Positions 1-64,000 of a stretch of DNA of 64,000 bases are shown here, in pieces. How positions within the stretch are numbered: the first letter of the stretch is position 1; each line of letters starts with the position of its first letter. The notes beneath the pieces were generated by a model, which saw only the letters and a program-made list of their open reading frames with translations, was not told the origin of the DNA and did not search any database. Origin of the DNA: Lactobacillus sp. CBA3605 (GTDB taxonomy: Bacteria; Bacillota; Bacilli; Lactobacillales; Lactobacillaceae); NCBI RefSeq assembly GCF_002970915.1, contig NZ_CP027190.1, forward strand, positions 930,001-994,000, read 5' to 3'. Made by a program: the position numbers and the translations under genes.

Positions 1-94
1 CGCCCGCCGCAAAAGTACTGTTTTCAATGTGTAAATCATGCGCCTTGAATAAAGCGCGTTCACCTGTTAATCGTTGTTGTTTAATAGTTTTCAT
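1..94 (-). CDS. DUF3737 family protein, N-terminal fragment cut by window edge
   Basis: Reading the minus strand from an ATG at 92-94 gives about 31 codons (MKTIKQQRLTGERALFKAHD, continuing to the window edge). The opening with a TGERALFK motif and an ENSTF turn is what I recall of DUF3737 proteins, which fold as right-handed beta-helix-like repeats and have no established reaction. A GGGGC stretch lies about 14 nt upstream. Only the start is visible, so length and integrity cannot be judged. The assignment rests on a short N-terminus. Confidence 0.5.
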   Translation of the reverse strand, partial: MKTIKQQRLTGERALFKAHDLHIENSTFAAG

Positions 95-189
95 TTTATT
101 AAAAATGCCCCTTTTCCAATCGACATTTAGTCATGTCTAACGAATAGTCTACTAGCTTACAGTGGGACTAAGGCAAGGGGTTTGCCTAA

Positions 190-241
190 AAAAAATTAAA
201 AAGCGATTGAAACTGTGATTTTCATCGCAGCTTCAACCGCT
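190..241 (-). terminator. Rho-independent terminator after the 44-residue peptide gene
   Basis: Read on the minus strand, AGCGGTTGAAGCTG (228-241) pairs with CAGTTTCAATCGCT (202-215), 14 pairs with two G-U wobbles, followed by a T-rich run (about 190-201). It sits 46 bases after the small peptide gene ending at 287. Confidence 0.75.
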
Positions 242-286
242 TCGCTCAACGATTACAGACGTAATCATCAGATTAAGCAAGATACT

Positions 287-421
287 TTACTTAATTTTCA
301 CTTTAAGCTTAATTTTATGTGGCACCGTTGGTTCAAATAGCTGTAAAAGCGCCAGTCCTAAATTAAATCCACTCAAGACTAGCATTAAACCGGCCGTCAC
401 GATAGTTATTTTTCGTTGCAT
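287..421 (-). CDS. Small single-pass membrane peptide, 44 aa
   Basis: An ATG at 419-421, 7 nt after a GGGGTGA ribosome binding site, opens a 44-codon frame ending in TAA at 287. The product begins MQRKITIVTAGLMLVLSG and is one hydrophobic helix (about residues 5-27) followed by a basic tail ending KIKLKVKIK. A good terminator follows at 190-241, so the unit has start, stop and end signals of its own or shares the mRNA of the ABC transporter genes upstream (gap 42 bp). The form, a short helix with a lysine-rich C-terminus, fits a membrane-associated regulatory peptide or a toxin-like peptide; the sequence does not decide. I do not recognise the family. Confidence 0.55.
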   Translation of the reverse strand: MQRKITIVTAGLMLVLSGFNLGLALLQLFEPTVPHKIKLKVKIK

Positions 422-463
422 TTGTTTCACCCCAGTTAATTTTGACTCTAGCTTAACATGGTT

Positions 464-2251
464 TTAATCCGTATGCGCCGAATTTTGTAATTGAATCATA
501 TCGTAATAGTACCCATGTTGCGCCAACAACTCATCATTAGTCCCGCGTTCTACGATTTTTCCTTGATTCAACACTAGAATTAAGTCAGCCTTTTGAATCG
601 TCGATAATCGATGCGCAATGGCAATGGTGGTCCGATTTTCTTGAATCCGATTGAGACCCGTTTGAATCATCGCTTCTGTCTCGGTATCCACGTTGGCAGT
701 CGCTTCATCTAGAATCAAGATTTTCGGATCCGTCACAATCGTCCGTGCAAATGAAATTAATTGCCGCTGACCAGACGAATAACTAGCACCACGTTCAATC
801 ACCCGCGATTGGTAGGTCTTGGGTAACTCATCAATAAAGTCATCCGCTTTAACAAACTTAGCTGCTGCCTGGACCTGTTCATCCGAAATCTGTTCATCAA
901 ACATCCGAATATTAGAATTGATATCGCCATAAAACATAAAGGGTTCCTGCAAGACGAGACCCATTTTTTGCCGTAATTCTTTGGCCGGATACTCACGAAT
1001 ATCCCGGTCATCAATTAAAACTTCACCGGCTTGGAACTCATAAAAACGCATCAAGACATTAATCGTCGATGTTTTACCACTCCCGGTCTGACCGACTAAT
1101 GCGACGGTTTGGCCTGGCTCGGCAACAAAAGACACATCTTTTAAAACTGGATTAACCCCATCATAGGCAAAGGTCACGTGTCGAAATTCAATCTTACCAC
1201 GTGTAATTTTTGCAGTTGGGTCGGCTTGTTGGGCTGGTGCGACAGTCGGATCATCCATCACCCGTAAAACACGTGATCCAGCAACAACCCCATCCTGAAA
1301 GTCGGATAGATTATCCATCATTTGCGTCATTGGGTTATAGAAGTTATCCAAATACGTAATAAACGCATACACGACCCCGGCCGCCACGTAACCATTCAAG
1401 CCACGGACCCCAAAGAAGCCTAAAATCATGACCGTGCCAAGCGCATAAAATAAGTTAATAATCGGACTAAGTAACAGTGAGTTGGTGCGAATCATCGCTT
1501 GTCGCGTCTTAAAGTACGCATCATTTGTCTGATCAAATTCACCATTAATTCGGTGTTCTTGCCGAAATTGTTGAATCACACTAACACCAGTGATAGCTTC
1601 ACTTAGCTTAGTATTTAATTCGCTTAACCGTTCCCGCATGCGCCGATACACCCGTGAACTATACCGTTGGTAATACCAGATGGTCACTGCCAAAAACGGC
1701 ATAAATACGAGTAACCACAACGCAATTTCATGATCCGTAAAATACATGGCTAGAAATGATGAAATCACCGCAAAAAAAGCAGTGAATAGTGTATTAAACA
1801 GTGCCCAGAAATTTGAAAAGGACATCGTATCATTCGTTAAACGTGACAAAATCGAGCCGCCGGGCACCTGATCAAAATACCGCATGCCCATGCGGTGCAG
1901 CTTCTTAAACATTTGCCGCCGAACATTTTCAAGCATGTATTCCGCACCCATTGTACTCGTATAGTTCTGGAAGAATTGCATGATAGCGCGCATCAACATG
2001 CCAAAGAAATACAACCCGGCAAAATACCACATGATTGGTAAGGTGGCGTGTCCGATCCGCAAATAACGGTCAATGAACAGTTGTAACACTTTCGGTAAGT
2101 AGATATTAACTAAACTAATTAACCCGGACATCACAATTGTAATGACGAAATACCACTTAAATGGTTTGGCATACGCAAAGAGTCGCCGAATCACCGTCAA
2201 TTGTTCTTTAACCGGCATACTACGCGCCCAAACTGATTGATGTTGTGACAT
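464..2251 (-). CDS. Heterodimeric ABC exporter subunit with intact Walker B (LmrD/BmrD type)
   Basis: Protein of 595 aa with an N-terminal six-helix ABC exporter domain (about 30-310) and a C-terminal ATPase. Walker A is GQTGSGKT (387-394), Walker B ends in D515-E516 with the catalytic glutamate, and the switch histidine is in AHRLS (about 547). The signature is degenerate: YSSGQRQ instead of LSGGQ (about 491-497). Its start codon overlaps the stop of the upstream gene (TAATG), so the two are translationally coupled. In the LmrCD/BmrCD family the two half-transporters pair to give one working and one degenerate ATP site and export drugs or other amphiphiles. The deviating signature here and the aspartate in the partner belong to the same degenerate site. 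Substrate unknown. Confidence 0.88.
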   Translation of the reverse strand: MSQHQSVWARSMPVKEQLTVIRRLFAYAKPFKWYFVITIVMSGLISLVNIYLPKVLQLFIDRYLRIGHATLPIMWYFAGLYFFGMLMRAIMQFFQNYTSTMGAEYMLENVRRQMFKKLHRMGMRYFDQVPGGSILSRLTNDTMSFSNFWALFNTLFTAFFAVISSFLAMYFTDHEIALWLLVFMPFLAVTIWYYQRYSSRVYRRMRERLSELNTKLSEAITGVSVIQQFRQEHRINGEFDQTNDAYFKTRQAMIRTNSLLLSPIINLFYALGTVMILGFFGVRGLNGYVAAGVVYAFITYLDNFYNPMTQMMDNLSDFQDGVVAGSRVLRVMDDPTVAPAQQADPTAKITRGKIEFRHVTFAYDGVNPVLKDVSFVAEPGQTVALVGQTGSGKTSTINVLMRFYEFQAGEVLIDDRDIREYPAKELRQKMGLVLQEPFMFYGDINSNIRMFDEQISDEQVQAAAKFVKADDFIDELPKTYQSRVIERGASYSSGQRQLISFARTIVTDPKILILDEATANVDTETEAMIQTGLNRIQENRTTIAIAHRLSTIQKADLILVLNQGKIVERGTNDELLAQHGYYYDMIQLQNSAHTD

Positions 2252-4002
2252 TATTGCACCGCCCCTTCCACTTTAGTTTCAAGCTGTTGGCGATCAAACA
2301 TCGCACGATACCAGCCATGTTGCGCCATAAGCTCGGCATGTGTCCCACGTTCTGTAATTTGACCAGCTGCCATGACGATAATTTCGTCAGCATTCATGAC
2401 GGAACTCAAGCGGTGTGCCGCAATAATCGTCGTTTTATCTGCCCGCTCTGCTTTCAAATTCGCTAAAATTTCAGCTTCAGTTTCAGCATCTACAGCTGAT
2501 AACGCATCGTCTAAAATCAATAATTCTGGATTAATCAATAACGCTCGCGCAATCGCTAATCGTTGCCGTTGACCACCAGAAAGTGATATGCCTTCTTCAC
2601 CAACTTGCGTATCATAACCAGCTGCCATCCCGGCAATCTGACTACTTAAATCACTTTTAGCAGCGACCGCTTCAACAGTCGTTTGACTCACCTTAGGATC
2701 AGCGAATCGAATATTTTCACGAATCGTATTCGAAAACAGAAAGCTATCTTGTGGCACGTAGCCAATCGCTGGCAAATAGCTATCCAAAGCATAGTCTTTA
2801 ATATCATGACCACCATAACTAATCTGGCCAGCATAATTATCAAATTCGCGCAAAATTAAGCGCATAATCGTTGATTTACCTGCACCAACGCGGCCAACAA
2901 TCCCTAAGGTCTGGCCCGCCTTCAAGTCAAAATGGACTTCTTTCAAGCTAGTGCCGTCATCATTAGGATAATTAAATTGATTAATTTGATAATGTAAATC
3001 ACCACTTGGCCGTTGCTGCAACCCATCTTGGCGATCCACAATGGCACTAGTCTGATTTAACAATTCCATGACCCGATCATAAGAAGCATTCCCACGTTCC
3101 ATGGTATTAAACAGCATGCCAACCGCAAACATCGGCCACACCATCATCCCTAAATACGTAATGAATGACACTAAATTACCAATCGTAATCACCTGATTAG
3201 TCACATACAAGCCACCTAAAATAATTGTGGCCGCATATGATACTGCAATAATTAACGTAATTGCCGGATCGAATAAGGAATCTAAAAAGTTCACGTGTCG
3301 ATTAATTTTAATAGTCCGATCAACCTGTTGATCAAAGTCTGCCACGTCCGCCTTTTCCTGGCCCAACGCCTTAATCACTTTAATGCCACTAATACTTTCT
3401 TGCGCTTTATTATTTAAACGTGAAAAAGCCGCTTGAGAATCCCGGAACGCCACATGAATCTTACGACCCAAGTACCGTGAGACCACCGCTAACAATGGAA
3501 ATGGCACCACCGCAATTACCGTTAATCGCCAATCAATCAAGGTCATCATCGCGATTAAAGTTGTCCCACCGGTAATAATGGAATCTGCGAACTGCAAAAT
3601 ACCACCACCGGCGACTCGTTCAACCGCCGTTAAATCATTGGTGGCGTGCGCCATCAAGTCCCCAGTTCGATACTGTTGATAAAAGGTCGCATCCATCTTC
3701 ATAAAATGACTAAACAACCGTTCTCGCAAAGTACGCTCCAAGCCAGCGGCACCACCCCAGATTGCATTGCGCCATAAATAACGTGTTAAATACTGGCCGA
3801 CCGCCGCAACGGCAATAATCGCTAAATAGATGGTTAGTGAGTGAGCTGTTAACGTATGCTGATTAATACCATCCACCACATTCCCAATAATTCGTGGGGG
3901 GACGACGCCAATAATAGCCGTTAAAATCAGGCCAATGACGCCCGCGAGATAAAGCTTCCATTCACGCCGAAAATACCACCCTAATTTTAGAAAAATACTC
4001 AA
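2251..4002 (-). CDS. Heterodimeric ABC exporter subunit with Asp-substituted Walker B (LmrC/BmrC type)
   Basis: Protein of 583 aa: six-helix exporter domain (about 15-300) then ATPase with Walker A GRVGAGKS (370-377), perfect signature LSGGQRQ (about 474-480) and a Walker B ending D498-D499, where the catalytic glutamate is replaced by aspartate. This is the hallmark of the non-hydrolysing half in heterodimeric multidrug ABC exporters. The start is TTG, chosen because a strong GGAGGTG lies 7 nt upstream and translation opens directly into MSIFLKLGWYF. It is the first gene of a two-gene unit with the 464-2251 partner. No regulator is adjacent on this strand. Confidence 0.88.
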   Translation of the reverse strand: MSIFLKLGWYFRREWKLYLAGVIGLILTAIIGVVPPRIIGNVVDGINQHTLTAHSLTIYLAIIAVAAVGQYLTRYLWRNAIWGGAAGLERTLRERLFSHFMKMDATFYQQYRTGDLMAHATNDLTAVERVAGGGILQFADSIITGGTTLIAMMTLIDWRLTVIAVVPFPLLAVVSRYLGRKIHVAFRDSQAAFSRLNNKAQESISGIKVIKALGQEKADVADFDQQVDRTIKINRHVNFLDSLFDPAITLIIAVSYAATIILGGLYVTNQVITIGNLVSFITYLGMMVWPMFAVGMLFNTMERGNASYDRVMELLNQTSAIVDRQDGLQQRPSGDLHYQINQFNYPNDDGTSLKEVHFDLKAGQTLGIVGRVGAGKSTIMRLILREFDNYAGQISYGGHDIKDYALDSYLPAIGYVPQDSFLFSNTIRENIRFADPKVSQTTVEAVAAKSDLSSQIAGMAAGYDTQVGEEGISLSGGQRQRLAIARALLINPELLILDDALSAVDAETEAEILANLKAERADKTTIIAAHRLSSVMNADEIIVMAAGQITERGTHAELMAQHGWYRAMFDRQQLETKVEGAVQ

Positions 4003-4125
4003 TTTTGCACCTCCAACTAATGAAATTAAAATTTAATGAAACAATCATTAATATTACCACATTCGGTGATTAGACGACCTAATGTTGTTCGAACTTGCGG
4101 GGATTGGCTCAAGTCGACTAAACAG

Positions 4126-4173
4126 AAAAAGCGGCGATAACCAACCTTAACCTGTTGATTATCGCCGCTTTTT
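4126..4173. terminator. Bidirectional terminator hairpin downstream of the YhgE/Pip gene
   Basis: AAAAAGCGGCGATAA (4126-4140) pairs with TTATCGCCGCTTTTT, a 15-bp stem with A and T tracts on both flanks. It ends the minus-strand YhgE/Pip gene 13 bases after its stop and insulates the ABC exporter unit. Confidence 0.85.
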
Positions 4174-4186
4174 AAATTGCTGACAC

Positions 4187-7100
4187 CTATTTACCAGCTT
4201 TCATCTGGATTGATGCCGTTGTTGGTTCTTGGAGATTGCGCTTTTTAAGTAGGACCATTGACCCCCAGAGAAGGACCAAGGCGCCAATTGTAAAGCTCAG
4301 TAACATGACAATTGAGGAGACATAGGTACTGCTGCCCCAACCACCGGTAATTGATTGCCGGAATGCTAAGATGGAATAAGTTAATGGGAGATATGGATGA
4401 ATCGCATTGAAGAACGAGTTCGTGATTTCCATTGGGAACGTCCCACCAGAACCACCTAGTTGCAACATCAACAAGACCATCGCTAAGAAGCGCCCTGGAT
4501 TATCCAGCAACATCGACAAGAACATGACGATAAACATCGAGGCCAACGCAATCATAATCGCCGTAGTAAAGTAACCCACCATACTAATTGGTTTTAACCC
4601 CACGATTAACAACGCAACACACTCGATAATCGCCATTAAGACTGCCACTGGGGCGCCTACCGCAACCTTACTAAAGAACCATTGTGTCGCCGTACCATCA
4701 TCATCCGCAATCCGTCGAATTGGATAGGCAAAGTTAAAGACAATCGCCCCAACGTAAAGTGCCAATGACAAGACATATGGTGCTAAGGCATGGCCATAGT
4801 TAGGCACATAACTGTAATTAGAATGCGTCAATTTCGATGGCGTCGCAAACATTTGTGCGTTTGCACTCTTCAACGGTGTTGCATTAACCGTATCGGCGCC
4901 ACTTTGTAAGGATTCCGCCAAGGTCGCATTACCCTTTTTAATCTTTTTAGTGCCGCTTAATAATTTAGGTGAATTCGTGTCCAATTGATCGGCACCATCA
5001 GCTAATTGTTGAACGCCGTCAGTCAATTGGCCGGTACTCCCTTGTAAAGTCTGTAGCCCAGTATTTAATTGACTTGCCCCAGTATCCAATTGTTGGACGC
5101 CAGAAACTAAAGTTGGCACTTGGGTATTGAGCGTATTTAAGCCGGCCGTCACCTGACTAGACCCGCCAAACAATTGCGCCACGCCACTCACTAACACCGG
5201 AACTTGACTGTTCAAAGTGGTTAACCCACCCGTGACTTGGCCAGAACCAGCAGTGACTTGATTAGAGCCAGCAAATAATTGTGCAACACCCGCAACTAAC
5301 GTTGGAACTTGAGTATTAAGTTGCGCATTACCAGCAGCAATTTGGCTGGCACCGCTGTTCAAGGCAGCCGAATTAGACGCCACCGTCTGGGCACCAGTGC
5401 TTAACTGACTAATTGCGCCAGTCAAGGCAGGAACGGCCCCATTAACGGCCGTCAAGCCATAGTTCAATTGACCGGCACCCGTGTTAAGTGCTGTATTTTG
5501 AGCCGTCAAAGCTTGAGTACCCACCGTTACCTTATTGGCCCCACTGGCTAAGACATCAATCCCACTCGTTAATGCGGGGACTTGACTGCTCAAGTTCGTC
5601 ATGCCGGTACTTAACGCATTGGCACTCTGTTGGAGCTCTGTTAAGTAACTTGTAATTTTACTAGAACCTTGGCCTAAGGTATCGACTGTGCTCGTCATCT
5701 CAGCTGATTCTGAGACTAACGTGTTAACCCCTTTTTCGAGAGTGTTAAACTGCTCTTCGAGACCCTTAAACTCAGTCACTAAACTGGCTGGTTGATTGGA
5801 CGCAGTCTGTTGTAATTTAGCCATATTGGCCGTCAAAGCTTGCGCTGCTTGAGTATTCGTCGCTGACTTAGTTGTCGTCGTTGATTTCACACTCGCTAAG
5901 CTGGTTTCCAGTGCTTTAACTTGGTCATCAGTTAAATGTTGTGACGTTTTCAATGCTTCAATCTTGGCATTGATTTGTTGGGTCACATCATTATCCTGAC
6001 TAGTAATCGTCGTGGCTGTTAATTGATCGACATTAGCTTGCATATCATGCATAACCGTCGCCATGGCCGTCGAATTCGTAGGTTGTGAACCGGCCGCTAA
6101 TTGTTTCTCGACTTGCGCCAAGGCTTTAGCCATCTGACTCATGCCAGTCTGTAAATCCTGAATTTTTTGCTTGTTTGTCTCACTTGTACTGGTGGCATAG
6201 AGCTGATTCAACCCATTACTAATCTGACTATTGCTAGCCTTAATACCACCGATACCCGAACTTATACCAGCTGTCCCATTTGCCAGAGCTTTAGCCTGGG
6301 TGGGTAAACTACTCGTTTTTGTTTGTAAGCTAGCTAACCCATCACTGACTTGTTTGGCGCCATTGCTAGCATCCGATACCCCGTTAGTATAGGTCGTTAA
6401 ACCATTTGCTAAGGTTTTCGAACCATCATTTAATGTTTTCACGGTCGTCGATAGTTCTCCGGTTTGGCTATTTAGCGTCCGGAGGCCCGATGACACTTGA
6501 TAGACACCATCCGTATAACTAACCAAGTTAACGGCTAGCGCCTGTGACCCATCGGCTAAGGTCACAACGCCATCCGCCAACGTCCCCGTTTTACTATTTA
6601 ACGTCTGGAGACCGTCAGTCACTTGTTTAGATCCACTCGTGACTTGACTGGAACCACTCGCTAGCTTAGTTACGCCGCTCGCTAAGGTCCCCGTCTTGCC
6701 ATTTAACGTTTGTAACCCTGTCGTGACTTGTCCAGAACCATCCGCTAACTTGGTTACACCACTCGCTAAGGCACCGGTACTATCATTTAACGTATCGAGG
6801 CCCGTTTGTAAGGCACTGCCACCATTTGCTAACTTAGCAATGCCAGCCGGTAATTGCTGAACCTTGGTGTTAAGTTCCGTCGTGCCATCCTTTAAAGTAT
6901 GCACGCCGGTCGTATATGTCGTCAGCCCGGATTGGAGTTCAACGCCACCGTTCTTTAGTTGCGTCGCCCCATCGGCTGCTTGGCTGAAACCCTCGCCAGC
7001 CGTTTTCACTTGTTTAAACATTGCTAAGGCATAAGCTTTCGTCACGGCCGCTCGGACATTTTGATTCAATTGAGTGGCCCCAGCATCACTAATCACTTTA

Positions 7101-7522
7101 GCAATGTAATTCAACGACGCATTAGTCGCATAATGCAGTTTCATTGTTTGCGGCTGATTACTGGTTACCGTCGTTGCGTGTTGTGAAAAATTGGCCGGAA
7201 TGGTGACGACCGTATAATATTTGTGCGTTGCTAATCCATTTTTAGCCTTTTTAGCTGAAACAAAGTGCCAACCAAGTTGGTCATTTTTCTTTAGGTTAGT
7301 CACCAACTGTTCACCGACCGCAAAGCGCTTGCCTTGATAGTTCACAGCTTTATCTTGATTAACAACCGCCACTGGTAACTTCTTAGTATCCCCATAAGGA
7401 TCCCAAACTGAAGTTAGAAAAAACACACTGTATAAAAATGGAATTAAAATCATGACTGAAACTGAAATCCATAGAATCTTGTTATGACGAATTGATCGCC
7501 ATTCCCCGCTAATCATTTTCAA
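4187..7522 (-). CDS. YhgE/Pip family membrane protein, 1111 aa
   Basis: One membrane helix near the N-terminus (about 13-33, after MKMISGEWRSIRHNK) is followed by an extracellular region of about 880 residues, then five or six helices (about 930-1100). The extracellular part consists of repeated units of the type LxxGxxxLxxGxxxL (for example LASGVTKLADGS, LNSQVPVLVSG), which form long helical coiled stalks. This is the architecture of Pip, the lactococcal phage infection protein, and Bacillus YhgE, which also resemble type VII secretion EsaA; phage c2 binds Pip for DNA entry. The start is TTG at 7522 with AAGGAAGG upstream. TetR and ArsR genes lie directly upstream on the same strand. Physiological role unproven. 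Confidence 0.85.
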   Translation of the reverse strand: MKMISGEWRSIRHNKILWISVSVMILIPFLYSVFFLTSVWDPYGDTKKLPVAVVNQDKAVNYQGKRFAVGEQLVTNLKKNDQLGWHFVSAKKAKNGLATHKYYTVVTIPANFSQHATTVTSNQPQTMKLHYATNASLNYIAKVISDAGATQLNQNVRAAVTKAYALAMFKQVKTAGEGFSQAADGATQLKNGGVELQSGLTTYTTGVHTLKDGTTELNTKVQQLPAGIAKLANGGSALQTGLDTLNDSTGALASGVTKLADGSGQVTTGLQTLNGKTGTLASGVTKLASGSSQVTSGSKQVTDGLQTLNSKTGTLADGVVTLADGSQALAVNLVSYTDGVYQVSSGLRTLNSQTGELSTTVKTLNDGSKTLANGLTTYTNGVSDASNGAKQVSDGLASLQTKTSSLPTQAKALANGTAGISSGIGGIKASNSQISNGLNQLYATSTSETNKQKIQDLQTGMSQMAKALAQVEKQLAAGSQPTNSTAMATVMHDMQANVDQLTATTITSQDNDVTQQINAKIEALKTSQHLTDDQVKALETSLASVKSTTTTKSATNTQAAQALTANMAKLQQTASNQPASLVTEFKGLEEQFNTLEKGVNTLVSESAEMTSTVDTLGQGSSKITSYLTELQQSANALSTGMTNLSSQVPALTSGIDVLASGANKVTVGTQALTAQNTALNTGAGQLNYGLTAVNGAVPALTGAISQLSTGAQTVASNSAALNSGASQIAAGNAQLNTQVPTLVAGVAQLFAGSNQVTAGSGQVTGGLTTLNSQVPVLVSGVAQLFGGSSQVTAGLNTLNTQVPTLVSGVQQLDTGASQLNTGLQTLQGSTGQLTDGVQQLADGADQLDTNSPKLLSGTKKIKKGNATLAESLQSGADTVNATPLKSANAQMFATPSKLTHSNYSYVPNYGHALAPYVLSLALYVGAIVFNFAYPIRRIADDDGTATQWFFSKVAVGAPVAVLMAIIECVALLIVGLKPISMVGYFTTAIMIALASMFIVMFLSMLLDNPGRFLAMVLLMLQLGGSGGTFPMEITNSFFNAIHPYLPLTYSILAFRQSITGGWGSSTYVSSIVMLLSFTIGALVLLWGSMVLLKKRNLQEPTTASIQMKAGK

Positions 7523-7547
7523 AACATCGAGCCTTCCTTCAAAGTAA

Positions 7548-8105
7548 TTAAATTGATTGTTGTTCTAGTGAGAAAAAAGTTGCTAAGGTGCGTTCAATCG
7601 CTAATTGCGTTTGAACGGACGCCCCATCAATTCCCTCACTACTGAGCCATTGCACGATACTCGTAATAGCGCCACTAACCAGATACGCCGTTAAATCTGG
7701 TTCCGATGCGGTCCGCATCATCATTAGAACCCGATCAGTAGCCCCAGTTTGCGCAATTGTTAAAAAACAATCATTGATGACCCGCTGCGAGCGATTATTA
7801 TCGCCTTCCGTATTCGTCACCAATAAATGCCGTAACACTTGCGTATGGGTCCCAATAAATTGGGCCATTACGGCCGAACCGACTGCATTAGTTTGTTCGG
7901 CCGCCAGTAATTCAGCCAGCGTATGCATGACCATTTGCGTCAACAAGTTGAATTTATCTGTATAGTACCGATAAAAACTACTCCGATGAATCAAAGCCTG
8001 CGTGCATATCTGCTCAACCGTAATTTGTGACATTGATCGCTGCTCTAATAATTGATACATCGCACGTTGCAAATCCAACTCCGTACGAATAGAAATTGTA
8101 ACCAC
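7548..8105 (-). CDS. TetR family transcriptional regulator
   Basis: Protein of 185 aa with an N-terminal helix-turn-helix (about 14-58): ITVEQICTQALIHRSSFYRYYTDKFNLL is split as helix 2, turn and recognition helix RSSFYRYY, the classical TetR pattern for regulators paired with YhgE/Pip genes. The C-terminal ligand domain is unremarkable. It ends 25 bp before the YhgE/Pip start, so the two are cotranscribed and it likely controls that gene. The start at GTG 8105 is doubtful because GGGGTGG is too close to it; a few residues either way remain possible. The 24-bp palindrome at 8117-8140 lies just upstream. Confidence 0.85.
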   Translation of the reverse strand: MVTISIRTELDLQRAMYQLLEQRSMSQITVEQICTQALIHRSSFYRYYTDKFNLLTQMVMHTLAELLAAEQTNAVGSAVMAQFIGTHTQVLRHLLVTNTEGDNNRSQRVINDCFLTIAQTGATDRVLMMMRTASEPDLTAYLVSGAITSIVQWLSSEGIDGASVQTQLAIERTLATFFSLEQQSI

Positions 8106-8116
8106 CCCATTTTTTG

Positions 8117-8140
8117 ATTCTTATATTCGAATATTAGAAT
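8117..8140. promoter_or_regulatory. 24-bp palindromic operator, copy 1 (upstream of the tetR-like gene)
   Basis: The site has outer arms ATTCT and AGAAT and the core ATATTCGAATAT, a palindrome with one mismatched pair. A second 24-bp copy with the same outer arms stands at 8536-8559 in front of the ArsR gene. The AT-rich 12-2-12 form resembles ArsR/SmtB operators, so ArsR is the likelier binder; TetR cannot be excluded. Confidence 0.6.
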
Positions 8141-8189
8141 GTAATAGACCGAAAACAACGCTGCTCCCGCGGCAACGCTTGGACTAGTC

Positions 8190-8519
8190 CTATTGTAAAT
8201 ATGGCTTTTGCTTCAAATCTTCCCGTAACGTATGAATTAAATGTTCGACCTTAGTTAGTGGACCGTCAAAAGTCACGTGATAATAATTACGAGTCCCCTG
8301 CCGTTCAACACTAACAAAATGATGATCTTTTAACGTCTTAAGTTGATGGGAAACGGCTGGTTGTGAAATTTGCATGATTTTAGTTAATTCACCAACCGTT
8401 AATCCTTTAGCATGCTGCGTTAACTCAATCATAATCTGTTGACGACGTTCGTCCGCCAGCACTTCAAAAATCGGAATTGTCTCGCGGAATTCTTTCAGTG
8501 CCGCCTCGTTTCGGTCCAT
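8190..8519 (-). CDS. ArsR/SmtB family winged-helix regulator, 109 aa
   Basis: Small winged-helix protein: LTVGELTKIMQISQPAVSHQ is the helix-turn-helix and the following basic LKTLKDHHFVSVERQGTRNYYHV is the wing. There is no ELCVCDL-type cysteine metal site and no obvious alpha-5 His/Asp pair, so it is probably a non-metal or redox/quorum ArsR. The start is ATG 8517-8519 with AAAGGGG 8 nt upstream; a longer frame from TTG 8549 would begin inside the operator and has no binding site. The tetR-like and YhgE/Pip genes follow in the same direction, and a small membrane gene is divergent. Confidence 0.85.
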   Translation of the reverse strand: MDRNEAALKEFRETIPIFEVLADERRQQIMIELTQHAKGLTVGELTKIMQISQPAVSHQLKTLKDHHFVSVERQGTRNYYHVTFDGPLTKVEHLIHTLREDLKQKPYLQ

Positions 8520-8535
8520 ATTAAAGGCCCCTTTC

Positions 8536-8559
8536 ATTCTTCCGTTCAAATATTAGAAT
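8536..8559. promoter_or_regulatory. 24-bp operator, copy 2 (upstream of the arsR-like gene)
   Basis: Same 24-bp frame as 8117-8140: outer arms ATTCT and AGAAT are conserved, and the half nearest 8559 (AATATTAGAAT with wobble at the centre) is nearly identical. It is 17 nt upstream of the ArsR start codon, a position for autorepression. Confidence 0.55.
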
Positions 8560-8701
8560 GTATCAATATTAACCCGAATAAATGATTTTTGCAACACTTC
8601 ATTTAAATTGTCTGATTCTAAAACAACTCCTGATAATTGCGCTGTTTATTAGCGATGATAGCGATTACAATCAGAAGTAATTAATTTGGAGGTGTGACCT
8701 C

Positions 8702-8965
8702 ATGAAACCATTACGTCAAGATGCTATTATTCAACGTTTATTACTCGTCACCGGGATTTGGCTGATTGTCCAACTCATCCTGCTCCCTTATACCTTGCAT
8801 CAAAATGATACTGTGTTACTTTTTTCAAGTTTTGCGTTACTCGCCATTATGGTCGGTATCTTAGGACTCGACAGTTATCGCGCTTGGAAACAGCGCTTGA
8901 ACTGGGCCTTTGCTGGCATTGATCTGCTACTTTTAATTGTCATTGCGAGCTTACTATTATGGTGA
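8702..8965 (+). CDS. Small three-helix membrane protein, 87 aa
   Basis: ATG preceded by GGAGGTGTGACCTC, an excellent ribosome binding site. Three hydrophobic stretches (about 12-30, 36-56 and 68-87) with a short loop RAWKQRLN between the second and third predict a small integral membrane protein with the N-terminus inside. It is divergent from the arsR-like gene, with which it shares a 180-bp intergenic region. No catalytic motif is visible. Family not recognised. Confidence 0.75.
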   Translation: MKPLRQDAIIQRLLLVTGIWLIVQLILLPYTLHQNDTVLLFSSFALLAIMVGILGLDSYRAWKQRLNWAFAGIDLLLLIVIASLLLW

Positions 8966-9021
8966 TCTCGTACTTTCAGTCAATTTGGTAGTGAATCAAA
9001 ATCCTTTTATCGCTAAAAATC

Positions 9022-9056
9022 CCGCTAATCACGTAAGGTTTGCAGGATTTTTTAAC
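9022..9056 (+). terminator. Weak terminator-like hairpin after the 87-aa membrane protein gene
   Basis: AAATCC and GC near 9017-9026 can pair with GC and GGATTT near 9047-9055, followed by a T run (TTTTTT). The stem is short and the loop long, so efficiency is uncertain. Confidence 0.4.
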
Positions 9057-9081
9057 ATATGCCACCTTAGCGATAAACAAC

Positions 9082-9222
9082 AAAAAAACGCCTAACCAAT
9101 TAGTCAGACGTTCCAAGGGGATCGTACAATCACACGATCGCATCACAATCACCGGTTGGGAGACCAGCTGATTGCTATGGAAAAGCCACTAGTCGTTCTG
9201 GGAAGGATTAACTAGTGATCGA
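9082..9222 (-). ncRNA. Candidate structured small RNA (about 140 nt)
   Basis: On the minus strand a TTGACA (9246-9251) stands 17 bp before a weak TAAATC -10 (9223-9228). The following 140 nt fold almost completely: CACTAGT (9211-9217 with 9187-9193), an 11-12 bp stem CAATCACCGGT with ACCAGCTGATTG (9146-9156/9162-9173), GATCGT with ACGATC (9120-9125/9134-9139), and a terminator with 10-bp stem and seven T (9082-9112). No open frame of use is present. The 9223-9482 stretch beyond it holds only the promoter area of the VOC gene. Known RNA families were not recognised. Confidence 0.5.
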
Positions 9223-9421
9223 GATTTAGATTGTTAAGCGCTACTTGTCAATATAAAATAAAACGAATAAATTGCTATTAACGGCGGTAAGCAACGCTAT
9301 GTCTAATAGTATAAACACATTTTAAAACTTGACCAGCATCGATTCAACCAGTCTGTCGCGGAATACGACAATTTTCATGAATTGTCTTTCCAACGCAATT
9401 GCAGATTGCTGTTTTATCGCC

Positions 9422-9460
9422 AATGGTAACGGTTAATGCTACAATCAACTTGTTACCATT
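9422..9460 (+). promoter_or_regulatory. Extended -10 promoter framed by a 9-bp inverted repeat
   Basis: TGCTACAAT (9437-9445) is an extended -10. It is bracketed by AATGGTAAC (9422-9430) and GTTACCATT (9452-9460), perfect inverted arms 21 bp apart, so a dimeric repressor would cover the promoter of the VOC gene starting at 9483. Confidence 0.45.
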
Positions 9461-9482
9461 AATCTATCTTGGAGATGACTTA

Positions 9483-9950
9483 ATGCAATCACAACTTTAT
9501 CCTTATCTCGCTTTTGAAAACGCTAAGACAGCCATTGCTTACTATCAACGGGTATTTGGTGCCACCGACATTTATCGCCTGAGTCCTACGCCTGAACAAG
9601 CGCAGCAATTTGGCCTGCCCGCTGACGCCGACCTCAATAATCTCACCATGCACGCTGGCTTTTCAATTCTAGGAACTAAATTTGAATGTGCGGATGCCTT
9701 TCAAGGAACACCTAAACCGTCTGCACAAATTACGCTCATGTTGGATATTAATAGTGAAGATGCGGCTAGTGCCCAAGCAGCCACTGCCTTTTATCAACAG
9801 CTCGTTGATTCCGGTGAAGTCACCATTACCATGCCATTTGAAACTCAGTTCTGGGGTGGTAAAATGGGCCAATTCACGGATGCTTTTGGCATTACTTGGA
9901 TGTTACACACATCGCCTTGGTCAATTGCCGCTGACCATCAACCCTCATAA
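9483..9950 (+). CDS. VOC family (PhnB-like glyoxalase-fold) protein, 155 aa
   Basis: Begins MQSQLYPYLAFENAKTAIAYYQRVFGA, the usual opening of PhnB/DUF1338-type VOC proteins (AYYQRVFGA), and ends with GKMGQFTDAFGITWMLH, where the fold normally places a metal-facing residue. Two beta-alpha-beta-beta-beta modules fit the length. Members include glyoxalases, dioxygenases and antibiotic-binding proteins; many lack known activity. The start at 9483 is fixed by TTGGAGATGACTTA upstream; 28 codons further upstream in frame are intergenic. Monocistronic with a terminator at 9962-9994. Confidence 0.85.
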   Translation: MQSQLYPYLAFENAKTAIAYYQRVFGATDIYRLSPTPEQAQQFGLPADADLNNLTMHAGFSILGTKFECADAFQGTPKPSAQITLMLDINSEDAASAQAATAFYQQLVDSGEVTITMPFETQFWGGKMGQFTDAFGITWMLHTSPWSIAADHQPS

Positions 9951-9961
9951 ACCCTTTTAGT

Positions 9962-9994
9962 AACGCATTTGGCTAACAACCAATTGCGTTTTTT
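9962..9994 (+). terminator. Terminator of the VOC gene
   Basis: AACGCATTTGG pairs with CCAATTGCGTT and is followed by six T. Confidence 0.85.
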
Positions 9995-10020
9995 AGTCAC
10001 TAAAATTCAGCTTATCCCAC

Positions 10021-10065
10021 AAAAAAATTGGCGGTCATTTGCCAAAACTGGAATGACCGCCAATT
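10021..10065 (-). terminator. Terminator of the secreted nuclease gene
   Basis: AATTGGCGGTCATT (10027-10040) and AATGACCGCCAATT (10052-10065) form a perfect 14-bp stem; on the minus strand it is followed by seven T. Confidence 0.9.
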
Positions 10066-10113
10066 TCATGTTAACACTTACAAACTAACCCATTTTTGTC
10101 TCACGTTAATTAA

Positions 10114-11043
10114 TTACTGTACCGCTTTTTTGACAAATTTATAACCGTACTTATATAACTCTTTTTCAACTTGTTTGGACGTTGTCGTTTGACTCGTTGA
10201 CCGACTAGCAGCGGTATTGGTACTACTGTTAATTCGGTCGGCACCAGCCACCTGCATGTTCGCATCCGCTTTACCACGTCCGGTGGCATAGTCGAAACTC
10301 ACACCGGGCTCAACATTCCAAATATAAACATTGAAATTGACACTACCATCCGTTGAAATCGCTTGTGACCAGTAACCACGTGGCATTAATTCATTCCCAC
10401 GAAAAACCGTAGTCACCCGATAGATGACTTTTTTGCCCTGTTCTAAAGCCGTTCGAACTTGGTTCTCATAAATCTGCATGGTTTGCTGATTAGAATAGGC
10501 CGTTTGGGTCGCTAAGTTCTTAGGATTATCCAGGCTCCCCGCTTCACCAGCCTGATATTGCCCATCATTCGTCAAATTAAATGAAATCGTATAGGCAATT
10601 AAATGGCCTCGATTTTGCGGGTAAACCCGTTTGCCATTAACCGTAATTGGTTGATTATGCCAACCTGTTGGGCTCCATGTTTGCGCGGTACGGCCCGCAG
10701 ACTTGCCAAGATTAGCCTGACTTAAATAAGCGGTATCGGTCGTTGTCCGGTTCAATTGATCGAGATTACCATAATCAATCTTTGACTTTTTCCATAAACT
10801 TGCTTGCAAGGTGCTTTTACCACTATTAACTTTTATTGCTGCCGCACCACCGGACTGGTAGGTTTGATTTGCTAAGCTGGCATAGGTTCCCGCCACGGTT
10901 GAATTCGCCGGCGCACTTGCGGTTGTCGAGTGCGTCGAACTGGTATCACTTGTTAAAGTATCGATTGCCCGACATCCGCTGAGCACTAACATTAGCCCTA
11001 AAACGCCCAATAATTGCCACCATCGCTGGCTTCTTTTTCTCAT
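10114..11043 (-). CDS. Secreted DNA/RNA non-specific endonuclease, lipoprotein (EndA-like)
   Basis: Basic N-terminus MRKRSQRWW, hydrophobic helix and LSGC lipobox (cysteine about residue 24) mark a lipoprotein. The body carries PQNRGHLIAYTISF with the catalytic histidine of the beta-beta-alpha metal nucleases, followed by NLATQTAYSNQQTMQIYENQV, where the Mg-binding asparagine of this family sits. Relatives are DNA-entry and extracellular nucleases such as streptococcal EndA. The usual DRGH motif reads NRGH here. A Ser/Thr-rich tether (about 25-60) links anchor and nuclease, and a second Ser/Thr stretch lies near the C-terminus. Start is ATG 11041-11043 with GGGGCGGGAA upstream. Confidence 0.85.
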   Translation of the reverse strand: MRKRSQRWWQLLGVLGLMLVLSGCRAIDTLTSDTSSTHSTTASAPANSTVAGTYASLANQTYQSGGAAAIKVNSGKSTLQASLWKKSKIDYGNLDQLNRTTTDTAYLSQANLGKSAGRTAQTWSPTGWHNQPITVNGKRVYPQNRGHLIAYTISFNLTNDGQYQAGEAGSLDNPKNLATQTAYSNQQTMQIYENQVRTALEQGKKVIYRVTTVFRGNELMPRGYWSQAISTDGSVNFNVYIWNVEPGVSFDYATGRGKADANMQVAGADRINSSTNTAASRSTSQTTTSKQVEKELYKYGYKFVKKAVQ

Positions 11044-11122
11044 TATACATTCCCGCCCCATCTTTTTTAACTACTGTATCTATGATACCGTATTTTAGAT
11101 AGGGGAACAAACGTTTTATTAA

Positions 11123-11668
11123 TTATTCTGACTGACGTAATTTTTGCCAATCTGTGCGCAAAATACCGTACTTCAGTGAATCATAATAATGCCCCTGCCA
11201 GTAACGCACTTGCGGAATCCGGGCTTCTAAGTTGAGCCCCACCGTAACAGCTAATTGCATCATCCGCTGATTGCCAGACCAAGTGGTTAACCCCAGATGT
11301 GGCACGGTCATGGTTGCAAACAAATGATCTAACCATAGGGTCAACGCTTGTCGGCCGACCTGGTGTCCCCAAACTTGCTCATCATAAATAATAATTCCTA
11401 CCTCTAGCCAACGTTTTAGGTCACCATCGACAAAATGATAATTAACCCCACCAACCAGCGTTCCGTCGACGGTAATAATCCAATTGCGCGGGGTTATCAC
11501 CCAATCTCTCGGCCCAATGATTGTTTCAAAATCAGTTTGCTGCGGTAATCTATCATGAAAATACGGTCCATTCCACTTTAACCATTCTGCTTGTGGATTA
11601 CTGAAACCGCGATGCCATAGCTCACTTAGTTCCGTCATTTTAACAGGACGAATCTGTACCTCCGTCAT
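11123..11668 (-). CDS. GNAT family N-acetyltransferase
   Basis: Protein of 181 aa with the RimJ/L-like layout: acceptor part (1-75), a central strand WLEVGIIIYDEQVWGHQVGRQAL containing the acetyl-CoA loop (Q/R-x-x-G-x-G/A variant: HQVGRQA), and a C-terminal LGLTTWSGNQRMMQLAVTVGL helix (the N-x-R-M-x-x-L motif) followed by EARIPQVRYW. It transfers acetyl from acetyl-CoA to an amine, substrate unknown. The ribosome binding site AAGGAGGG is 8 nt from ATG. It lies 16 bp after the dehydrogenase gene and is probably cotranscribed with it. Confidence 0.85.
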   Translation of the reverse strand: MTEVQIRPVKMTELSELWHRGFSNPQAEWLKWNGPYFHDRLPQQTDFETIIGPRDWVITPRNWIITVDGTLVGGVNYHFVDGDLKRWLEVGIIIYDEQVWGHQVGRQALTLWLDHLFATMTVPHLGLTTWSGNQRMMQLAVTVGLNLEARIPQVRYWQGHYYDSLKYGILRTDWQKLRQSE

Positions 11669-11684
11669 TTTTATCCCTCCTTAA

Positions 11685-12638
11685 TTAAGGTAGGACGACG
11701 ACTTTACCAAAACTATGTTGACTCGCTAAATAAGTATGAGCCGCTTGAATTTCAGCTAATTTAAACGTTTTGACAGGGCGCACGTCAATCTTTTTCTGGG
11801 CAATAACTTGTAACAAAGCATCCAGCCGCGGTTGATCAACATCACCCGAATAAAAACTCGTTAAATAAGCCCCATTAGGAATGCGCATGATTGGATCAAA
11901 TTGATCTAACGTCCAAACACCGCCTAGTTGACCGGTCGAGCTCACAATCCCACCCGGTTGTAAATGTTGCAACGAATCAGGTACCGTCGCTGGGCCAATT
12001 AAATCTAAAACACGGTCGAAACGTTGGTCCGTCGCTAGCTTACCGTCAGTTTCGATAACAACTTCATCAAACCCATGCGCCAACATCAACGCCTTTTTAG
12101 ACAAGCTCCGACTGCTACCGACCACTTTTAAGTCCGGTTGCATGCCATGGGCTAGCTTAGCAGCACTCACACCGACACCACTAGTCCCGCCCCGGATGAG
12201 TAACGATTGCTGCGGCGCTAATCTTAACCCTAACAACGCCCCATAAGCGGTATAAAAAGTTTCGGGAATCGCTGCCAATTCAGCCCAATTTAACGTCGTC
12301 GTTACCGGATAAAGTTGCGCATTCGGTACCAACACATAGTCGGCATAACTGCCATCAAAGGCCCGGCCCATTTCGCCCATTATCGAAATTGCCGTCTGCC
12401 CGATTGGCAGGTGCGTTGCATCCGTGGTTTCAGCAATCACACCGACCGCTTCAATCCCTAAGATACGTGGGAACTTAACCGATGGTGACTTGCCTTGACG
12501 TGTAAATACTTCAGAATGATTAATCCCAAAACCTTTGACCTGCAATAGGGACCAACCAGCCTTTAAAGTTGGCTTGGGTACCTCAGTATAAGTTAAAACT
12601 TCCGGCCCACCTGGCTGGCTCACAACGACTGCTTTCAT
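11685..12638 (-). CDS. Zinc-independent quinone oxidoreductase-like MDR dehydrogenase
   Basis: Protein of 317 aa opening MKAVVVSQPGGPEVLTYTEV, the classic start of NADPH:quinone reductase-like medium-chain dehydrogenases. The nucleotide-binding Rossmann motif is RGGTSGVGVSAAKLA (about 148-162). The catalytic-zinc cysteine and the structural cysteines are absent, so it belongs to the zinc-free QOR branch that reduces quinones or enones with NADPH. Start ATG 12636-12638 follows GGAGGCAG; an in-frame extension of 30 codons upstream is unsupported. It shares direction with the MFS exporter upstream (91 bp gap) and the acetyltransferase downstream, a set often seen for electrophile stress, though that is inference. 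Confidence 0.85.
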   Translation of the reverse strand: MKAVVVSQPGGPEVLTYTEVPKPTLKAGWSLLQVKGFGINHSEVFTRQGKSPSVKFPRILGIEAVGVIAETTDATHLPIGQTAISIMGEMGRAFDGSYADYVLVPNAQLYPVTTTLNWAELAAIPETFYTAYGALLGLRLAPQQSLLIRGGTSGVGVSAAKLAHGMQPDLKVVGSSRSLSKKALMLAHGFDEVVIETDGKLATDQRFDRVLDLIGPATVPDSLQHLQPGGIVSSTGQLGGVWTLDQFDPIMRIPNGAYLTSFYSGDVDQPRLDALLQVIAQKKIDVRPVKTFKLAEIQAAHTYLASQHSFGKVVVLP

Positions 12639-12728
12639 ACGACTGCCTCCACTTGTAACTATTTTAGTTACATTAATTATAACGAAAAGTGCGCCAGACG
12701 CAAGCCCAACGCACTTTAATTCAGTCAT

Positions 12729-14234
12729 TTAATTCAGATGATGCTTTAAATTCAAACTATGTTGGCGTCGTCGGCCAACGCGAGACTGTCGAAAACCGAA
12801 CACATTAATGACTAAGCCCAACACCAGTAACCCGAAGGCTAAGCCCATGATGTGATGCAAGCCTGTATATAAAATTACCCGCATTGCTGGTATCAACTGT
12901 GCTGGTAACGCTCGTGCACTGGTCGCATCACTCAACTGATTCAACATTGTCATGGTAATTTTACCCTGTGCTTGCCGGACCCCCGTCGTCAACGCTTGAT
13001 TTAAAACGACACTATAGATAGACGCCATAAAGGTCTGCCCTAGCATCCGCACCAATAGACTAAACGACGTCGCAATCGGGACATCGCGGTGCGCGGCCTG
13101 TTGTTGCACACTCACTTGTAAGACCGTAAAACAAATGCCAATTCCGGCCCCTTGAAAGGCACCCGCTAGTAATAACCACCCATAACTCGTGTTGGCACCA
13201 GCCATCACTAACAAGCCACACGAGATTAACAAACTAGTAAATCCAATCATCACAATCTTACGTGTCGACCATTTGCGATCTAAGTTGGAACTCCATTGCG
13301 CGCCCATAAAGTTCGTAATTGACCCTGGAATCTGGGTTACACCACCAATCACAGCGGTCGTCCCTAACAACCCCTGCGCCCACATTGGCACGTATACGTT
13401 GAAGCCCACAAAGAATCCATAAATTAAAAAAAACATCCCAAAGGCCGCCACTAAATACCGATTTTTAAATAAACGACTCGGGATAATCGGATCACTGGCC
13501 CGCCGTTCAACCACTAATAAGGCCCCTAATAAGCCGACCGCTAGCATTAGAATCAATCCGACCCCCAAGGGGGCAATTTTACCGATCATTTCAATGCCAA
13601 CTAGTAAGCTCACTAATCCACTCGTCAAGCACAGTGCGCCTAAATAATCGACTTTCAAATGTGTTGCCGTGAGCTTAGGCGCTTGGTACAACCAATGAAT
13701 AATTGCAATCGAAGCGAGACCAATCGGCACATTAATATAAAAGACCCAGTGCCAACCAAAGTTATCCACAATAAAGCCACCCACTAAGGGCCCGATAATT
13801 GCGGCAGTACTAAAACTGGCAGTGACATAGCCAAATACTTTACCGCGCTTGACCGGATCTTTGTAAATTTCCGCATATATAATATACGGAATCGCAGTCA
13901 TGCCACCACTGCCGATGCCCATTACGGTCCGGGCAATAATTAGAAAGATAATATTAGGTGCTAACCCTTCCAATAAAGCCCCCAAAACAAAAATCAATGT
14001 TGAAATTTGATAGGCTCGTTTATTGCCCACACGTTCACCAAACTTACTCCAGAGTGGCGTGGTTACGGCACCTCCTAATAAAAACACCGCAACAATCCAC
14101 CCCATGAGCTGAATCCCATGTAGATCACTAATAATTGCTGGTAATGCTGTACTAATAATGGTACTGTCCAAGCCATTCATCGCATTGGACAACAATAATG
14201 CAATCGTTACAATCATAACTACCCTTTTTGACAC
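12729..14234 (-). CDS. MFS drug exporter of the 14-helix DHA2 family
   Basis: Protein of 501 aa with 14 predicted helices. It starts in LLLSNAMNGLDSTIISTALPAI, containing the D-x-T-I-x-x-x-A-L-P motif of DHA2 proteins, and motif A is WSKFGERVGNKRAY (about 62-75). Motif C GFIVDNFGWHWVFYINVPIG is complete. Such exporters are proton antiporters for drugs or organic compounds, often called EmrB/QacA type. The start is GTG with GGGGAGG 9 nt upstream. No adjacent dedicated regulator; the quinone-reductase-like gene follows. Confidence 0.87.
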   Translation of the reverse strand: MSKRVVMIVTIALLLSNAMNGLDSTIISTALPAIISDLHGIQLMGWIVAVFLLGGAVTTPLWSKFGERVGNKRAYQISTLIFVLGALLEGLAPNIIFLIIARTVMGIGSGGMTAIPYIIYAEIYKDPVKRGKVFGYVTASFSTAAIIGPLVGGFIVDNFGWHWVFYINVPIGLASIAIIHWLYQAPKLTATHLKVDYLGALCLTSGLVSLLVGIEMIGKIAPLGVGLILMLAVGLLGALLVVERRASDPIIPSRLFKNRYLVAAFGMFFLIYGFFVGFNVYVPMWAQGLLGTTAVIGGVTQIPGSITNFMGAQWSSNLDRKWSTRKIVMIGFTSLLISCGLLVMAGANTSYGWLLLAGAFQGAGIGICFTVLQVSVQQQAAHRDVPIATSFSLLVRMLGQTFMASIYSVVLNQALTTGVRQAQGKITMTMLNQLSDATSARALPAQLIPAMRVILYTGLHHIMGLAFGLLVLGLVINVFGFRQSRVGRRRQHSLNLKHHLN

Positions 14235-14342
14235 CGAACTGCCTCCCCAAATAAATAAAAAAATAATTCTAAAATAACCGCTTGCTTTTAGATTACACTA
14301 TTTTGGCGTCAGGAGCCATCACGTTTTCTGAAAATCAGGCGT

Positions 14343-14408
14343 AAAAAAGTCACCATCCCGGCTGAAGGGACAGTGACTTAACCGACTAAGCGTGTTTAAC
14401 TCTGAACA
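14343..14408 (-). ncRNA. Candidate small RNA with its own promoter, after the SUF operon
   Basis: Minus strand: TTGACC (14440-14445), 19 bp, TATAGT (14415-14420), then about 66 nt ending in a terminator AGTCAC..TCCC/GGGA..GTGACT (14349-14378) with six T. The promoter lies directly after the stop of the DUF59 gene. The spacer holds TGAAACGCGTTCCA, nearly palindromic, which recurs in the promoter at 43335-43353. The RNA may instead be a long 3' end of the suf mRNA. Confidence 0.45.
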
Positions 14409-14459
14409 AGCTTTACTATAACGCTTGGAACGCGTTTCAGGTCAAGCTAAATTAACCGC

Positions 14460-14768
14460 TTAAACCCCTAAAGTTAAGCGAGCAGCTCTCGACATCCGCG
14501 CAATCGACCAAGCAGGTTCCCAAACCAGGTCAATCGTCACGGTCGTTACGCCAGCGATGGTAACCATCGCCGCAGTAATCCGCTCCGATAAAACTGCCGT
14601 TAATGGACAGCCCATCATCGTTAACGTCATGGTCACCACGCAATGGCCTTGCGTATCTGTGGTCACCCCATAAATCAACCCGAGGCTTACTAAATCAACC
14701 CCTAATTCAGGATCAATAACAGTCGCCAACTTTGCTAATCCGATCGTTTCAAAACTTTCTACTGACAT
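14460..14768 (-). CDS. MIP18/DUF59 iron-sulfur assembly factor (SufT-like)
   Basis: Protein of 102 aa with VIDPELGVDLVSLGLIYGV (the DPE motif and the first strand-helix of the MIP18 fold) and VTMTLTMMGCPLTAVLSERI, where the conserved Cys-Pro caps a helix. In Staphylococcus aureus SufT of this family aids maturation of Fe-S enzymes under high demand. It is the last gene of the suf cluster, starting right after the sufB stop, so it is cotranscribed. The adjacency to sufB supports the role. Confidence 0.85.
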   Translation of the reverse strand: MSVESFETIGLAKLATVIDPELGVDLVSLGLIYGVTTDTQGHCVVTMTLTMMGCPLTAVLSERITAAMVTIAGVTTVTIDLVWEPAWSIARMSRAARLTLGV

Positions 14769-16163
14769 CTATCCAATCGACCCTTCCATTTCAAAGCTAA
14801 TCAACCGATTCAATTCGACCGCATATTCCATCGGTAACTGCTTGGTAAACGGTTCTACAAAGCCCATAATAATCATTTCAGTAGCTTTAGCTTCTGAGAT
14901 GCCCCGACTCATTAAATAATAAAGTTGGGTTTCGGAAACCTTAGACACCTTGGCCTCATGCTCCATCGAAACATTCCCATTAAGAATTTCGTTGTACGGA
15001 ATCGTATCACTCGACGACTGGTCATCCATAATAATCGTATCGCATTCAACATGCGCAAAGGACCCATCCGAATCACGCCCAAAGCGGACAGTACCACGAT
15101 AATCGACTGCGCCACCATCTTTGGCAATCGACTTGGAGACAATCGAAGAGGTGGTTTCCGGCGCATTATGCAGCATCCGTGCCCCGGTATCTTGATCCAC
15201 CTGATGCCCTGCGACCGCAATCGAAAGCATCGTACCGTGTGCCCCGCGGCCATTTAAATAAACGGCGGGATATTTCATAGTGAGCTTCGACCCTAAATTA
15301 CCATCGACCCATTCCATCGTTGCTTGTTCTAAGGCTTGTGCGCGCTTGGTTTCTAGGCTGTACACGTTGTTAGACCAGTTTTGAATCGTCGTATAGCGAC
15401 AGGTTGCTCGCGCCAAGACGTTGACTTCCACCACTGCGGCGTGAAGGCTATTCGCATCATAGTTCGGTGCAGTACAGCCTTCTACATAATTCAAACTTGC
15501 GCCTTCATCAACAATAATAAGCGTTCGTTCGAATTGACCTGTATTGGCCGCATTAAGTCGAAAATAAGCCTGAATGGGCGTCGTTACTTTGACCCCTTTA
15601 GGCACATAGATAAAAGAACCCCCTGACCAAACGGCCGCATTGAGCGCCGCATATTTATTAGCCGTTGGCTTGACCAATTGCCCAAACCACTTTTTAAACA
15701 ATTCGGGATATTGCTGTAATGCCGTATCAGTATCCGTAAAAATAATCCCCGCTTTTTCAAACTCAGCTTGCATGCGGTGATAGACGACTTCCGATTCATA
15801 CTGCGCACTGGAACCAGCTAAATAAGCGCGTTCAGCGGCCGGCACGCCTAAACGATCAAAGGTGGCTTTAATCTTAGGCGGGACATCTGACCAGTCCCGG
15901 TACGACTGATCGGTCACCTTTTGAAAGTAATGTAAGTGGGCCAAATCTAATCCAGACAAATCTGGTCCAAATGCTGGTTGTGGCATTTTCTGATAAATTT
16001 CGTACGCTGCTAACCGTTCTGCCAGCATCCAAGCTGGTTCATGCTTTTCTGCTGAAAGCTGTCGAATGACCGTTGTGTTTAAACCCACACCGGTTGAAAA
16101 GACTGGGGTCACATCATCATGGAAGCCATAGTCATAATGATCTACCGTTAACTTATCAGTCAT
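14769..16163 (-). CDS. sufB: Fe-S cluster scaffold subunit SufB
   Basis: Protein of 464 aa. It contains the SufB core: [19 protein letters not shown], the beta-helix region [21 protein letters not shown], the cluster-chaperone cysteine in VEGCTAP, and the C-terminal [22 protein letters not shown] interaction helix common to SufB and SufD. SufBCD builds iron-sulfur clusters with SufC as ATPase. The start ATG 16161-16163 overlaps the sufU stop by eight bases, so coupling is likely; a GTG nine bases earlier is possible. Next genes sufU (upstream) and a DUF59 gene (downstream). Confidence 0.96.
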
Positions 16164-16608
16164 GCGCTGCACCCACTAACTGCGTTAATAATTGGTCAGC
16201 GGCATGCCAGGCTAAAGTGGCACACCGAATCCGGGTTGGAAAGGCGGCAACTGTGCCCAGGATTGCGGCATCACCCAAGGCTTGTCGCATAGTTGCGGTA
16301 ATTGGCGTCCCCGTAATCACCTGTGAAAAGGCAGTGAGTCGTGCTTGAGCCTGAGCCACCGATTGTTGAGCCAAACATACCGTTAACATACTGGCTGACG
16401 CTTGTGAGATGGTACAACCGCTACCGGTAAAGCTGATTGCCTGAATCTGATCAGCTTTAATGACTAACTGAACTGTCAACACATCACCACAAGTCGTATT
16501 GCGTAAGGTTACGGCTGGCGCCGCTGGTAGTGTTTCCCGATGACGCGGAAACTGCGCATGTTCCAAGACTACCGTTTGATATAAGTCTGTTAATTTTAAA
16601 ACCGTCAT
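16156..16608 (-). CDS. sufU: Zinc-dependent sulfurtransferase SufU
   Basis: Protein of 150 aa with the IscU-like fold. The zinc ligands of SufU are present: C40 and D42 in [11 protein letters not shown]65 in [12 protein letters not shown]129 in RIRCATLAW, matching Bacillus subtilis C41, D43, C66 and C128. SufU accepts persulfide sulfur from SufS and hands it to SufBCD. The gene begins before the sufS stop (four-base overlap) and overlaps sufB, so the three are coupled. Confidence 0.95.
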
Positions 16609-17822
16609 TTTTCAAAAAACTCCTTCACCGTGACTAAGGTCGCTAACAAGCGGTCAACTTCGGCTAGTGTGTTGTAAAACATCATACTAGCCCGAACAGT
16701 TGCCGGGGTCTGCAACGCTTGCATTAACGGCTGGGCACAGTGTTGACCAGCCCGCACTTCAATACTAGCCAGATCTAAGCCGGTCGCTACATCGTGCGGA
16801 TGAATCCCCGGCACATTAAACGCAACGACTGGGCCATGATTAGCTACCGTTTTGGGGCCATAGACCGTTGCAGGCAGCCTCGCTAAGCCCGCCAATAAGT
16901 GTGCCGTTAGTTGCCGTTCTTGGGCTTGGATCGCCGTAAAACCGACTTGCTGTAAATAGGTCACTGCCGCACCTAACCCAATCACGCCACTAATATTCGG
17001 AGTCCCCGCTTCAAAACGTTGCGGGATTTCGGCCCACGTGGTTTGCGTCCAGGTCACTTGATCAATCATTTCACCACCAAATTGAGCCGGCGTTAATTGA
17101 GTCAGCAAGGCGAGCTTGCCATACAGCACCCCCACGCCAGTTGGCCCCAATACTTTATGACCCGAAAATGCATAGAAATCCACGTCTAGTGCTTGGACAT
17201 TCACCGGTTGATGGGCAACTGCTTGCGCACCATCAACCACAATAATGGCCCCATTTTGATGCGCTAAAGTTGCTAACTGTTGAATCGGATTAGTGACCCC
17301 GAGGACATTTGAAACATGGGCGACGGCCACAATTCTCGTCTGTGTTGTTATTTTTTTGACTGCATCAGCCCAATCAAGTTCGCCCGTCGCCGTCAAACCG
17401 ATGACTTTAAGAGATGCACCATGCCGCTGAGCTAATTGTTGCCAAGGAACTAAATTGCTGTGATGTTCCATCATCGTCACGACGATTTCATCCCCCGCTT
17501 TGATGACTTGCTCACCGTAAGTTTGAGCCACCCAATTCAGACTTTCCGTGGTTGAACGGGTAAAAAAGACCGTTTCACGTTGCGGGGCCCCAATCAACGC
17601 CGCCACTTGATCACGAACAGCTTCATATTGAGCGGTTGCCGTCGCCGCTAATGTGTAATTTCCGCGATGAACATTAGCATTACTCGTCGTATAGTAAGCC
17701 GTTAGTGCCTGAATGACTGCTTGCGGTTTTTGCGACGTGGCCGCATTGTCAAGATACGTTAAGGGGGCGCCGTTGAGTTGGGTCGCTAAAATAGGAAAAT
17801 CAGCCCGATAATTAGATTTCAT
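16605..17822 (-). CDS. sufS: Cysteine desulfurase SufS
   Basis: Class V aminotransferase fold of 405 aa. The PLP lysine lies in DFYAFSGHKVLGPTGVG (about 223-228) and the persulfide cysteine in RAGQHCAQPLMQ (about 361). The histidine stacking on PLP is in VVTMMEHHSN. The short active-site loop around the cysteine is group II (SufS-like) rather than IscS. It splits cysteine to alanine and bound sulfur for SufU. The start overlaps the sufD end by eleven bases, and its own stop overlaps sufU. Confidence 0.96.
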   Translation of the reverse strand: MKSNYRADFPILATQLNGAPLTYLDNAATSQKPQAVIQALTAYYTTSNANVHRGNYTLAATATAQYEAVRDQVAALIGAPQRETVFFTRSTTESLNWVAQTYGEQVIKAGDEIVVTMMEHHSNLVPWQQLAQRHGASLKVIGLTATGELDWADAVKKITTQTRIVAVAHVSNVLGVTNPIQQLATLAHQNGAIIVVDGAQAVAHQPVNVQALDVDFYAFSGHKVLGPTGVGVLYGKLALLTQLTPAQFGGEMIDQVTWTQTTWAEIPQRFEAGTPNISGVIGLGAAVTYLQQVGFTAIQAQERQLTAHLLAGLARLPATVYGPKTVANHGPVVAFNVPGIHPHDVATGLDLASIEVRAGQHCAQPLMQALQTPATVRASMMFYNTLAEVDRLLATLVTVKEFFEK

Positions 17823-19086
17823 CAGTTAACCGCCTTTCAATTAACGCCATGAGTGCGGTCTGTAACTTCATCGACCGCAAGCCCGTAATGACCCCCGCTA
17901 AAAAGCCACGTATCACTAACCGTTCGGCTACCGGGCGTGAAATACCACGACTCATTAGATAATACAATTGCTGCTCATCAATGCGCCCGACACTAGCCGC
18001 ATGCCCTGCTTCAACATCATTCTCGTCAATTAATAGAATAGGGTTGGCATCACCACGCGCCGTTGAGGTCAACATCAAGAGTCGATTTTCTTGATTGGCT
18101 TGCGCGCCATGGGCCCCCTTAACAATATGACCAATACCATTAAAGATTAACGTGGCTTGCGCTAAAATAACGCCCCGTTGCACAATTTTAGCGACAGTAT
18201 GTGGCGCAACATTAGTGACCCGCGTATTTAGCCCTTGGGTTTGCTGACCATTAGCAACAGCAATCGTTTTGACCGTCGCCTGTGCACCTTGACCGTTTAA
18301 AGTCGTCTTAAAATCACCAATGACGCGACCGGCATTCATTTCAGCCAATTCCCAGTCCAATTGGGCATCCGCCGCTACCACACCACGCCGACTGATATAC
18401 GCCGTTGCGGCCGCATTCAACTCATCCAAGCCGGCAAATTCCACCTGACTATTGGTAGTCGCCACGACCTCTACTAAATGATGAACCGTCGTTGGCTGAG
18501 TTCCGAGCGACTTCAAATGCTGCACAACTTTAACGTGAGCTCCAGAACTGGCAATCAACAAGCTGCGTTGCACCACACGAGTTGCCTGTCGCTGATCAAC
18601 GAGTTGGAGAATTTCAATTGGTTCTTCAAGTTGAACGTTGGCGGGAATGTACAGAAAAAAGCCATTGGTCATGAGCGCCGTATTCCAAGCCCCAAACTTA
18701 TCATCATCAACCGCCATCGTACGCGCTAAATACCGCTGCACTAAGTCGCCATGGGTTTGCATGGCCGACCTTAAATCTGATAGAATCACGCCTTGGCGCA
18801 GAGCTGCAGTTGGTAAGGTGAGCTGAATTGTCGTTGCACCAACTGCATAAAATTGTTGCGTACGACCTAACGTTGCAAGGACCCCCGTGGGCGCAGTCAC
18901 TTCAATCTGGCTAGGAGCGATTAATTCAAATAGTGACCAGTCGGCATATGCGATTTTTTCAAAATGCGGTGCTGGTAACTTTAAAGCGGCTATAACGGCC
19001 TGAGTTCTTAAGGCCAATAACCAAGCTGGTTCTAGTTGTGCACGTGAATATTGTTGCACACTGCTAAGTAAGTTAAATTTTGCCAT
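17812..19086 (-). CDS. sufD: Fe-S cluster assembly subunit SufD
   Basis: Protein of 424 aa, the non-identical partner of SufB. It has the beta-helix core (NVQLEEPIEILQLV, FNGIGHIVKGAHGAQANQENR), a conserved histidine in VEAGHAASVGRIDE used for iron entry in the family, and the shared C-terminus [23 protein letters not shown]. It joins SufB and the SufC dimer. Its start abuts the sufC stop (one base overlap) and it overlaps sufS, typical of the Firmicutes order C-D-S-U-B. Confidence 0.95.
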   Translation of the reverse strand: MAKFNLLSSVQQYSRAQLEPAWLLALRTQAVIAALKLPAPHFEKIAYADWSLFELIAPSQIEVTAPTGVLATLGRTQQFYAVGATTIQLTLPTAALRQGVILSDLRSAMQTHGDLVQRYLARTMAVDDDKFGAWNTALMTNGFFLYIPANVQLEEPIEILQLVDQRQATRVVQRSLLIASSGAHVKVVQHLKSLGTQPTTVHHLVEVVATTNSQVEFAGLDELNAAATAYISRRGVVAADAQLDWELAEMNAGRVIGDFKTTLNGQGAQATVKTIAVANGQQTQGLNTRVTNVAPHTVAKIVQRGVILAQATLIFNGIGHIVKGAHGAQANQENRLLMLTSTARGDANPILLIDENDVEAGHAASVGRIDEQQLYYLMSRGISRPVAERLVIRGFLAGVITGLRSMKLQTALMALIERRLTDEI

Positions 19087-19877
19087 TAGTTTTCATCATC
19101 CGTTAACGTCACTGCTAACCCTAAGTCATCACGCAAACCAGCATAGCCCTCAGCTTCTAACGTCTTGGCTAACGTTGCATCACCGGTTTTTACGATGCGG
19201 CCCCCCATCATCACGTGGACAAAATCCGGAACGATATAATCCAATAATCGCTGATAATGGGTAATCATTAACGTTCCAAAATCCGGATGTCGCATGGAAT
19301 TAACGCCTTTAGCAACCACTTGTAAGGCATCAATATCCAAGCCGGAATCGATCTCATCTAAAATAGCAAATTTAGGTTGAATCATTAATAACTGTAAAAT
19401 TTCATTGCGTTTCTTCTCGCCACCTGAAAAGCCGGCGTTCAAGTAGCGTTCGGCCATTGTTGATGGCATATTAAGCAAGGCTAAGTTGGACTCTAATTGC
19501 GCCAAAAAATCAGTTACCGCCAGTGGCTGATCTTTGGGACGCCGCGCATTGATGGCCGCCTGTAAAAATGCCATATTCGTGATACCTTTGATTGCAGCCG
19601 GATATTGCATCGCTAAAAAAAGGCCCGCACGTGCCCGCTGATCCACCGTTTGGGTTAGTAAGTCTTGACCATCCAACTGCACTTGTCCACTCACCACGTG
19701 ATAAGCCGGGTCTCCCATAATGGTCGCTGCCAAGGTTGACTTACCAGTCCCATTAGGTCCCATAATCGCATGGGTTTCCCCAGTATTAATCGTTAGATTA
19801 ACCCCGGTCAAAATCAAGCGGTCCTGTTCATTTTCTGTAACCGATACTTTTAAATCCTTAATCACTAAAGTGGACAT
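19086..19877 (-). CDS. sufC: Fe-S assembly ATPase SufC
   Basis: ABC-type ATPase of 263 aa without membrane domain. Walker A is GPNGTGKST, the signature FSGGEKKRNEI is the SufC variant, and Walker B FAILDEIDSGLD (Glu present) is followed by the SufC-specific SGLDIDALQVVAKGVN. It is the first gene of the suf operon. ATG with GGGG 9 nt upstream (AATGGGGAAACTAAATG). A 13-bp palindrome at 19896-19908 lies in its leader. Confidence 0.96.
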   Translation of the reverse strand: MSTLVIKDLKVSVTENEQDRLILTGVNLTINTGETHAIMGPNGTGKSTLAATIMGDPAYHVVSGQVQLDGQDLLTQTVDQRARAGLFLAMQYPAAIKGITNMAFLQAAINARRPKDQPLAVTDFLAQLESNLALLNMPSTMAERYLNAGFSGGEKKRNEILQLLMIQPKFAILDEIDSGLDIDALQVVAKGVNSMRHPDFGTLMITHYQRLLDYIVPDFVHVMMGGRIVKTGDATLAKTLEAEGYAGLRDDLGLAVTLTDDEN

Positions 19878-19895
19878 TTAGTTTCCCCATTTCTA

Positions 19896-19945
19896 ACTGG
19901 TCACCAGTCAATAACTACTCTATCTAGTTAATCTTTGGCAATCAA
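19896..19945 (-). promoter_or_regulatory. suf operon promoter region with palindrome ACTGGTCACCAGT
   Basis: On the minus strand TTGATT (19940-19945), 17 bp, TAGAGT (19917-19922) make a plausible promoter. Just downstream, 19896-19908, is ACTGGTCACCAGT, a perfect 13-bp palindrome between the start of transcription and sufC. A repressor there would block elongation. Neither an Rrf2-like SufR nor other regulator lies next to it. Confidence 0.4.
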
Positions 19946-20164
19946 CTACTAGACCTTGTGTCAAAATCCAATAGTCATAGTATACGTGATTTGTAAAAAT
20001 TTAGGGGCTTCGGTTGTGAACGAGTCAATTCGAAAAACCAACAATTTCCAGTATTATACTGAAACTACTTACATCATTAGTTAAGCTGAACACCACTTTA
20101 TGCCAATCCAACACCACCTAAGCCCTTAACTCTGATAACCAACTCGATTTTTTTTTGAAACCAA

Positions 20165-20344
20165 TAAAAAAGACTCAAGCCAATTAGCTCAAGTCTCTCA
20201 TTACCGGTTCTTAACGACCCAATTCATGTTATACCCCTATGTGCCCCGTTATGACCCTGCCATTCCGAGCGATGTTTTAAGCTGCATTCAGAACTGGTCT
20301 TGCAAACAATTCTGAAAATAATATGTAAAGCCGTACTGTACCGC
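20165..20344 (-). ncRNA. Possible small RNA or long 3' end after the CPBP protease gene
   Basis: TATACT (20351-20356, minus strand) follows a spacer GCAACGCATTCT that resembles the conserved promoter spacer seen at 14440 and 43345. The roughly 180-nt stretch has a stem TTCAGAA/TTCTGAA and ends in a strong terminator, AGACTTGAGC/GCTTGAGTCT plus six T (20166-20196). No clear -35. The rest of the gap (19946-20164) shows nothing further. Confidence 0.35.
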
Positions 20345-20435
20345 AGTCTTAGTATACCGAGAATGCGTTGCAAATCAGTGACACTAAGATTACAAAAACA
20401 TTACATCCAGTCAAAACTTACTCAAATCTCATGAA

Positions 20436-21647
20436 TTAGGCCTTTAAATGCAATCGGTTATCCACTTGTCGTTGCATTAAACACCGGCGCGAACCGGTTA
20501 ATAAATACCCCGTCACTAACCCGAAAACTAACACCAACAATGCCAAAGTCTCCCATTCAAACAAGTCTGGCTTGGTCATCGTTTGCGATCCAGAAGCCAT
20601 CATACTTAAAATATCGGTCAGCGCATGAATCACGATTGGCACCAGTAAACTTCCCGAATACAAATAACTAACCGCTAAAAAACACCCCAAGGCCGCCGCA
20701 AAAATCATTTGTTCCAACGTTGCCGAGAGCGATTGACCACTTAACGCATTCGTCAAATGCCACGCGCCAAATAAACCACTACTCAAAAAGATGGCCCATT
20801 CTAGCTGATGTTTCCGCGCTTTAAATGCCCGTAATAATAAAGCTAACACCGCAAAACGGTAAAGCCATTCTTCAGCAATTCCAGGTTCTAAGCCACCTAA
20901 AAACAACTGCCACGAGACTGACTTCATATGAAAATCAAAAGTCGTAAATGTGGTTGCCCACGAACTACCCGCGCCATAAGCATTCCAGATGACAAACAAG
21001 CCAGCCAAAACACCAATAAAAGTTAGCATCCCCCAGTTTGCTTGCGGTTGTAGCCGCCAAGTCGGCCAACTAAATTGCCACGCCCACATTAATACGCCAA
21101 CGGTCAATACAAACCCTAAAGCGCCTAAGATACTACTATCGCCCACTAGTTTGAACACTGTGGGAGCAGTTAATCCTGGCAATGCCAACATCGTCATCTG
21201 GGCACTCAAGACACCAGAAAAAATGACCGAAATCAACATTAGGATCCGCCCTAACACGGATTCAATCGGCCGAGTAACCACATAAGCGACGGGGACAAAC
21301 ATCACTATCAATAACGCAAAGCCCACTGCTACTAATCCCTGTTGATCTAAAAACGATAATTTGCTTAACATCAATATTAAATTCGCCACTAACAGCGGCA
21401 AGCTCAAAAATTGCACAATCGTTTGAAAATAATGATTGAATCGGCGAAAACGCCGCCAATGAGTTGTTAACGGTTGGGTCTCAAAAGTCGGCAACACCGC
21501 TCCCAATAATAGCATGATGAGTAACATCCCACCCAAATCAAAAAAGTCCCCACCGTTCATAAATAAAGTCACAAATGCTGCCCCAACTAAAACAATCAAT
21601 TGCCACAGATACCAGCGGCGTAGCGACCGTTCCACATATGGTGTCAT
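20436..21647 (-). CDS. CPBP family intramembrane metalloprotease (Abi/CAAX-like)
   Basis: Protein of 403 aa with eight to ten helices. The CPBP signature is complete: EPGIAEEWLYRFAV (the EExxxR motif, about 259-272), SGLFGAWHLTN with the histidine of motif 2, and VIHALTDIL for motif 3. These enzymes process prenylated or bacteriocin-related peptides; in lactobacilli several act in bacteriocin self-immunity. No bacteriocin gene is adjacent. Start ATG 21645-21647 follows GGGGGATTC; an alternative TTG 18 bases earlier is too near the binding site. Confidence 0.85.
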   Translation of the reverse strand: MTPYVERSLRRWYLWQLIVLVGAAFVTLFMNGGDFFDLGGMLLIMLLLGAVLPTFETQPLTTHWRRFRRFNHYFQTIVQFLSLPLLVANLILMLSKLSFLDQQGLVAVGFALLIVMFVPVAYVVTRPIESVLGRILMLISVIFSGVLSAQMTMLALPGLTAPTVFKLVGDSSILGALGFVLTVGVLMWAWQFSWPTWRLQPQANWGMLTFIGVLAGLFVIWNAYGAGSSWATTFTTFDFHMKSVSWQLFLGGLEPGIAEEWLYRFAVLALLLRAFKARKHQLEWAIFLSSGLFGAWHLTNALSGQSLSATLEQMIFAAALGCFLAVSYLYSGSLLVPIVIHALTDILSMMASGSQTMTKPDLFEWETLALLVLVFGLVTGYLLTGSRRCLMQRQVDNRLHLKA

Positions 21648-21746
21648 AAAAAAAGAATCCCCCAATCTCGTAATGAATTAATCATACCAGACTGAGCGAT
21701 TCGAAAGTTCATATTTTGTTTATTATTCGGTTAGGCCAAACTAATT

Positions 21747-23369
21747 TTAGTACAGCTCACTCACTTGCCCTTGGATAGCTTCATGATTGAGGTATTCATC
21801 ATACGTCGTATCACCACGATCAACTACCCCTTTAGCACTAACTTCCACAATATGGTCCGCAATCGTTTGAATAAATTCGTGGTCATGCGATGTGAAAATC
21901 AACGCGCCAGTAAAATCAATCAAACTATCATTTAACGCCGTGATTGATTCCAAATCCAAATGGTTCGTAGGATCATCTAACAGCAAGACATTCGCCCGGC
22001 TAAGCATCATCTTAGATAACATGCCGCGGACCTTTTCGCCCCCAGACAACACGTTCACTTTGCGTTGCACATCTTCGCCAGAGAAGAGCATCTTACCTAA
22101 GAATCCCCGCAGGAAGGTGTCATCACTCTCTTCTTTAGGCGCATATTGTCGTAACCAATCAATAATCATCAAATCAGAATTAGTAAATTCATCATTGATA
22201 TCACGTGGTAAATACGTCCGCGACGTGGTTTGACCCCAAGTTACGGTCCCAGCATCCGGTGTCATGGCACCGCCGATAATTTGCATTAACGTTGTCGTCG
22301 CAACATCACTCCGGCTAATTAAAGCCGTTTTTTCATTTGGCCGCAATGTGAAACTGATGTTATCAAGAATTTTAACGCCGTCGATTGTTTTCGAGACGTT
22401 TTCAACTTTCAATAAGTCATTCCCAATCTCACGTTCGGGAGTAAATTTGATGAAGGGGTATTTACGTGATGACGGCTTAATATCATCTAACGTAATCTTT
22501 TCCAATTGTTTCTTCCGCGAAGTCGCTTGCTTAGATTTCGAGGCATTCGCACTAAACCGCGCCACGAATTCTTGTAATTCTTTAATCTGGTCCGCCTTTT
22601 TGGCATTGGCATTCGCTTGTAGCTTAGAGGCCAATTGACTTGATTCCATCCAGAAATCATAGTTTCCCATGAATAACGTAATTTTACCAAAATCAACGTC
22701 ACACATATGGGTACAAACTTGATTCAAGAAATGGCGATCATGAGAAACGACAATGACAGTCTTGTTATAATCGGCTAAAAAGTTTTCTAACCAACTGATT
22801 GACTGGACATCTAACCCATTGGTCGGTTCATCTAATAACAAAACATCCGGATTACCGAATAAAGCTTGGCCCAAGAGGACTTTCACTTTTTGTGGTTCCG
22901 TTAATTCACTCATCTTCAAGTGTTGCATTGCTTCATCGATGCCTAAATCTTGTAGCATCTGATCAGCTTCGGATTCAGCATTCCAGCCGTCCATTTCAGC
23001 AAATTCGCCTTCAAGTTCAGCGGCTCGTAAACCATCCGCATCCGTAAAGTCAGCTTTGGCATAGAGTGCATCTTTTTCAACCATGATTTGATATAACTTT
23101 TCATGTCCACGAATCACTGTTGCCAAGACTTCTTCATCATCAAAAGCAAAGTGATTTTGATTTAAGCTCGACATCCGTTCGTTAGGTCCCATCGAAACAG
23201 TCCCACTACTTGGTTGTAACTTACCTTCCAAAATCTTTAAAAATGTTGATTTACCAGCACCATTAGCGCCAATAACCCCATAACAGTTACCCGGGGTGAA
23301 TTTTAGATTAACATCATCATAAAGTTTACGCGTTGAAAATTGCATACTCACATTGTTTACGGTTAACAT
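21747..23369 (-). CDS. ABC-F family ATPase (YkpA/YbiT-like) with degenerate second nucleotide site
   Basis: Cytosolic protein of 540 aa with two ABC domains and no membrane segment. NBD1: Walker A GANGAGKST, Walker B LLLDEPTNGLD. The linker (about 240-300) is rich in lysine and alanine. NBD2: the Walker A position reads SRSDVATTT, without the conserved G-K, the signature LSGGEKVRG is intact, and Walker B is LLLDDPTNHLD with aspartate in place of the catalytic glutamate. ABC-F proteins act on the ribosomal E site; resistance members remove antibiotics. The match to YkpA/YbiT in length and linker is from memory. Start ATG 23367-23369 with AGAGG; an earlier in-frame start at 23450 is unsupported. 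Confidence 0.85.
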   Translation of the reverse strand: MLTVNNVSMQFSTRKLYDDVNLKFTPGNCYGVIGANGAGKSTFLKILEGKLQPSSGTVSMGPNERMSSLNQNHFAFDDEEVLATVIRGHEKLYQIMVEKDALYAKADFTDADGLRAAELEGEFAEMDGWNAESEADQMLQDLGIDEAMQHLKMSELTEPQKVKVLLGQALFGNPDVLLLDEPTNGLDVQSISWLENFLADYNKTVIVVSHDRHFLNQVCTHMCDVDFGKITLFMGNYDFWMESSQLASKLQANANAKKADQIKELQEFVARFSANASKSKQATSRKKQLEKITLDDIKPSSRKYPFIKFTPEREIGNDLLKVENVSKTIDGVKILDNISFTLRPNEKTALISRSDVATTTLMQIIGGAMTPDAGTVTWGQTTSRTYLPRDINDEFTNSDLMIIDWLRQYAPKEESDDTFLRGFLGKMLFSGEDVQRKVNVLSGGEKVRGMLSKMMLSRANVLLLDDPTNHLDLESITALNDSLIDFTGALIFTSHDHEFIQTIADHIVEVSAKGVVDRGDTTYDEYLNHEAIQGQVSELY

Positions 23370-23610
23370 TAAAATACCTCTCTTTTTTGAATGTTGGCAG
23401 TCATTACCAACGAATTGATGTTCAGTGCCAAGCGCTACCTTGGTCGCCATTGACCTATTTTAACTAGCTGATCTTAAACATCCAGTACAACAATATAAAA
23501 GAGGTCAGGACTTAAATCCCAGCCTCCAGTCGTTGCCATCTAGTTGAAGTGTAGCATGTTAACCGCCCTCTTGGCAATCAAAAGGCGAGCACTTTTCTGA
23601 AAATCTGTCG

Positions 23611-24408
23611 TCATTTTCGTAAAATCTCATTTTCAATGTAAGTTAAGACACCATCTTCGGTATTACATTTGGCGATTGCATCTCCTTGGCTTTGCAGTTC
23701 AACCGGGGCATTGCCCATTACGACACCGGTATGCACGTATCGCAACATCTCTAAATCATTCGTGCCATCGCCAAACGCAACCATTTCGGCCGGCGAAATA
23801 CCTAACTGCTCACCTAATAACCGCAAGGCCCGCCCTTTATGTAATCCGGGCTGAATTAAATCCAGACTTCCTTGACCACCGGAAGCAGGAACGGCAAGGC
23901 CCGCCAACTTAGGCGTCAACTCATATACCAACTGGTCAGTCCGCGCTGGGGGACAAATAATATCAAACTTAACGACCGGATCGGTAACCGTCTGCAAATC
24001 AGTAACCCGCTCTAAGTCAGCATAATAAGCGGCCATTGCCGCCAGAAAATCAACATCGGCATTTTTTAACACGTGGACGGTGCGAGTACCGCATAACGCC
24101 AGCTGTATTTCCGGATAAGCCGCCAACACTTGCAGAATTTGCTGCGTGGCAGCTGGACTAAAAGTCGCCGCGGTTAACCCTGCTTGAGATTGCATTAGCT
24201 CGGCACCATTGCCGCCAATTAGCCAAAGGGCCGGATAGTCTTTAAAGAAAGTCGCCAGCTCAACTGCTTGGTGACCACTCGCAATCACGAACTGAATACC
24301 TTGCTGTTGTAAGGCAACATAGTCACGCGCAAAACGTGGCCGATTATAATCACCCTGACTATTCAGAAACGTGCCATCCATATCCGTTGCAATTAATTTT
24401 ACTGTCAT
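23611..24408 (-). CDS. Cof-type HAD-IIB sugar/cofactor phosphatase
   Basis: Protein of 265 aa with the four HAD motifs: DMDGTFL (residues 9-15, nucleophile and acid-base aspartates), IASGHQAVE (Thr/Ser motif), a lysine near KGRALRLLGEQ, and GDGTNDLEML (motif IV). The cap is of type IIB. Typical substrates are sugar phosphates or PLP/FMN; the sequence does not say which. Monocistronic between the ABC-F gene and the DUF2207 gene, both on the same strand. Confidence 0.88.
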   Translation of the reverse strand: MTVKLIATDMDGTFLNSQGDYNRPRFARDYVALQQQGIQFVIASGHQAVELATFFKDYPALWLIGGNGAELMQSQAGLTAATFSPAATQQILQVLAAYPEIQLALCGTRTVHVLKNADVDFLAAMAAYYADLERVTDLQTVTDPVVKFDIICPPARTDQLVYELTPKLAGLAVPASGGQGSLDLIQPGLHKGRALRLLGEQLGISPAEMVAFGDGTNDLEMLRYVHTGVVMGNAPVELQSQGDAIAKCNTEDGVLTYIENEILRK

Positions 24409-24522
24409 CTCGTCGCATCCATTCGTTACGATTTATATCCGTAGTTACCCTCACAGCGTACAGTTATTCCGGGCACAGCGCAACCCTTTTCGATACCGTT
24501 TTGTAACCGCATTCAACAACGA

Positions 24523-24553
24523 CAAAAAAGCTTGGGTTTTAAAATCCCAAACT
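24523..24553 (-). terminator. Terminator of the DUF2207 gene
   Basis: Minus strand GTTTGGG pairs with CCCAAGC and is followed by six T; it is 37 bases after the stop codon. Confidence 0.75.
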
Positions 24554-24589
24554 CCCTATCAACACGCTTGATAAGCGCAATGGTCAGCG

Positions 24590-26422
24590 CTAAAAAGCAC
24601 CACCGCCAGAGCCGCCACCGAAACCACCAGAACTGCCGCCGGAAAAGCCACCAGAGCCACCGCTTGGCGAACTCGCGTTATTTGACGCATCTAAAGCACT
24701 TGAAAAGCTAGCACCTAGCGTTCCTGATAAATCAAAATCGAAACCATCGCCAACAAAGAAAAGTGGGTAATAAATCCCTAACCCGGTTGCCAATGCCGGT
24801 GTGCCAAAGTCTAATTCCAACTTAGCTGCGACCTGCTTTGCCAAGCCAAAGGCCGCCGCATATGGCAAAATCTGTTCCCATAAGATGAGATCACCAATAT
24901 CGGCCGTGTTAAAATGACCGATATCTTTTAACATTTGTCGAAAACCAGTGATTTGATTGACTAATTCTAAGCCAGCATCCGTATTAATAATGATTTTTCG
25001 GTAATTTATGCCGGCTAGTACCCAGCTACCTAACGTTATCACTGCACTTATCATGCCAGTTAAGCCCAACACTCGGGGACTAATCAACCAGCCAGCTCCA
25101 GTCGCCACGACACTTAAAATCGTAACAACCGTGGCAAATCCTAACCAGCGATGTCGCAACGCATAATTGGGTGCATCTTGATACACGGCGACTTGCGTAT
25201 CAATCGATTGTTGCCACTGACTGAACCAGCTACTGAGACGCCCTTTTTTATCCCGTTTACCAAAAGCTTTCAGTTGCGCCAGTTCAAACGTTTCGGCCGT
25301 CGCCAATTGATCAAAACAGTGGTCTAAAAACGAATTAGAAACCGATCGCAATCGCGTCAGCTGCACTTGCGGTTGCCTTTTACCGGGTAACGTTGTGAGC
25401 TTAATTTCTTTAGCCGCAGCTGCTTGTAAAATTTCGGCAGATAACGCATCCGTATTCGGCGATGCCGTTCGCCATAATGACTGCGCTACGGCCGGTGAGA
25501 CGCCTGGCACGTCGAAAGCATGTGGGATTGGTACCGGCCGGACATGTGGTGTCGCCCGATGACGCCAGAACCACCAACTATAGCCACCAATCGTGACCAC
25601 TAAGACCCCAATGGCTAGCCCGTATAGCCCCCAGTAAAGCTGCCGTTGCCGTTGGCGCTTGGCGTTGGCGGCCCGTGCCAACTGCGCTTCTTGTTTTTGA
25701 ACCGCTACCAACCGCTTTTTCGTACTCGTCCGCTGATTAGTTGGTGTCACACTAGTCGGAAAGACCAGATGAGTTTCCACAAACGTGTTCGCTGGATTAT
25801 ACGCCAGGGTAATCAAGACCCGCCCATCAGCTTGACTAACAACCGTCTTACCACTAAGCGGCCCATGCGTCCAACCTTGCAACGCGGTTACTGACTTGGC
25901 TGGCAACTGAATGGTTAGCCGGACTTGCCGCAATGGTTCATCCCAGCCCGTACCGATAATCTTCCAGTTTAGTTCGGCGGTATCTTGATAGTTCGTCACA
26001 ACCCCTAATAAACGATACCGATAAACGACTCGCAATTGATCATCGGCTTTGACCGTGCGATATAACTTCACCCGAAATTGTTGGTTAGTTTGAGTTAATT
26101 GATACGTGTTATCGCTACCAGTCTGGGCAGCTTGCACCGTCTGGGTCATCCCACCATTAAGTTGCGTCGTCACCCCTTGAAACTGGGCGCCTTGAATGCC
26201 ACGTAAATCCTGCACATTAAAGACCCCATGATAATCATCATCAAAATCATAGGTCATGGCTTGCGTCACTTCGGCGCTGCCATCTTTTTGAATATCCACC
26301 TGTGTGTCATAATGACTAATTCGGTAGTCCGCTAAAGCGTGGATAGGTTGCCAATTCAACGTCATGATGCCGACCATTAACCCCGCTAAGAGCCCCCACC
26401 AAAGCATTTTCCGTTGTCGCAT
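24590..26422 (-). CDS. DUF2207 domain membrane protein with Gly-rich tail
   Basis: Signal-like N-terminus (MRQRKMLWWGLLAGLMVGIM), then an extracytoplasmic domain with the DUF2207 opening YRISHYDTQVDIQKDGSAEVTQAMTYDF, a single helix (about 265-290) after an RQRQRQLYWG stop-transfer, a cytoplasmic part, two more helices (about 425-470), and a final Gly/Ser-rich stretch GGSGGFSGGSSGGFGGGSGGG. Function unknown; the family resembles DUF2207 proteins of many Firmicutes. Good ribosome binding site AAGGGGG. No partner gene next to it. Confidence 0.85.
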   Translation of the reverse strand: MRQRKMLWWGLLAGLMVGIMTLNWQPIHALADYRISHYDTQVDIQKDGSAEVTQAMTYDFDDDYHGVFNVQDLRGIQGAQFQGVTTQLNGGMTQTVQAAQTGSDNTYQLTQTNQQFRVKLYRTVKADDQLRVVYRYRLLGVVTNYQDTAELNWKIIGTGWDEPLRQVRLTIQLPAKSVTALQGWTHGPLSGKTVVSQADGRVLITLAYNPANTFVETHLVFPTSVTPTNQRTSTKKRLVAVQKQEAQLARAANAKRQRQRQLYWGLYGLAIGVLVVTIGGYSWWFWRHRATPHVRPVPIPHAFDVPGVSPAVAQSLWRTASPNTDALSAEILQAAAAKEIKLTTLPGKRQPQVQLTRLRSVSNSFLDHCFDQLATAETFELAQLKAFGKRDKKGRLSSWFSQWQQSIDTQVAVYQDAPNYALRHRWLGFATVVTILSVVATGAGWLISPRVLGLTGMISAVITLGSWVLAGINYRKIIINTDAGLELVNQITGFRQMLKDIGHFNTADIGDLILWEQILPYAAAFGLAKQVAAKLELDFGTPALATGLGIYYPLFFVGDGFDFDLSGTLGASFSSALDASNNASSPSGGSGGFSGGSSGGFGGGSGGGAF

Positions 26423-26486
26423 AAGCTACCCCCTTGTTTCCTAAATTTAGCTCAATTTTACCACACTGCCATTGACTGCCCTAACC

Positions 26487-26798
26487 TTATGATAAGTGTT
26501 GCTCACGGGCGGTTAAAAATTGCGTTAAGGCCTGATCAATATCAATCCCAGAACGGTCAGCTAAGACCACTAGCCACCAAATACTTTCGGCCAATTTACT
26601 GGCTAAATCAACGCTAGCCGGTGTTTCTGGCCAGCTGTTCGTCTGATTCATCACTTGCCGGCCAACTAAGCCCGCATCTGTCAAAAAAGCTAACGCATCT
26701 TGTTCTAGGGTCCACGGGTGACCGTCTTGCTGTTGTTCTAATTGATGATAGGCTGTTCGAATTCGGTGACTCCGTTGTGCCAAAGCTTCAATGTCCAT
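26487..26798 (-). CDS. MazG-like nucleotide pyrophosphohydrolase-family protein, 103 aa
   Basis: Short all-helical protein: DLASKLAESIWWLVVLADRSGIDID resembles the E-L-x-D-x-L/W-Y helix of MazG and related NTP pyrophosphohydrolases, which hold the Mg-binding Glu/Asp. Only one convincing acidic pair is seen (E in KLAES; the second EExxE helix is weak), so catalysis is uncertain. 64 bp before the DUF2207 gene on the same strand. Start ATG 26796-26798 follows GGGA. Confidence 0.65.
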   Translation of the reverse strand: MDIEALAQRSHRIRTAYHQLEQQQDGHPWTLEQDALAFLTDAGLVGRQVMNQTNSWPETPASVDLASKLAESIWWLVVLADRSGIDIDQALTQFLTAREQHLS

Positions 26799-26948
26799 TA
26801 TTTAATCCCAACTTTCTGATTTTTATCCCTCAAGCATACCATATCGCGTGGTCCAACTAGACTAAGCCTTACCACAGGCAAGCAACCGTCAAATGTTGTA
26901 GCATGGAGAGTGTGACCGATTACGTCGCCGAAAGGAAGTTCCGACTAC

Positions 26949-29456
26949 ATGTCAAAAACAACTATTCCAACTCATATTAAAGTTCGAGGCGCCCATGTTA
27001 ACAATTTAAAAAATTTAGACATCGATATCCCTTTAAATTCATTCGTTGCCATTACCGGCCGTAGCGGTTCCGGTAAATCTTCACTCGCTATGGGTGTTTT
27101 GTATGCTGAAGGCGCCCGTCGCTACCTAAATGCACTCTCAACCTTTACTCGGCGCCGCATTAATCAAGTCGGCAAAGCTGCCGTAGATTCAGTGCAATAC
27201 TTGCCCTCAGCCCTAGCACTCCGTCAACGGCCCCAAGTCCCCGGCGTCCGTTCAACGGTCGGAACCATGTCTGAGAGCCTAAATATTTTACGGTTAGTCT
27301 TTTCTCGATTAGGATCACCAGTTTGTCCGAATGGTCACCGTTTAAAACCAACCTTACAAATTGCTGAAAATATGGGCCATCTCGTCTGCCCAGTCTGCCA
27401 GGCTCACTTTACGGCTTGGGGAGCGGAAGACTTTGCCTTTAATTCTAACGGCGCTTGTCCTACTTGCGGTGGCTTAGGTGAGGTGCGCCAGATTAATGCC
27501 GACTTATTAATTGCCGACCCAACTCAGACCATCCGTGAGGGAGCCGTGGCGGCTTGGCATTTGCCTGGACGTAATTTCATGCCAATTGTTGCCAATGCGA
27601 TTGGCATTCCGATTGATACGCCTTATCAAGACCTCAGTCCAGCTGACCAAGATAAAGTTTTACATGGGCCGAAACAAACCGTTGCCATCAACATTCCAAG
27701 TGCCAAAGGCAAAATCTTTCATATGGATAATGCTGTTTACGAAAATGCTTTTGCCGCCGTGGAAGACAGTCTAGCAACTAGTAAAAACGAACGCACAATT
27801 ACGCGTTTAAATCGTTTCTACACCTTTGCAACCTGTCCGGCCTGTCACGGGACCCGCTTTGATCCTAAATTAATGACACAACATCTAAACGGCCAGAACA
27901 TTGCGACCGTTAGTGCCATGACCGTCACTGACTTAAATCGCTTTGCGACCACCATCGTCGCTTGGCTGCCGGCCAACATGCATCAACTGGGCCAATCCTT
28001 AGTTGATGAACTCCTGCTGAGCTTACAACCGATGACCGATTTAGGCTTAGACTACCTTACCTTAGATCGACCAGGTGCGACCCTTTCTACTGGGGAACTC
28101 CAACGAATTCAGTTAGGCCGCACGTTGCGTAGCGCGACTACCGGGGTCCTTTATGTGTTAGATGAGCCCTCTGTCGGCCTGCATCCAGCCAATGTCAACG
28201 GGCTAATCAAAGCCTTTCGCACCTTAGTCCAACAGGGAAATTCTGTCGTTGTAGTGGATCACGATACCAGTATTATTGCAGCTGCCGACGACGTGATTGA
28301 GATTGGCCCGGGTGCCGGTAAGCATGGTGGCACTGTTATTGATCATGGTTCCGTTGATGAGATTAAACGCCAACCGACCTCCATGATTGCACCCTTCTTA
28401 ACTGGGACCGCAACGCTAAGAACCCGTCCAGTCTTAACCGACCAGGAACTCTGGCAGCAAGGACAATTAGCGATTGAAGTGGCGCATCGCTTCAATATCC
28501 AAGATGTAACCGCTCAACTACCTAAGAACCGCCTCACCACCATTACAGGCATGAGTGGTGCTGGCAAAACAACTTTAATTTTAGATAGTCTGATTCCAGC
28601 CATTCAGGCGGCTGCCCACCACCAACCCTTACCAAAACACGTCACCCAATTTGAAAGTGGTCAGCTACACCACGTGGTCACAGTGGATTCCGTCCCGGTT
28701 GGTAAAAACGTCCGCTCGACAGTCGCGACTTATACCACAATTTTAGATCAACTCCGACGCTTATTTGCAGCTACGCCCGCCGCGAAAGCCCAGGGATGGA
28801 CTGCTAGCCGCTTCTCTTACAATGTGGCAGCAGGTGCTTGTCCCACTTGTGGCGGTACTGGGCAAATTTCGTTAGACGTTCAATACCTACCAGATATTAC
28901 GGAAGTTTGCCCACAATGTCATGGTCGCCGCTATAATCAAGCCACTTTAGCAGTTGATTGGCATGGTAAAAATATTGCTGCAATCCTTGCTTTATCGGTT
29001 GATGAGGCGCTTCCTTTCTTTAAAGGTGAAACTAGTATTGAAAACACGTTGCAAATTCTCCAGGCGATGGGTTTGGGCTACTTACAATTAGGTGAGAGTA
29101 CCCCCGCTTTATCTGGTGGTGAGGCCCAACGTTTAAAATTGACCACTAAGATTGGTAAACGCCAAAATGGGACCTTGTTTGTCTTCGATGAGCCATCAGT
29201 CGGCCTGCATCCGTTAGATATTCAGCAACTCGTGCAAGTTTTTGACCAGCTCATTCAACAAGGCGCCACCGTCATTGCAATTGAGCATGACCTAGACGTC
29301 ATCGCTAATGCTGATTATGTGATTGATATGGGACCAGCTGGTGGGATTAACGGGGGTCAAATTGTCGCCACCGGAACCCCACAAGCAATTAGTGAAAATC
29401 CACATAGCATCACTGGCACTTATTTAAAAGAACACTTAGCCCTTTTTAAGGTTTGA
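26949..29456 (+). CDS. UvrA-like ABC ATPase (class II UvrA paralogue)
   Basis: 835 aa, shorter than UvrA (about 940). First half: Walker A GRSGSGKSS (about 33-41), zinc module CPVC..CPTC, signature LSTGELQRIQLGR, Walker B YVLDEPSVGLHP. Second half: Walker A GMSGAGKTT, zinc module CPTC..CPQC, signature LSGGEAQRLKL, Walker B VFDEPSVGLHP. Both halves are intact. Compared with UvrA the UvrB-binding region appears lost, as in the DrrC/UvrA2 branch linked to resistance to DNA-intercalating drugs. Whether it repairs DNA or protects against a drug is open. Monocistronic, own promoter; terminator at 29468-29517. Start ATG with AAAGGAAG 12 nt upstream. Confidence 0.87.
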   Translation: MSKTTIPTHIKVRGAHVNNLKNLDIDIPLNSFVAITGRSGSGKSSLAMGVLYAEGARRYLNALSTFTRRRINQVGKAAVDSVQYLPSALALRQRPQVPGVRSTVGTMSESLNILRLVFSRLGSPVCPNGHRLKPTLQIAENMGHLVCPVCQAHFTAWGAEDFAFNSNGACPTCGGLGEVRQINADLLIADPTQTIREGAVAAWHLPGRNFMPIVANAIGIPIDTPYQDLSPADQDKVLHGPKQTVAINIPSAKGKIFHMDNAVYENAFAAVEDSLATSKNERTITRLNRFYTFATCPACHGTRFDPKLMTQHLNGQNIATVSAMTVTDLNRFATTIVAWLPANMHQLGQSLVDELLLSLQPMTDLGLDYLTLDRPGATLSTGELQRIQLGRTLRSATTGVLYVLDEPSVGLHPANVNGLIKAFRTLVQQGNSVVVVDHDTSIIAAADDVIEIGPGAGKHGGTVIDHGSVDEIKRQPTSMIAPFLTGTATLRTRPVLTDQELWQQGQLAIEVAHRFNIQDVTAQLPKNRLTTITGMSGAGKTTLILDSLIPAIQAAAHHQPLPKHVTQFESGQLHHVVTVDSVPVGKNVRSTVATYTTILDQLRRLFAATPAAKAQGWTASRFSYNVAAGACPTCGGTGQISLDVQYLPDITEVCPQCHGRRYNQATLAVDWHGKNIAAILALSVDEALPFFKGETSIENTLQILQAMGLGYLQLGESTPALSGGEAQRLKLTTKIGKRQNGTLFVFDEPSVGLHPLDIQQLVQVFDQLIQQGATVIAIEHDLDVIANADYVIDMGPAGGINGGQIVATGTPQAISENPHSITGTYLKEHLALFKV

Positions 29457-29467
29457 TGACCGCTACC

Positions 29468-29517
29468 AAATCATCACTGCAAGAATTTTCTGAATTCTTG
29501 TAGTGATGATTTTTTTA
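29468..29517 (+). terminator. Terminator of the UvrA-like gene
   Basis: A 20-bp stem with one mismatch and an ATTTTCT loop region, ending in seven T. The core CAAGAATT..AATTCTTG reappears at 32002-32050. Confidence 0.92.
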
Positions 29518-29684
29518 TTGCCAAAATCTTTAACCGAAACAGAACATGCCTTAGTTTGGTACCTTAGTTAACTAGACTTATTCTTTTACCTTTTTCGCAG
29601 CTGAGATTAATATTTAATTTGAATTAGATTAAAATATGATGTATTTTTAAATCTAGTAAACAATTTGACACGGAGGCTGCGGAG

Positions 29685-30605
29685 ATGAAAAATATCACTC
29701 GAATTTTAACGTTAAAAAATGGCTATCACCTTTGGTCACATACGACTAACCTGGGCGGCAAAACTAAACTGCTTTGTCTCCATGGCGGTCCTGGTGATAC
29801 TCACGAAGTTTTTGAACGCTTCGGTCCGGAATTAGCGGCCTTAGATATTGAAGTGACGATGTACGACCAACTAGGTTCTTGGTATTCGGATACACCTGAT
29901 TGGGATGATCCCACCATTCGAGCAAACTTTCTCACCGAGACCTATTATTTAAAAGAAGTTGAAGAAGTCCGTCAACTGTTAGGCTACGATCGCTTCTTCC
30001 TAGCTGGACACTCTTGGGGTGGCATGCTGGCGATGACCTATGCCGCGCAACATCAGGCGCAGCTACAAGGTCTCATTATTATTAGTATGATTGATAATAT
30101 TCCAGATTATTTGACCCACATTCAAGCAATCCGTGCGGCCGAATTCTCACCGGCGGAGAATGCCTTCATGCTTGATATTGAGCACCGTGGACAATGGCAA
30201 AATCCACATTACCGCCATCTGATTGCTCAACTCTATCACGGTTACGTTAACCGCCGAACACCAGCGCAACTATCGCATCAGCTCGATATTCAGGCTAAGC
30301 CTGTCTATCACCATTTTCAGGGGGATAATGAATTCGTCGTGGTGGGAGATTTAGGGACTTGGGACTTTTCGGTGCAACTAAAGACCATCAAATTACCGAC
30401 ACTCCTATCATTTGCCGATCACGAAACCATGCCCTTAAGCACTGCCAAACGCATGCAACAAGCGATGCCCAATGCCCGCTTAGTTGTCACCCCGGCTAGC
30501 GGGCACAATCATATGGTTGATAATCCAACGGTCTTTTTTACAAATCTGAAAAATTATTTTCTAGATTTACGTCAAGACCAGTTTCACCCAACTAAGGAGG
30601 CCTAG
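29685..30605 (+). CDS. Proline iminopeptidase-family alpha/beta hydrolase
   Basis: Protein of 306 aa. It has the oxyanion motif HGGPGDTHE (about 34), the nucleophile elbow GHSWGGML (about 108-115), the acid DHETM (about 246) and the histidine in SGHNHMVDN (about 273), and the YDQLGSWYSD signature of prolyl aminopeptidases (PepIP). Such enzymes cleave N-terminal proline from small peptides inside the cell. The amino acid permease gene starts 3 bp after its end, so uptake and peptide processing are linked. Ribosome binding site GGAGGCTGCGGAG. Confidence 0.9.
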   Translation: MKNITRILTLKNGYHLWSHTTNLGGKTKLLCLHGGPGDTHEVFERFGPELAALDIEVTMYDQLGSWYSDTPDWDDPTIRANFLTETYYLKEVEEVRQLLGYDRFFLAGHSWGGMLAMTYAAQHQAQLQGLIIISMIDNIPDYLTHIQAIRAAEFSPAENAFMLDIEHRGQWQNPHYRHLIAQLYHGYVNRRTPAQLSHQLDIQAKPVYHHFQGDNEFVVVGDLGTWDFSVQLKTIKLPTLLSFADHETMPLSTAKRMQQAMPNARLVVTPASGHNHMVDNPTVFFTNLKNYFLDLRQDQFHPTKEA

Positions 30606-30608
30606 TCG

Positions 30609-31976
30609 ATGGCTGTTAATCACGTTCCTAGTAACCACTCCGCTAATTTAAGCGATTTTGGCTATCATCAAGAGCTCGACCGCACTTTATCCGTCAAAGA
30701 TTTAGTCATTTATGGCTTAATCTTCATGGTACCGATTGCCCCCATGGGGATTTACGGCTCAGTCATCGCAGCTTCACGAGGCATGATTGCCTTAACCTAT
30801 GCCATCGGAATGGTCGCGATGTTTTTCACTGCATTAAGTTATGGACAATTGTCGCAAGCCTTTCCAGTTGCCGGTTCCGTGTACACCTATGCAAAGTTAG
30901 GGCTCAATCAACTCGTGGGATTTCTATCCGGCTGGATGATTATTTTAGACTATATTTTTGTGCCAGCATTGCTTTACATTATCGCAGCTAATTCGCTAAA
31001 ATCACTGTTACCCGCAGTGCCAACTTGGATCTGGTTGCTCGTCTTTATTGCCATCAATACGCTGATCAATGTCCGTGGAATTGAATTTACAGCCATCGCC
31101 AATCGAATCTTTCTGGTCGGTGAGTTAATCGTGCTAGCCTTTTTTGTTGGCTTGGGTATTTACGGCCTATTACATGGGGTCGGTAACGGCTTCACCCTAA
31201 AACCGTTCTATGATGCACGACAATTCAACCTGAACTTTGTCATGACCGCAACTTCAGTGGCCGTCCTCAGTTTTTTAGGTTTTGATGGTATTAGTACCTT
31301 AGCCGAAGAAACGACCGGCGGCAACCGGGCCGTTGGACGTGGCATCATGTGGTCACTCATGTTGGTCGGCGTCTTATTTATCGGTCAAACATATCTAGCG
31401 GCATTAATCGTGCCAAACTGGCACACTTTTAGTAATCTCAATACGGCTTTTTATGTAGTAGCAGGTAAAGTGGGCGGTCCCTTTCTCACCAACCTCACAA
31501 CGATTGCGACAATTCTATCATGGGGTTTTGCGAACGCTTTAGCAGCCCAAGCGGCCATCTCACGAATTTTGTTTGGGATGTCGCGGGATCATAATCTCCC
31601 CGCAGTTTTAGCCAAAATCCACCCCAAATACAAGACGCCCTATGTCAGCACCCTACTAGTGGCCGGTATTTCTTTGATTGTCGGACTTAGCTTCATGAAT
31701 AATAGTTCGGTATTATCAGAAATCGTTAACTGCGGTGCTTTGACGGCCTTTTTAGTCATTCACGTTGCCGTTATTAATCATTTTCTGATTAAGGGGCATT
31801 CTCATGATTACTGGCATCATCTGCTCGTGCCGGTCATCGGGTTTATAATTATTTTATTCGTCATGCTCAATCTTAATCTGCTCGCTAAACTCATCGGTGC
31901 CATTTGGCTCGTGATTGGCTTAAGTTATTATGGTGGCTTACGGCTCACTCAGCATCATACTGAAATGAAACTATAA
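30609..31976 (+). CDS. APC family amino acid permease
   Basis: Protein of 455 aa with 12 predicted helices. Opening DRTLSVKDLVIYGLIFMVPIAPMGIYG and SFLGFDGISTLAEET fit the APC superfamily: the PMGIYG helix break is the GSG-type substrate site and the FDGISTLAEE segment is helix 6. Proton-coupled uptake of amino acids or amines. It is the second gene of a two-gene unit with the peptidase, with AAGGAGGCC upstream of its ATG. Confidence 0.9.
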   Translation: MAVNHVPSNHSANLSDFGYHQELDRTLSVKDLVIYGLIFMVPIAPMGIYGSVIAASRGMIALTYAIGMVAMFFTALSYGQLSQAFPVAGSVYTYAKLGLNQLVGFLSGWMIILDYIFVPALLYIIAANSLKSLLPAVPTWIWLLVFIAINTLINVRGIEFTAIANRIFLVGELIVLAFFVGLGIYGLLHGVGNGFTLKPFYDARQFNLNFVMTATSVAVLSFLGFDGISTLAEETTGGNRAVGRGIMWSLMLVGVLFIGQTYLAALIVPNWHTFSNLNTAFYVVAGKVGGPFLTNLTTIATILSWGFANALAAQAAISRILFGMSRDHNLPAVLAKIHPKYKTPYVSTLLVAGISLIVGLSFMNNSSVLSEIVNCGALTAFLVIHVAVINHFLIKGHSHDYWHHLLVPVIGFIIILFVMLNLNLLAKLIGAIWLVIGLSYYGGLRLTQHHTEMKL

Positions 31977-32001
31977 TGTGATTGCGACGGTAATTTGGGT
32001 A

Positions 32002-32050
32002 AAAAATACTCACCGCAAGAATTTTGTGAATTCTTGCGGTGAGTATTTTT
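32002..32050. terminator. Bidirectional terminator between the permease and MFS genes
   Basis: AAAATACTCACCGCAAGAATT pairs perfectly with its complement around a TTGTG loop; A run on the left and T run on the right serve both converging genes. Confidence 0.92.
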
Positions 32051-32073
32051 CGTCGTTTAATTATGACAGTTAA

Positions 32074-33330
32074 CTAACTTTTTGGGGTTGGTTGTTGACT
32101 CAGATATGGCAAAGCCATGAAGATGACTAACCCAATTAGGAATAAAATACTTAACGAGGCCGCACCAACTGTCGATTTACCAGTCATCTGCGTCACAATT
32201 CCTACCAAGACCGGGCCCATAACTGCGGAGAATTTACCTAGAATATTATAAAAGCCAAAGAATTCGCTTCCTGACTGTTTCGGAATTAAGCGCCCAAAGT
32301 ACGACCGGCTCAAGGCCTGAATACCACCTTGACTAGTCCCCACTAAGACGGCCAAAATCCAGAAATCAGTCGCGGTTGAGAGTCGCAAAGCATAGAGACA
32401 AATACCAAAATAAATGATGATACCAATTAAGATTCCTGTCCGCGTCGACGTTTTGCGGGCTAACCACCCATACAAAATAGAAAATGGAAACGCGACTAAT
32501 TGAACAACTAGTAAAACCAGCATTAAAGTGGTCGTGGTAATCCCCATATCCATCCCGATGGACGTCGCCATCGTAAAGATCGTATCTACGCCATCAATAT
32601 AGAAGAAATACGCCACTAAAAACCAAGCGGCTGCCCGATATTTCTTAATGTGCTTCAAGGTTGACCAGACTCGCTTAAAGCTAGCTGCCACTGGATGCGC
32701 ATTCGCTTTTAACGCATAGACTTGATGGACATTTTTTAATAATGGAATATAAAAGATGATCCACCAAGCGGCAGCTAAAGCAAAACTCCAACGAGCCACA
32801 CCATAGCTTGATAACTGTCCAAACCCATTAGTCAATTGTAAGACCAAAAATAGGATAAAAGCCAAGACGCCGCCCAGATAGCCAAAACCATAACCATAAG
32901 CGGATAAGCGATCCATCTGATCATTAGGCGCCACATCCGTTAAAAAACTATCGTAAAACAAATTACCACCAGAATACCCAATAATCGATAAGATATAAAT
33001 TCCCAATAACCATTGCCAGGCGCCAGTCGGCATGACACTCAACCCCAAGGTCATAAGCATCCCGACCATTGAAAAAATATTCAGTAATCGTTTTTTAGCT
33101 TTAGGATAGTCTGCCAAAGCACCGAGCACGGGCGCTAAAATGGAGACTAACAACGTGCCAAGACTATTCGCATAACCCCAATAGGCAGTTGCATTAGCTG
33201 GGGTAACGCCACTACTTTGGGCCACCGCTTTAAAATAAACCGGCAACACCGCCGTCGTCACAATAATCCCATAGCCCGAGTTGGCCCAATCATAAAAAAT
33301 CCAACTCCACTGCTGCTTATTAAACTTCAT
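32074..33330 (-). CDS. MFS transporter of the UMF1/Atg22-like family
   Basis: Protein of 418 aa, 12 helices. It opens MKFNKQQWSWIFYDWANSGYGIIVTTAVLPVYFK, the YDWANS start of UMF1 proteins, and has a DYPKAKKRLL loop at the position of motif A (about 79-88). These are importers or effluxers of amino acids and unknown metabolites. Start ATG 33328-33330 follows AAGGAGGGC; the frame overlaps the end of the phosphodiesterase gene by eleven bases, so the two are cotranslated. A frame extension by eight codons is not supported. Confidence 0.85.
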   Translation of the reverse strand: MKFNKQQWSWIFYDWANSGYGIIVTTAVLPVYFKAVAQSSGVTPANATAYWGYANSLGTLLVSILAPVLGALADYPKAKKRLLNIFSMVGMLMTLGLSVMPTGAWQWLLGIYILSIIGYSGGNLFYDSFLTDVAPNDQMDRLSAYGYGFGYLGGVLAFILFLVLQLTNGFGQLSSYGVARWSFALAAAWWIIFYIPLLKNVHQVYALKANAHPVAASFKRVWSTLKHIKKYRAAAWFLVAYFFYIDGVDTIFTMATSIGMDMGITTTTLMLVLLVVQLVAFPFSILYGWLARKTSTRTGILIGIIIYFGICLYALRLSTATDFWILAVLVGTSQGGIQALSRSYFGRLIPKQSGSEFFGFYNILGKFSAVMGPVLVGIVTQMTGKSTVGAASLSILFLIGLVIFMALPYLSQQPTPKS

Positions 33331-34627
33331 CCAAGCCCTCCTTAAAAATGCCATCTAAGCATTTACCAGGGAGCGACTCGTTAAAATGTAGCCCTAATAA
33401 CCGGGCAAACGTCGGCGCCTCATCAACTAAGTTCGCTTGTTCAATTGTCACCCCAGCCTTAACCGCTGGACCGTTCAACACCAAAGTTGTTTGATAATCA
33501 GGCTTCGTTGGGTCATACCCATGAACACCATGATAGCGATCTGGTTGACCTAACGTCGCCGGATGGACTGGTTCAACCACGGCTGGGCGGCGGCTCTCAT
33601 CCGTAAAGTAATACCCAGCTTCAGCTTCCAACATAAAGGTACACGTGGGATCAGCCCCACGTTGCGCAGCTTGTTCGCCGTTAATAATCGATTCTACGCC
33701 GGTGACTTGACTAATTAAATCTTTTAACTGCGCCAAATCATCAAAATCGCGCGTATAAATATAGGTAGCCCCATCAGCGGTCTTCGCCATGACGGACCAA
33801 TCATCTTCAAACGTCTGGTCAGGACGCGGTGTTAGCCATCCCTGTTGCGCAAATAACGTATTTAAGTGAATCATATGATCAACATTAATCTGATAATGGT
33901 CCCCTAAAATTGCAAAATTCGTATCCGCAAACGTGCCCGCAGCCTTAGTTGCTTGAATTAATTGACCAACGTGGGCATCTAACCGCTGTAAGGCCGCCAT
34001 GGCTTCCTTGGAACGGACCCCATAGCGATGTCGCATACTATCCATATCGACTAAATGAATTAACGTCAGATTCGGCCGCTTATGTGTAATCGTATCTACT
34101 GCACATGCCGTAATAAACTCATCAAGTTGGGGCTGTTTAATCCCATTCCGTAAATGTCCATAACGATGGTTCATTTGTAATAAAAATAATGGTGAACTAG
34201 CTTTTAAAGAAACTAAAACTTGGTTCGTCCAGATACGATTGGGAAAAATCTCCGCTAAATTGTATGTAATTTTACTACCAGCCGTCACTGGCCATAAAAA
34301 AGCGGCCGTGGTCAGCTTTTTTTGTCGCGCTAAGTCATACAAAGTCGGGACCTTCACATCTTTTTGATACCAATACCAGTCTGGTGACCGCCTTTGTGGT
34401 TGTAACTTGGTGTTGTTCACAATCCCATGTGTGCTTGGATATTGACCCGTAATAATCGTCGTATGTGATGGATAGGTCAACGTGGGATAAATTCCCGTCA
34501 CGGATTTAACCCAAGCGCCACCCGTCATTAATTGATTGAGAACTGGTAATTCTGCTTGATGCTCGCGGAGGTCGCGAAAGCCCAACGCATCTAACGAGAT
34601 TACCACTAAATGCTGATTTGTTGCCAT
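33320..34627 (-). CDS. Alkaline phosphatase-superfamily phosphodiesterase (NPP-like)
   Basis: Protein of 435 aa. Metal and nucleophile residues of the nucleotide pyrophosphatase/phosphodiesterase family: D in ISLDALGFRDL, T nucleophile in YPTLTYPSHTTIITG, D and H in HLVDMDSMRHRYG, D-H in ILGDHYQ, and the final H in GVHGYDP. No signal peptide is seen, so it acts in the cytoplasm on nucleotide or lipid phosphodiesters. First gene of a pair with the UMF1-like transporter, which may move its product. ATG after AAAGGGGCGG. Confidence 0.88.
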   Translation of the reverse strand: MATNQHLVVISLDALGFRDLREHQAELPVLNQLMTGGAWVKSVTGIYPTLTYPSHTTIITGQYPSTHGIVNNTKLQPQRRSPDWYWYQKDVKVPTLYDLARQKKLTTAAFLWPVTAGSKITYNLAEIFPNRIWTNQVLVSLKASSPLFLLQMNHRYGHLRNGIKQPQLDEFITACAVDTITHKRPNLTLIHLVDMDSMRHRYGVRSKEAMAALQRLDAHVGQLIQATKAAGTFADTNFAILGDHYQINVDHMIHLNTLFAQQGWLTPRPDQTFEDDWSVMAKTADGATYIYTRDFDDLAQLKDLISQVTGVESIINGEQAAQRGADPTCTFMLEAEAGYYFTDESRRPAVVEPVHPATLGQPDRYHGVHGYDPTKPDYQTTLVLNGPAVKAGVTIEQANLVDEAPTFARLLGLHFNESLPGKCLDGIFKEGLDEV

Positions 34628-34770
34628 GTTTACCGCCCCTTTGTAACGTTTTAATACTTGAAATTATACCGCAGAATGGCCACCAGTGTCAGCCAATTCT
34701 AAGCCAAACCGCACTTAACTAAGCAAAAGGTGACGCCTTAGCCACCGCCAATAGCAGCTCTTTTTGCAAC

Positions 34771-34798
34771 AAAAAAGCGTTTGGTGCAGTCCAAACGC
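34771..34798 (-). terminator. Terminator of the 276-aa esterase gene
   Basis: GCGTTTGG (34777-34784) pairs with CCAAACGC (34791-34798); on the minus strand six T follow. Confidence 0.85.
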
Positions 34799-34810
34799 CA
34801 GTTACTTCGT

Positions 34811-35641
34811 TTAAATTTCGTCTGCTAAAAAGCCTTGTCGCTGTAACCATCGCACTGCCAATGGCACCCAATGGGCGGCTTGATCATCTAAATATTTCGC
34901 CTTGTGCGGTTTTTTCGTCACGTGGTTCGCTAAGGCCAGACCATGAATGCCGCTGCCAAAAAGATGGTACTCAGTGGAAACGCCTGCCTGTAACAATGCT
35001 TGGACATACTGAATTGAATTTAGCGCTGGGACCAACGCATCCGTGGCCGTTTGCCAGACAAAGGCCGGCTTCGTGGCCGCCGTAACTAACTTTTGTGCGG
35101 CCCACAAGGTTTGATCCGGCGTTATTTTTTGGCGATCAGCCGCCGTTGCTGGAAAGCCAGCCGTCAAATCAATCACCGGATATCCTAGAATCACCGCCGC
35201 ATGGTGCCCCGCATATTGATCTAACTGATAGTGCGCTCGTAAGGTTGGCGTTGTCGCCACCCCATTGAATGCCGCTACCACCTGACCGCCCGCTGAAAAT
35301 CCCGTTAAAATAATTCGCTCAGGATCAACATGGTGGGCTTGGGCCTGACTAGTTACCCAGGCAATCGTCTGGGCAACTTGCTGTAACGCCCGCGGATAAA
35401 CGGCCGTCGTCGCCGTTGCTAATTGATACTCTAAAATAACCGTATGCATGCCTTCCGCCATAAATCGCGTGGCAATTGGGGCCTCCTCACGTCCCGAATG
35501 AAACGTAAAGCCACCGCCGGGACAAATAATCATCACCGGATATGCCACCGATGTGTCAAAATCAGTAATTTGGTCTAGCCAAGTTGCCGTCACTTGAAAT
35601 GGCTGACCATCACTCATTAAAGTGTGTTGTTCGACTTGCAT
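34811..35641 (-). CDS. Alpha/beta hydrolase (esterase, BD-FAE/Est-like)
   Basis: Protein of 276 aa without signal peptide. The oxyanion motif is MIICPGGGFTFHSGREE (about 36-50), the nucleophile elbow GFSAGGQVV (about 115), D in ATDALVP, H in GSGIHGL (about 246). This is the HGGG-less PGGG variety of acetyl-esterases found with plant cell-wall utilisation and GntR control. Divergent from the GntR gene across a 160-bp region carrying GntR boxes, so regulated by it. Start has GGAGGG. Confidence 0.85.
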   Translation of the reverse strand: MQVEQHTLMSDGQPFQVTATWLDQITDFDTSVAYPVMIICPGGGFTFHSGREEAPIATRFMAEGMHTVILEYQLATATTAVYPRALQQVAQTIAWVTSQAQAHHVDPERIILTGFSAGGQVVAAFNGVATTPTLRAHYQLDQYAGHHAAVILGYPVIDLTAGFPATAADRQKITPDQTLWAAQKLVTAATKPAFVWQTATDALVPALNSIQYVQALLQAGVSTEYHLFGSGIHGLALANHVTKKPHKAKYLDDQAAHWVPLAVRWLQRQGFLADEI

Positions 35642-35707
35642 CTTTTTCCCTCCTAGTCTTGATTACGCTTACATTATAATAACAACTTTAACCAGCTGTC
35701 AATTTTT

Positions 35708-35745
35708 GTTCGAATAAATATTTAAATTTGTTCGGATATTTATTT
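35708..35745. promoter_or_regulatory. GntR operator region between esterase and gntR-like gene
   Basis: Two spaced boxes, GTTCGAATAAATATT (35708-35722) and GTTCGGATATTTATTT (35730-35745), lie between the divergent genes. The first recurs exactly at 36661-36675. The 5' parts are direct repeats with 22-bp period; the second halves (AATAAATAT/ATATTTATT) are also inverted. The -10 TATAAT of the gntR-like gene is at 35764-35769. Confidence 0.7.
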
Positions 35746-35803
35746 AAAAAAGCTTATTTTTTGTTATAATGAAACTAATAATTAACTTCATGAAGGTGAC
35801 ATT

Positions 35804-36526
35804 TTGACTAAAAATACTTTTGAAACAATCTATCAAACATTGAAAGACCGCATTTTACAAGGAACCTATAGCATTAAAATGCGACTCCCCATCGAAGACG
35901 ACTTAATCGCCGAATTCGATAGTAGTCGCTACGCCGTCCGTAAAGCAATCAAAAAACTTGCCGACGAAGGCCTGGTTTATAGCGTCAAAGGACGCGGCGT
36001 TGTTTTATTAGAACATACCTCTCAAACGCAACAGTTCAATCTTAGCTTAGGAAAATTAACCGGCATTCAGGCTATCAATGCCGACCGGCACTTAGACTAT
36101 CAAACCAAATTAGTGAGCTTCAAACAAATCATCGTTGATCAAACACTAAGCCGGCAGACCGCTTTTGAAGTTGGCATTCCCGTCTATGCCATTCAACGGG
36201 TTCGTCAATTCAACGGGACCGCCGCCGTCATTGACTTGAACTATTTCAATGCGCAACTAACCCCCGGGATTACCGCTGAAATTGCGCAAGCTTCCATCTA
36301 TGACTACTTACAAAACGAGTTAAAAATCAAAATTGCCGTCGTTAAGCGCATGTTGCGCGTCGATACAGCGCTGGCTATTGATTTTGACCAACTGGCCTTA
36401 GGGACCAATAATTGTATTGGCAATATGATTAGCATCGGGTTTAACGATGCCGGTCGTCAATTTGAATATACGGAATCACATTTTATTCCAAACGAATTTG
36501 TTTTCACTCAACTCATTCGTAATTAA
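35804..36526 (+). CDS. GntR family regulator, HutC-type
   Basis: Protein of 240 aa. Residues about 10-75: a winged HTH (TIYQTLKDRILQGTYSIKMRLPIEDDLIAEF..SRYAVRKAIKKLADEGLVYSVKGRGVVLL) typical of GntR. Residues 85-240: UTRA ligand domain (LSRQTAFEVGIPVYAIQRVR..FTESHFIPNEFVF end). The start is TTG with GAAGGTGAC 5-8 nt before. It likely represses the divergent esterase and itself, and a third box implies a distant target at 36.7 kb. Ligand unknown, possibly a sugar derivative. Confidence 0.88.
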   Translation: MTKNTFETIYQTLKDRILQGTYSIKMRLPIEDDLIAEFDSSRYAVRKAIKKLADEGLVYSVKGRGVVLLEHTSQTQQFNLSLGKLTGIQAINADRHLDYQTKLVSFKQIIVDQTLSRQTAFEVGIPVYAIQRVRQFNGTAAVIDLNYFNAQLTPGITAEIAQASIYDYLQNELKIKIAVVKRMLRVDTALAIDFDQLALGTNNCIGNMISIGFNDAGRQFEYTESHFIPNEFVFTQLIRN

Positions 36527-36545
36527 ACTTTACCAACAGTTTCAG

Positions 36546-36579
36546 GCTAAGTCGCCATTTAAGCGACTTAGCTTTTTTT
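36546..36579 (+). terminator. Terminator of the gntR-like gene
   Basis: GCTAAGTCGC pairs with GCGACTTAGC and seven T follow. Confidence 0.9.
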
Positions 36580-36660
36580 GCGTCAAACCGGGCTATTTCA
36601 CGCCCACTTGATGGACCATAACAAATCAGCGCAATTGATTCCCATTATTTATGACGATAT

Positions 36661-36701
36661 GTTCGAATAAATATTGACTATTTGGTTTAACCAGCTATAA
36701 T
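36661..36701 (+). promoter_or_regulatory. GntR-boxed promoter of a short transcript
   Basis: GTTCGAATAAATATT (36661-36675) overlaps TTGACT (36674-36679); 16 bp later stands TATAAT (36696-36701). A near-consensus promoter with a perfect operator copy in front of a short transcribed region. Confidence 0.7.
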
Positions 36702-36707
36702 TATTAT

Positions 36708-36852
36708 TATAAAAGCTAATGGGGGTTAGCTTTTGTATCACACAATCATCTTGATTGTTGGTATGATCGGGGACCAAAGAATTAGGGCTGGTCAAGGGAG
36801 TTTAAAACCATAAAAATGGTCGCTAGATAGCGCATATCTAGTGACTATTTTT
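36708..36852 (+). ncRNA. GntR-controlled short transcript, small RNA or short peptide mRNA
   Basis: The transcript has a 5' hairpin AAAAGCTAA/TTAGCTTTT whose loop holds GGGGG, a TTG at 36733 that could open a 26-codon frame (MYHTIILIVGMIG, then DQRIRAGQ..., stop 36813), a stem CAATCA/TGATTG, and an 18-bp terminator (36812-36852). If read as a peptide, a short hydrophobic N-terminus and charged tail suggest a membrane toxin-like peptide, but homologues are not recognised. If not, it is a regulatory RNA. The 36580-36660 stretch shows nothing else. Confidence 0.4.
36812..36852. terminator. Bidirectional terminator for the short transcript and the MucBP surface protein
   Basis: AAAAATGGTCGCTAGATA and TATCTAGTGACTATTTTT pair over 18 bp with two wobbles around GCGCA. 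It also ends the minus-strand LPXTG gene stopping at 36868. Confidence 0.9.
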
Positions 36853-36867
36853 ATGCCATCAGCACAT

Positions 36868-39846
36868 TTAATGGTGTCGACGACGCTTAACTAAACCGAA
36901 CCGTCCTAGAACCCCCGTTAACGCTAACAAGCTCAGCCCCAGCCACTGCATGGCTGGGTGATAGGCATCACTCGTTTGCGGTAACTTGGACTTACCGGTC
37001 ACCACTGGTGCTAATTTGACCAGTGGTGCCGCCGTCGCAACCGCCACTTTAGGTCCAATCGCCGCTGCCGCTTTAACGGGAACATAGGTGAATATCCTTA
37101 CTTGTGGCTGACTTGTATATTGCCCCGTTATTATTGGCGCCGTACCCGCAACTAACTGATACCCCTTAAGCTTAGGTGCCGTGGCCTGATACGTTGTAGT
37201 CATCGGTCCAACCAACGTTTGACTCGGCCGTAATGCCTGCGTCGTTCCCGCTACTTGATAGTCAACCGTCACTTTACCAATGGTGGTCGGTACCGGCTGA
37301 TAAGTGACTGTCAACGCGACATTTGGACTAGTGACATCTAGTGGAATTGCAGCAACTTGCGGTAATTCAGCTTGATAATGACTGATTTCTGGTGACGCTT
37401 GCGCTGCAAATGCAATTGGTGTCATTTGAGCCGCCCAATCGCTATACGTTACGACTCCTGTAACTTGATCAACTTGCGCCTGACGTGTAAATGTCACGAC
37501 TTGAGTTGCCGTTGGCGCTGCTAACCGGCCATCGGGATACTGATATTTAACGGTTTCGGTGATTGAACGTAGTAACGTCAAATTGGCCGGTAATTGATCG
37601 CCTGGTTGAAACGTCTTCACCTGATGCGCTAAAGCAATCAAGTAATTGCCTGTCGCCGTTGGTTGCGTATAAATATCACCACTCAACGGATAGTCACTTG
37701 CTACTAACCGATAACCTGCCGCCGTATAAGCCTGAATACTTGTCGTTGGTTGATAACTCGCTTGACTCTGATACGGGCCCGTCAACGTGATTGTCTTTAA
37801 GACTTGACCAGTGGTTGTATCAACATATTGAACCGTACGTTGCACGGGGATCCCTTGATATTGATAGGTGATTGTCCTTGCTGACAATGCTAACGTCCCG
37901 CTAGCTGGCGCACTATTAGCCGCTAACGTCGCAGCCGTATAATTTGCAAGCTTTAGTGGCGTGCTGGTATACGCATCGCCAACATTCCCGTGAATCGTCG
38001 TGGCTGGTGCAATCGACGTTCCTGCGGTGTTTACATAGCTAACTGTTACCCCCCCGGCAACCACCGGCGTTAACCGATAACTAAACGTTAACAGCTGAGG
38101 GTTCTGGGTATAACTTCCCGTTGGTGAACTCGTGGCATCCGGCACCAGTGTATAGTGTGGGACCGCCGTATCTGCAGTGAAATCATAAGCTTCACCAATT
38201 GTTTTGCCAGGAATCAAAGTGGTTGGTTGAATCAGCTTCCCCGTATCAACGTCGACATATTGAATCGCGACTTGTGGCGTCTTTTGCCAGTACGCCGCTT
38301 GATAAATCATACTGTCGTAGCGAAAAAGCACATTATGTGGGTACGTGACATTGACATAATCAGCATGATTACCAACTGTTGTCATAATCCCTCTAAACCC
38401 ATAAGCAAACCAGTTAGCACCGGCTACTGCTGGATAAGCCGTTGGAATTTCATATTTGCCATTACCTAAATTAGTGAGTGGCGTCTCCGATACCGAAGTA
38501 TCGCCATTCCAAGTATTTTCATACTTATCCGTTAGTGAATCCCCCTGTAAGCCAATGATAGGATTTGCTTGAAAAACACCTGGTTGGCCAATCACAAAAT
38601 CTGCCTGAGTTGGGACATTCACGCGTTGACCAATGGCAACAATGTAAGTCGACTCTTTAAAACCGCTTAGTGGTGAAAAATCTGATAGTGAATTATCATC
38701 AAGATTAAACCACTTATAACTTGTTTTATTATCAATGGCCGTTAGCCATGGCCCGATTTGTGCTAATTGAGCATTAGTCATCCCGTCTGGATTATTTTGA
38801 TAATCAATCCGACCTGGTGCAATCGAGCCTACCAATTCCAGCTCACTAATCGGCGTTGGATCAATTTTTAATAGTGGTGTCAAATTAACATCAGCCATGT
38901 CATGAACCATGATGGTAACATTATTAAAACGATCATCAATCAATGGTGTTAAATCAATATTAGGATTAAGATACTCGGTCACAAAATCAATTTTAGCCTG
39001 ACTAGGTAAATATTTTAAATATTGCATACCATCTAAAGAACCAGTCACAATCAATGGTTGATAGTCTTCCCCAATTGACAACTGATAGCCCTTATAATTA
39101 CGGATATCCCCCACTGTTATCGGCCCAGTAATTTCTAATCCAGTCTGGACAGCTTTTTCAATCCCAGGATCGTTGAACGTGACGACAGTCGTATCAGGTA
39201 CCGCAGTGGTCGCACTACTGGTGGCTGTCGAACCAGTGCTAATGGCGTTGCTGGTTGCGGCGGTACTATTAGTCATCGTGGTTGTGGCACTAGTCGTTAA
39301 ACTACTGGTCGCCGTGGACGTCGGTGCACTAATTGGTGCCGTTGTTGCAGTCGTCGTCAAGCTACTGGTTGCGGCGGTACTACTAGTCAAAGTAACCGTT
39401 GCATGGGTTGTCAGACTAGTTGGCGCTGAAATAGCCGGACTGGCTGTTGAGGTGGCACTAGTTGCGCTTGTCGCACTAGTTGTTGCGGTAACCGCGCTAG
39501 CTGTCGCATTACTAGCTGAAACACTACTGGTTGCAGCACTACTAGCACTTGTTGACGAGCTAGCCGCCCCACTGACAGCGGCCGGTGTCACCGTTGATGA
39601 CGCTTGACTAGTTGCACTCGTCGCAGGCGCACTCAAATCACCCTTAGCACTGGCCGTCACACTAGTTGGCGCAACAGCCGTCGTCGTGGTCGCCGCCTTA
39701 GCACTGACAGGTTGCATTAAACTAGTCGTACTAAAAAAAGTCCCGCCAGCTAAAACAATGATGATTGTACACCACTGTTTACCAGCTTTATACATACGAT
39801 AATGAGTTTGCACTTTTTGAAAACGTTCTAATTGTTTCATTCGCAT
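36868..39846 (-). CDS. LPXTG cell-wall protein with LRR-like and MucBP domains
   Basis: 992 aa. The N-terminus carries the KxYKxGKxW signal peptide (MYKAGKQW) used by serine-rich LAB adhesins, then a low-complexity Ser/Thr/Ala region (about 60-225). Next a leucine-rich-repeat-like domain (about 230-440) with the internalin-like opening FNDPGIEKAVQTGLEI. Four MucBP repeats follow (VAIQYVDVDTGKLI, VTVSYVNTAGTSI, RTVQYVDTTTGQVL, VTVDYQVAGTTQAL; about 545-955), which bind mucin glycans. The sorting signal is LPQTSD near the end, then a helix and RRRRH. Sortase-anchored adhesin, likely host or mucus binding. ATG 39846 is preferred (GGGGCGAG 11 nt upstream); TTG 39852 and ATG 39840 are alternatives. 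Confidence 0.9.
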   Translation of the reverse strand: MRMKQLERFQKVQTHYRMYKAGKQWCTIIIVLAGGTFFSTTSLMQPVSAKAATTTTAVAPTSVTASAKGDLSAPATSATSQASSTVTPAAVSGAASSSTSASSAATSSVSASNATASAVTATTSATSATSATSTASPAISAPTSLTTHATVTLTSSTAATSSLTTTATTAPISAPTSTATSSLTTSATTTMTNSTAATSNAISTGSTATSSATTAVPDTTVVTFNDPGIEKAVQTGLEITGPITVGDIRNYKGYQLSIGEDYQPLIVTGSLDGMQYLKYLPSQAKIDFVTEYLNPNIDLTPLIDDRFNNVTIMVHDMADVNLTPLLKIDPTPISELELVGSIAPGRIDYQNNPDGMTNAQLAQIGPWLTAIDNKTSYKWFNLDDNSLSDFSPLSGFKESTYIVAIGQRVNVPTQADFVIGQPGVFQANPIIGLQGDSLTDKYENTWNGDTSVSETPLTNLGNGKYEIPTAYPAVAGANWFAYGFRGIMTTVGNHADYVNVTYPHNVLFRYDSMIYQAAYWQKTPQVAIQYVDVDTGKLIQPTTLIPGKTIGEAYDFTADTAVPHYTLVPDATSSPTGSYTQNPQLLTFSYRLTPVVAGGVTVSYVNTAGTSIAPATTIHGNVGDAYTSTPLKLANYTAATLAANSAPASGTLALSARTITYQYQGIPVQRTVQYVDTTTGQVLKTITLTGPYQSQASYQPTTSIQAYTAAGYRLVASDYPLSGDIYTQPTATGNYLIALAHQVKTFQPGDQLPANLTLLRSITETVKYQYPDGRLAAPTATQVVTFTRQAQVDQVTGVVTYSDWAAQMTPIAFAAQASPEISHYQAELPQVAAIPLDVTSPNVALTVTYQPVPTTIGKVTVDYQVAGTTQALRPSQTLVGPMTTTYQATAPKLKGYQLVAGTAPIITGQYTSQPQVRIFTYVPVKAAAAIGPKVAVATAAPLVKLAPVVTGKSKLPQTSDAYHPAMQWLGLSLLALTGVLGRFGLVKRRRHH

Positions 39847-39852
39847 TCGCAA

Positions 39853-40437
39853 ACTCGCCCCTTTCTAAAAACCTAATTCATCGTCTAATGCCCTACTTCA
39901 ACCTAAAATTAATCCCCCTAATCACTTACTTTCACCCCTTAGGTTTACCATGGTCATACGGTCGATACAACTTCGCTACCACAACTTTCACCGCCAATCT
40001 AATTTAATCAGCCCCTATTCTGTTAGGTAAATTTCTTAAGAAACTAAGTTAGCTTATAATTAATTTCATGCTAAAATAACGGTTAACTTGACAATGTCGT
40101 AACCGGTACCATTTTTGGCATAATCCTTTTAATATCACTTGGCATTGCCTGCCAAAAGTCGCCCTAGCAACTAGCAAAGATCGTCACGCTTAGTTGTTCA
40201 CCTTCAAAAGTCGACCTAACTAACACCTTATTAAACTGATTAAATAAGTCTAATAATCAAACTGAATCATTTATTTTATACTAAGCCAGTGAATTCATTC
40301 AATAATGATTGCCGATAAAACGAGTTACCCCTATACTATTACTCATAGGCCAGCCATTTTATAATCAATATTTGTTAATAATGGCTTTCTCTTAGCCGAC
40401 ATGAAGGTCGAGGAGTTAACTTTGGGGATAACTAAAA
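39853..40437. other. Gene-free spacer between the two LPXTG genes
   Basis: About 590 bases. The half near 39.9-40.1 kb is the leader of the MucBP gene, with no clear -35/-10 pair on the minus strand. It contains TTTCTTAAGAAA (40032-40043), a perfect 12-bp palindrome. I see no coding frame, repeat or stable RNA elsewhere in it. Confidence 0.5.
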
Positions 40438-40466
40438 TAAGCCTGGGCCAATTGGCTCAAGCTTGT
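40434..40466 (-). terminator. Terminator of the choice-of-anchor-A surface protein
   Basis: Minus strand AAGCTTGAGCC pairs with GGCCCAGGCTT across AATT, followed by a T-rich run; one mismatch. Confidence 0.7.
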
Positions 40467-40488
40467 TTTAGGTCTAAGATTCATTTAT

Positions 40489-42939
40489 TCAAGCACGATG
40501 ACGATGAAATAGTGCGACACTACTCAATAGGATGACCCCAATCATACCAAGGATAGTGACCCATTGTGATTGACTGTCATTGGTTTGAGGCAACTGCTGT
40601 CCATGCGCCGTTTGCATTGCTGTCACGACCCGGGCACGTAAGGCGACTAGTCGTTTTAGCGTTGCCACTCGTGTTGCGGACTGTGGTTGATCCTGGGCTT
40701 GCTTAATCAATTGATCAATTTTCGCTAACAACACCGTCTCATCAGTTAACTGATCTTCTTTAGGTTCAATTAAAATATTTTCAAACTCAGTTGCCAACTC
40801 TGCTTCGACCGTTGGCGTTAAAACGGTGACATCTTCAAGCTCCGCAGCTTCTTCATCAACTTCTGCCGCCGCATCCTCTTCTGTCGTGGTTTCAGATGTA
40901 GACACTTCGTCGACTTCATCTGGTACGTCAACTTCACCATCGTCATCCGTTTCAGAATCAGTTGCCGGTAATTCCGCATCAATCATTGGTGGGACGGCAG
41001 TTTCATAGTCTGGTTCTTCCGGCGTAACTGACGGTAAATCAACGTCAATCGTTGGTGGAACCGGCTTCTCATAGTCCGGTTCTTCCGGCGTAACTGTTGG
41101 TAAATCAACGTCAATCGTTGGTGGGACCGGCTTTTCATAATCCGGTTCTTCCGGTGTTACTGTTGGCAAATCAACGTCAATCGTTGGTGGAACCGGCTTT
41201 TCATAGTCCGGCTCTTCCGGTGTCACCGTTGGTAAATCAACGTCAATCGTTGGTGGAACCGGCTTTTCATAGTCTGGTTCTTCTGGTGTCACCGTTGGCA
41301 AATCAACGTCAATCGTTGGTGGAACCGGCTTTTCATAGTCCGGTTCTTCCGGTGTCACCGTTGGCAAATCAACGTCAATCGTTGGTGACACTGGTTTCTC
41401 ATATTCTGGTGTCTCTGGATCATTTTTATTATCCGTATTATCTTGCAAATCCCACCGATGTGTTTCAGCATTCACTATAACCCGATCTGCAATGATATTA
41501 CCGTCTAAATTCTGATTGGCGATAACTTCAGCGGCCGGCGCTAAGACACTCCCCTGAAAAGGCCGATCAATCGAAATCGTACCGGTCACTAATTTATCAT
41601 TGGCACTTGCATCATAGAAATTCCAAAGTAAGTGATTGTCCCCAAAATCTTCAGTTTCCTGATTATTACGGTCAGTCCCATCATCATAAATCACTTTAAT
41701 CTGTGAATTGACATGATAGTCAGTAGCGCCGTTAGTATCAACGTTGATGAGGACCGTATTACCATCTTTATCTGCCGAAAGTCCAGTAATCGTTAATGGC
41801 GTACTAGTTGCCAAAACTTCCGCCGCTAGATTAATAACGATTTTACCATCAGCATCTGGCACAAGATCACTGACATCAATCGCCCGCTGATTATGATCTG
41901 AAAAATCAGCGTTTGTATAAGTTGCGACCGGCGATTCATCACTAAGCTGAACATTTAAAGCAGCAAGCTTGGCAAATTCTTCGTCAAAATCAATATAGAC
42001 GGTCCCGGCCTTATCCTGATAGACTTCTTTAGCAAGCAAATGATCAATATCGACGCCATTCACCTTAGGCCGCTTAGGATTGCTAACATCAACGTCAACA
42101 TTTTCGCCAAAAATCACTTTATTCTCCCGCGTATCACCAGCTGAAACGAACGAGCTATTCGCAATTGTCGTCACATGTTGAATATATGAAATATCCTTAT
42201 CTAACAGTTCTTCAATGATACTTGTACCGAAATTAACATTCCCTGATAAATTTGCAACCGCAATATTGCCATTAGTATGCGCATTTAATTCAGCTTCACG
42301 CGCAAAGATATGAAACTGCGATGAAACACCCAATAAATTATGTAAATCTGGATAGTCATCCGTCACCGTGCCACCAGCCGCGACAGCATCATTTGCCACC
42401 GGCATGGTGGCTTTAGTCGCCGTTTTTATACTTGGTGTTTTCTGGCTGCTAGTGACCGGCGCCACGCTTGGCTTAGCGGTATTGCTGACGGCACTTACTG
42501 CTGAAGATTCGCTTGCAACTGAACTAGCCGCTGAACTGGTCGTACTAGTTGCGGTTGCCTGACTAGTTGGCGTCTGAAACTGACTACTTTTTTCAGTACT
42601 GGCACTGGTGATTGCAGTTTGACTAACACTAGTACTGCTTGCCTGGCTGACACTGCTTGTACTAGTCTGGCTAGCGGCGCTTACCGAACTGGCACTCGCA
42701 TTAGTGTCGCTACTGGAACTAGCAATGTCACTCGAGCTTGAGCTAGTCGCTACTGATTCTGACGCCGATGTACTTTCCTGAGTAATCGCCGTCGTCGTAC
42801 TGGTTACAGCTGCTTGACTAGTCATCGTTTCAGCATTAGCAGTAACGGTTACCCCACTTAATACCGCCATCACAGCGCACGTAAAAACCCAACGACGACC
42901 AATTTTATACATCTTAAAATGTGTTCGTTTACTTGCCAT
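40489..42939 (-). CDS. LPXTG surface protein, choice-of-anchor-A domain, six-fold proline-rich repeat
   Basis: 816 aa. KxYKxGKxW signal (HFKMYKIGRRW), Ser/Thr-rich region (about 40-185), then a choice-of-anchor-A domain (HNLLGVSSQFHIFAREAELNAHTNGNIAVANL onward, to about 500) which forms a beta-helix-like fold with an 'AxxN' ladder and is found in adhesins. Six or seven tandem 22-residue repeats (PEEPDYEKPVPPTIDVDL and TVT) span about 500-650. An acidic stretch follows, then LPQTND, helix and RHRA. Sortase-anchored. Start ATG 42937-42939 with GGTGGGG; a longer frame from 42987 lacks a site. The domain is often called collagen-binding-like; that function is not shown. Confidence 0.87.
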   Translation of the reverse strand: MASKRTHFKMYKIGRRWVFTCAVMAVLSGVTVTANAETMTSQAAVTSTTTAITQESTSASESVATSSSSSDIASSSSDTNASASSVSAASQTSTSSVSQASSTSVSQTAITSASTEKSSQFQTPTSQATATSTTSSAASSVASESSAVSAVSNTAKPSVAPVTSSQKTPSIKTATKATMPVANDAVAAGGTVTDDYPDLHNLLGVSSQFHIFAREAELNAHTNGNIAVANLSGNVNFGTSIIEELLDKDISYIQHVTTIANSSFVSAGDTRENKVIFGENVDVDVSNPKRPKVNGVDIDHLLAKEVYQDKAGTVYIDFDEEFAKLAALNVQLSDESPVATYTNADFSDHNQRAIDVSDLVPDADGKIVINLAAEVLATSTPLTITGLSADKDGNTVLINVDTNGATDYHVNSQIKVIYDDGTDRNNQETEDFGDNHLLWNFYDASANDKLVTGTISIDRPFQGSVLAPAAEVIANQNLDGNIIADRVIVNAETHRWDLQDNTDNKNDPETPEYEKPVSPTIDVDLPTVTPEEPDYEKPVPPTIDVDLPTVTPEEPDYEKPVPPTIDVDLPTVTPEEPDYEKPVPPTIDVDLPTVTPEEPDYEKPVPPTIDVDLPTVTPEEPDYEKPVPPTIDVDLPSVTPEEPDYETAVPPMIDAELPATDSETDDDGEVDVPDEVDEVSTSETTTEEDAAAEVDEEAAELEDVTVLTPTVEAELATEFENILIEPKEDQLTDETVLLAKIDQLIKQAQDQPQSATRVATLKRLVALRARVVTAMQTAHGQQLPQTNDSQSQWVTILGMIGVILLSSVALFHRHRA
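40990..41410 (-). repeat. Tandem 66-bp repeats within the surface protein gene
   Basis: Six to seven direct copies of a 66-bp unit (22 codons). Neighbouring copies differ by a few synonymous bases only, and end copies diverge more. Copy number can change by slippage or recombination. Confidence 0.95.
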
Positions 42940-43084
42940 TCTTTTCCCCACCTGAGCGTTTACTTTTATTGTGTGAATTTTATTCAACCTAAAGTTATTT
43001 TCACGCTTTTATCACGAACAATCAAGCGACTCAGATAACTTTATTCAGATAAACCGATTATTTTATCACTGCAGACAAACGTGA

Positions 43085-43124
43085 TAGTGCCAACAGTTTA
43101 AGCCGTTTACCACTAGTGCCAACA
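43085..43124. promoter_or_regulatory. Direct repeats TAGTGCCAACA, 29 bp apart, upstream of the surface protein gene
   Basis: Copies at 43085-43095 and 43114-43124. Spacing of about three helical turns and location upstream of the ATG at 42939 point to an activator or response-regulator site. The rest of 42940-43195 shows an AT-rich leader and no gene. Confidence 0.45.
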
Positions 43125-43195
43125 AGTCATCATAACCACATAATTATCTGGCCTTAATTATTCGGCAATATCTCATTTTCAAAACTATTTTCAAA

Positions 43196-43322
43196 CAAAA
43201 AAGCCGATGGTCGCGTCCATCGACTTTCAAACTATTCTAGGTGGTAACGTGAAATTCACCTGACTCTTAAGCGTTAGTACTTAGACTAACTTACCCGAAA
43301 CAAGCGCTCGTTACCCTGATGC
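43196..43322 (-). ncRNA. Candidate small RNA downstream of rsgA with shared promoter motif
   Basis: Minus strand: TTGACT (43354-43359), 19 bp with the palindrome GAAACGCGTTTC, TACACT (43329-43334). The 125-nt product contains stems GTTAGT/ACTAAC and a terminator GTCGATGG/CCATCGGC with six T (43197-43224). It starts just after the rsgA stop. The promoter matches that at 14415-14445 in -35, spacing of 19 and centre. Confidence 0.5.
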
Positions 43323-43377
43323 AAAATCAGTGTACCAGCTGAAACGCGTTTCTAGTCAAGCAAAAATTCAACTTCAT

Positions 43378-44448
43378 TTACTTTTTATTTTTAAACTGGC
43401 GCACCATTTGTTTCATTTCACCCTTACCCCCAAACATCCGCTTAATTTTCTGAGCTTCCATTTGGCGAGAATTAAGCCCTTCATAGGTCACTTCACGTTG
43501 TAACTTTTGATAACTGCTAAATCTGGCAGGCGTTATATTCCCCGCCGTAATCGCTGCCTGGACTGCACAGCCCGGCTCGTTAGTATGGGTACAGTTGCGA
43601 AATTTGCATTGTGCCGCTAATGTCGTGATATCTTCAAAAGTCTTCGCCAAATCGCCCGTGTATAACTGTAGTTCCCGCATTCCCGGTGTATCAATCACCA
43701 TACCACCGGTTGGTAATAATAATAGTTGCCGGGAAGTCGTCGCATGCCGCCCCTTGTCATCATCCGCTCGAATAGTCTTAGTTGCCAAACGATTCTGACC
43801 TAATAGCCGATTAATCAGCGTTGATTTACCCACTCCCGATGACCCGACTAATGCCACCGTTTGACCGGCGCCCAGATAGGCCAGAATCTCAGCTTCCCCA
43901 ACCTCAGTTGTCGCTGAATAAGGAATAACGTCAACGCCCATGCTGACTTCAGCCAACTCAGCTAATTTTGCTGCTAAATCCGTGCATAAATCAGCTTTGG
44001 TCAGCACAATCACCGGAGTTGCTCCACTATCCCACGCCATCGTTAAGTAGCGCTCAACACGCCGAACATTAAAATCAGCATTCAATGACATACAAATAAA
44101 AATCGTGTCTAGATTCGCCGCAATTAACTGGCCCTGTGATGTATTTCCAACCGCCATCCGCGCTAAGACACTTTTTCGTGGTAAAACTTGATTAATCATA
44201 GCAACATCTGGCGCAACCGTCCCCGCATCAATCAGCACCCAATCACCAACGGCTGGGAGCTCGGTAATATCCGCCGTCTGATAAGCGAAGCGTCCAGTCA
44301 CTTTAGCGTTCAATTCACCGGTCGCAGTCATCAGTTGATACAACTCACGATGTTGTGCCGTCACCCGGGCGAGCACTTGATGTGGTGCTTGCTCAGCAGT
44401 CGTTTTTAAACGTGTCGTTAACCCATATTGGCTTAAATTAATTTTCAA
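43378..44448 (-). CDS. rsgA: Ribosome small subunit-dependent GTPase A
   Basis: 356 aa circularly permuted GTPase. An OB-fold N-terminus is followed by NKxD-type TKADL (G4), GSSGVGKSTLINRLLG (G1), DDKGRHATTSRQLLLLP (switch, G2), DTPGMREL (G3), then the zinc knuckle CKFRNCTHTNEPGCAVQ. RsgA acts in late 30S maturation with the decoding centre. The start is TTG at 44448 after AAAGGA, 11 nt earlier. It sits on the chromosomal side of the BREX island, and a leader with terminator precedes it. Confidence 0.95.
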   Translation of the reverse strand: MKINLSQYGLTTRLKTTAEQAPHQVLARVTAQHRELYQLMTATGELNAKVTGRFAYQTADITELPAVGDWVLIDAGTVAPDVAMINQVLPRKSVLARMAVGNTSQGQLIAANLDTIFICMSLNADFNVRRVERYLTMAWDSGATPVIVLTKADLCTDLAAKLAELAEVSMGVDVIPYSATTEVGEAEILAYLGAGQTVALVGSSGVGKSTLINRLLGQNRLATKTIRADDDKGRHATTSRQLLLLPTGGMVIDTPGMRELQLYTGDLAKTFEDITTLAAQCKFRNCTHTNEPGCAVQAAITAGNITPARFSSYQKLQREVTYEGLNSRQMEAQKIKRMFGGKGEMKQMVRQFKNKK

Positions 44449-44492
44449 TTTTCTAAAATCCTTTCGTAAGTCCAGTACCCTTTTGCTTACGA

Positions 44493-44673
44493 TAAAAAAG
44501 CACAGTTACCCACTGCACTTCAAAATGAGCCGATTAAAAGGGCTTCTGCCATTCATCAGTCATTTATCTGGCCTTAGGGTACACTAAACAAAGCAGGCAT
44601 AATCCTACTTTTTTCGTATAAACTAATTACCTGATTAAACGGCCGACATAATGACACCCCTTATGATTTAGTT
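44493..44673 (-). ncRNA. Attenuator-like leader or small RNA between pglZ and rsgA
   Basis: Minus strand promoter TTGACA (44702-44707), 16 bp, TTAATT (44680-44685). The about 180-nt region ends with terminator AAGTGCAGT/ACTGTGCTT plus six T (44493-44520), 45 bp before the rsgA start. It contains very short frames with reasonable signals: MSAV after AAGGGGTG, MPALFSVP after TAGGA and MTDEWQKPF. Past the terminator CGTAAG/CTTACG can pair next to the rsgA binding site. It may be a translational/transcriptional attenuator, an independent RNA, or simply the end of pglZ. Confidence 0.4.
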
Positions 44674-44747
44674 CTTAAAAATTAACATGAATTTTAAGGC
44701 CTGTCAATTGTGGTTTTAGCCAACTAACACGGACTAATTACTGATTT

Positions 44748-47276
44748 TTAAATATCATCAGGGTTCACAAGATCCATAGTATATTGCAACTTACTTATAG
44801 AATGATCTGTTAAATTTTCAATCACTAAATAATAAACTGAATTACGATTATAAGCCTGATCAATTAACATGCTTCGAACAGTTTGAATTCGTTCACCAAT
44901 TGCCTTTTTTTCGCTGTTAGCGTTAACCACTAATTGGCCTGAAATTTGGTGATCGTGATCATCAACAAAGTATAACTTGTAACTAGTTGGAACGACAGTG
45001 GCGCTAATTGGTTCAGGCTGCATAATACTTAAGGGTACTTCTAATGACGTTATACGCCGTTTAGTATTCACTAACTGTAACTCCGCCATTTGTGCATTAG
45101 ATTTGTCACTACTTGTTCGAATTTCCAACAATGGTACCAGCATTTCTTGTAATGAAGACCCTCCATGGACATAATTATCTCCACCGTTGGCCCGAAATAC
45201 ATTCGCCGTTGTTGGATAATAAACATAACGTTCATCTTCATTATTTAGCACTGCAGCTAGTGATTGCCGCTTAATACCAGGTTCTTCAACCTCACGCTTT
45301 GTAATTAAATAGCGTGGCGCTTTCCAATCGGCATCATCAGTAGGTAATTCAATCTTATCTACTGCCTTTAACTTCTCATCCCGATATAAATAGCCATGAT
45401 CAGCTGTGATATAAAGATGAGCAATGCTAGCACTCCGTAAGCGATTTACAAACCCACGCAATTCATTAATAGCTTCATTAGCGGCAGCAAAGGTCGCATC
45501 TTCAGTTCCTTGATTCTCTGCAGTTGTATCAATTTGATTATGATAAATATAAATAACATCCTGACCTGCAAATGCCGTTCGTAATTCATCTCTAGTCTTA
45601 CTCTTCAACTCTTTGAATCGGTAAGCTACACTACGTGGATTAGCTTGCTGTAAAATCAACTGTCTTTTTTTTACATTATCAGCTTCCATACCGTCAACAG
45701 CAACACGCCGTGTATTAGTCTGCAATGCCAACTGCCTATGTGGTAATAGTGCTGACATACCCATATAAGTTACTGATGGTAAACCAGTCACCAAATAATG
45801 CATGTTTAGCTCATTGATTTGATCATCTAACGAAAATTGATTTTGTAACTCTTTAGCAACTTCAAATCTTAAAGAATCCGAAATGATAACCACAATACGA
45901 TTATTTTCCATCCCAACATATTGTTTATAAAAATTACGTTGCAAGACTTTGGGTGCAAGTTCTTGATAGTTAAAGTTTCGATTCCACGTGACCGCGTATG
46001 TTGACAAATAATCCACATACCAGGCCTCAACTAAATTCTTTACAGGCTGAAAGTCCTCTGGAAAACCAGCTTGTTGGTATTCATAAACAAAATGGCGGTA
46101 ATCCGTATCTACCAAATACCCCGCTTCTAAGTAATCATTAATTAAACTACTCATATTGTCAGCTGGAGAAGTCCCTACCATTTTTTTTAGCCACCACGCA
46201 TTACACATCATTTGGTATAAATGATTAAAGTAAGGCGTTTGTCCGTAATGTGTCGTTTCTCGCTGCTTAGTTAACTGATCAATTTCAACGCCATTAACAG
46301 TCACATCACTAACATCTAATTTCAGTTGCGTCTGAATCCACAGCAGTATTCGTTTATCAAATTGCTTAAAAACATCTGCTCTTGCAATATCATCAATTTC
46401 TAACTGCCTAAATAGCTGTTTTTGATCAATAACTTGCCAGACAGCCGCTGCCACTTGTGCAAAGCTATCTTGATTATCTACTTTTTCACTAGCACTAAAT
46501 TGTTGCATAAAGGTTTGTACATTAGCAATTTTTCGACCCAGATTCCATTGTTGAACTTTAGCTGGGACTTTTAAGTCCATCTGTCTGAAAGCCATCGTGA
46601 CGTACAATGCCGTACTCAAATCCAACACTTGAGTTTCATTGGGATCACTTTCAAAATTAAATTGTTGATGCACCTTGTCCCAAAATTCAGATAAAACGCC
46701 ATATTTTTTAAATTCATTTAGGTATTTATTATTTACTAAATCGGCTTTTAAAATTGCCTTTAATACACCAAAAAAATCCACTAACGGTTGGTCTAATCGT
46801 GTAATCGTCGCCATAATGGCTACAGCAGGTTGACTATGGTAACTATCAATATCAAATTTAGCAAATCGTGCTCGTCGAACTTTATTAGCAAAGAAAGTCT
46901 TATGATCTTTTAAAAATCGATGTAAATTAGTCGGTAAGCCTAATTCTTGACGCAAAATTTCTTGAGCATCTGCTTTGAACGTTACCGAATACAACACCAT
47001 ATCACGTAAATGATTTTCTTCTATCGGTGGCTGCGGCTGTGGAGAATAAACTAAGAACTTCTCACTTTGATCTGCATTTAAAAGTCGTAGTTTAGTCTCT
47101 AATTGGTGCCCTGACATTAATTCAATAACGGTTGCAACATCTGCCAGTGCTGTCGTTAATTCTGAAATACTATCTTTAAATCCGCCGTCATCATCATACC
47201 AAAAAACAATTTGATGCCCGTCAGAAAAATCGTTTTTTAATGTTGTAACTACTTGTTTAATGTCCATATCAGCCAT
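44748..47276 (-). CDS. pglZ: BREX-1 system phosphatase PglZ
   Basis: 842 aa. The PglZ alkaline-phosphatase-like core is in the middle: VVIISDSLRFEVAKEL (metal/Ser pair) and YITADHGYLYRDEKL (the DHG metal site), near residues 475 and 640. The N-terminal half is helical. PglZ is essential in BREX and binds the methyltransferase; its phosphodiesterase/nuclease activity is known for some. Start ATG 47274-47276 follows GAGGTATTTTTA; an upstream start eight codons earlier lacks a site. The gene lies past a bidirectional terminator and its own promoter (47312-47340), so it is not dependent on the pglX mRNA. Part of its upstream region overlaps the opposing pglX copy. Confidence 0.92.
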   Translation of the reverse strand: MADMDIKQVVTTLKNDFSDGHQIVFWYDDDGGFKDSISELTTALADVATVIELMSGHQLETKLRLLNADQSEKFLVYSPQPQPPIEENHLRDMVLYSVTFKADAQEILRQELGLPTNLHRFLKDHKTFFANKVRRARFAKFDIDSYHSQPAVAIMATITRLDQPLVDFFGVLKAILKADLVNNKYLNEFKKYGVLSEFWDKVHQQFNFESDPNETQVLDLSTALYVTMAFRQMDLKVPAKVQQWNLGRKIANVQTFMQQFSASEKVDNQDSFAQVAAAVWQVIDQKQLFRQLEIDDIARADVFKQFDKRILLWIQTQLKLDVSDVTVNGVEIDQLTKQRETTHYGQTPYFNHLYQMMCNAWWLKKMVGTSPADNMSSLINDYLEAGYLVDTDYRHFVYEYQQAGFPEDFQPVKNLVEAWYVDYLSTYAVTWNRNFNYQELAPKVLQRNFYKQYVGMENNRIVVIISDSLRFEVAKELQNQFSLDDQINELNMHYLVTGLPSVTYMGMSALLPHRQLALQTNTRRVAVDGMEADNVKKRQLILQQANPRSVAYRFKELKSKTRDELRTAFAGQDVIYIYHNQIDTTAENQGTEDATFAAANEAINELRGFVNRLRSASIAHLYITADHGYLYRDEKLKAVDKIELPTDDADWKAPRYLITKREVEEPGIKRQSLAAVLNNEDERYVYYPTTANVFRANGGDNYVHGGSSLQEMLVPLLEIRTSSDKSNAQMAELQLVNTKRRITSLEVPLSIMQPEPISATVVPTSYKLYFVDDHDHQISGQLVVNANSEKKAIGERIQTVRSMLIDQAYNRNSVYYLVIENLTDHSISKLQYTMDLVNPDDI

Positions 47277-49491
47277 TAAAAATACCTCTTTTCCCATGAA
47301 TCCTTACGTATATCATACCCTATCAACCTTAAAATCTCACATTATAAAAAAATTATTATTGTTCACTCCAAACTATCATGATGGCGTTATTCAGCAATTA
47401 ATCACGACTATTCCAGTGGCTGATTTTGATGTTGCACAAGGCGGGCAAGTTGAAATCATTGGTTGGTTGTATCAGTACTATAATACGGAACCACATAATT
47501 ATGCAGTCAATATTACTGGTGGTGCTGTAACTAAAAATGAAATTCCAGCAGCAACTCAATTATTTACCACCGATTGGGTAGTTCGCTACATGGTGGATAA
47601 TTCATTAGGCCGATATTGGTTAGAACGGCACTCTGAAAGCAAACTTGCAACTAAGCTCAATTTTCTATTGCCTGGTAAAATAACTTCTATCTCAGATAAT
47701 GAGACATTGGAAAACATCCAATTAATTGATAATGCCATGGGGTCTGGTCATGTTTTAATCTATGCATTCGAAGTCTTTATGCGTATCTATTTGGAAGAAG
47801 GCTATAGTGCACGTGATGCCGCCAAATTAATTTTGAAAAATAATTTATTTGGTTTGGAGATTGATAAGCGTGCCTACCAACTAGCTTACTTTGCAGTGAT
47901 GATGAAAGCACGACAATACAATCGACGCGCATTGAGTGATGAAGATTTCGATCCTAATATCTTTGTTTTTGAAGACTCCAATACTGTGACGGCAGAATTT
48001 TTTGACGCTTTGGATGAAACACACCGTGTTGCTATTCATGAAATTGTTGAGTTATTTAGTAATGCTCGCGAATTGGGCTCAATTATTCAGCTACAACAAC
48101 AATATAATTGGAATGACTTAAACCAGGCAGTGAATTCAGTACCAACTGAAGATTTGGATATTTTTGGTATTCAACAGTCAAAAGAGCTTGTCTTGCGGAT
48201 CATTAAAATTGCACAAGTCATGAGTGAAAAATATGCTGTTGCAGTAACTAATCCACCATATTTAAATAAATTTGATCCCGAACTCAAAAAATATATTAAA
48301 CAAAATTTCAAAGACTATTCTGGCGACTTGTTTTCTGTTTTCATCTACAACAACATTAATATGGTTCAGCATGGCGGCTATTCGGCTTATATGACGCCCT
48401 TTGTCTGGATGTTTATCAAGACTTACGAAAAACTCAGAAAATATATTGTTGAACAAAAAGAAATCTCGAGTTTAGTTCAGATGGAGTATTCTGCTTTTGA
48501 AGAAGCGACTGTTCCAATTAACACCTTTATTCTAAAAAATGTGCCGAATAATGAGGAAGGTACTTATATTAAACTTTCTAGCTTTAAAGGCGGAATGGAT
48601 GTCCAACGGGATAAGGTTTTAGAAGCAATTCAAAATCCTGACAGCAGCTATCTTTATCGAACTAATCAAGCGAACTTTAGTAAGATTCCTGGGAGTCCGA
48701 TTGCTTACTGGGCAAGTGATAATTTAATTCATGATTTTGAAATAGGTACCCCAATGGATGACCTGGTAGATGCGCGACAGGGATTAGCAACAGCGGATAA
48801 TAAACGTTTTTTACGTATGTGGTATGAAGTTGATAACCAACGTATCAGTTTTCACTCTAAATCCATTGATGAATCGATTCAGTCAAACAAAAAATGGTTC
48901 CCTTACAATAAAGGGGGTGCCTATCGAAAATGGTATGGCAATTATGATTATGTGGTAAATTGGGAAAATGATGGTCAAGAAATTAAAAATTTTAAAGATG
49001 CCGGTGGAAAATTAAGATCACGTCCGCAAAATACAAACTATTATTTTCGTGAAGCGATTACTTGGTCTGATATCACTAGTGGCAACTTTAGTATCCGCTA
49101 TCGTTCACAAGGTAGCATATTCGATGTCGTGGGTAAATCTGCATTTTCACTTCATAGTTCATCCCAAGATTTATTAACATTATTAGGTCTAATGAATACA
49201 AAAGCTTCGGATTATATTTTTAAAATAATTAACCCGACCATACACTTACAAACAGGTGATTTTGCGTTATTTCCTGTCATAAAGAACACGATTTCATCTG
49301 ATCTGGCCAATAATTCCATTCAACTAGCCCGTACAGATTGGGATTCATTTGAAACATCTTGGGATTTCACTCGACATCTCCTCTTAGCGCACATCGCTGA
49401 TGATAACCTATCAGTATGGTATTATTTATTGGTATTGCCCAATTCACGTGCCAAAAATGTGCCAATATTTCAATCTAGGGGGCTCAAATAA
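47260..49491 (+). CDS. Silent 5'-truncated pglX copy (alternative BREX methyltransferase cassette)
   Basis: 743 codons, but only those from 47355 on (about residue 32) match PglX; the earlier ones read intergenic sequence antisense to pglZ and no ribosome site supports any start. It carries motif I NAMGSGH and NPPY (about 340, in YAVAVTNPPY), and the IR2 and IR3 matching blocks. After IR3 the frame departs and stops within 28 codons, so the C-terminal about 300 residues of PglX are missing. The stop TAA shares its last base with the recombinase ATG. In this orientation it is a store of alternative parts, not an expressed gene. Motif I has Asn where pglX has Pro (DNAMGSG vs DPAMGSG). Confidence 0.88.
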   Translation: MSISAIKNTSFPMNPYVYHTLSTLKSHIIKKLLLFTPNYHDGVIQQLITTIPVADFDVAQGGQVEIIGWLYQYYNTEPHNYAVNITGGAVTKNEIPAATQLFTTDWVVRYMVDNSLGRYWLERHSESKLATKLNFLLPGKITSISDNETLENIQLIDNAMGSGHVLIYAFEVFMRIYLEEGYSARDAAKLILKNNLFGLEIDKRAYQLAYFAVMMKARQYNRRALSDEDFDPNIFVFEDSNTVTAEFFDALDETHRVAIHEIVELFSNARELGSIIQLQQQYNWNDLNQAVNSVPTEDLDIFGIQQSKELVLRIIKIAQVMSEKYAVAVTNPPYLNKFDPELKKYIKQNFKDYSGDLFSVFIYNNINMVQHGGYSAYMTPFVWMFIKTYEKLRKYIVEQKEISSLVQMEYSAFEEATVPINTFILKNVPNNEEGTYIKLSSFKGGMDVQRDKVLEAIQNPDSSYLYRTNQANFSKIPGSPIAYWASDNLIHDFEIGTPMDDLVDARQGLATADNKRFLRMWYEVDNQRISFHSKSIDESIQSNKKWFPYNKGGAYRKWYGNYDYVVNWENDGQEIKNFKDAGGKLRSRPQNTNYYFREAITWSDITSGNFSIRYRSQGSIFDVVGKSAFSLHSSSQDLLTLLGLMNTKASDYIFKIINPTIHLQTGDFALFPVIKNTISSDLANNSIQLARTDWDSFETSWDFTRHLLLAHIADDNLSVWYYLLVLPNSRAKNVPIFQSRGLK
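47312..47340 (-). promoter_or_regulatory. Putative pglZ promoter outside the invertible segment
   Basis: GTGAGA (47335-47340), 17 bp, TATGAT (47312-47317), read on the minus strand, 36 bases before the pglZ ATG. It ends 15 bases before the start of the inverted repeat (47355), so pglZ expression would stay constant in every inversion state. Confidence 0.5.
47355..47492 (+). repeat. Inverted repeat IR1, left copy (138 bp)
   Basis: 137 of 138 bases match 53496-53633 in reverse complement; the difference is GCA against GCT. It codes in frame for LLFTPNYHDGV to YQYYNTE in both copies. Confidence 0.97.
48656..48689 (+). repeat. Inverted repeat IR2, left copy (34 bp identical)
   Basis: Identical to the reverse complement of 52248-52281; codes RTNQANFSKIP in both copies. 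Homology continues a little with mismatches. Confidence 0.95.
49335..49406 (+). repeat. Inverted repeat IR3, left copy (about 72 bp)
   Basis: Reverse-complement match to 51552-51623, with perfect 20-bp end 49387-49406. Codes DWDSFETSWDF..LLAHIADD. Sequence diverges directly afterwards. Confidence 0.93.
49448..49466 (+). repeat. Recombinase-flanking repeat, left (TTGGCAC pair, inverted)
   Basis: GTGCCAAAAATGTGCCAAT is, at 17 of 19 positions, the reverse complement of 50579-50597. Each copy contains two TTGGCAC heptamers 11 bp apart, the form of tyrosine recombinase arm sites. Confidence 0.7.
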
Positions 49492-50579
49492 TGGTTAGTT
49501 ATCAAAAACGAGGCAATGTTTGGCAATATGAGATTTCATATAAAGACAACGATGGTAAGTACAAAAAGCTTAGAAAGTCCGGTTTCACGCTAAAATCAGA
49601 CGCAATTCTAGCCGCTAACCAAATTCAATCTGAACACCCAAATCTCAAAACTGCCAAATCTGGTAGTGAAACTCTAGTCAATTACTATGAAAGGTGGATT
49701 AAGACGTATAAGTTTAATGCCGTATCACCCATCACTTACAATAAATACCAGAACACTGCCAAACATGCACATCATCTTTTCGGTAATTTGAAACTAAAAG
49801 ATCTAACTAAACTTATTTATCAAGAAAGTTTAAATACATTCGCTGAAAACCATGCTCGCAGAACAGTGTCTTGCTTGCACAAACAGTTACGTGCTTGTAT
49901 TCTTGAAGCCTTAGACGAACGAATCATAACAGTTGATCCTACTAGAAAAGCTGTAATTACCGGTCACGCTCTTCCTAAAACTGCCAGAACACTGAATTAC
50001 AATGATTGGTCCACTTTGCTTAGCCATCTTAATACCGATAATATTGCAGAATTAACAATCTATCTCGCCGCCGTAACTGGCATGCGCTACGCAGAAATCG
50101 TTGGGTTGACACCAGCTGATATCAATCTAATAATGGGTACCATTAATATTGACAAAACATGGGATTATAAATATAAAACTGGTTTTATGAAAACAAAAAC
50201 TAGTGCGTCTATTCGAAAAATAGCCATTGATCAAAATACAATTGTAAAGCTACGTCATTTCATGTTAGTACATGATTTATCACCAGAACGACCTTTATTC
50301 ATGAATAGTAAAGGTCATATTCTAGTAAGTGCTGAAATTAACACCATCTTAACTAATAAATTAGCGCTTCTTAACATACCTAGAATTACGTTCCACGGTC
50401 TACGACACACTCACGCATCAATTCTGCTCTATAAGGGTGTAAGCGTTCTTTCAGTTTCTAGAAGACTTGGACACAGTAACATCACAACTACTCAATCAAC
50501 CTATTTGCACATCATTAAAGAATTGGAATCTCAAGATAACAATAAGATTATATCCATTTTAAGTGACGCATTTGAATAA
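49491..50579 (+). CDS. Tyrosine recombinase of the pglX shuffling module
   Basis: 362 aa. The N-terminal arm-binding segment is WQYEISYKDNDGKYKKLRKSGF, next a SAM-like core-binding domain (about 58-150), then the catalytic domain: Arg in AVTGMRYAEIVGL (about 202), Lys in KTKTSASIRKI, HGLRHTHAS (about 302, His-x-x-Arg), His and Tyr in LGHSNITTTQSTYLH (about 325-345). All five are present. It overlaps the stop of the silent pglX copy by one base and has AGGGGG upstream. It is the probable enzyme for inversion across the pglX repeats. In the present orientation it faces against the brx operon. TTGGCAC repeats border it. Confidence 0.92.
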   Translation: MVSYQKRGNVWQYEISYKDNDGKYKKLRKSGFTLKSDAILAANQIQSEHPNLKTAKSGSETLVNYYERWIKTYKFNAVSPITYNKYQNTAKHAHHLFGNLKLKDLTKLIYQESLNTFAENHARRTVSCLHKQLRACILEALDERIITVDPTRKAVITGHALPKTARTLNYNDWSTLLSHLNTDNIAELTIYLAAVTGMRYAEIVGLTPADINLIMGTINIDKTWDYKYKTGFMKTKTSASIRKIAIDQNTIVKLRHFMLVHDLSPERPLFMNSKGHILVSAEINTILTNKLALLNIPRITFHGLRHTHASILLYKGVSVLSVSRRLGHSNITTTQSTYLHIIKELESQDNNKIISILSDAFE

Positions 50580-50597
50580 TTGGCACTTCTTTGGCAC
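50579..50597 (+). repeat. Recombinase-flanking repeat, right (TTGGCAC pair)
   Basis: ATTGGCACTTCTTTGGCAC, the inverted partner of 49448-49466. It begins at the recombinase stop codon. Confidence 0.7.
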
Positions 50598-50598
50598 A

Positions 50599-50632
50599 AA
50601 AAGGGATCCTCTCACTTGAGAAGATCCCTTTT
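50599..50632. terminator. Bidirectional terminator between recombinase and pglX
   Basis: AAAAGGGATC..TCTC (50599-50613) pairs with GAGA..GATCCCTTTT (50618-50632), one mismatch. It ends both the recombinase mRNA and the pglX mRNA, so pglZ cannot rely on the brx transcript. Confidence 0.9.
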
Positions 50633-50635
50633 AAG

Positions 50636-53600
50636 CTAAATCTTAGATAATACTTTTTCACCGTCCTGAAGCTTGCTATAGTTGACTGACACTCCGTCAT
50701 CTAAATCAAGGCTAATTTGTTCATTAGCAAGATGTTGAATGATCGGATCATAGCTTTTCAATTCATTAATTTGTTGATTGACATGCTTAATGTCACGTTC
50801 TAATTGTTTTTTACGTTTAGCCATTGATTCATCGGCACTTAATTGTTGTAATTGAGACAATCTGGTTTCATATTTACCTTGCAATGGATGTAAATAGTCC
50901 GTTCTAATCATCGCCAGCTCAGTATTGTCATACCGATGTAAATACATCAGTGCTTTGAACCCATTTTGACGACCACTAGAAAATTCCCAATAAATTGGCT
51001 TTTTTTGATAGACTTTTTTATGGTCTTTGAAGAAATCTTCGACAAAATAACGTCTAATAGCTGCTTCAGAATTTTCAGCCTTTTTGCCAACAATTCTGGC
51101 AATATAGTCCAAATTAGCTTGTAAGGTATCCCTGCCAAACACAACTTCTAAGAATTGTTTTAGCCGATTAATAATGTCTCGATCATCATTGAAATAATGT
51201 TCATCATTCAACATCATTAAATTATCTTGATTTGGCACAAATTTTTGATAATTATCACTATTCCACTCACCACCAGCAAAGATTAACCCTTCAACATCTA
51301 ACGAATAACGCCCAAACACGACGCCTACAAAGTATGATAGAAACGATTTAGTATCCCGTACTTCATCTGCCAATCGAACTGATACGTCCTTATCCGCTAC
51401 GTCAGGAGTTAATTCATCATTAAGCCCATATAAATCAATGAAAATTCGATTTAGTTCTTCCTCGTTAGCTTTAAGCTGATCAAATCGCTGTTGTGCTTCA
51501 ACTTTCCATAACCCAAATGCATTTTCTAACTTCCCGCCAACTTCTTTTTGCTTATCATCAGCGATGTGCGCCAGTAGTGGATGGCGAGCGAAATCCCAAG
51601 ATGTTTCGAATGAATCCCAATCTTTTTTTGCGTAAGAAATGCAACGTTTGCCTAAATTAGCCACTACATTCTTATTGTTGTCAAATATTACTGGAAGTGT
51701 ACCAATATCAGAAGTCTGAAAATTTAAAGTTGGATTTTTTAAAAGAAGATTTTTCCACATTATTTTTGAATTCATCAAGGAGAGTACCCAAAGAGTTGAT
51801 TTTTCGTTTGGAAAGATAGCACTTCCACCAGAATCGAAAATATGATTTTTAGGTAAAATTCTTGCAGAAAAACGGCTTGAAGTAATGGCAGACCATGTGA
51901 TCCCAGGTTGCATATAGTATCTTTCATTTCTTACAGATGCACTTAAACTATTTCCAAATTTCTTATATTTTTTTATTTCCAATCCATTGTTTTTCCAATT
52001 TACAAAGTAGCGTTCAAATCCGTACCATTTTCTATAGCCACCACCTTTAGCATATGGAAACCAAGTGGGGTGTGTATGCGAAATATAAATACTATTCTCA
52101 TAATTGACTTCTTGCCAAAAGAAAACAAATTTTTTATTGTTACTGGTAGTCATACCCACCATGGGACGATAAATATCAGTAAGCTTTTTATTGTCTTGAT
52201 AAATAGAACGCATATGTTCACTTATCCAGTATGCAATCGGGCTCCCCGGAATCTTACTAAAGTTCGCTTGATTAGTTCGATTATAACGATTACCAGCAAT
52301 TGGTACCGATTCAGGAATGCCAGTGGACACATCTTTTGTTTTTATTTGATGATAGGTTCCAATAAAACCTGGTAAAACAGTATTACGTAAAATGGTCACA
52401 GCAGTACCAAAAGCAATTCCCATAACGTTATTTTCCATATGCATTAAACTTGAAATCACATACTTGTTAAGTATATTTTTTCGCATTTTTTCAAAACTTG
52501 AAAGAAACATCCATGATTGCATAGTAACCATGGCATTAAATCCGTTTGATTTCAATGCTTGGTTCCACCGTTCAATAAACATCGAAAATAGATCTGATTT
52601 TGTGTCTGGATGATTTTTTTCAGCAAACTTTTTAAGCTTTTGTGACATTCGAGATGATCCCATATAAGGTGGATTAGTAATTACGACATCGTAGCTTTGC
52701 TTTAATAGCTGGGCAACCTGTAGCACCTTTTCAGCTTTTTCAATTAATGGAATTAATTCAAATGATAATTGTCGCTGGTTTAATTGACTGAGATTTTCAT
52801 TTAAAGCTGAATAGCCAACATTAGGTTCAGCTATTAGTGAACCAATTTCCTTTCCATCAGAAAAATCGATTAAAAGCTTCTTTAAAATTTTAGCATTATT
52901 ATTTTCAAGTTGAGTTAATAAAATATTGAAATTTTCATTAGCTTCACTAATACTTGGAATACCAAAGACATTGATACTTTTTATATTAGATAGTGCGCGA
53001 CGATCGTATTGTCGTGCCTTCATCATTATTGAAAAATAAGTCAGTTGAAAGGCTCGGTTATCAATATCTAAACCATTTAAGTTTTTTGTAATAATTTCTT
53101 TAACGGCATCTCTTTTAGAAAATCCCTCAGATTGATAAATAGTTATTAAAACTTCAAAAGCATAAACTAATATATGTCCAGACCCCATTGCTGGATCAAT
53201 TACTTTAATAGTAGCAAGAGTGTGGTTGCTAAGGGACTGATCGGTGATTACTATATTTTGAATTTCTTCAGATTGCGGCGCATCTTTTACATAGTAATTC
53301 CAATTAAAAGAATTTGCGATTTCGATTTCCGATCGATTATCACCAATACTAATTAAATGTTCAACCCATAATTTTCCTAATGAATTTTCTACCATATATT
53401 TGACGATCCAATCTGGGGTGAAAATTTGAGTTGCTGAAGCAATTTCTGTATTTCGAAATTTATGTGCTTTTGGAGTACTAATAACGTTATTTTTAGGTTC
53501 CGTATTATAGTACTGATACAACCAACCAATGATTTCAACTTGCCCGCCTTGAGCAACATCAAAATCAGCCACTGGAATAGTCGTGATTAATTGCTGAATA

Positions 53601-54217
53601 ACGCCATCATGATAGTTTGGAGTGAACAATAATTCAGCATAATCGTTAGTTTTTTCGAATAAATGTGGCAGATTTTTATATAATGCATTGGCTTGTTTGA
53701 TGAAAAGCATCCGATATAGGCGATCCATATCAGTTGTTAGCTCAGTTTCTTGTGCAACTTTTATCAAGTCCAACTCTTCATCAGTAAAATGTCCGAGATA
53801 AGGTTCCAGTACGATTGGATCAATCATAATATCAGGTTCATGCCGACCTTGACTACTCGATAATACGCGTGTTCGACTCGGAAGATAATCATTGACCTCC
53901 ATAAAGCGAATCGCAATCAAACGATTAAACCAAGTGTACGCAATTTCTTCTACCAAATCATTAAAAGCAGTTTTCAAATCGCTATTTGTCGCCCGTTGTA
54001 ACAATTCAGTAACTAATCGCTGTCGTTTTCCAATATCAGAACCAGTAATCGGATTACGATCATCAACATAGTATTCAATCTCTGAGGTGGAAGTTGCTAA
54101 CTTACTCGCAATTCCCTCCTCTGTAATACCTAGCATTGCTGCCTTTAGTTTAGTGTCTGCAATTAATTTTCGTCGCGCATTAATCGCAAAATTTTTGATA
54201 GCTGTTTTGTCCATCAT
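50636..54217 (-). CDS. pglX: BREX-1 adenine DNA methyltransferase PglX (expressed copy)
   Basis: 1193 aa. An N-terminal helical domain (1-195), IR1 block (195-241), the SAM domain with motif I DPAMGSGH (about 341-348) and the catalytic NPPY (about 515-518), IR2 block (about 646-657), a specificity region to about 865, IR3 block (about 865-889), and a C-terminal helical and mixed domain (890-1193). In BREX it adds m6A to one strand of a 6-7 base target and marks self. The operon order brxA-brxB-brxC-pglX is the usual one. Start ATG 54217 or the next Met, with GAAAGGAA. Different alleles are expected in sister cells. Confidence 0.95.
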   Translation of the reverse strand: MMDKTAIKNFAINARRKLIADTKLKAAMLGITEEGIASKLATSTSEIEYYVDDRNPITGSDIGKRQRLVTELLQRATNSDLKTAFNDLVEEIAYTWFNRLIAIRFMEVNDYLPSRTRVLSSSQGRHEPDIMIDPIVLEPYLGHFTDEELDLIKVAQETELTTDMDRLYRMLFIKQANALYKNLPHLFEKTNDYAELLFTPNYHDGVIQQLITTIPVADFDVAQGGQVEIIGWLYQYYNTEPKNNVISTPKAHKFRNTEIASATQIFTPDWIVKYMVENSLGKLWVEHLISIGDNRSEIEIANSFNWNYYVKDAPQSEEIQNIVITDQSLSNHTLATIKVIDPAMGSGHILVYAFEVLITIYQSEGFSKRDAVKEIITKNLNGLDIDNRAFQLTYFSIMMKARQYDRRALSNIKSINVFGIPSISEANENFNILLTQLENNNAKILKKLLIDFSDGKEIGSLIAEPNVGYSALNENLSQLNQRQLSFELIPLIEKAEKVLQVAQLLKQSYDVVITNPPYMGSSRMSQKLKKFAEKNHPDTKSDLFSMFIERWNQALKSNGFNAMVTMQSWMFLSSFEKMRKNILNKYVISSLMHMENNVMGIAFGTAVTILRNTVLPGFIGTYHQIKTKDVSTGIPESVPIAGNRYNRTNQANFSKIPGSPIAYWISEHMRSIYQDNKKLTDIYRPMVGMTTSNNKKFVFFWQEVNYENSIYISHTHPTWFPYAKGGGYRKWYGFERYFVNWKNNGLEIKKYKKFGNSLSASVRNERYYMQPGITWSAITSSRFSARILPKNHIFDSGGSAIFPNEKSTLWVLSLMNSKIMWKNLLLKNPTLNFQTSDIGTLPVIFDNNKNVVANLGKRCISYAKKDWDSFETSWDFARHPLLAHIADDKQKEVGGKLENAFGLWKVEAQQRFDQLKANEEELNRIFIDLYGLNDELTPDVADKDVSVRLADEVRDTKSFLSYFVGVVFGRYSLDVEGLIFAGGEWNSDNYQKFVPNQDNLMMLNDEHYFNDDRDIINRLKQFLEVVFGRDTLQANLDYIARIVGKKAENSEAAIRRYFVEDFFKDHKKVYQKKPIYWEFSSGRQNGFKALMYLHRYDNTELAMIRTDYLHPLQGKYETRLSQLQQLSADESMAKRKKQLERDIKHVNQQINELKSYDPIIQHLANEQISLDLDDGVSVNYSKLQDGEKVLSKI
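51552..51623 (-). repeat. Inverted repeat IR3, right copy
   Basis: Partner of 49335-49406; perfect over 51552-51571. Within the pglX reading frame at about residues 865-889. Confidence 0.93.
52248..52281 (-). repeat. Inverted repeat IR2, right copy
   Basis: Partner of 48656-48689, 34 of 34 bases. Confidence 0.95.
53496..53633 (-). repeat. Inverted repeat IR1, right copy
   Basis: Partner of 47355-47492, 137 of 138 bases. Outer border of the about 6.3-kb invertible segment. Confidence 0.97.
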
Positions 54218-54246
54218 CGATTCCTTTCATCATTTAAATTGAATGC

Positions 54247-57200
54247 TTATAAATTCAATTTAATCTGATCTACCTCAGCCAACTGAGCAACTAATGCAGC
54301 CCGTAATTGTGCCAATTGAGTGTCAATATCTTTATCACTAGTTAGTTGCCAAGTTCTTGAAACTGGCAAACTACTTAAACTAATATGCTTAACCATCGGT
54401 ATATTTGCTTTGGAACTATTGCCCGCAGTTGGCGTGGTTGCATTGGTCTCAATCTTATTGATTTTTGCTTCTTCCTGATCATTACTATCAGAAATTGCCT
54501 TTTCATTAGCCTGATTCTTAGCTGCTAATCGAGCGGCTTGTTGCTCATTTTCAGCGATAACTTGATCCGCCCTCGTTAGGAACCGATCTTTACGAACACC
54601 TGCTTTGGATTTTATAATAACCAACTCATCTAGGTTAGCAGCTACTTTGGCCTCAGCAATAAAGTGTTCAAAATCATGATTAATCTCAGTTTCAAGCGCT
54701 GTTGGTACTGCCTTTGCTTGAATATATGTTAATGTTGCCTGCCACTCATCATTCACAACTTGTTCAACATCCGTTTCAATCTTATCGAACTCATTATTGT
54801 AAACTTCATTAAAGGCTTCATTGTATCGTTTTAAATCATTGAGATTTCCTTGTGGTTTGTTGGAATCAACAATCGTCTTTATTTTGTGATAACTGTCAGG
54901 AACTTCATTACCGCTAATAAATGAACGTGACTTCTCATAAATATCGACTTTGGAAAGGGCATCATCCCAAATATGTTTTTGATCAGCACTATTATAAAAA
55001 TCCTCTAGGCCATCATCATACATATCATCATGCCAATCCAACAAGTCATTCTTCTTAGCGCTAATTAATGCATAAAATGCATCAGTATCCTGTCGACTTA
55101 ATAGTTGTTTCAGTAAAGCTTGTCCATTCTCTAAGATATTCCGTCCTGGATAACGATTAGATAGACCTAGTTGCCTAGTCAAAAGTTGATTTGCATTGTC
55201 AATCGTATGCCGTAACTCTTGAACTAGTGTGTCATCTTCATCATTATCAAAAAAGTTTTTATTGAAAACTTCCCGCGCAACTTCCTTTAAATCCCGTTTT
55301 TGTGTGTCAGAAACTGCCACTCTTGGGACTAGTTGCAACTTATCAGTATATTGCTTCATCGTAAAGAAATCAGCAATCTTGTTACTAGTTTTGTCTGAAG
55401 ATAGATTAATTTGTTCGCCGTTTACATAAGCTTTGATTTGAGCACCAACAAACAGTTTCGCAATTATCCATTTAACGTCCCAATCACGATAGCCATACGG
55501 TGCCGCGATAAATCGCTCTAAAAGAGCCTTATATGAGATTTTGCTAGGACTACGATAGTCCCGATTAATTCGATCTAGAACTGCTTGAATAGCTTGCTTA
55601 TTTTCATCCGTATCAACTAATTCAAAATCTGATTTAAATAATTTAACAATATCAGTTTCGGATTTAACGACGTCAATAAAACTCAAATTACGATAGACTT
55701 CATCAATTAAGTGAACTTGTGCCATACTTAACCGCTTTTCAAAACTTTTACTGTTGGCCTCTAACCGCTCATCACCAACGTAAATATCAGCATCTTCGAG
55801 AGCTGCTTCCAATTCACTTTGTGATTTTTTATTTAGCGTCTGCCGCTCTAATCTTTTTACATCAATTATTTTTTCAGAGCGAGCATCATCTTTACGATTA
55901 CTCGTGTCACGTAAAAATTTACCGATTTGTAAGGCTTGTCTCACATCATCAATATACTGTCCGTCTGCTGGCATATCAATAATAATTTGGGGATCAGTTG
56001 GTGATAATGCAATTCTTCGTAATTCCATTTCAACATGGTTAGTATCACTTTCTGGTGTATTAATCTTAATACTCATCGTATTATTCGCCACACCATGTGG
56101 ATGACCATCTACAAATTGATTAAATTTAAATGAATATTGACGATCTAGTTTAGGGTATACAAAACGACCATTTATTTGATTATTCGAAAATAAATATTCA
56201 CCAATTTCTCGAGAAATTTCATTACCATCAACACTTTGTTTGTTGATCTGTCGACTAACATCCTGTTCAGCATCCGTTAAAAACTCAAAGCCATTAGTGG
56301 TTTTCTCAACAACTTTCTGACTAATTAAAACGGTCATCGCATCTTTAACTTGCTTTTCCAATTTAATACGATCGGTATCAATTGAATCAATCATCAATGT
56401 TGTCACATTATTCAAAGTTGTTTTGAAATTAGCGAGATACTTTACCATGAATAAGGTCTCTAACACTTGAACTGCAAATGGGTGATCCTGATGTTCTGGA
56501 TTAATCACATCATTATCCAGTGCTCGCCTAATTACAATCATATGTGTATGATCTAAGAATTGATCTAAGCCTTGAAAAAAGAGACTAAATGGGACTAACG
56601 ATCGAACATCTTGCTGCTCTAAACGCTGCGCTGATTCTTGGAATACTGCCAACATCGACCGTTCCCCATTAGCTAAATGCTTCCCATCTGAGCCATTTTT
56701 TCGAATTGCCGTTAAGGTATCCTGTAATAAATTAAACTGATAAGGTACAAATGGATAAACATCAGCAAAATTTTGCGGACTTCGATAGTGATCTCGATCA
56801 ATATCTGCTTCAAAGGTGATCAAATTATTAATAGCATGTTGATCATTATCATAAATATTAGCCAAGCTCTGTTCACTTTCAACCGTCTTAGTTAATAATC
56901 GCTTATTAATGACTTCATCAACATTAGCGGATGACATCGCAATCCGGGTGTTAAACCGACCCTGGATTTTAGAAAAATCTTGTCCATTAATATTATCAGT
57001 TACCTGATCAATGGCTTGTTGACTGGTAACAATCACCCATGCCTTACCATGTGTATACGTTCCCAAATCCTCAACCACACTCTGTAAATTCAGCATCCGT
57101 TGTTGACTATTACCAATATATTGGCCAACTTCATCAACTAAAAAGACTAAGTGATAATTTGGATCTTGCTTAACAATATAATCATTAACTCGTTCTGCAA

Positions 57201-57930
57201 AATTCTCAACACTGATTGGATAATTAGTTTTAAGCTGTTCAATAAAACCAGTCGCATTTTCTTCAGTCATATAACCAATTGCAACCAAAGCGTCTTTAAT
57301 TGTTCCCTTTAGAAAAGCAAACCCATTTCGAGCATCAAGCCATGTCCGATGTTGCTTATCCAATTCCTGAAATTTTTCTTGAAATTCTGTGTATTGATCG
57401 TCTTGAATCAGATCCCGCTCCATGTCAGCAATCCAAAAATCAACCCCAATTAACCCCAATTGTTCATTGAACACTTGCAAGAAGACATTTAAAATGGCAT
57501 CTTTTTGTGATTTATTACCATTTTTAGCTTTTGAATCAATATTAAACAGAATAGTTTCGTTATGTATCGAAGCCGCCGCTTGTAAGTTTGTAATCGTATT
57601 AGGATTACTCAATTTTTGATCATCAAGAAAATAATCTATCGCTGGTTTACCGGCAACTTCACGATTTTCTAATAAATAAGCTAAAATTTTTAAAAAATGT
57701 GATTTCCCAGAACCAAAGAATCCAGAAATCCAAACACCCATCTTAGTTGTATCTTGATTGATGCTATCCGTATAGGCGCTAAAAAATTCTTGAAAATGTT
57801 GCTGTAACTCCTTGGTAACCACATACTCTTCCAATTCTTGCTTAATATTAGCGTCCTGTTCATCCCCAATGGTAATAACACCCTTAATATTACGATCAAT
57901 TGGCTTAGCAAATATCTCTTTTATTTTCAA
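54247..57930 (-). CDS. brxC: BREX-1 ATPase BrxC
   Basis: 1227 aa. P-loop GSGKSHF is near residue 73-80, within GVWISGFFGSGKSHFLKIL; Walker B is LVFLVDEVGQYIG (about 260-272). The DUF499-like AAA+ core is followed by long helical regions. The C-terminus has a Lys/Glu-rich coiled segment (about 1120-1180). BrxC is essential in BREX for defence and methylation. The start is TTG 57928-57930 giving MKIKEIFAKPIDRNIKG, because AGGAG lies 7 nt upstream; ATG 57945 would overlap that site. Next gene upstream is brxB, 33 bp away; pglX follows 30 bp later. Confidence 0.93.
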   Translation of the reverse strand: MKIKEIFAKPIDRNIKGVITIGDEQDANIKQELEEYVVTKELQQHFQEFFSAYTDSINQDTTKMGVWISGFFGSGKSHFLKILAYLLENREVAGKPAIDYFLDDQKLSNPNTITNLQAAASIHNETILFNIDSKAKNGNKSQKDAILNVFLQVFNEQLGLIGVDFWIADMERDLIQDDQYTEFQEKFQELDKQHRTWLDARNGFAFLKGTIKDALVAIGYMTEENATGFIEQLKTNYPISVENFAERVNDYIVKQDPNYHLVFLVDEVGQYIGNSQQRMLNLQSVVEDLGTYTHGKAWVIVTSQQAIDQVTDNINGQDFSKIQGRFNTRIAMSSANVDEVINKRLLTKTVESEQSLANIYDNDQHAINNLITFEADIDRDHYRSPQNFADVYPFVPYQFNLLQDTLTAIRKNGSDGKHLANGERSMLAVFQESAQRLEQQDVRSLVPFSLFFQGLDQFLDHTHMIVIRRALDNDVINPEHQDHPFAVQVLETLFMVKYLANFKTTLNNVTTLMIDSIDTDRIKLEKQVKDAMTVLISQKVVEKTTNGFEFLTDAEQDVSRQINKQSVDGNEISREIGEYLFSNNQINGRFVYPKLDRQYSFKFNQFVDGHPHGVANNTMSIKINTPESDTNHVEMELRRIALSPTDPQIIIDMPADGQYIDDVRQALQIGKFLRDTSNRKDDARSEKIIDVKRLERQTLNKKSQSELEAALEDADIYVGDERLEANSKSFEKRLSMAQVHLIDEVYRNLSFIDVVKSETDIVKLFKSDFELVDTDENKQAIQAVLDRINRDYRSPSKISYKALLERFIAAPYGYRDWDVKWIIAKLFVGAQIKAYVNGEQINLSSDKTSNKIADFFTMKQYTDKLQLVPRVAVSDTQKRDLKEVAREVFNKNFFDNDEDDTLVQELRHTIDNANQLLTRQLGLSNRYPGRNILENGQALLKQLLSRQDTDAFYALISAKKNDLLDWHDDMYDDGLEDFYNSADQKHIWDDALSKVDIYEKSRSFISGNEVPDSYHKIKTIVDSNKPQGNLNDLKRYNEAFNEVYNNEFDKIETDVEQVVNDEWQATLTYIQAKAVPTALETEINHDFEHFIAEAKVAANLDELVIIKSKAGVRKDRFLTRADQVIAENEQQAARLAAKNQANEKAISDSNDQEEAKINKIETNATTPTAGNSSKANIPMVKHISLSSLPVSRTWQLTSDKDIDTQLAQLRAALVAQLAEVDQIKLNL

Positions 57931-57962
57931 CTTATTTCTCCTCATATTCTGCGTCTATATTC

Positions 57963-58544
57963 CTAATTAATCTGAAATGCACGATAATAATTATCTTCTT
58001 TCACTTCACCGAACATGCTCAAGCTCAAATTATCGTATTTGCCGGGATAGAAAAGTACTACCGGTACTTGAGTAATAATTTGATGCATCGTATTCAAAAT
58101 CTTATGCGCCCGAATTAATGGATAGACCTCTCCAATTCCCGTTACAAAAACAACTATGTTATCCGTGGAAACCAATTTTTCTTCCATATATGTCACAAAC
58201 ATATTTTCAGAATCAGTCATACCTAAAGCATTATTTAGCTGTTCTACTAAGTAGTCGAGTCCTTCATCCGCTTCCATCGCAATAACATCATCTTTAATTC
58301 CCATTTGAGTTAAAAGATCCCACATAATATGGTAAACATTAAATTCAATAATATCGATGCCTACTGTGGCCTGATTCAATTGATGCTTCATATTGTCAAT
58401 CTCATCTCGTACTAAAAGCTTATCCTGAGGGGCATATCCTAAAATATAATAGGATACTTCATTTGAAAGACCACGACTGTGCTGAAAATCCTGGCTAGTG
58501 ATTTTTTCGCGTAAACTTTTTAACTTCATTCTCGTATCTGTCAT
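57963..58544 (-). CDS. brxB: BREX-1 protein BrxB
   Basis: 193 aa DUF1788 protein, opening MTDTRMKLKSLREKITS. It has alternating strand-helix segments and NIVVFVTGIGEVYPLIRAHKIL followed by VPVVLFYPGKYDNLSLSMFGE, a conserved stretch of the family. Exact biochemical role unknown; it is needed for defence and interacts with BrxC or PglZ in studied systems. ATG with GGGGAG. It begins one base after the brxA stop. Confidence 0.9.
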   Translation of the reverse strand: MTDTRMKLKSLREKITSQDFQHSRGLSNEVSYYILGYAPQDKLLVRDEIDNMKHQLNQATVGIDIIEFNVYHIMWDLLTQMGIKDDVIAMEADEGLDYLVEQLNNALGMTDSENMFVTYMEEKLVSTDNIVVFVTGIGEVYPLIRAHKILNTMHQIITQVPVVLFYPGKYDNLSLSMFGEVKEDNYYRAFQIN

Positions 58545-58545
58545 T

Positions 58546-59139
58546 TTATCTCCCCAATAGTACAGCTAGTATCTGATGTTCATCTTTATTTCGTAACATG
58601 TCCTCTAAATCAAGATCTAATAAGGGACGACTTACTTGGTCAAAACTCCCTTGATTTTTCATCAGCCCTGCTTCACGGACAAAGGTTTTAAAAACACCCA
58701 TTAATCGCGTAATTGTTTCATCAGTCCAACTCGCAATTTGCTGATTTTCAGCCTGTTTGCGACTAAAAAAAGCTTCAATTTCATAATCATGTAACTCTGT
58801 ATCTCCGAGTACTAATTCATCACGATAAACCTCATACATAAACTCTTCAAAAAGTTGATTTGATTTCATAACAGTTATCAAATCAATTAACCGTTGATTT
58901 GCGATATCAAGTCGTGGAAAAAGACTCATATAGTCTTGATCTAGACTATCGATTCGATGTGTTATTATTTTAAGCATGTCTTGAATACGAGCAACTGTAC
59001 TCTGTTTAAAGATATTGTCTTTAATGGCTTGGCTATTAATTTCGCCTTGAGTTAAACCCTTATTTAACAATTCAATATACTGCTGAAACTCATTAAACCA
59101 AAAAGAATGTGAAACTATTGCAGCACTATATTTTATCAT
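58546..59139 (-). CDS. brxA: BREX-1 protein BrxA
   Basis: 197 aa DUF1819 protein starting MIKYSAAIVSHSFWFNEFQQYIELL. BrxA is a small helical DNA-binding protein that resembles NusB-like folds in structural studies of relatives. The ATG at 59137-59139 is favoured over GTG 59145, since AGGAAGTG is 9 nt before the former and overlaps the latter. It is the first gene of the brxA-B-C-pglX transcript. Confidence 0.9.
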   Translation of the reverse strand: MIKYSAAIVSHSFWFNEFQQYIELLNKGLTQGEINSQAIKDNIFKQSTVARIQDMLKIITHRIDSLDQDYMSLFPRLDIANQRLIDLITVMKSNQLFEEFMYEVYRDELVLGDTELHDYEIEAFFSRKQAENQQIASWTDETITRLMGVFKTFVREAGLMKNQGSFDQVSRPLLDLDLEDMLRNKDEHQILAVLLGR

Positions 59140-59187
59140 TTGCACTCACTTCCTAATTTCAGCGTAAATAATCACGACATATTGCCC

Positions 59188-59218
59188 ATTATACTTTATA
59201 AAATACGCTAAAATTATA
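59188..59218 (-). promoter_or_regulatory. brx operon promoter region
   Basis: Two TATAAT hexamers (59188-59193 and 59213-59218, minus strand) lie 50-80 bases ahead of the brxA start, the first with an AT-rich upstream; a consensus -35 is missing. AT-rich leaders without -35 are common for BREX promoters needing an activator. Confidence 0.4.
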
Positions 59219-59259
59219 CCATATCCGCCAAAATATTCTTGATTCCATTGTGGCTTAAA

Positions 59260-59610
59260 CCGCTTGATCTTACCCCAATTCTGGATAAGTCTGCTCAAAA
59301 TCAACCACTGCACCGCGCATTTTTTTAATCATTGACCAAGGTATAGCTAAATCTCCCAAACAAATGGGTCCTGTGCCAAACACAATGATGCAAGATTAAG
59401 ACACCGCCAATTCAGCCTAATTTGGGAGATGATACAGGCCCGAAATCGCACTGGCACCTGCAAACACGCCAATTTTTCATTGGAAAATCCAAGGGAAACT
59501 AATGGCCATGCCAATTAGCTAACTTAATCGTCATACCACCACTATCAATTAATCCCAATGGTTGCAGCTGATGATCCTCGTCTTATGATTAATGTTTGCA
59601 GCTGATTTCT
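59260..59610 (-). pseudogene. Possible decayed coding remnant upstream of brxA
   Basis: Minus-strand frames give coding-like pieces split by stops and shifts: LQPLGLIDSGGMTIKLANW, then VFAGASAISGLYHLPN, then FGTGPICLGDLAIPWSMIKK running on to VDFEQTYPELG and a stop at about 59272. They read like the end of one gene but the family is not recognised. TTTGGGAGAT (59421-59430) and ATCTCCCAAA (59351-59360) are inverted. No intact gene in 59219-59670. Confidence 0.35.
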
Positions 59611-59670
59611 TAAATTATACCAGCCTTTATACCTATTTTTATTAAATAAATATCTATATTTATTCTGGAC

Positions 59671-59701
59671 AAAAAAGACTAAGATCCAACGACCTCAGCC
59701 T
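59671..59701 (-). terminator. Terminator of the 290-aa hydrolase gene
   Basis: Minus strand AGGCTGAG pairs with CTTAGTCT (two wobbles), then six T. Confidence 0.75.
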
Positions 59702-59717
59702 AAAATTAGTGCGCTAC

Positions 59718-60590
59718 TTAAGCTAATTTTTGCGTCAACCACGTGATAACATAGTCAATAATGGCCGGTTGATACCACTCCCAAGTGCCATGACCGGCCT
59801 GGTCAAGGATAACTTGGTCAACAGCCACTTGATGGTCAGTTAGTGCCGTTACCATTTCATCCGCTTGCGCTGGTGAGACAATTCGATCTGCATTGCCATG
59901 CATGATCAAGAATGGCGGTAACTGCGACGTCACATAATTAACCGGACTGGCTTGCTTAGCCCGCTCTTGATCCGCTTGAATGGACTGTGCCGTATCAGTC
60001 ATGAACGAAACCCCATTGACTAATAGTGCTTCCGTGGCGGTTGTAGAATCGTGAAAAGCTTCGTTTAAGCCGGCTCCAATTGTTAATAAATCACAAAAGC
60101 CATACAATGAAACGACTGCTTTAACCCCCGTATTCGATTTAGAAACATCACTTGGTAAAAAGTGCGCAGTCTGGTTAGTCACGCCCATAAATTGTGCTAA
60201 ATACCCGCCAGCGGAATCACCTAACACCGCAATTCGAGTTGTATCAATCCGATATTGGTCTGCATGGGTATACAGATAATTCAGCGCCTGTTTGCCATCT
60301 TCAACTAAATCAGGAAATTGATTAGGAATGACACGGTACTCAGCCGCCGCAACGACATACCCCGCTTGAGCTAAGGCTGTCCGCATTTGGATAAATTTAT
60401 TATGATTAGCAGCGGTAAAACCACCACCGGGAAAATATAACACAGCTGGCTTTAAGTCAGTCGTGCGCGGCACCAACATCGATAGTCGCAATTCAACACC
60501 AGTATTCGCCGTAATCGTTTGATAATAGACTAAATTAGGCAGTTCATCCACTTGTGGCACTTGTTTCGTTACTTTCAATAATTCTGACAT
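59718..60590 (-). CDS. Alpha/beta hydrolase (HSL-type esterase)
   Basis: 290 aa without signal peptide. Oxyanion motif YFPGGGFTAANH (about 73-84), nucleophile elbow GDSAGGYLAQ (about 145), acid in GNADRIVSP (about 232), His in QAGHGTWEW (about 265). The GDSAGG elbow places it with hormone-sensitive-lipase-like esterases acting on short-chain or arylesters. It follows the MFS gene by 24 bp with a ribosome site AGGAGGA, so the two form a unit for uptake and hydrolysis. Confidence 0.87.
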   Translation of the reverse strand: MSELLKVTKQVPQVDELPNLVYYQTITANTGVELRLSMLVPRTTDLKPAVLYFPGGGFTAANHNKFIQMRTALAQAGYVVAAAEYRVIPNQFPDLVEDGKQALNYLYTHADQYRIDTTRIAVLGDSAGGYLAQFMGVTNQTAHFLPSDVSKSNTGVKAVVSLYGFCDLLTIGAGLNEAFHDSTTATEALLVNGVSFMTDTAQSIQADQERAKQASPVNYVTSQLPPFLIMHGNADRIVSPAQADEMVTALTDHQVAVDQVILDQAGHGTWEWYQPAIIDYVITWLTQKLA

Positions 60591-60614
60591 CTGTTTTCCT
60601 CCTTCAAGAAATCA

Positions 60615-61784
60615 TCATTTAACGGGGACCGATTGATAAAAGCCCCTCAATGAACAATAGCTATCAATTAAGGTTAAACCAATTAACCCTAAACCACCAA
60701 TACTCAGAACAAAACTCGGTAAAGTATTGCCCAATATTTTAGCAATGCCATTCATTATCGTTGGTGATAAAAATGACCCTAAACTTTCGCCCACCAACAC
60801 CATAGAAGTTGCTAAATGAGTGTCCTTTTTAGTCGTAATTTTCGCCACTCGCATAAAGCTTTGAGGTAGCACCCAGCCGAAAAACACGCCGACTAGGATC
60901 ACACCAACAAATACCAACATTGCATTTGGGGCATGCGCAATGACAATCATTCCCAAAGCCATGCCCAATAGTGAAACTGGCATAATATAATCGCCAATTC
61001 TTTTATTAATGTGGCCAAAAAAGCTACTAGAAATCATCGAAATGACCCCCATTAAGGAAAGCATCATTGCTGCCATGGCAGGTGTTGCAATCTTTGTAGT
61101 CGCCACTAAACTGGCTAATTTTACAACAACCACCATAAAGGCGCAAAAAGTTAGAAACATCAACCCCGTTAAAAACCAGACTTTGCGATTAATATGTCTT
61201 GAAACTTGCGTTTTAACCACTAATGACGATTCTGGAACTTTAATCAAGCCGCCGAATAAGATAATTGGGAGTAGCGCAATTGTATAGGATAGAAAAGCCG
61301 CCTTCCAATTAAAAGTAATTAACCCGGCAATAATCAAACCAATCCCAGCGGCCCCTAAGTTTTTGGCGGCATTTTGATAGCCCAACATCGCTGACAATTC
61401 ATCATCTTGATAAAAACTAGCCATCAAACTGACTGAAAATGGGTTAAACAAGCCCACTCCGCAGCCCATTAAAAAGCGCGCAATTAAAATAGTGAGATAG
61501 TTATTGGTCATTGCCGGTACAATGCCACCACCTAAGAATAATAGTAACCCTAACATAATGGTTCGCTTAATCCCCAACCGTCTACCAATCATTCCTGAAA
61601 ACATAATTAGTAGTAACGATCCTAAATTAGGTATCGTTATAATACTTTCAATTTGAGATAAAGATTCATTTTGTAATGATTGCTGCATCAACGGTACAAC
61701 TGCCGAAATTGACGACGTGGTCATTGCCAGAATTGAAATTGACAATAGGGCTAGCTTAAACACCTTGCTATGTTGATTTTTCAT
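60615..61784 (-). CDS. MFS transporter
   Basis: 389 aa, 12 helices, MKNQHSKVFKLALLSISILAM start; motif A-like GMIGRRLGIKRTIMLG (about 58-74) is complete. Homologues are sugar or aromatic compound carriers, CynX/NimT-like. Start ATG 61782-61784 with GGAGTG 11 nt upstream; GTG 61796 is too close to it. First gene of the pair with the esterase; a perfect inverted repeat lies about 150 bp upstream. Confidence 0.87.
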   Translation of the reverse strand: MKNQHSKVFKLALLSISILAMTTSSISAVVPLMQQSLQNESLSQIESIITIPNLGSLLLIMFSGMIGRRLGIKRTIMLGLLLFLGGGIVPAMTNNYLTILIARFLMGCGVGLFNPFSVSLMASFYQDDELSAMLGYQNAAKNLGAAGIGLIIAGLITFNWKAAFLSYTIALLPIILFGGLIKVPESSLVVKTQVSRHINRKVWFLTGLMFLTFCAFMVVVVKLASLVATTKIATPAMAAMMLSLMGVISMISSSFFGHINKRIGDYIMPVSLLGMALGMIVIAHAPNAMLVFVGVILVGVFFGWVLPQSFMRVAKITTKKDTHLATSMVLVGESLGSFLSPTIMNGIAKILGNTLPSFVLSIGGLGLIGLTLIDSYCSLRGFYQSVPVK

Positions 61785-61932
61785 TGGGTACCACACTCCA
61801 ATTAGATTACTTGCGACTTATAAAGCGCTTACAAAATAACGAAATCAACTCGCTAATTTGTTGTTTTTTCACAATTCATATTTAATTTCATGCTAACACT
61901 AATTATAACGACATCCAATAATCGCCAAGCAC

Positions 61933-61961
61933 TAGATTGATAGTCCCTAACTATCAATCTA
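61933..61961. promoter_or_regulatory. Perfect 12-bp inverted repeat upstream of the MFS/esterase unit
   Basis: TAGATTGATAGT and ACTATCAATCTA, 5 bp apart. TATAAT at 61902-61907 (minus strand) suggests a promoter 30 bases downstream of it, so it is an operator for an unlinked regulator. A near-cre TTATAAAGCGCTTACA (61818-61833) also lies in the leader. A weak T run on the + side allows a terminator reading. Confidence 0.6.
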
Positions 61962-61970
61962 ATTTTTGGC

Positions 61971-62003
61971 AAAAAAAAAGACCCAAGTCCAATGACTTGA
62001 GTC
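61971..62003 (-). terminator. Terminator of the DUF2798 gene
   Basis: GACTCAAGTC pairs with GACTTGGGTC, then nine T on the minus strand. Confidence 0.92.
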
Positions 62004-62018
62004 AATCCTACTTAACGC

Positions 62019-62525
62019 TTAATCCTCATCTTTAACAGTTGAAGATTGTTCTTGGTTAGCAGTCGCTTGTTGCATCTTGCCCAACACCGCGCGCGCAATA
62101 GGCCCGACGATTAAAAGTTGGAGCGGTAATGCAACAATCAAGTTAAAAATCCAGGTATGACCATATGTTGCTAGCACATGACTCCCAGTCAGTTCACCTT
62201 CCACCGCAATCCCAAAGAGGGACATGCAAGTTACCATGCCAAGGACCATTAAAACTGAGATAGTAATCCCAATTAAAACGACTCTTTTCCGCATGTAATC
62301 ATTAATGATATATTTGAAAGCTAATCCTTTTGCGATTGGTCCAACGACCAATAAATCTAAAATGATTGCCACTACTAAACCAAGGGGGTAGCCGCTCAAA
62401 ATTGCGAGGACTAAGCCATTGCTGAAGCCTTGTGCCATCGTGACGTTATAAGCCGTCATAACAAAAACCATCAATCCAGCCATAATCGCCGTGAACACAA
62501 CTTCTTCTTTTAAATTACGTGGCAT
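62019..62525 (-). CDS. DUF2798 membrane protein
   Basis: 168 aa, four helices in two halves that repeat the DUF2798 pattern: MPRNLKEEVVFTAIMAGLMVFVMTAYNV with SGYPLGLVVAIILDLLVVGPIAKGLA, then a similar second half ending LLIVGPIARAVL. Function unknown. Start ATG 62523-62525 with AGGAG 12 nt upstream; an earlier GTG is close to the site. Monocistronic. Confidence 0.85.
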   Translation of the reverse strand: MPRNLKEEVVFTAIMAGLMVFVMTAYNVTMAQGFSNGLVLAILSGYPLGLVVAIILDLLVVGPIAKGLAFKYIINDYMRKRVVLIGITISVLMVLGMVTCMSLFGIAVEGELTGSHVLATYGHTWIFNLIVALPLQLLIVGPIARAVLGKMQQATANQEQSSTVKDED

Positions 62526-62645
62526 TTCTATACACACTCCTAGGTTTAGTTTCGAGTGTTACTATAGCACGCGCTGGCAAGCTTTCGTAAGTAACAATTT
62601 GATGACAAATTATATAACGCTTACAAACTCATGTCACCAAACAGC

Positions 62646-62673
62646 AAAAAAAAGACCGCCCAAGTGGCACGAT
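62646..62673 (-). terminator. Terminator of the cytochrome-b5-like gene
   Basis: GATCG..CC pairs with GG..CGGTC across ACTT, followed by eight T on the minus strand. Confidence 0.75.
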
Positions 62674-62686
62674 CTCTTCACTGACT

Positions 62687-62926
62687 TTAAGCTTGGTATT
62701 GACCGACAACCGTTAACTTAGCTAACACTTTCCGACCATGCGGGGACTGATTATCAATGACCGTCGTTAAATCTTGCCCAGCTAAATTACCATGATGCTT
62801 GCCACCAGCCCAGGCCGCAATGTTCGTCACATCATAGACCACACCATCGACTGCGACATACGCTGACTGACCGTTTTCACCATTATATTGTGCTAACTCT
62901 GCTTGATTAAAAGTCTTGGTACTCAT
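62687..62926 (-). CDS. Cytochrome b5-like heme/steroid-binding domain protein, 79 aa
   Basis: Single domain: FNQAELAQYNGENGQSAYVAVDGVVYDVTNIAAW, then GGKHHGNLAGQDLTTVIDNQSPHG and VLAKLTVVG. The order matches the cytochrome b5 fold; the usual HPGG heme loop reads GGKHHGN, and SPHG gives the second axial histidine. Lactobacilli need exogenous heme, so binding may be for heme or a flavin/steroid-like ligand. Start ATG 62924-62926 with GGGAG. Divergent from mntH. Confidence 0.8.
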   Translation of the reverse strand: MSTKTFNQAELAQYNGENGQSAYVAVDGVVYDVTNIAAWAGGKHHGNLAGQDLTTVIDNQSPHGRKVLAKLTVVGQYQA

Positions 62927-63047
62927 TACAATCACTCCCTACTTAAATTAACCTAATAGTAAGCTGACTAACCAAACAAAAGCAAGCATTCGGTTTGCAA
63001 TTCAGCATTAAACAGAAAAACATGCCACTTGACTACCAGTATGTAAG

Positions 63048-63060
63048 TTAGGTCCCCTAA
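63048..63060. promoter_or_regulatory. Putative MntR/DtxR box upstream of mntH
   Basis: TTAGGTCCCCTAA is a palindrome with TTAGG half sites like DtxR-family operators. It stands 109 bases before the mntH ATG; TACAAT (63135-63140) is a -10 nearer the gene. It could also act on the cytochrome-b5-like gene. Confidence 0.55.
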
Positions 63061-63168
63061 TATGACGTTCGTAAAAATAGAGCACTACTGCTGTCTAATC
63101 CCTAAAAATAATTTAATTGACCAGCCTGACAGCGTACAATGAGCCTGGTTAGAAAGGTGGCCAACTTC

Positions 63169-64000
63169 ATGGGAAAATTTAAAACAAACAACCGGTCGCA
63201 CAAATTAATTGCATATGCGAACGGCCCTTCTTTGGAAGAAATCAACGGTAAAATTGAAGTTCCAAAAAACATCGGCTTTTGGCGAACCCTCTTTGCGTAT
63301 TCTGGACCGGGCGCACTAGTGGCGGTCGGCTATATGGACCCTGGTAACTGGTCAACTTCAATTACCGGTGGTCAAAATTTCCAATATTTATTAATGTCTG
63401 TCATCTTGATGTCAAGTTTGATTGCGATGCTGCTACAATACATGGCCGCTAAACTTGGCATCGTGAGTCAGATGGATTTAGCACAAGCTATTCGCGCCCG
63501 CACGAGTAAATCATTAGGGATTGTCCTATGGTTGCTAACCGAGTTAGCAATCATGGCAACGGATATCGCAGAAGTCATTGGGGCTGCGATTGCCTTGTAC
63601 TTGTTATTCCATATTCCGCTAATCATTGCCGTTTTAATTACCGTTTTTGATGTTTTACTTCTATTATTATTAACTAAAATTGGCTTTCGTAAAATTGAAG
63701 CAATTGTCGTTTGTCTCATTTTAGTTATTCTACTAGTCTTCGTTTACCAAGTTGCTTTGTCGAGTCCCAACTGGGGACAAGTCATGACTGGCCTCATCCC
63801 AACCAGTCAAACCTTTTCCAGTAGTAAGACTGTCGCCGGAATGACCCCTTTAAGTGGCGCTTTAGGCATTATCGGCGCCACGGTCATGCCACATAACCTA
63901 TACCTGCACTCTGCAATTTCACAGACACGTAAGATTGATCATCATGATGAAGCTGACGTCGCTCGTACGGTTAAATTTGCCAGTTTAGATTCTAACATTC
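63169..64000 (+). CDS. mntH: NRAMP family Mn2+/H+ symporter, 5' part
   Basis: 277 codons visible to the window end. The first helix contains YMDPGNWST with the Asp-Pro-Gly-Asn metal site, and helix 6 MPHNLYLHS the Met and His of the second half-site. Together these are diagnostic of MntH. It imports manganese, which lactobacilli need for superoxide removal and glycolysis. Start ATG 63169-63171 with AAAGGTGG. Regulation by a manganese repressor is suggested by the box at 63048. Confidence 0.95.

Follow-up and report, generated by a model that had tools for sequence, protein, structure and literature searches.

In the Rci shufflon, one recombinase acts on several invertible sites, which are near-identical short repeats, and alternative protein ends are obtained. 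As regards BREX, the primary paper on a phase-variable pglX with a site-specific integrase is reportedly that of Goldfarb in 2015, on L. rhamnosus GG. In Lacticaseibacillus rhamnosus LRHMDP2/3, a PglX of 1198 aa and a partial PglX of 743 aa are found with an integrase between them, an arrangement called analogous to that of GG, and the heterogeneity of PglX in L. rhamnosus has been tied to phase variation (PMC7513527); for KCTC 5033, both pglX copies are described as changed (PMC6256098), and the offset of these changes puts them in IR1. The inversion of pglX is already known in lactobacilli, as the original prediction for the present locus had stated. The pneumococcal hsdS locus (SpnIII/Spn556II, with PsrA) has three pairs of inverted repeats, a local tyrosine recombinase and specificities drawn from silent copies (PMC4948785, PMC7394358), the local recombinase acting at one of the three repeats (PMC4948785). 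Finally, the Type 1 BREX systems of E. coli, Salmonella and L. casei Zhang share BrxA, BrxB, BrxC, PglX and PglZ; 74% of canonical systems are reported to have BrxL as well (PMC12839542).

The locus described here lies in a stretch of 64,000 nucleotides of Lactobacillus sp. CBA3605 (the window). It contains the Type 1 genes brxA, brxB, brxC, pglX and pglZ (Table 1), and its PglX aligns with the solved BrxX/PglX; it differs from Type 1 BREX in that brxL was not detected and that pglX is duplicated and linked to a recombinase. The open reading frames and the matches to PglX and Phage_integrase bear out the prediction of a BREX locus in which a pglX on the minus strand faces a truncated copy on the plus strand across a tyrosine recombinase. 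These opposed copies, the integrase between them and the inverted repeats common to both have the architecture of an integrase-linked pglX inverton, and the full-length and partial copies around an integrase resemble those of L. rhamnosus (PMC7513527). We call the minus-strand pglX expressed from its position, because its start is 29 bp past brxC on the same strand; the silent cassette, a spare copy that has no promoter, properly begins at IR1, at 47355, and the start of its reading frame overlaps pglZ in antisense. The arm-binding, SAM-like and catalytic domains of the recombinase are those of a lambda-type integrase, and R199, H302 and R305 are among the positions conserved at 97% or more in 47 sequences. 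In the CBA3605 genome, neither the TIGR02688 profile nor a BrxL protein query, the latter without a positive control of its own, found brxL; in the same profile search G258 and G361 matched, and G000 and G019 did not. Because the core BREX genes are present and brxL was not found, we read the locus as BrxL-less and BREX-1-like, which distinguishes it from L. rhamnosus, where BrxL is present at the locus (PMC7513527).

Table 1. Features of the locus, with positions counted from the first letter of the window.
Feature	Position	Strand	Basis
pglX/brxX, present ON arrangement (N-terminus, A, B, C), 1193 aa	50636..54217	-	Pfam Eco57I/N6_Mtase; PADLOC PglX 1353.8 bits
Silent 5'-truncated pglX cassette (A', B', tail t), 743 aa	47260..49491	+	PglX matches; homology to PglX residues 196-888
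Tyrosine recombinase, 362 aa, likely invertase	49491..50579	+	Arm-DNA-bind_4, Phage_int_SAM_3, Phage_integrase domains
pglZ	44748..47297	-	Domain/defence-profile matches
brxC	54247..57945	-	Domain/defence-profile matches
brxB	57963..58544	-	Domain/defence-profile matches
brxA	58546..59145	-	Domain/defence-profile matches
TAATG, silent-tail stop overlapping integrase start codon	49489..49493	+	Truncated pglX/int junction in 4/4 simulated OFF forms
IR1 silent copy, 138 bp, 1 mismatch to partner; core1 at 5' edge from 47356	47355..47492	+	
IR1 expressed copy; core1 from 53632	53496..53633	-	
IR2 silent copy, 34 bp exact, contains core2	48656..48689	+	
IR2 expressed copy; hinge between methyltransferase domain and TRD	52248..52281	-	Mapping to BrxX
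IR3 silent copy; perfect 20-bp end 49387-49406 holds core3	49335..49406	+	
IR3 expressed copy; perfect 20-bp end 51552-51571 holds core3	51552..51623	-	
Block A, expressed: methyltransferase domain, non-alpha class, AMGSGH and NPPY motifs	52282..53495	-	
Block A', silent: methyltransferase domain, alpha class, AMGSGH and NPPY motifs	47493..48655	+	
Block B, expressed: covers target recognition domain (TRD)	51572..52247	-	Mapping to BrxX TRD
Block B', silent: alternative target recognition domain	48690..49386	+	

The inverted-block search recovered the three predicted pairs with the predicted dimensions (IR1, 138 bp with 1 mismatch; IR2, 34 bp; IR3, about 72 bp with a perfect 20-bp end), and the translations place all three in frame in both copies. 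IR1 consists of two exact runs, 47355-47435/53553-53633 (81 bp) and 47437-47492/53496-53551 (56 bp); IR3 (72 bp, 89%) includes exact stretches of 15, 18 and 20 bp, the longest of them at 49387-49406/51552-51571. A repeat finder gave arms of 145 nt (97%), 64 nt (92%) and 72 nt (89%), as well as weaker pairs, one of 212 nt (72%) within block A and one of 21 nt (81%). Outside the repeats the copies are 52% identical at the nucleotide level in both A and B, and an exact IR2 of 34 bp would not be expected from shared ancestry alone, since 0.52^34 is about 2e-10 per position. Three inverted-repeat pairs with a tyrosine recombinase are shared with hsdS-type shufflers; here, the gene concerned is PglX and not a Type I hsdS.

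When mapped onto the solved BrxX, IR1, IR2 and IR3 fall at or near the borders between the N-terminal and methyltransferase domains, the methyltransferase domain and the TRD, and the TRD and the C-terminal domain, respectively. The proposed separation of catalytic and specificity parts agrees with the published BrxX domains, and each of A and A' does have both catalytic motifs, AMGSGH and NPPY. Two divergent classes of methyltransferase domain are kept in 27 of 31 paired loci, and in these 27 mixed loci the alpha class of A is the expressed one in 14 and the silent one in 13.

The locus is probably a device that shuffles the BREX methyltransferase by DNA inversion at three sites. At IR1, IR2 or IR3, the integrase or, less likely, general recombination would flip the segment enclosed by the two copies of the repeat, and the expressed N-terminus would be joined to A or A', then to B or B', and then to the C-terminal domain (ON) or to the short tail (OFF). 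Since each inversion shifts one domain border, this would constitute a 2 x 2 x 2 switch, in which an even number of inversions would give a full-length enzyme and an odd number a PglX that has lost its C-terminal domain and is followed in line by the integrase, whose ATG would overlap the pglX stop. Inversion in silico yields four ON forms, of 1193, 1176, 1183 and 1200 aa, and four OFF forms, of 906, 923, 916 and 899 aa; the prediction had foreseen four full-length enzymes from paired inversions, which are these forms of 1176-1200 aa, and truncated ones of about 906 aa, to which those of 899-923 aa correspond. Here is where the pneumococcal system departs, as it shuffles a separate HsdS subunit, whereas in CBA3605 it would be a single polypeptide that includes the catalytic domain and that odd inversions truncate. 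A population would then be a mixture of four PglX enzymes and OFF cells, and the methylome, together with BREX specificity where restriction is present, would vary among siblings. Neither the overlap of tail stop and integrase start nor the failure to find brxL was part of the prediction. Not every locus couples stop and start so tightly: of 46 loci, 38 have a core3 that precedes the integrase (by the pattern used, the other 8 have none), and in these 38 the stop and the start are at most 6 nt apart in 16 and further apart in 22.

The conservation of the repeats in relatives was followed with E as the copy joined to the C-terminal part, in OFF loci too, and S as the silent copy. Across 29 complete loci, two near-duplicates included, mean E/S nucleotide identity is 0.94 at IR1, 0.50 in A, 0.88 at IR2, 0.56 in B and 0.76 at IR3; in other words, it peaks at the three repeats, and it is higher within loci than between them. 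Codon choice at conserved residues agrees at 0.89 within versus 0.57 between loci at IR1, 0.86 versus 0.63 at IR2 and 0.74 versus 0.55 at IR3, with 0.40 versus 0.40 in A and 0.50 versus 0.43 in B, and the best match of E is the silent copy in 22, 14 and 12 of 29 loci at IR1, IR2 and IR3. Between species, 22 of the top 25 windows of 8 residues for same-codon conservation lie at residues 640-650, 882-889 or 191-197 (30 loci, including four of alternative architecture; LplSRCM, LplK25, G213 and G107 dropped). Core2, at up to 3 mismatches, is found in 55 of 68 paired copies, in none of 6 loci whose pglX lacks this recombinase and in none of 8 copies whose integrase is more distant, the cores having been defined on the same loci in which they were counted; loci without this recombinase have the core1 motif in other codons and lack core2 and most core3 sequences. 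The idea that IR2 and IR3 reflect mere protein conservation was rejected on this codon-level conservation and on the cores being mostly missing without the recombinase. The motif common to the three cores is modest (P of 0.046, 0.022 and 0.068 over registers, with rows anchored on the motif; 49 of 53, 48 of 49 and 59 of 64 rows, those without the anchor dropped), although the three comparisons have one common best register; the central sequences differ among the cores, and the reduced motif showed no genome-wide enrichment (376 versus 365 in the control). The near-duplicates Lbrev1.2108 and G297 were left out of the switch-point, core-sequence, pair-list, core2-count and silent-cassette analyses, and the core-sequence comparison also dropped G081, G139, G156, G221, G193 and G211.

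The comparison of related genomes, which the prediction had proposed as a check, gives signs beyond IR1, and the relatives, as non-independent samples, support the three-site reading at the level of sequence comparison. In five loci (G004, G171, G193, G211 and G240) the silent cassette adjoins pglZ and covers only about 647-888, so that a cassette border is found at or near the middle site, and the short cassettes of G171, G211 and G240 begin at the identical base of core2; G722 was dropped as a short cassette, since both its copies stop at contig ends. Exact tracts at the IR2 core measure 24 bp in G363, 16 in G171, 19 in G211 and 78 in G240; G363 also has a tract of 17 bp at IR3, and its copies have a further 35 and 16 bp in common inside A, at contig ends. 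In the related loci G322_E and G349_S, B is alike (0.95) and A different (0.49), that is, one TRD is placed on opposite methyltransferase classes. That the integrase works at IR1 only, IR2 and IR3 being conserved protein motifs or remnants without a role, is quite improbable: IR1 is indeed the longest and most uniform block, and the motifs of IR2 and IR3 are found in the solved BrxX/PglX too, but this alternative fits poorly with the state of the three cores where the recombinase is missing, and cannot explain the cassettes that start at the IR2 core, the short tracts of G363 or the G322/G349 exchange. The comparative signs point to use of each of the three sites in relatives.

Another possibility is a division of labor, in which the integrase would serve IR1, with IR2 and IR3 left to another recombinase or to homologous recombination through RecA. 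The parallel is pneumococcal hsdS, where PsrA is required at IR1 and not at IR2 or IR3 (PMC4948785). The long IR2 tract of some loci, such as that of G240, would suit this route, but the exact tracts of G363, G171 and G211 are short for it, and the codon conservation of the three cores, their common register and their co-occurrence with this integrase argue against a second route, which we regard as unlikely.

The pair could also be static, two paralogues whose likeness at three motifs is maintained by gene conversion and whose TRDs are occasionally replaced by horizontal recombination. The single assembly of CBA3605 has one configuration, and G267 and G206, both without recombinase, have A at 0.93, B at 0.53 and C at 0.95, i.e., their TRD has been exchanged; because the same exchange occurs there, replacement of B alone does not prove the use of IR2 or IR3, and between-species TRD replacement was downgraded as proof of IR2 use. 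Against a static pair, the orientation of 51 loci, the window included, was ON in 30 and OFF in two (G066 and G107), with 14 unreadable and the four alternative-architecture loci and L. salivarius H1 set aside; the alpha class is expressed about as often as it is silent; and L. brevis and L. plantarum plasmids whose flanks are closely alike have their A blocks exchanged between the E and S positions. We find this alternative very improbable. With regard to where identity changes, 38 of 173 switch points fall outside the repeat windows; of the 98 at IR1, the majority mark the 3' end of the conserved block and not core1.

An assembly artefact, or a decayed duplicate without function, is barely credible. 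Frameshifts or stops do break four of 29 silent cassettes (G019, G072, G132 and G269), but the other 25 are open and dN/dS is 0.06-0.19 in four silent-silent comparisons, on which grounds decay of the silent copy was rejected, and the same architecture recurs in many separate assemblies, L. brevis and L. plantarum plasmid records among them. As for its distribution, a scan of genome contigs with the integrase gave one locus, with an integrase 41% identical and no BREX match, and one of viral contigs gave none; a plasmid search with the window for near matches gave one match, of 82 query bases, while the protein-level search found lactobacillus plasmids, a second near search giving only the same four.

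Returning to the three-site shuffler, four parts of it are inferred: that the locus switches at present in CBA3605, that the integrase is what acts at IR2 and IR3, that OFF cells feed back through the integrase, and that the target sites change. A joint reading, possible but held with reserve, would combine one integrase and three self-paired sites with OFF-only coupling of the integrase and a methylome switch in BrxL-less loci. The half-sites would be alike (ATYG ... CKAW around 11 bp) and the centers different, so each site would recombine only with its own partner and whole domains would be exchanged in frame; in this the cores would differ from the sites of the Rci shufflon. Since only in OFF would the integrase be in the BREX operon (TAATG), OFF cells would make more integrase and flip back, and BrxL-less loci such as that of CBA3605 would be mainly a four-state methylome switch and not a defence switch.

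What is new here is the three-site domain exchange, the inversion of pglX in lactobacilli being itself known; the portions of the L. rhamnosus account considered here describe neither three pairs of border sites nor a separate exchange of methyltransferase and TRD, nor the cores, nor an integrase start that overlaps the OFF stop (PMC7513527). If the reading is true, programmed inversion would recombine the catalytic domain of a single-chain methyltransferase independently of its recognition domain, and the points of exchange, which lie at natural domain borders or close to them, would offer a natural guide to cutting and rejoining BrxX. It raises the question of why the two divergent methyltransferase-domain classes persist while TRDs mix more freely. 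Within-clone variation of BREX specificity or of the methylome would be directly testable, and the variability of pglX in lactobacilli would have found a reason.

The BREX genes in the window are brxA, brxB, brxC, pglX, an integrase gene, a truncated pglX and pglZ, and the integrase is flanked by the two opposed pglX copies, full (-) and truncated (+), which are the only two returned by a PglX search of the whole genome. The closest relatives suggest that this genome is that of a lactobacillus. Three inverted blocks, in frame in both copies, are common to the pair: IR1 covers 138 bp with a single mismatch, IR2 is an exact 34-bp repeat, and IR3 spans 72 bp at 89% and has a 20-bp perfect end. 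Outside them the copies have 52% nucleotide identity in A (between IR1 and IR2) and in B (between IR2 and IR3), with the exception of a 212-nt stretch at 72% within A. This facing pair around a recombinase, as described in the original prediction, was confirmed by ORF and repeat analysis, and both catalytic motifs, which had been placed in A, are read from the translations of A and of the silent A' (AMGSGH and NPPY). The four full-length enzymes and truncated off-forms that had been proposed were reproduced by inverting the window in silico, which gives four full-length and four truncated PglX forms, the pglX stop overlapping the integrase ATG in every truncated one. The window also encodes two large surface-like proteins, one of them with a repeated EEPDYEKPVPPTIDVDLPTVTP-type unit.

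Large proteins in the window with an LPxTG-like end
Feature	Position	Strand	Basis
Large protein, cell-surface-like, LPxTG-like end	36868-39852	(-)	read from translation
Large protein, cell-surface-like, LPxTG-like end	40489-42987	(-)	read from translation

PglX can be aligned over most of its length to two proteins of solved structure, BrxX of E. coli and PglX of Salmonella. The BrxX limits are NTD 1-210, MTD 211-650, hinge 638-675 and TRD 651-837 (PMC11842806, excerpt), and the Salmonella TRD is 662-849 (PMC11341690, excerpt). Read by hand from the alignment with BrxX, IR1 falls at about residues 183-224, near the NTD/MTD border, the IR2 core at about 640-648, within the MTD-TRD hinge, and IR3 at about 854-874, that is, 16-36 residues into the CTD; by these positions, A is the methyltransferase domain and B holds the TRD.

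PglX was found in 53 of the 397 genomes from the family and in 36 of the 395 from the order, scoring in both sets no more than two candidates for each genome, and in three genera it was found in 14/35, 11/30 and 3/3 genomes. The sequences compared were 60 genome stretches and six plasmid regions. Many second copies in the family cover residues ~196-888, that is, IR1 to IR3, and in five relatives (G004, G171, G193, G211, G240) the second copy covers only ~647-888 and adjoins pglZ. The shared IR2 tract begins at one same base in G171 (16 bp exact, inside the short conserved core2), G211 (19 bp) and G240 (78 bp); in G363 the exact match is 24 bp long at IR2 and 17 bp long at IR3, and the copies also have 35 and 16 bp in common within A, at contig ends. 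The draft contigs of G041, G325, G722, G726 and G004 break off at IR1 or IR2 or close by, a pattern that repeats or mixed junctions at these places would be expected to cause in assembly. Among the matches listed from order genomes outside the family there was no second copy of the IR1-IR3 type, and one such genome, G656, has an alternative architecture. This different shuffler, seen in G081 (locus L057), G139 (L060), G156 (L062), G221 (L066) and G656 (L110), has repeats that differ from the window-type cores and an integrase 45-48% identical to the window type and shorter (about 314-328 aa where listed); its silent cassette begins near residue 330, with an extra TRD fragment in some, and its C-terminal domain is a separate 311-aa ORF past the integrase (ORFs described from the loci other than that of G221).

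At the DNA level, 29 complete loci were compared, including two near-duplicates of others (the L. brevis TMW 1.2108 plasmid locus and G297). Nucleotide identity within and between loci was 0.94 and 0.72 at IR1, 0.88 and 0.78 at IR2, 0.76 and 0.64 at IR3, 0.50 and 0.53 in A, and 0.56 and 0.52 in B, and a locus's own silent copy was the best match in 22/29, 14/29 and 12/29 cases for IR1, IR2 and IR3, in 1/29 for A and in 7/29 for B. Between species (30 loci), same-codon conservation was 0.53, 0.61 and 0.54 in IR1-3, and elsewhere 0.43 (N-terminus), 0.41 (A), 0.43 (B) and 0.45 (C, the C-terminal part); the eight loci with no silent copy on the stretch gave 0.53, 0.53 and 0.57 in IR1-3, with no rise over the rest (0.54, 0.49, 0.47 and 0.55, in the same order). 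The top 8-residue codon windows begin at residues 640-650, 882-889 or 191-197 in 22 of 25 cases, the remaining three at 859, 860 and 1005. Core-like sequence, with at most three mismatches to the core (passed by 1.0, 0.5 and 5.0% of random windows for core1, core2 and core3), was found in 60/65, 55/68 and 67/68 paired copies, in 2/6, 0/6 and 1/6 loci lacking this recombinase at pglX, where the core1 protein motif is written with other codons, and in 0/4, 0/8 and 0/8 copies accompanied by the 45-48% identical integrase. All pairwise comparisons of the three cores have one common best register (P over registers 0.046, 0.022 and 0.068); the second best is each time the reverse complement shifted by one, like an imperfect palindrome; the common motif is ATYG and CKAW ~11 bp apart, which in reduced form showed no genome-wide enrichment (376 vs 365 for the control).

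The loci also record exchange. L. brevis TMW 1.2111 and L. plantarum K25 carry plasmids with like flanks (N-terminus 0.99, C 0.94) and different B, in which the expressed A of each is the silent A of the other (0.94-1.00 along A). Between K25 and SRCM103426, also L. plantarum, the expressed A blocks are related (0.88, starting at 1.00 and dropping to 0.69 along A), B is different (0.53) and C is 0.95. In G322 and G349, of one genus, a single B (0.95) is joined to A blocks of opposite class (A 0.49), and the identity switches at residue 647. The window itself resembles the relative G019 in BrxC (99% protein identity), PglZ (98.8%) and integrase (98%); its silent A' is the expressed A of G019 (0.96-0.97), and its expressed A has no close counterpart there (0.46-0.63). 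In the comparison of relatives for recombinant junctions, the check that had been proposed, the 173 identity switch points, drawn from non-independent pairs, fall 98 times at IR1 (mostly where the conserved block ends on its 3' side), 16 times at IR2, 21 at IR3 and 38 elsewhere. Against this record as evidence counts the TRD exchange between G267 and G206, both without the recombinase, which differ mainly in B (A 93%, C 95% identical). The comparative evidence from relatives supports the interpretation as a three-site shuffler.

The A blocks form a tree in which a clade named alpha, with support 0.90, stands apart from the rest, and alpha is paired with non-alpha in 27 of the 31 loci with both A placed (25/29 without two near-duplicates). 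The alpha block is the expressed one in 14 of these and the silent one in 13; the other four loci are three non/non and one alpha/alpha. Random pairing would give such mixing with P 5e-5, relatedness ignored. The B blocks listed show no such two-way split. Two divergent methyltransferase-domain classes lie side by side in most paired loci; TRDs mix more freely.

With the window counted in, 51 loci were inspected for their state; 14 could not be read, and the four of alternative architecture and L. salivarius H1 were set aside. The others are 30 ON (full-length PglX) and two OFF (G066 and G107), with N- and C-terminus on opposite strands and the integrase in line with the N-terminus. In the 38 loci with an upstream core3, the integrase starts 94-160 nt past it, and in 16 of them the tail stop lies at most 6 nt from that start. 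Of the 29 promoterless cassettes, 25 have an open frame between core1 and core3, and dN/dS was 0.06-0.32 over 13 comparisons of related A blocks, the four silent-silent ones giving 0.06, 0.08, 0.12 and 0.19.

Published data contain possible hints of such exchange. In L. rhamnosus GG KCTC 5033 compared with ATCC 53103, the short pglX shows C to T at offset 71, G to A at 74 and C to T at 83, and the long one, counted along the gene, T to C at 656 and A to G at 659 (PMC6256098, Table 1). The first two pairs consist of reciprocal changes, which, given an N-terminus of the same length as in the window, lie at one place in IR1; the change at 83 has no partner among the long-pglX changes of that table. 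In evolved lines, changes also occur in pairs, at offsets 1374 and 1905, which, given the A lengths, would be near the expected position of IR2. The authors take these changes as mutations, whereas we read them as exchange by inversion. The open-access literature on BREX/pglX inversion or phase variation yielded no description of multi-site domain exchange in pglX, although an earlier one is possible.

By TIGR02688, brxL was not found in the window's genome or in G019. Among 41 genomes that have a paired or cassette pglX, a tally that takes in G017, G325 and G726, whose retrieved contigs showed no integrase, it occurs in 22 and is not found in 19 (the window's genome and 18 others), nor was it found in four genomes without the recombinase; it is present in the four alternative-architecture genomes and in annotated plasmids with the shuffler from L. 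brevis TMW 1.2108 and L. plantarum. In L. paracasei Zhang, 6mA was lost on inactivating pglX and not on inactivating a second methyltransferase (PMC10164179, excerpt). Where tested, brxL is required only for restriction (review, PMC12707154, excerpt), and since it was not found here, we infer that the BREX locus of the window may act mainly on the methylome.
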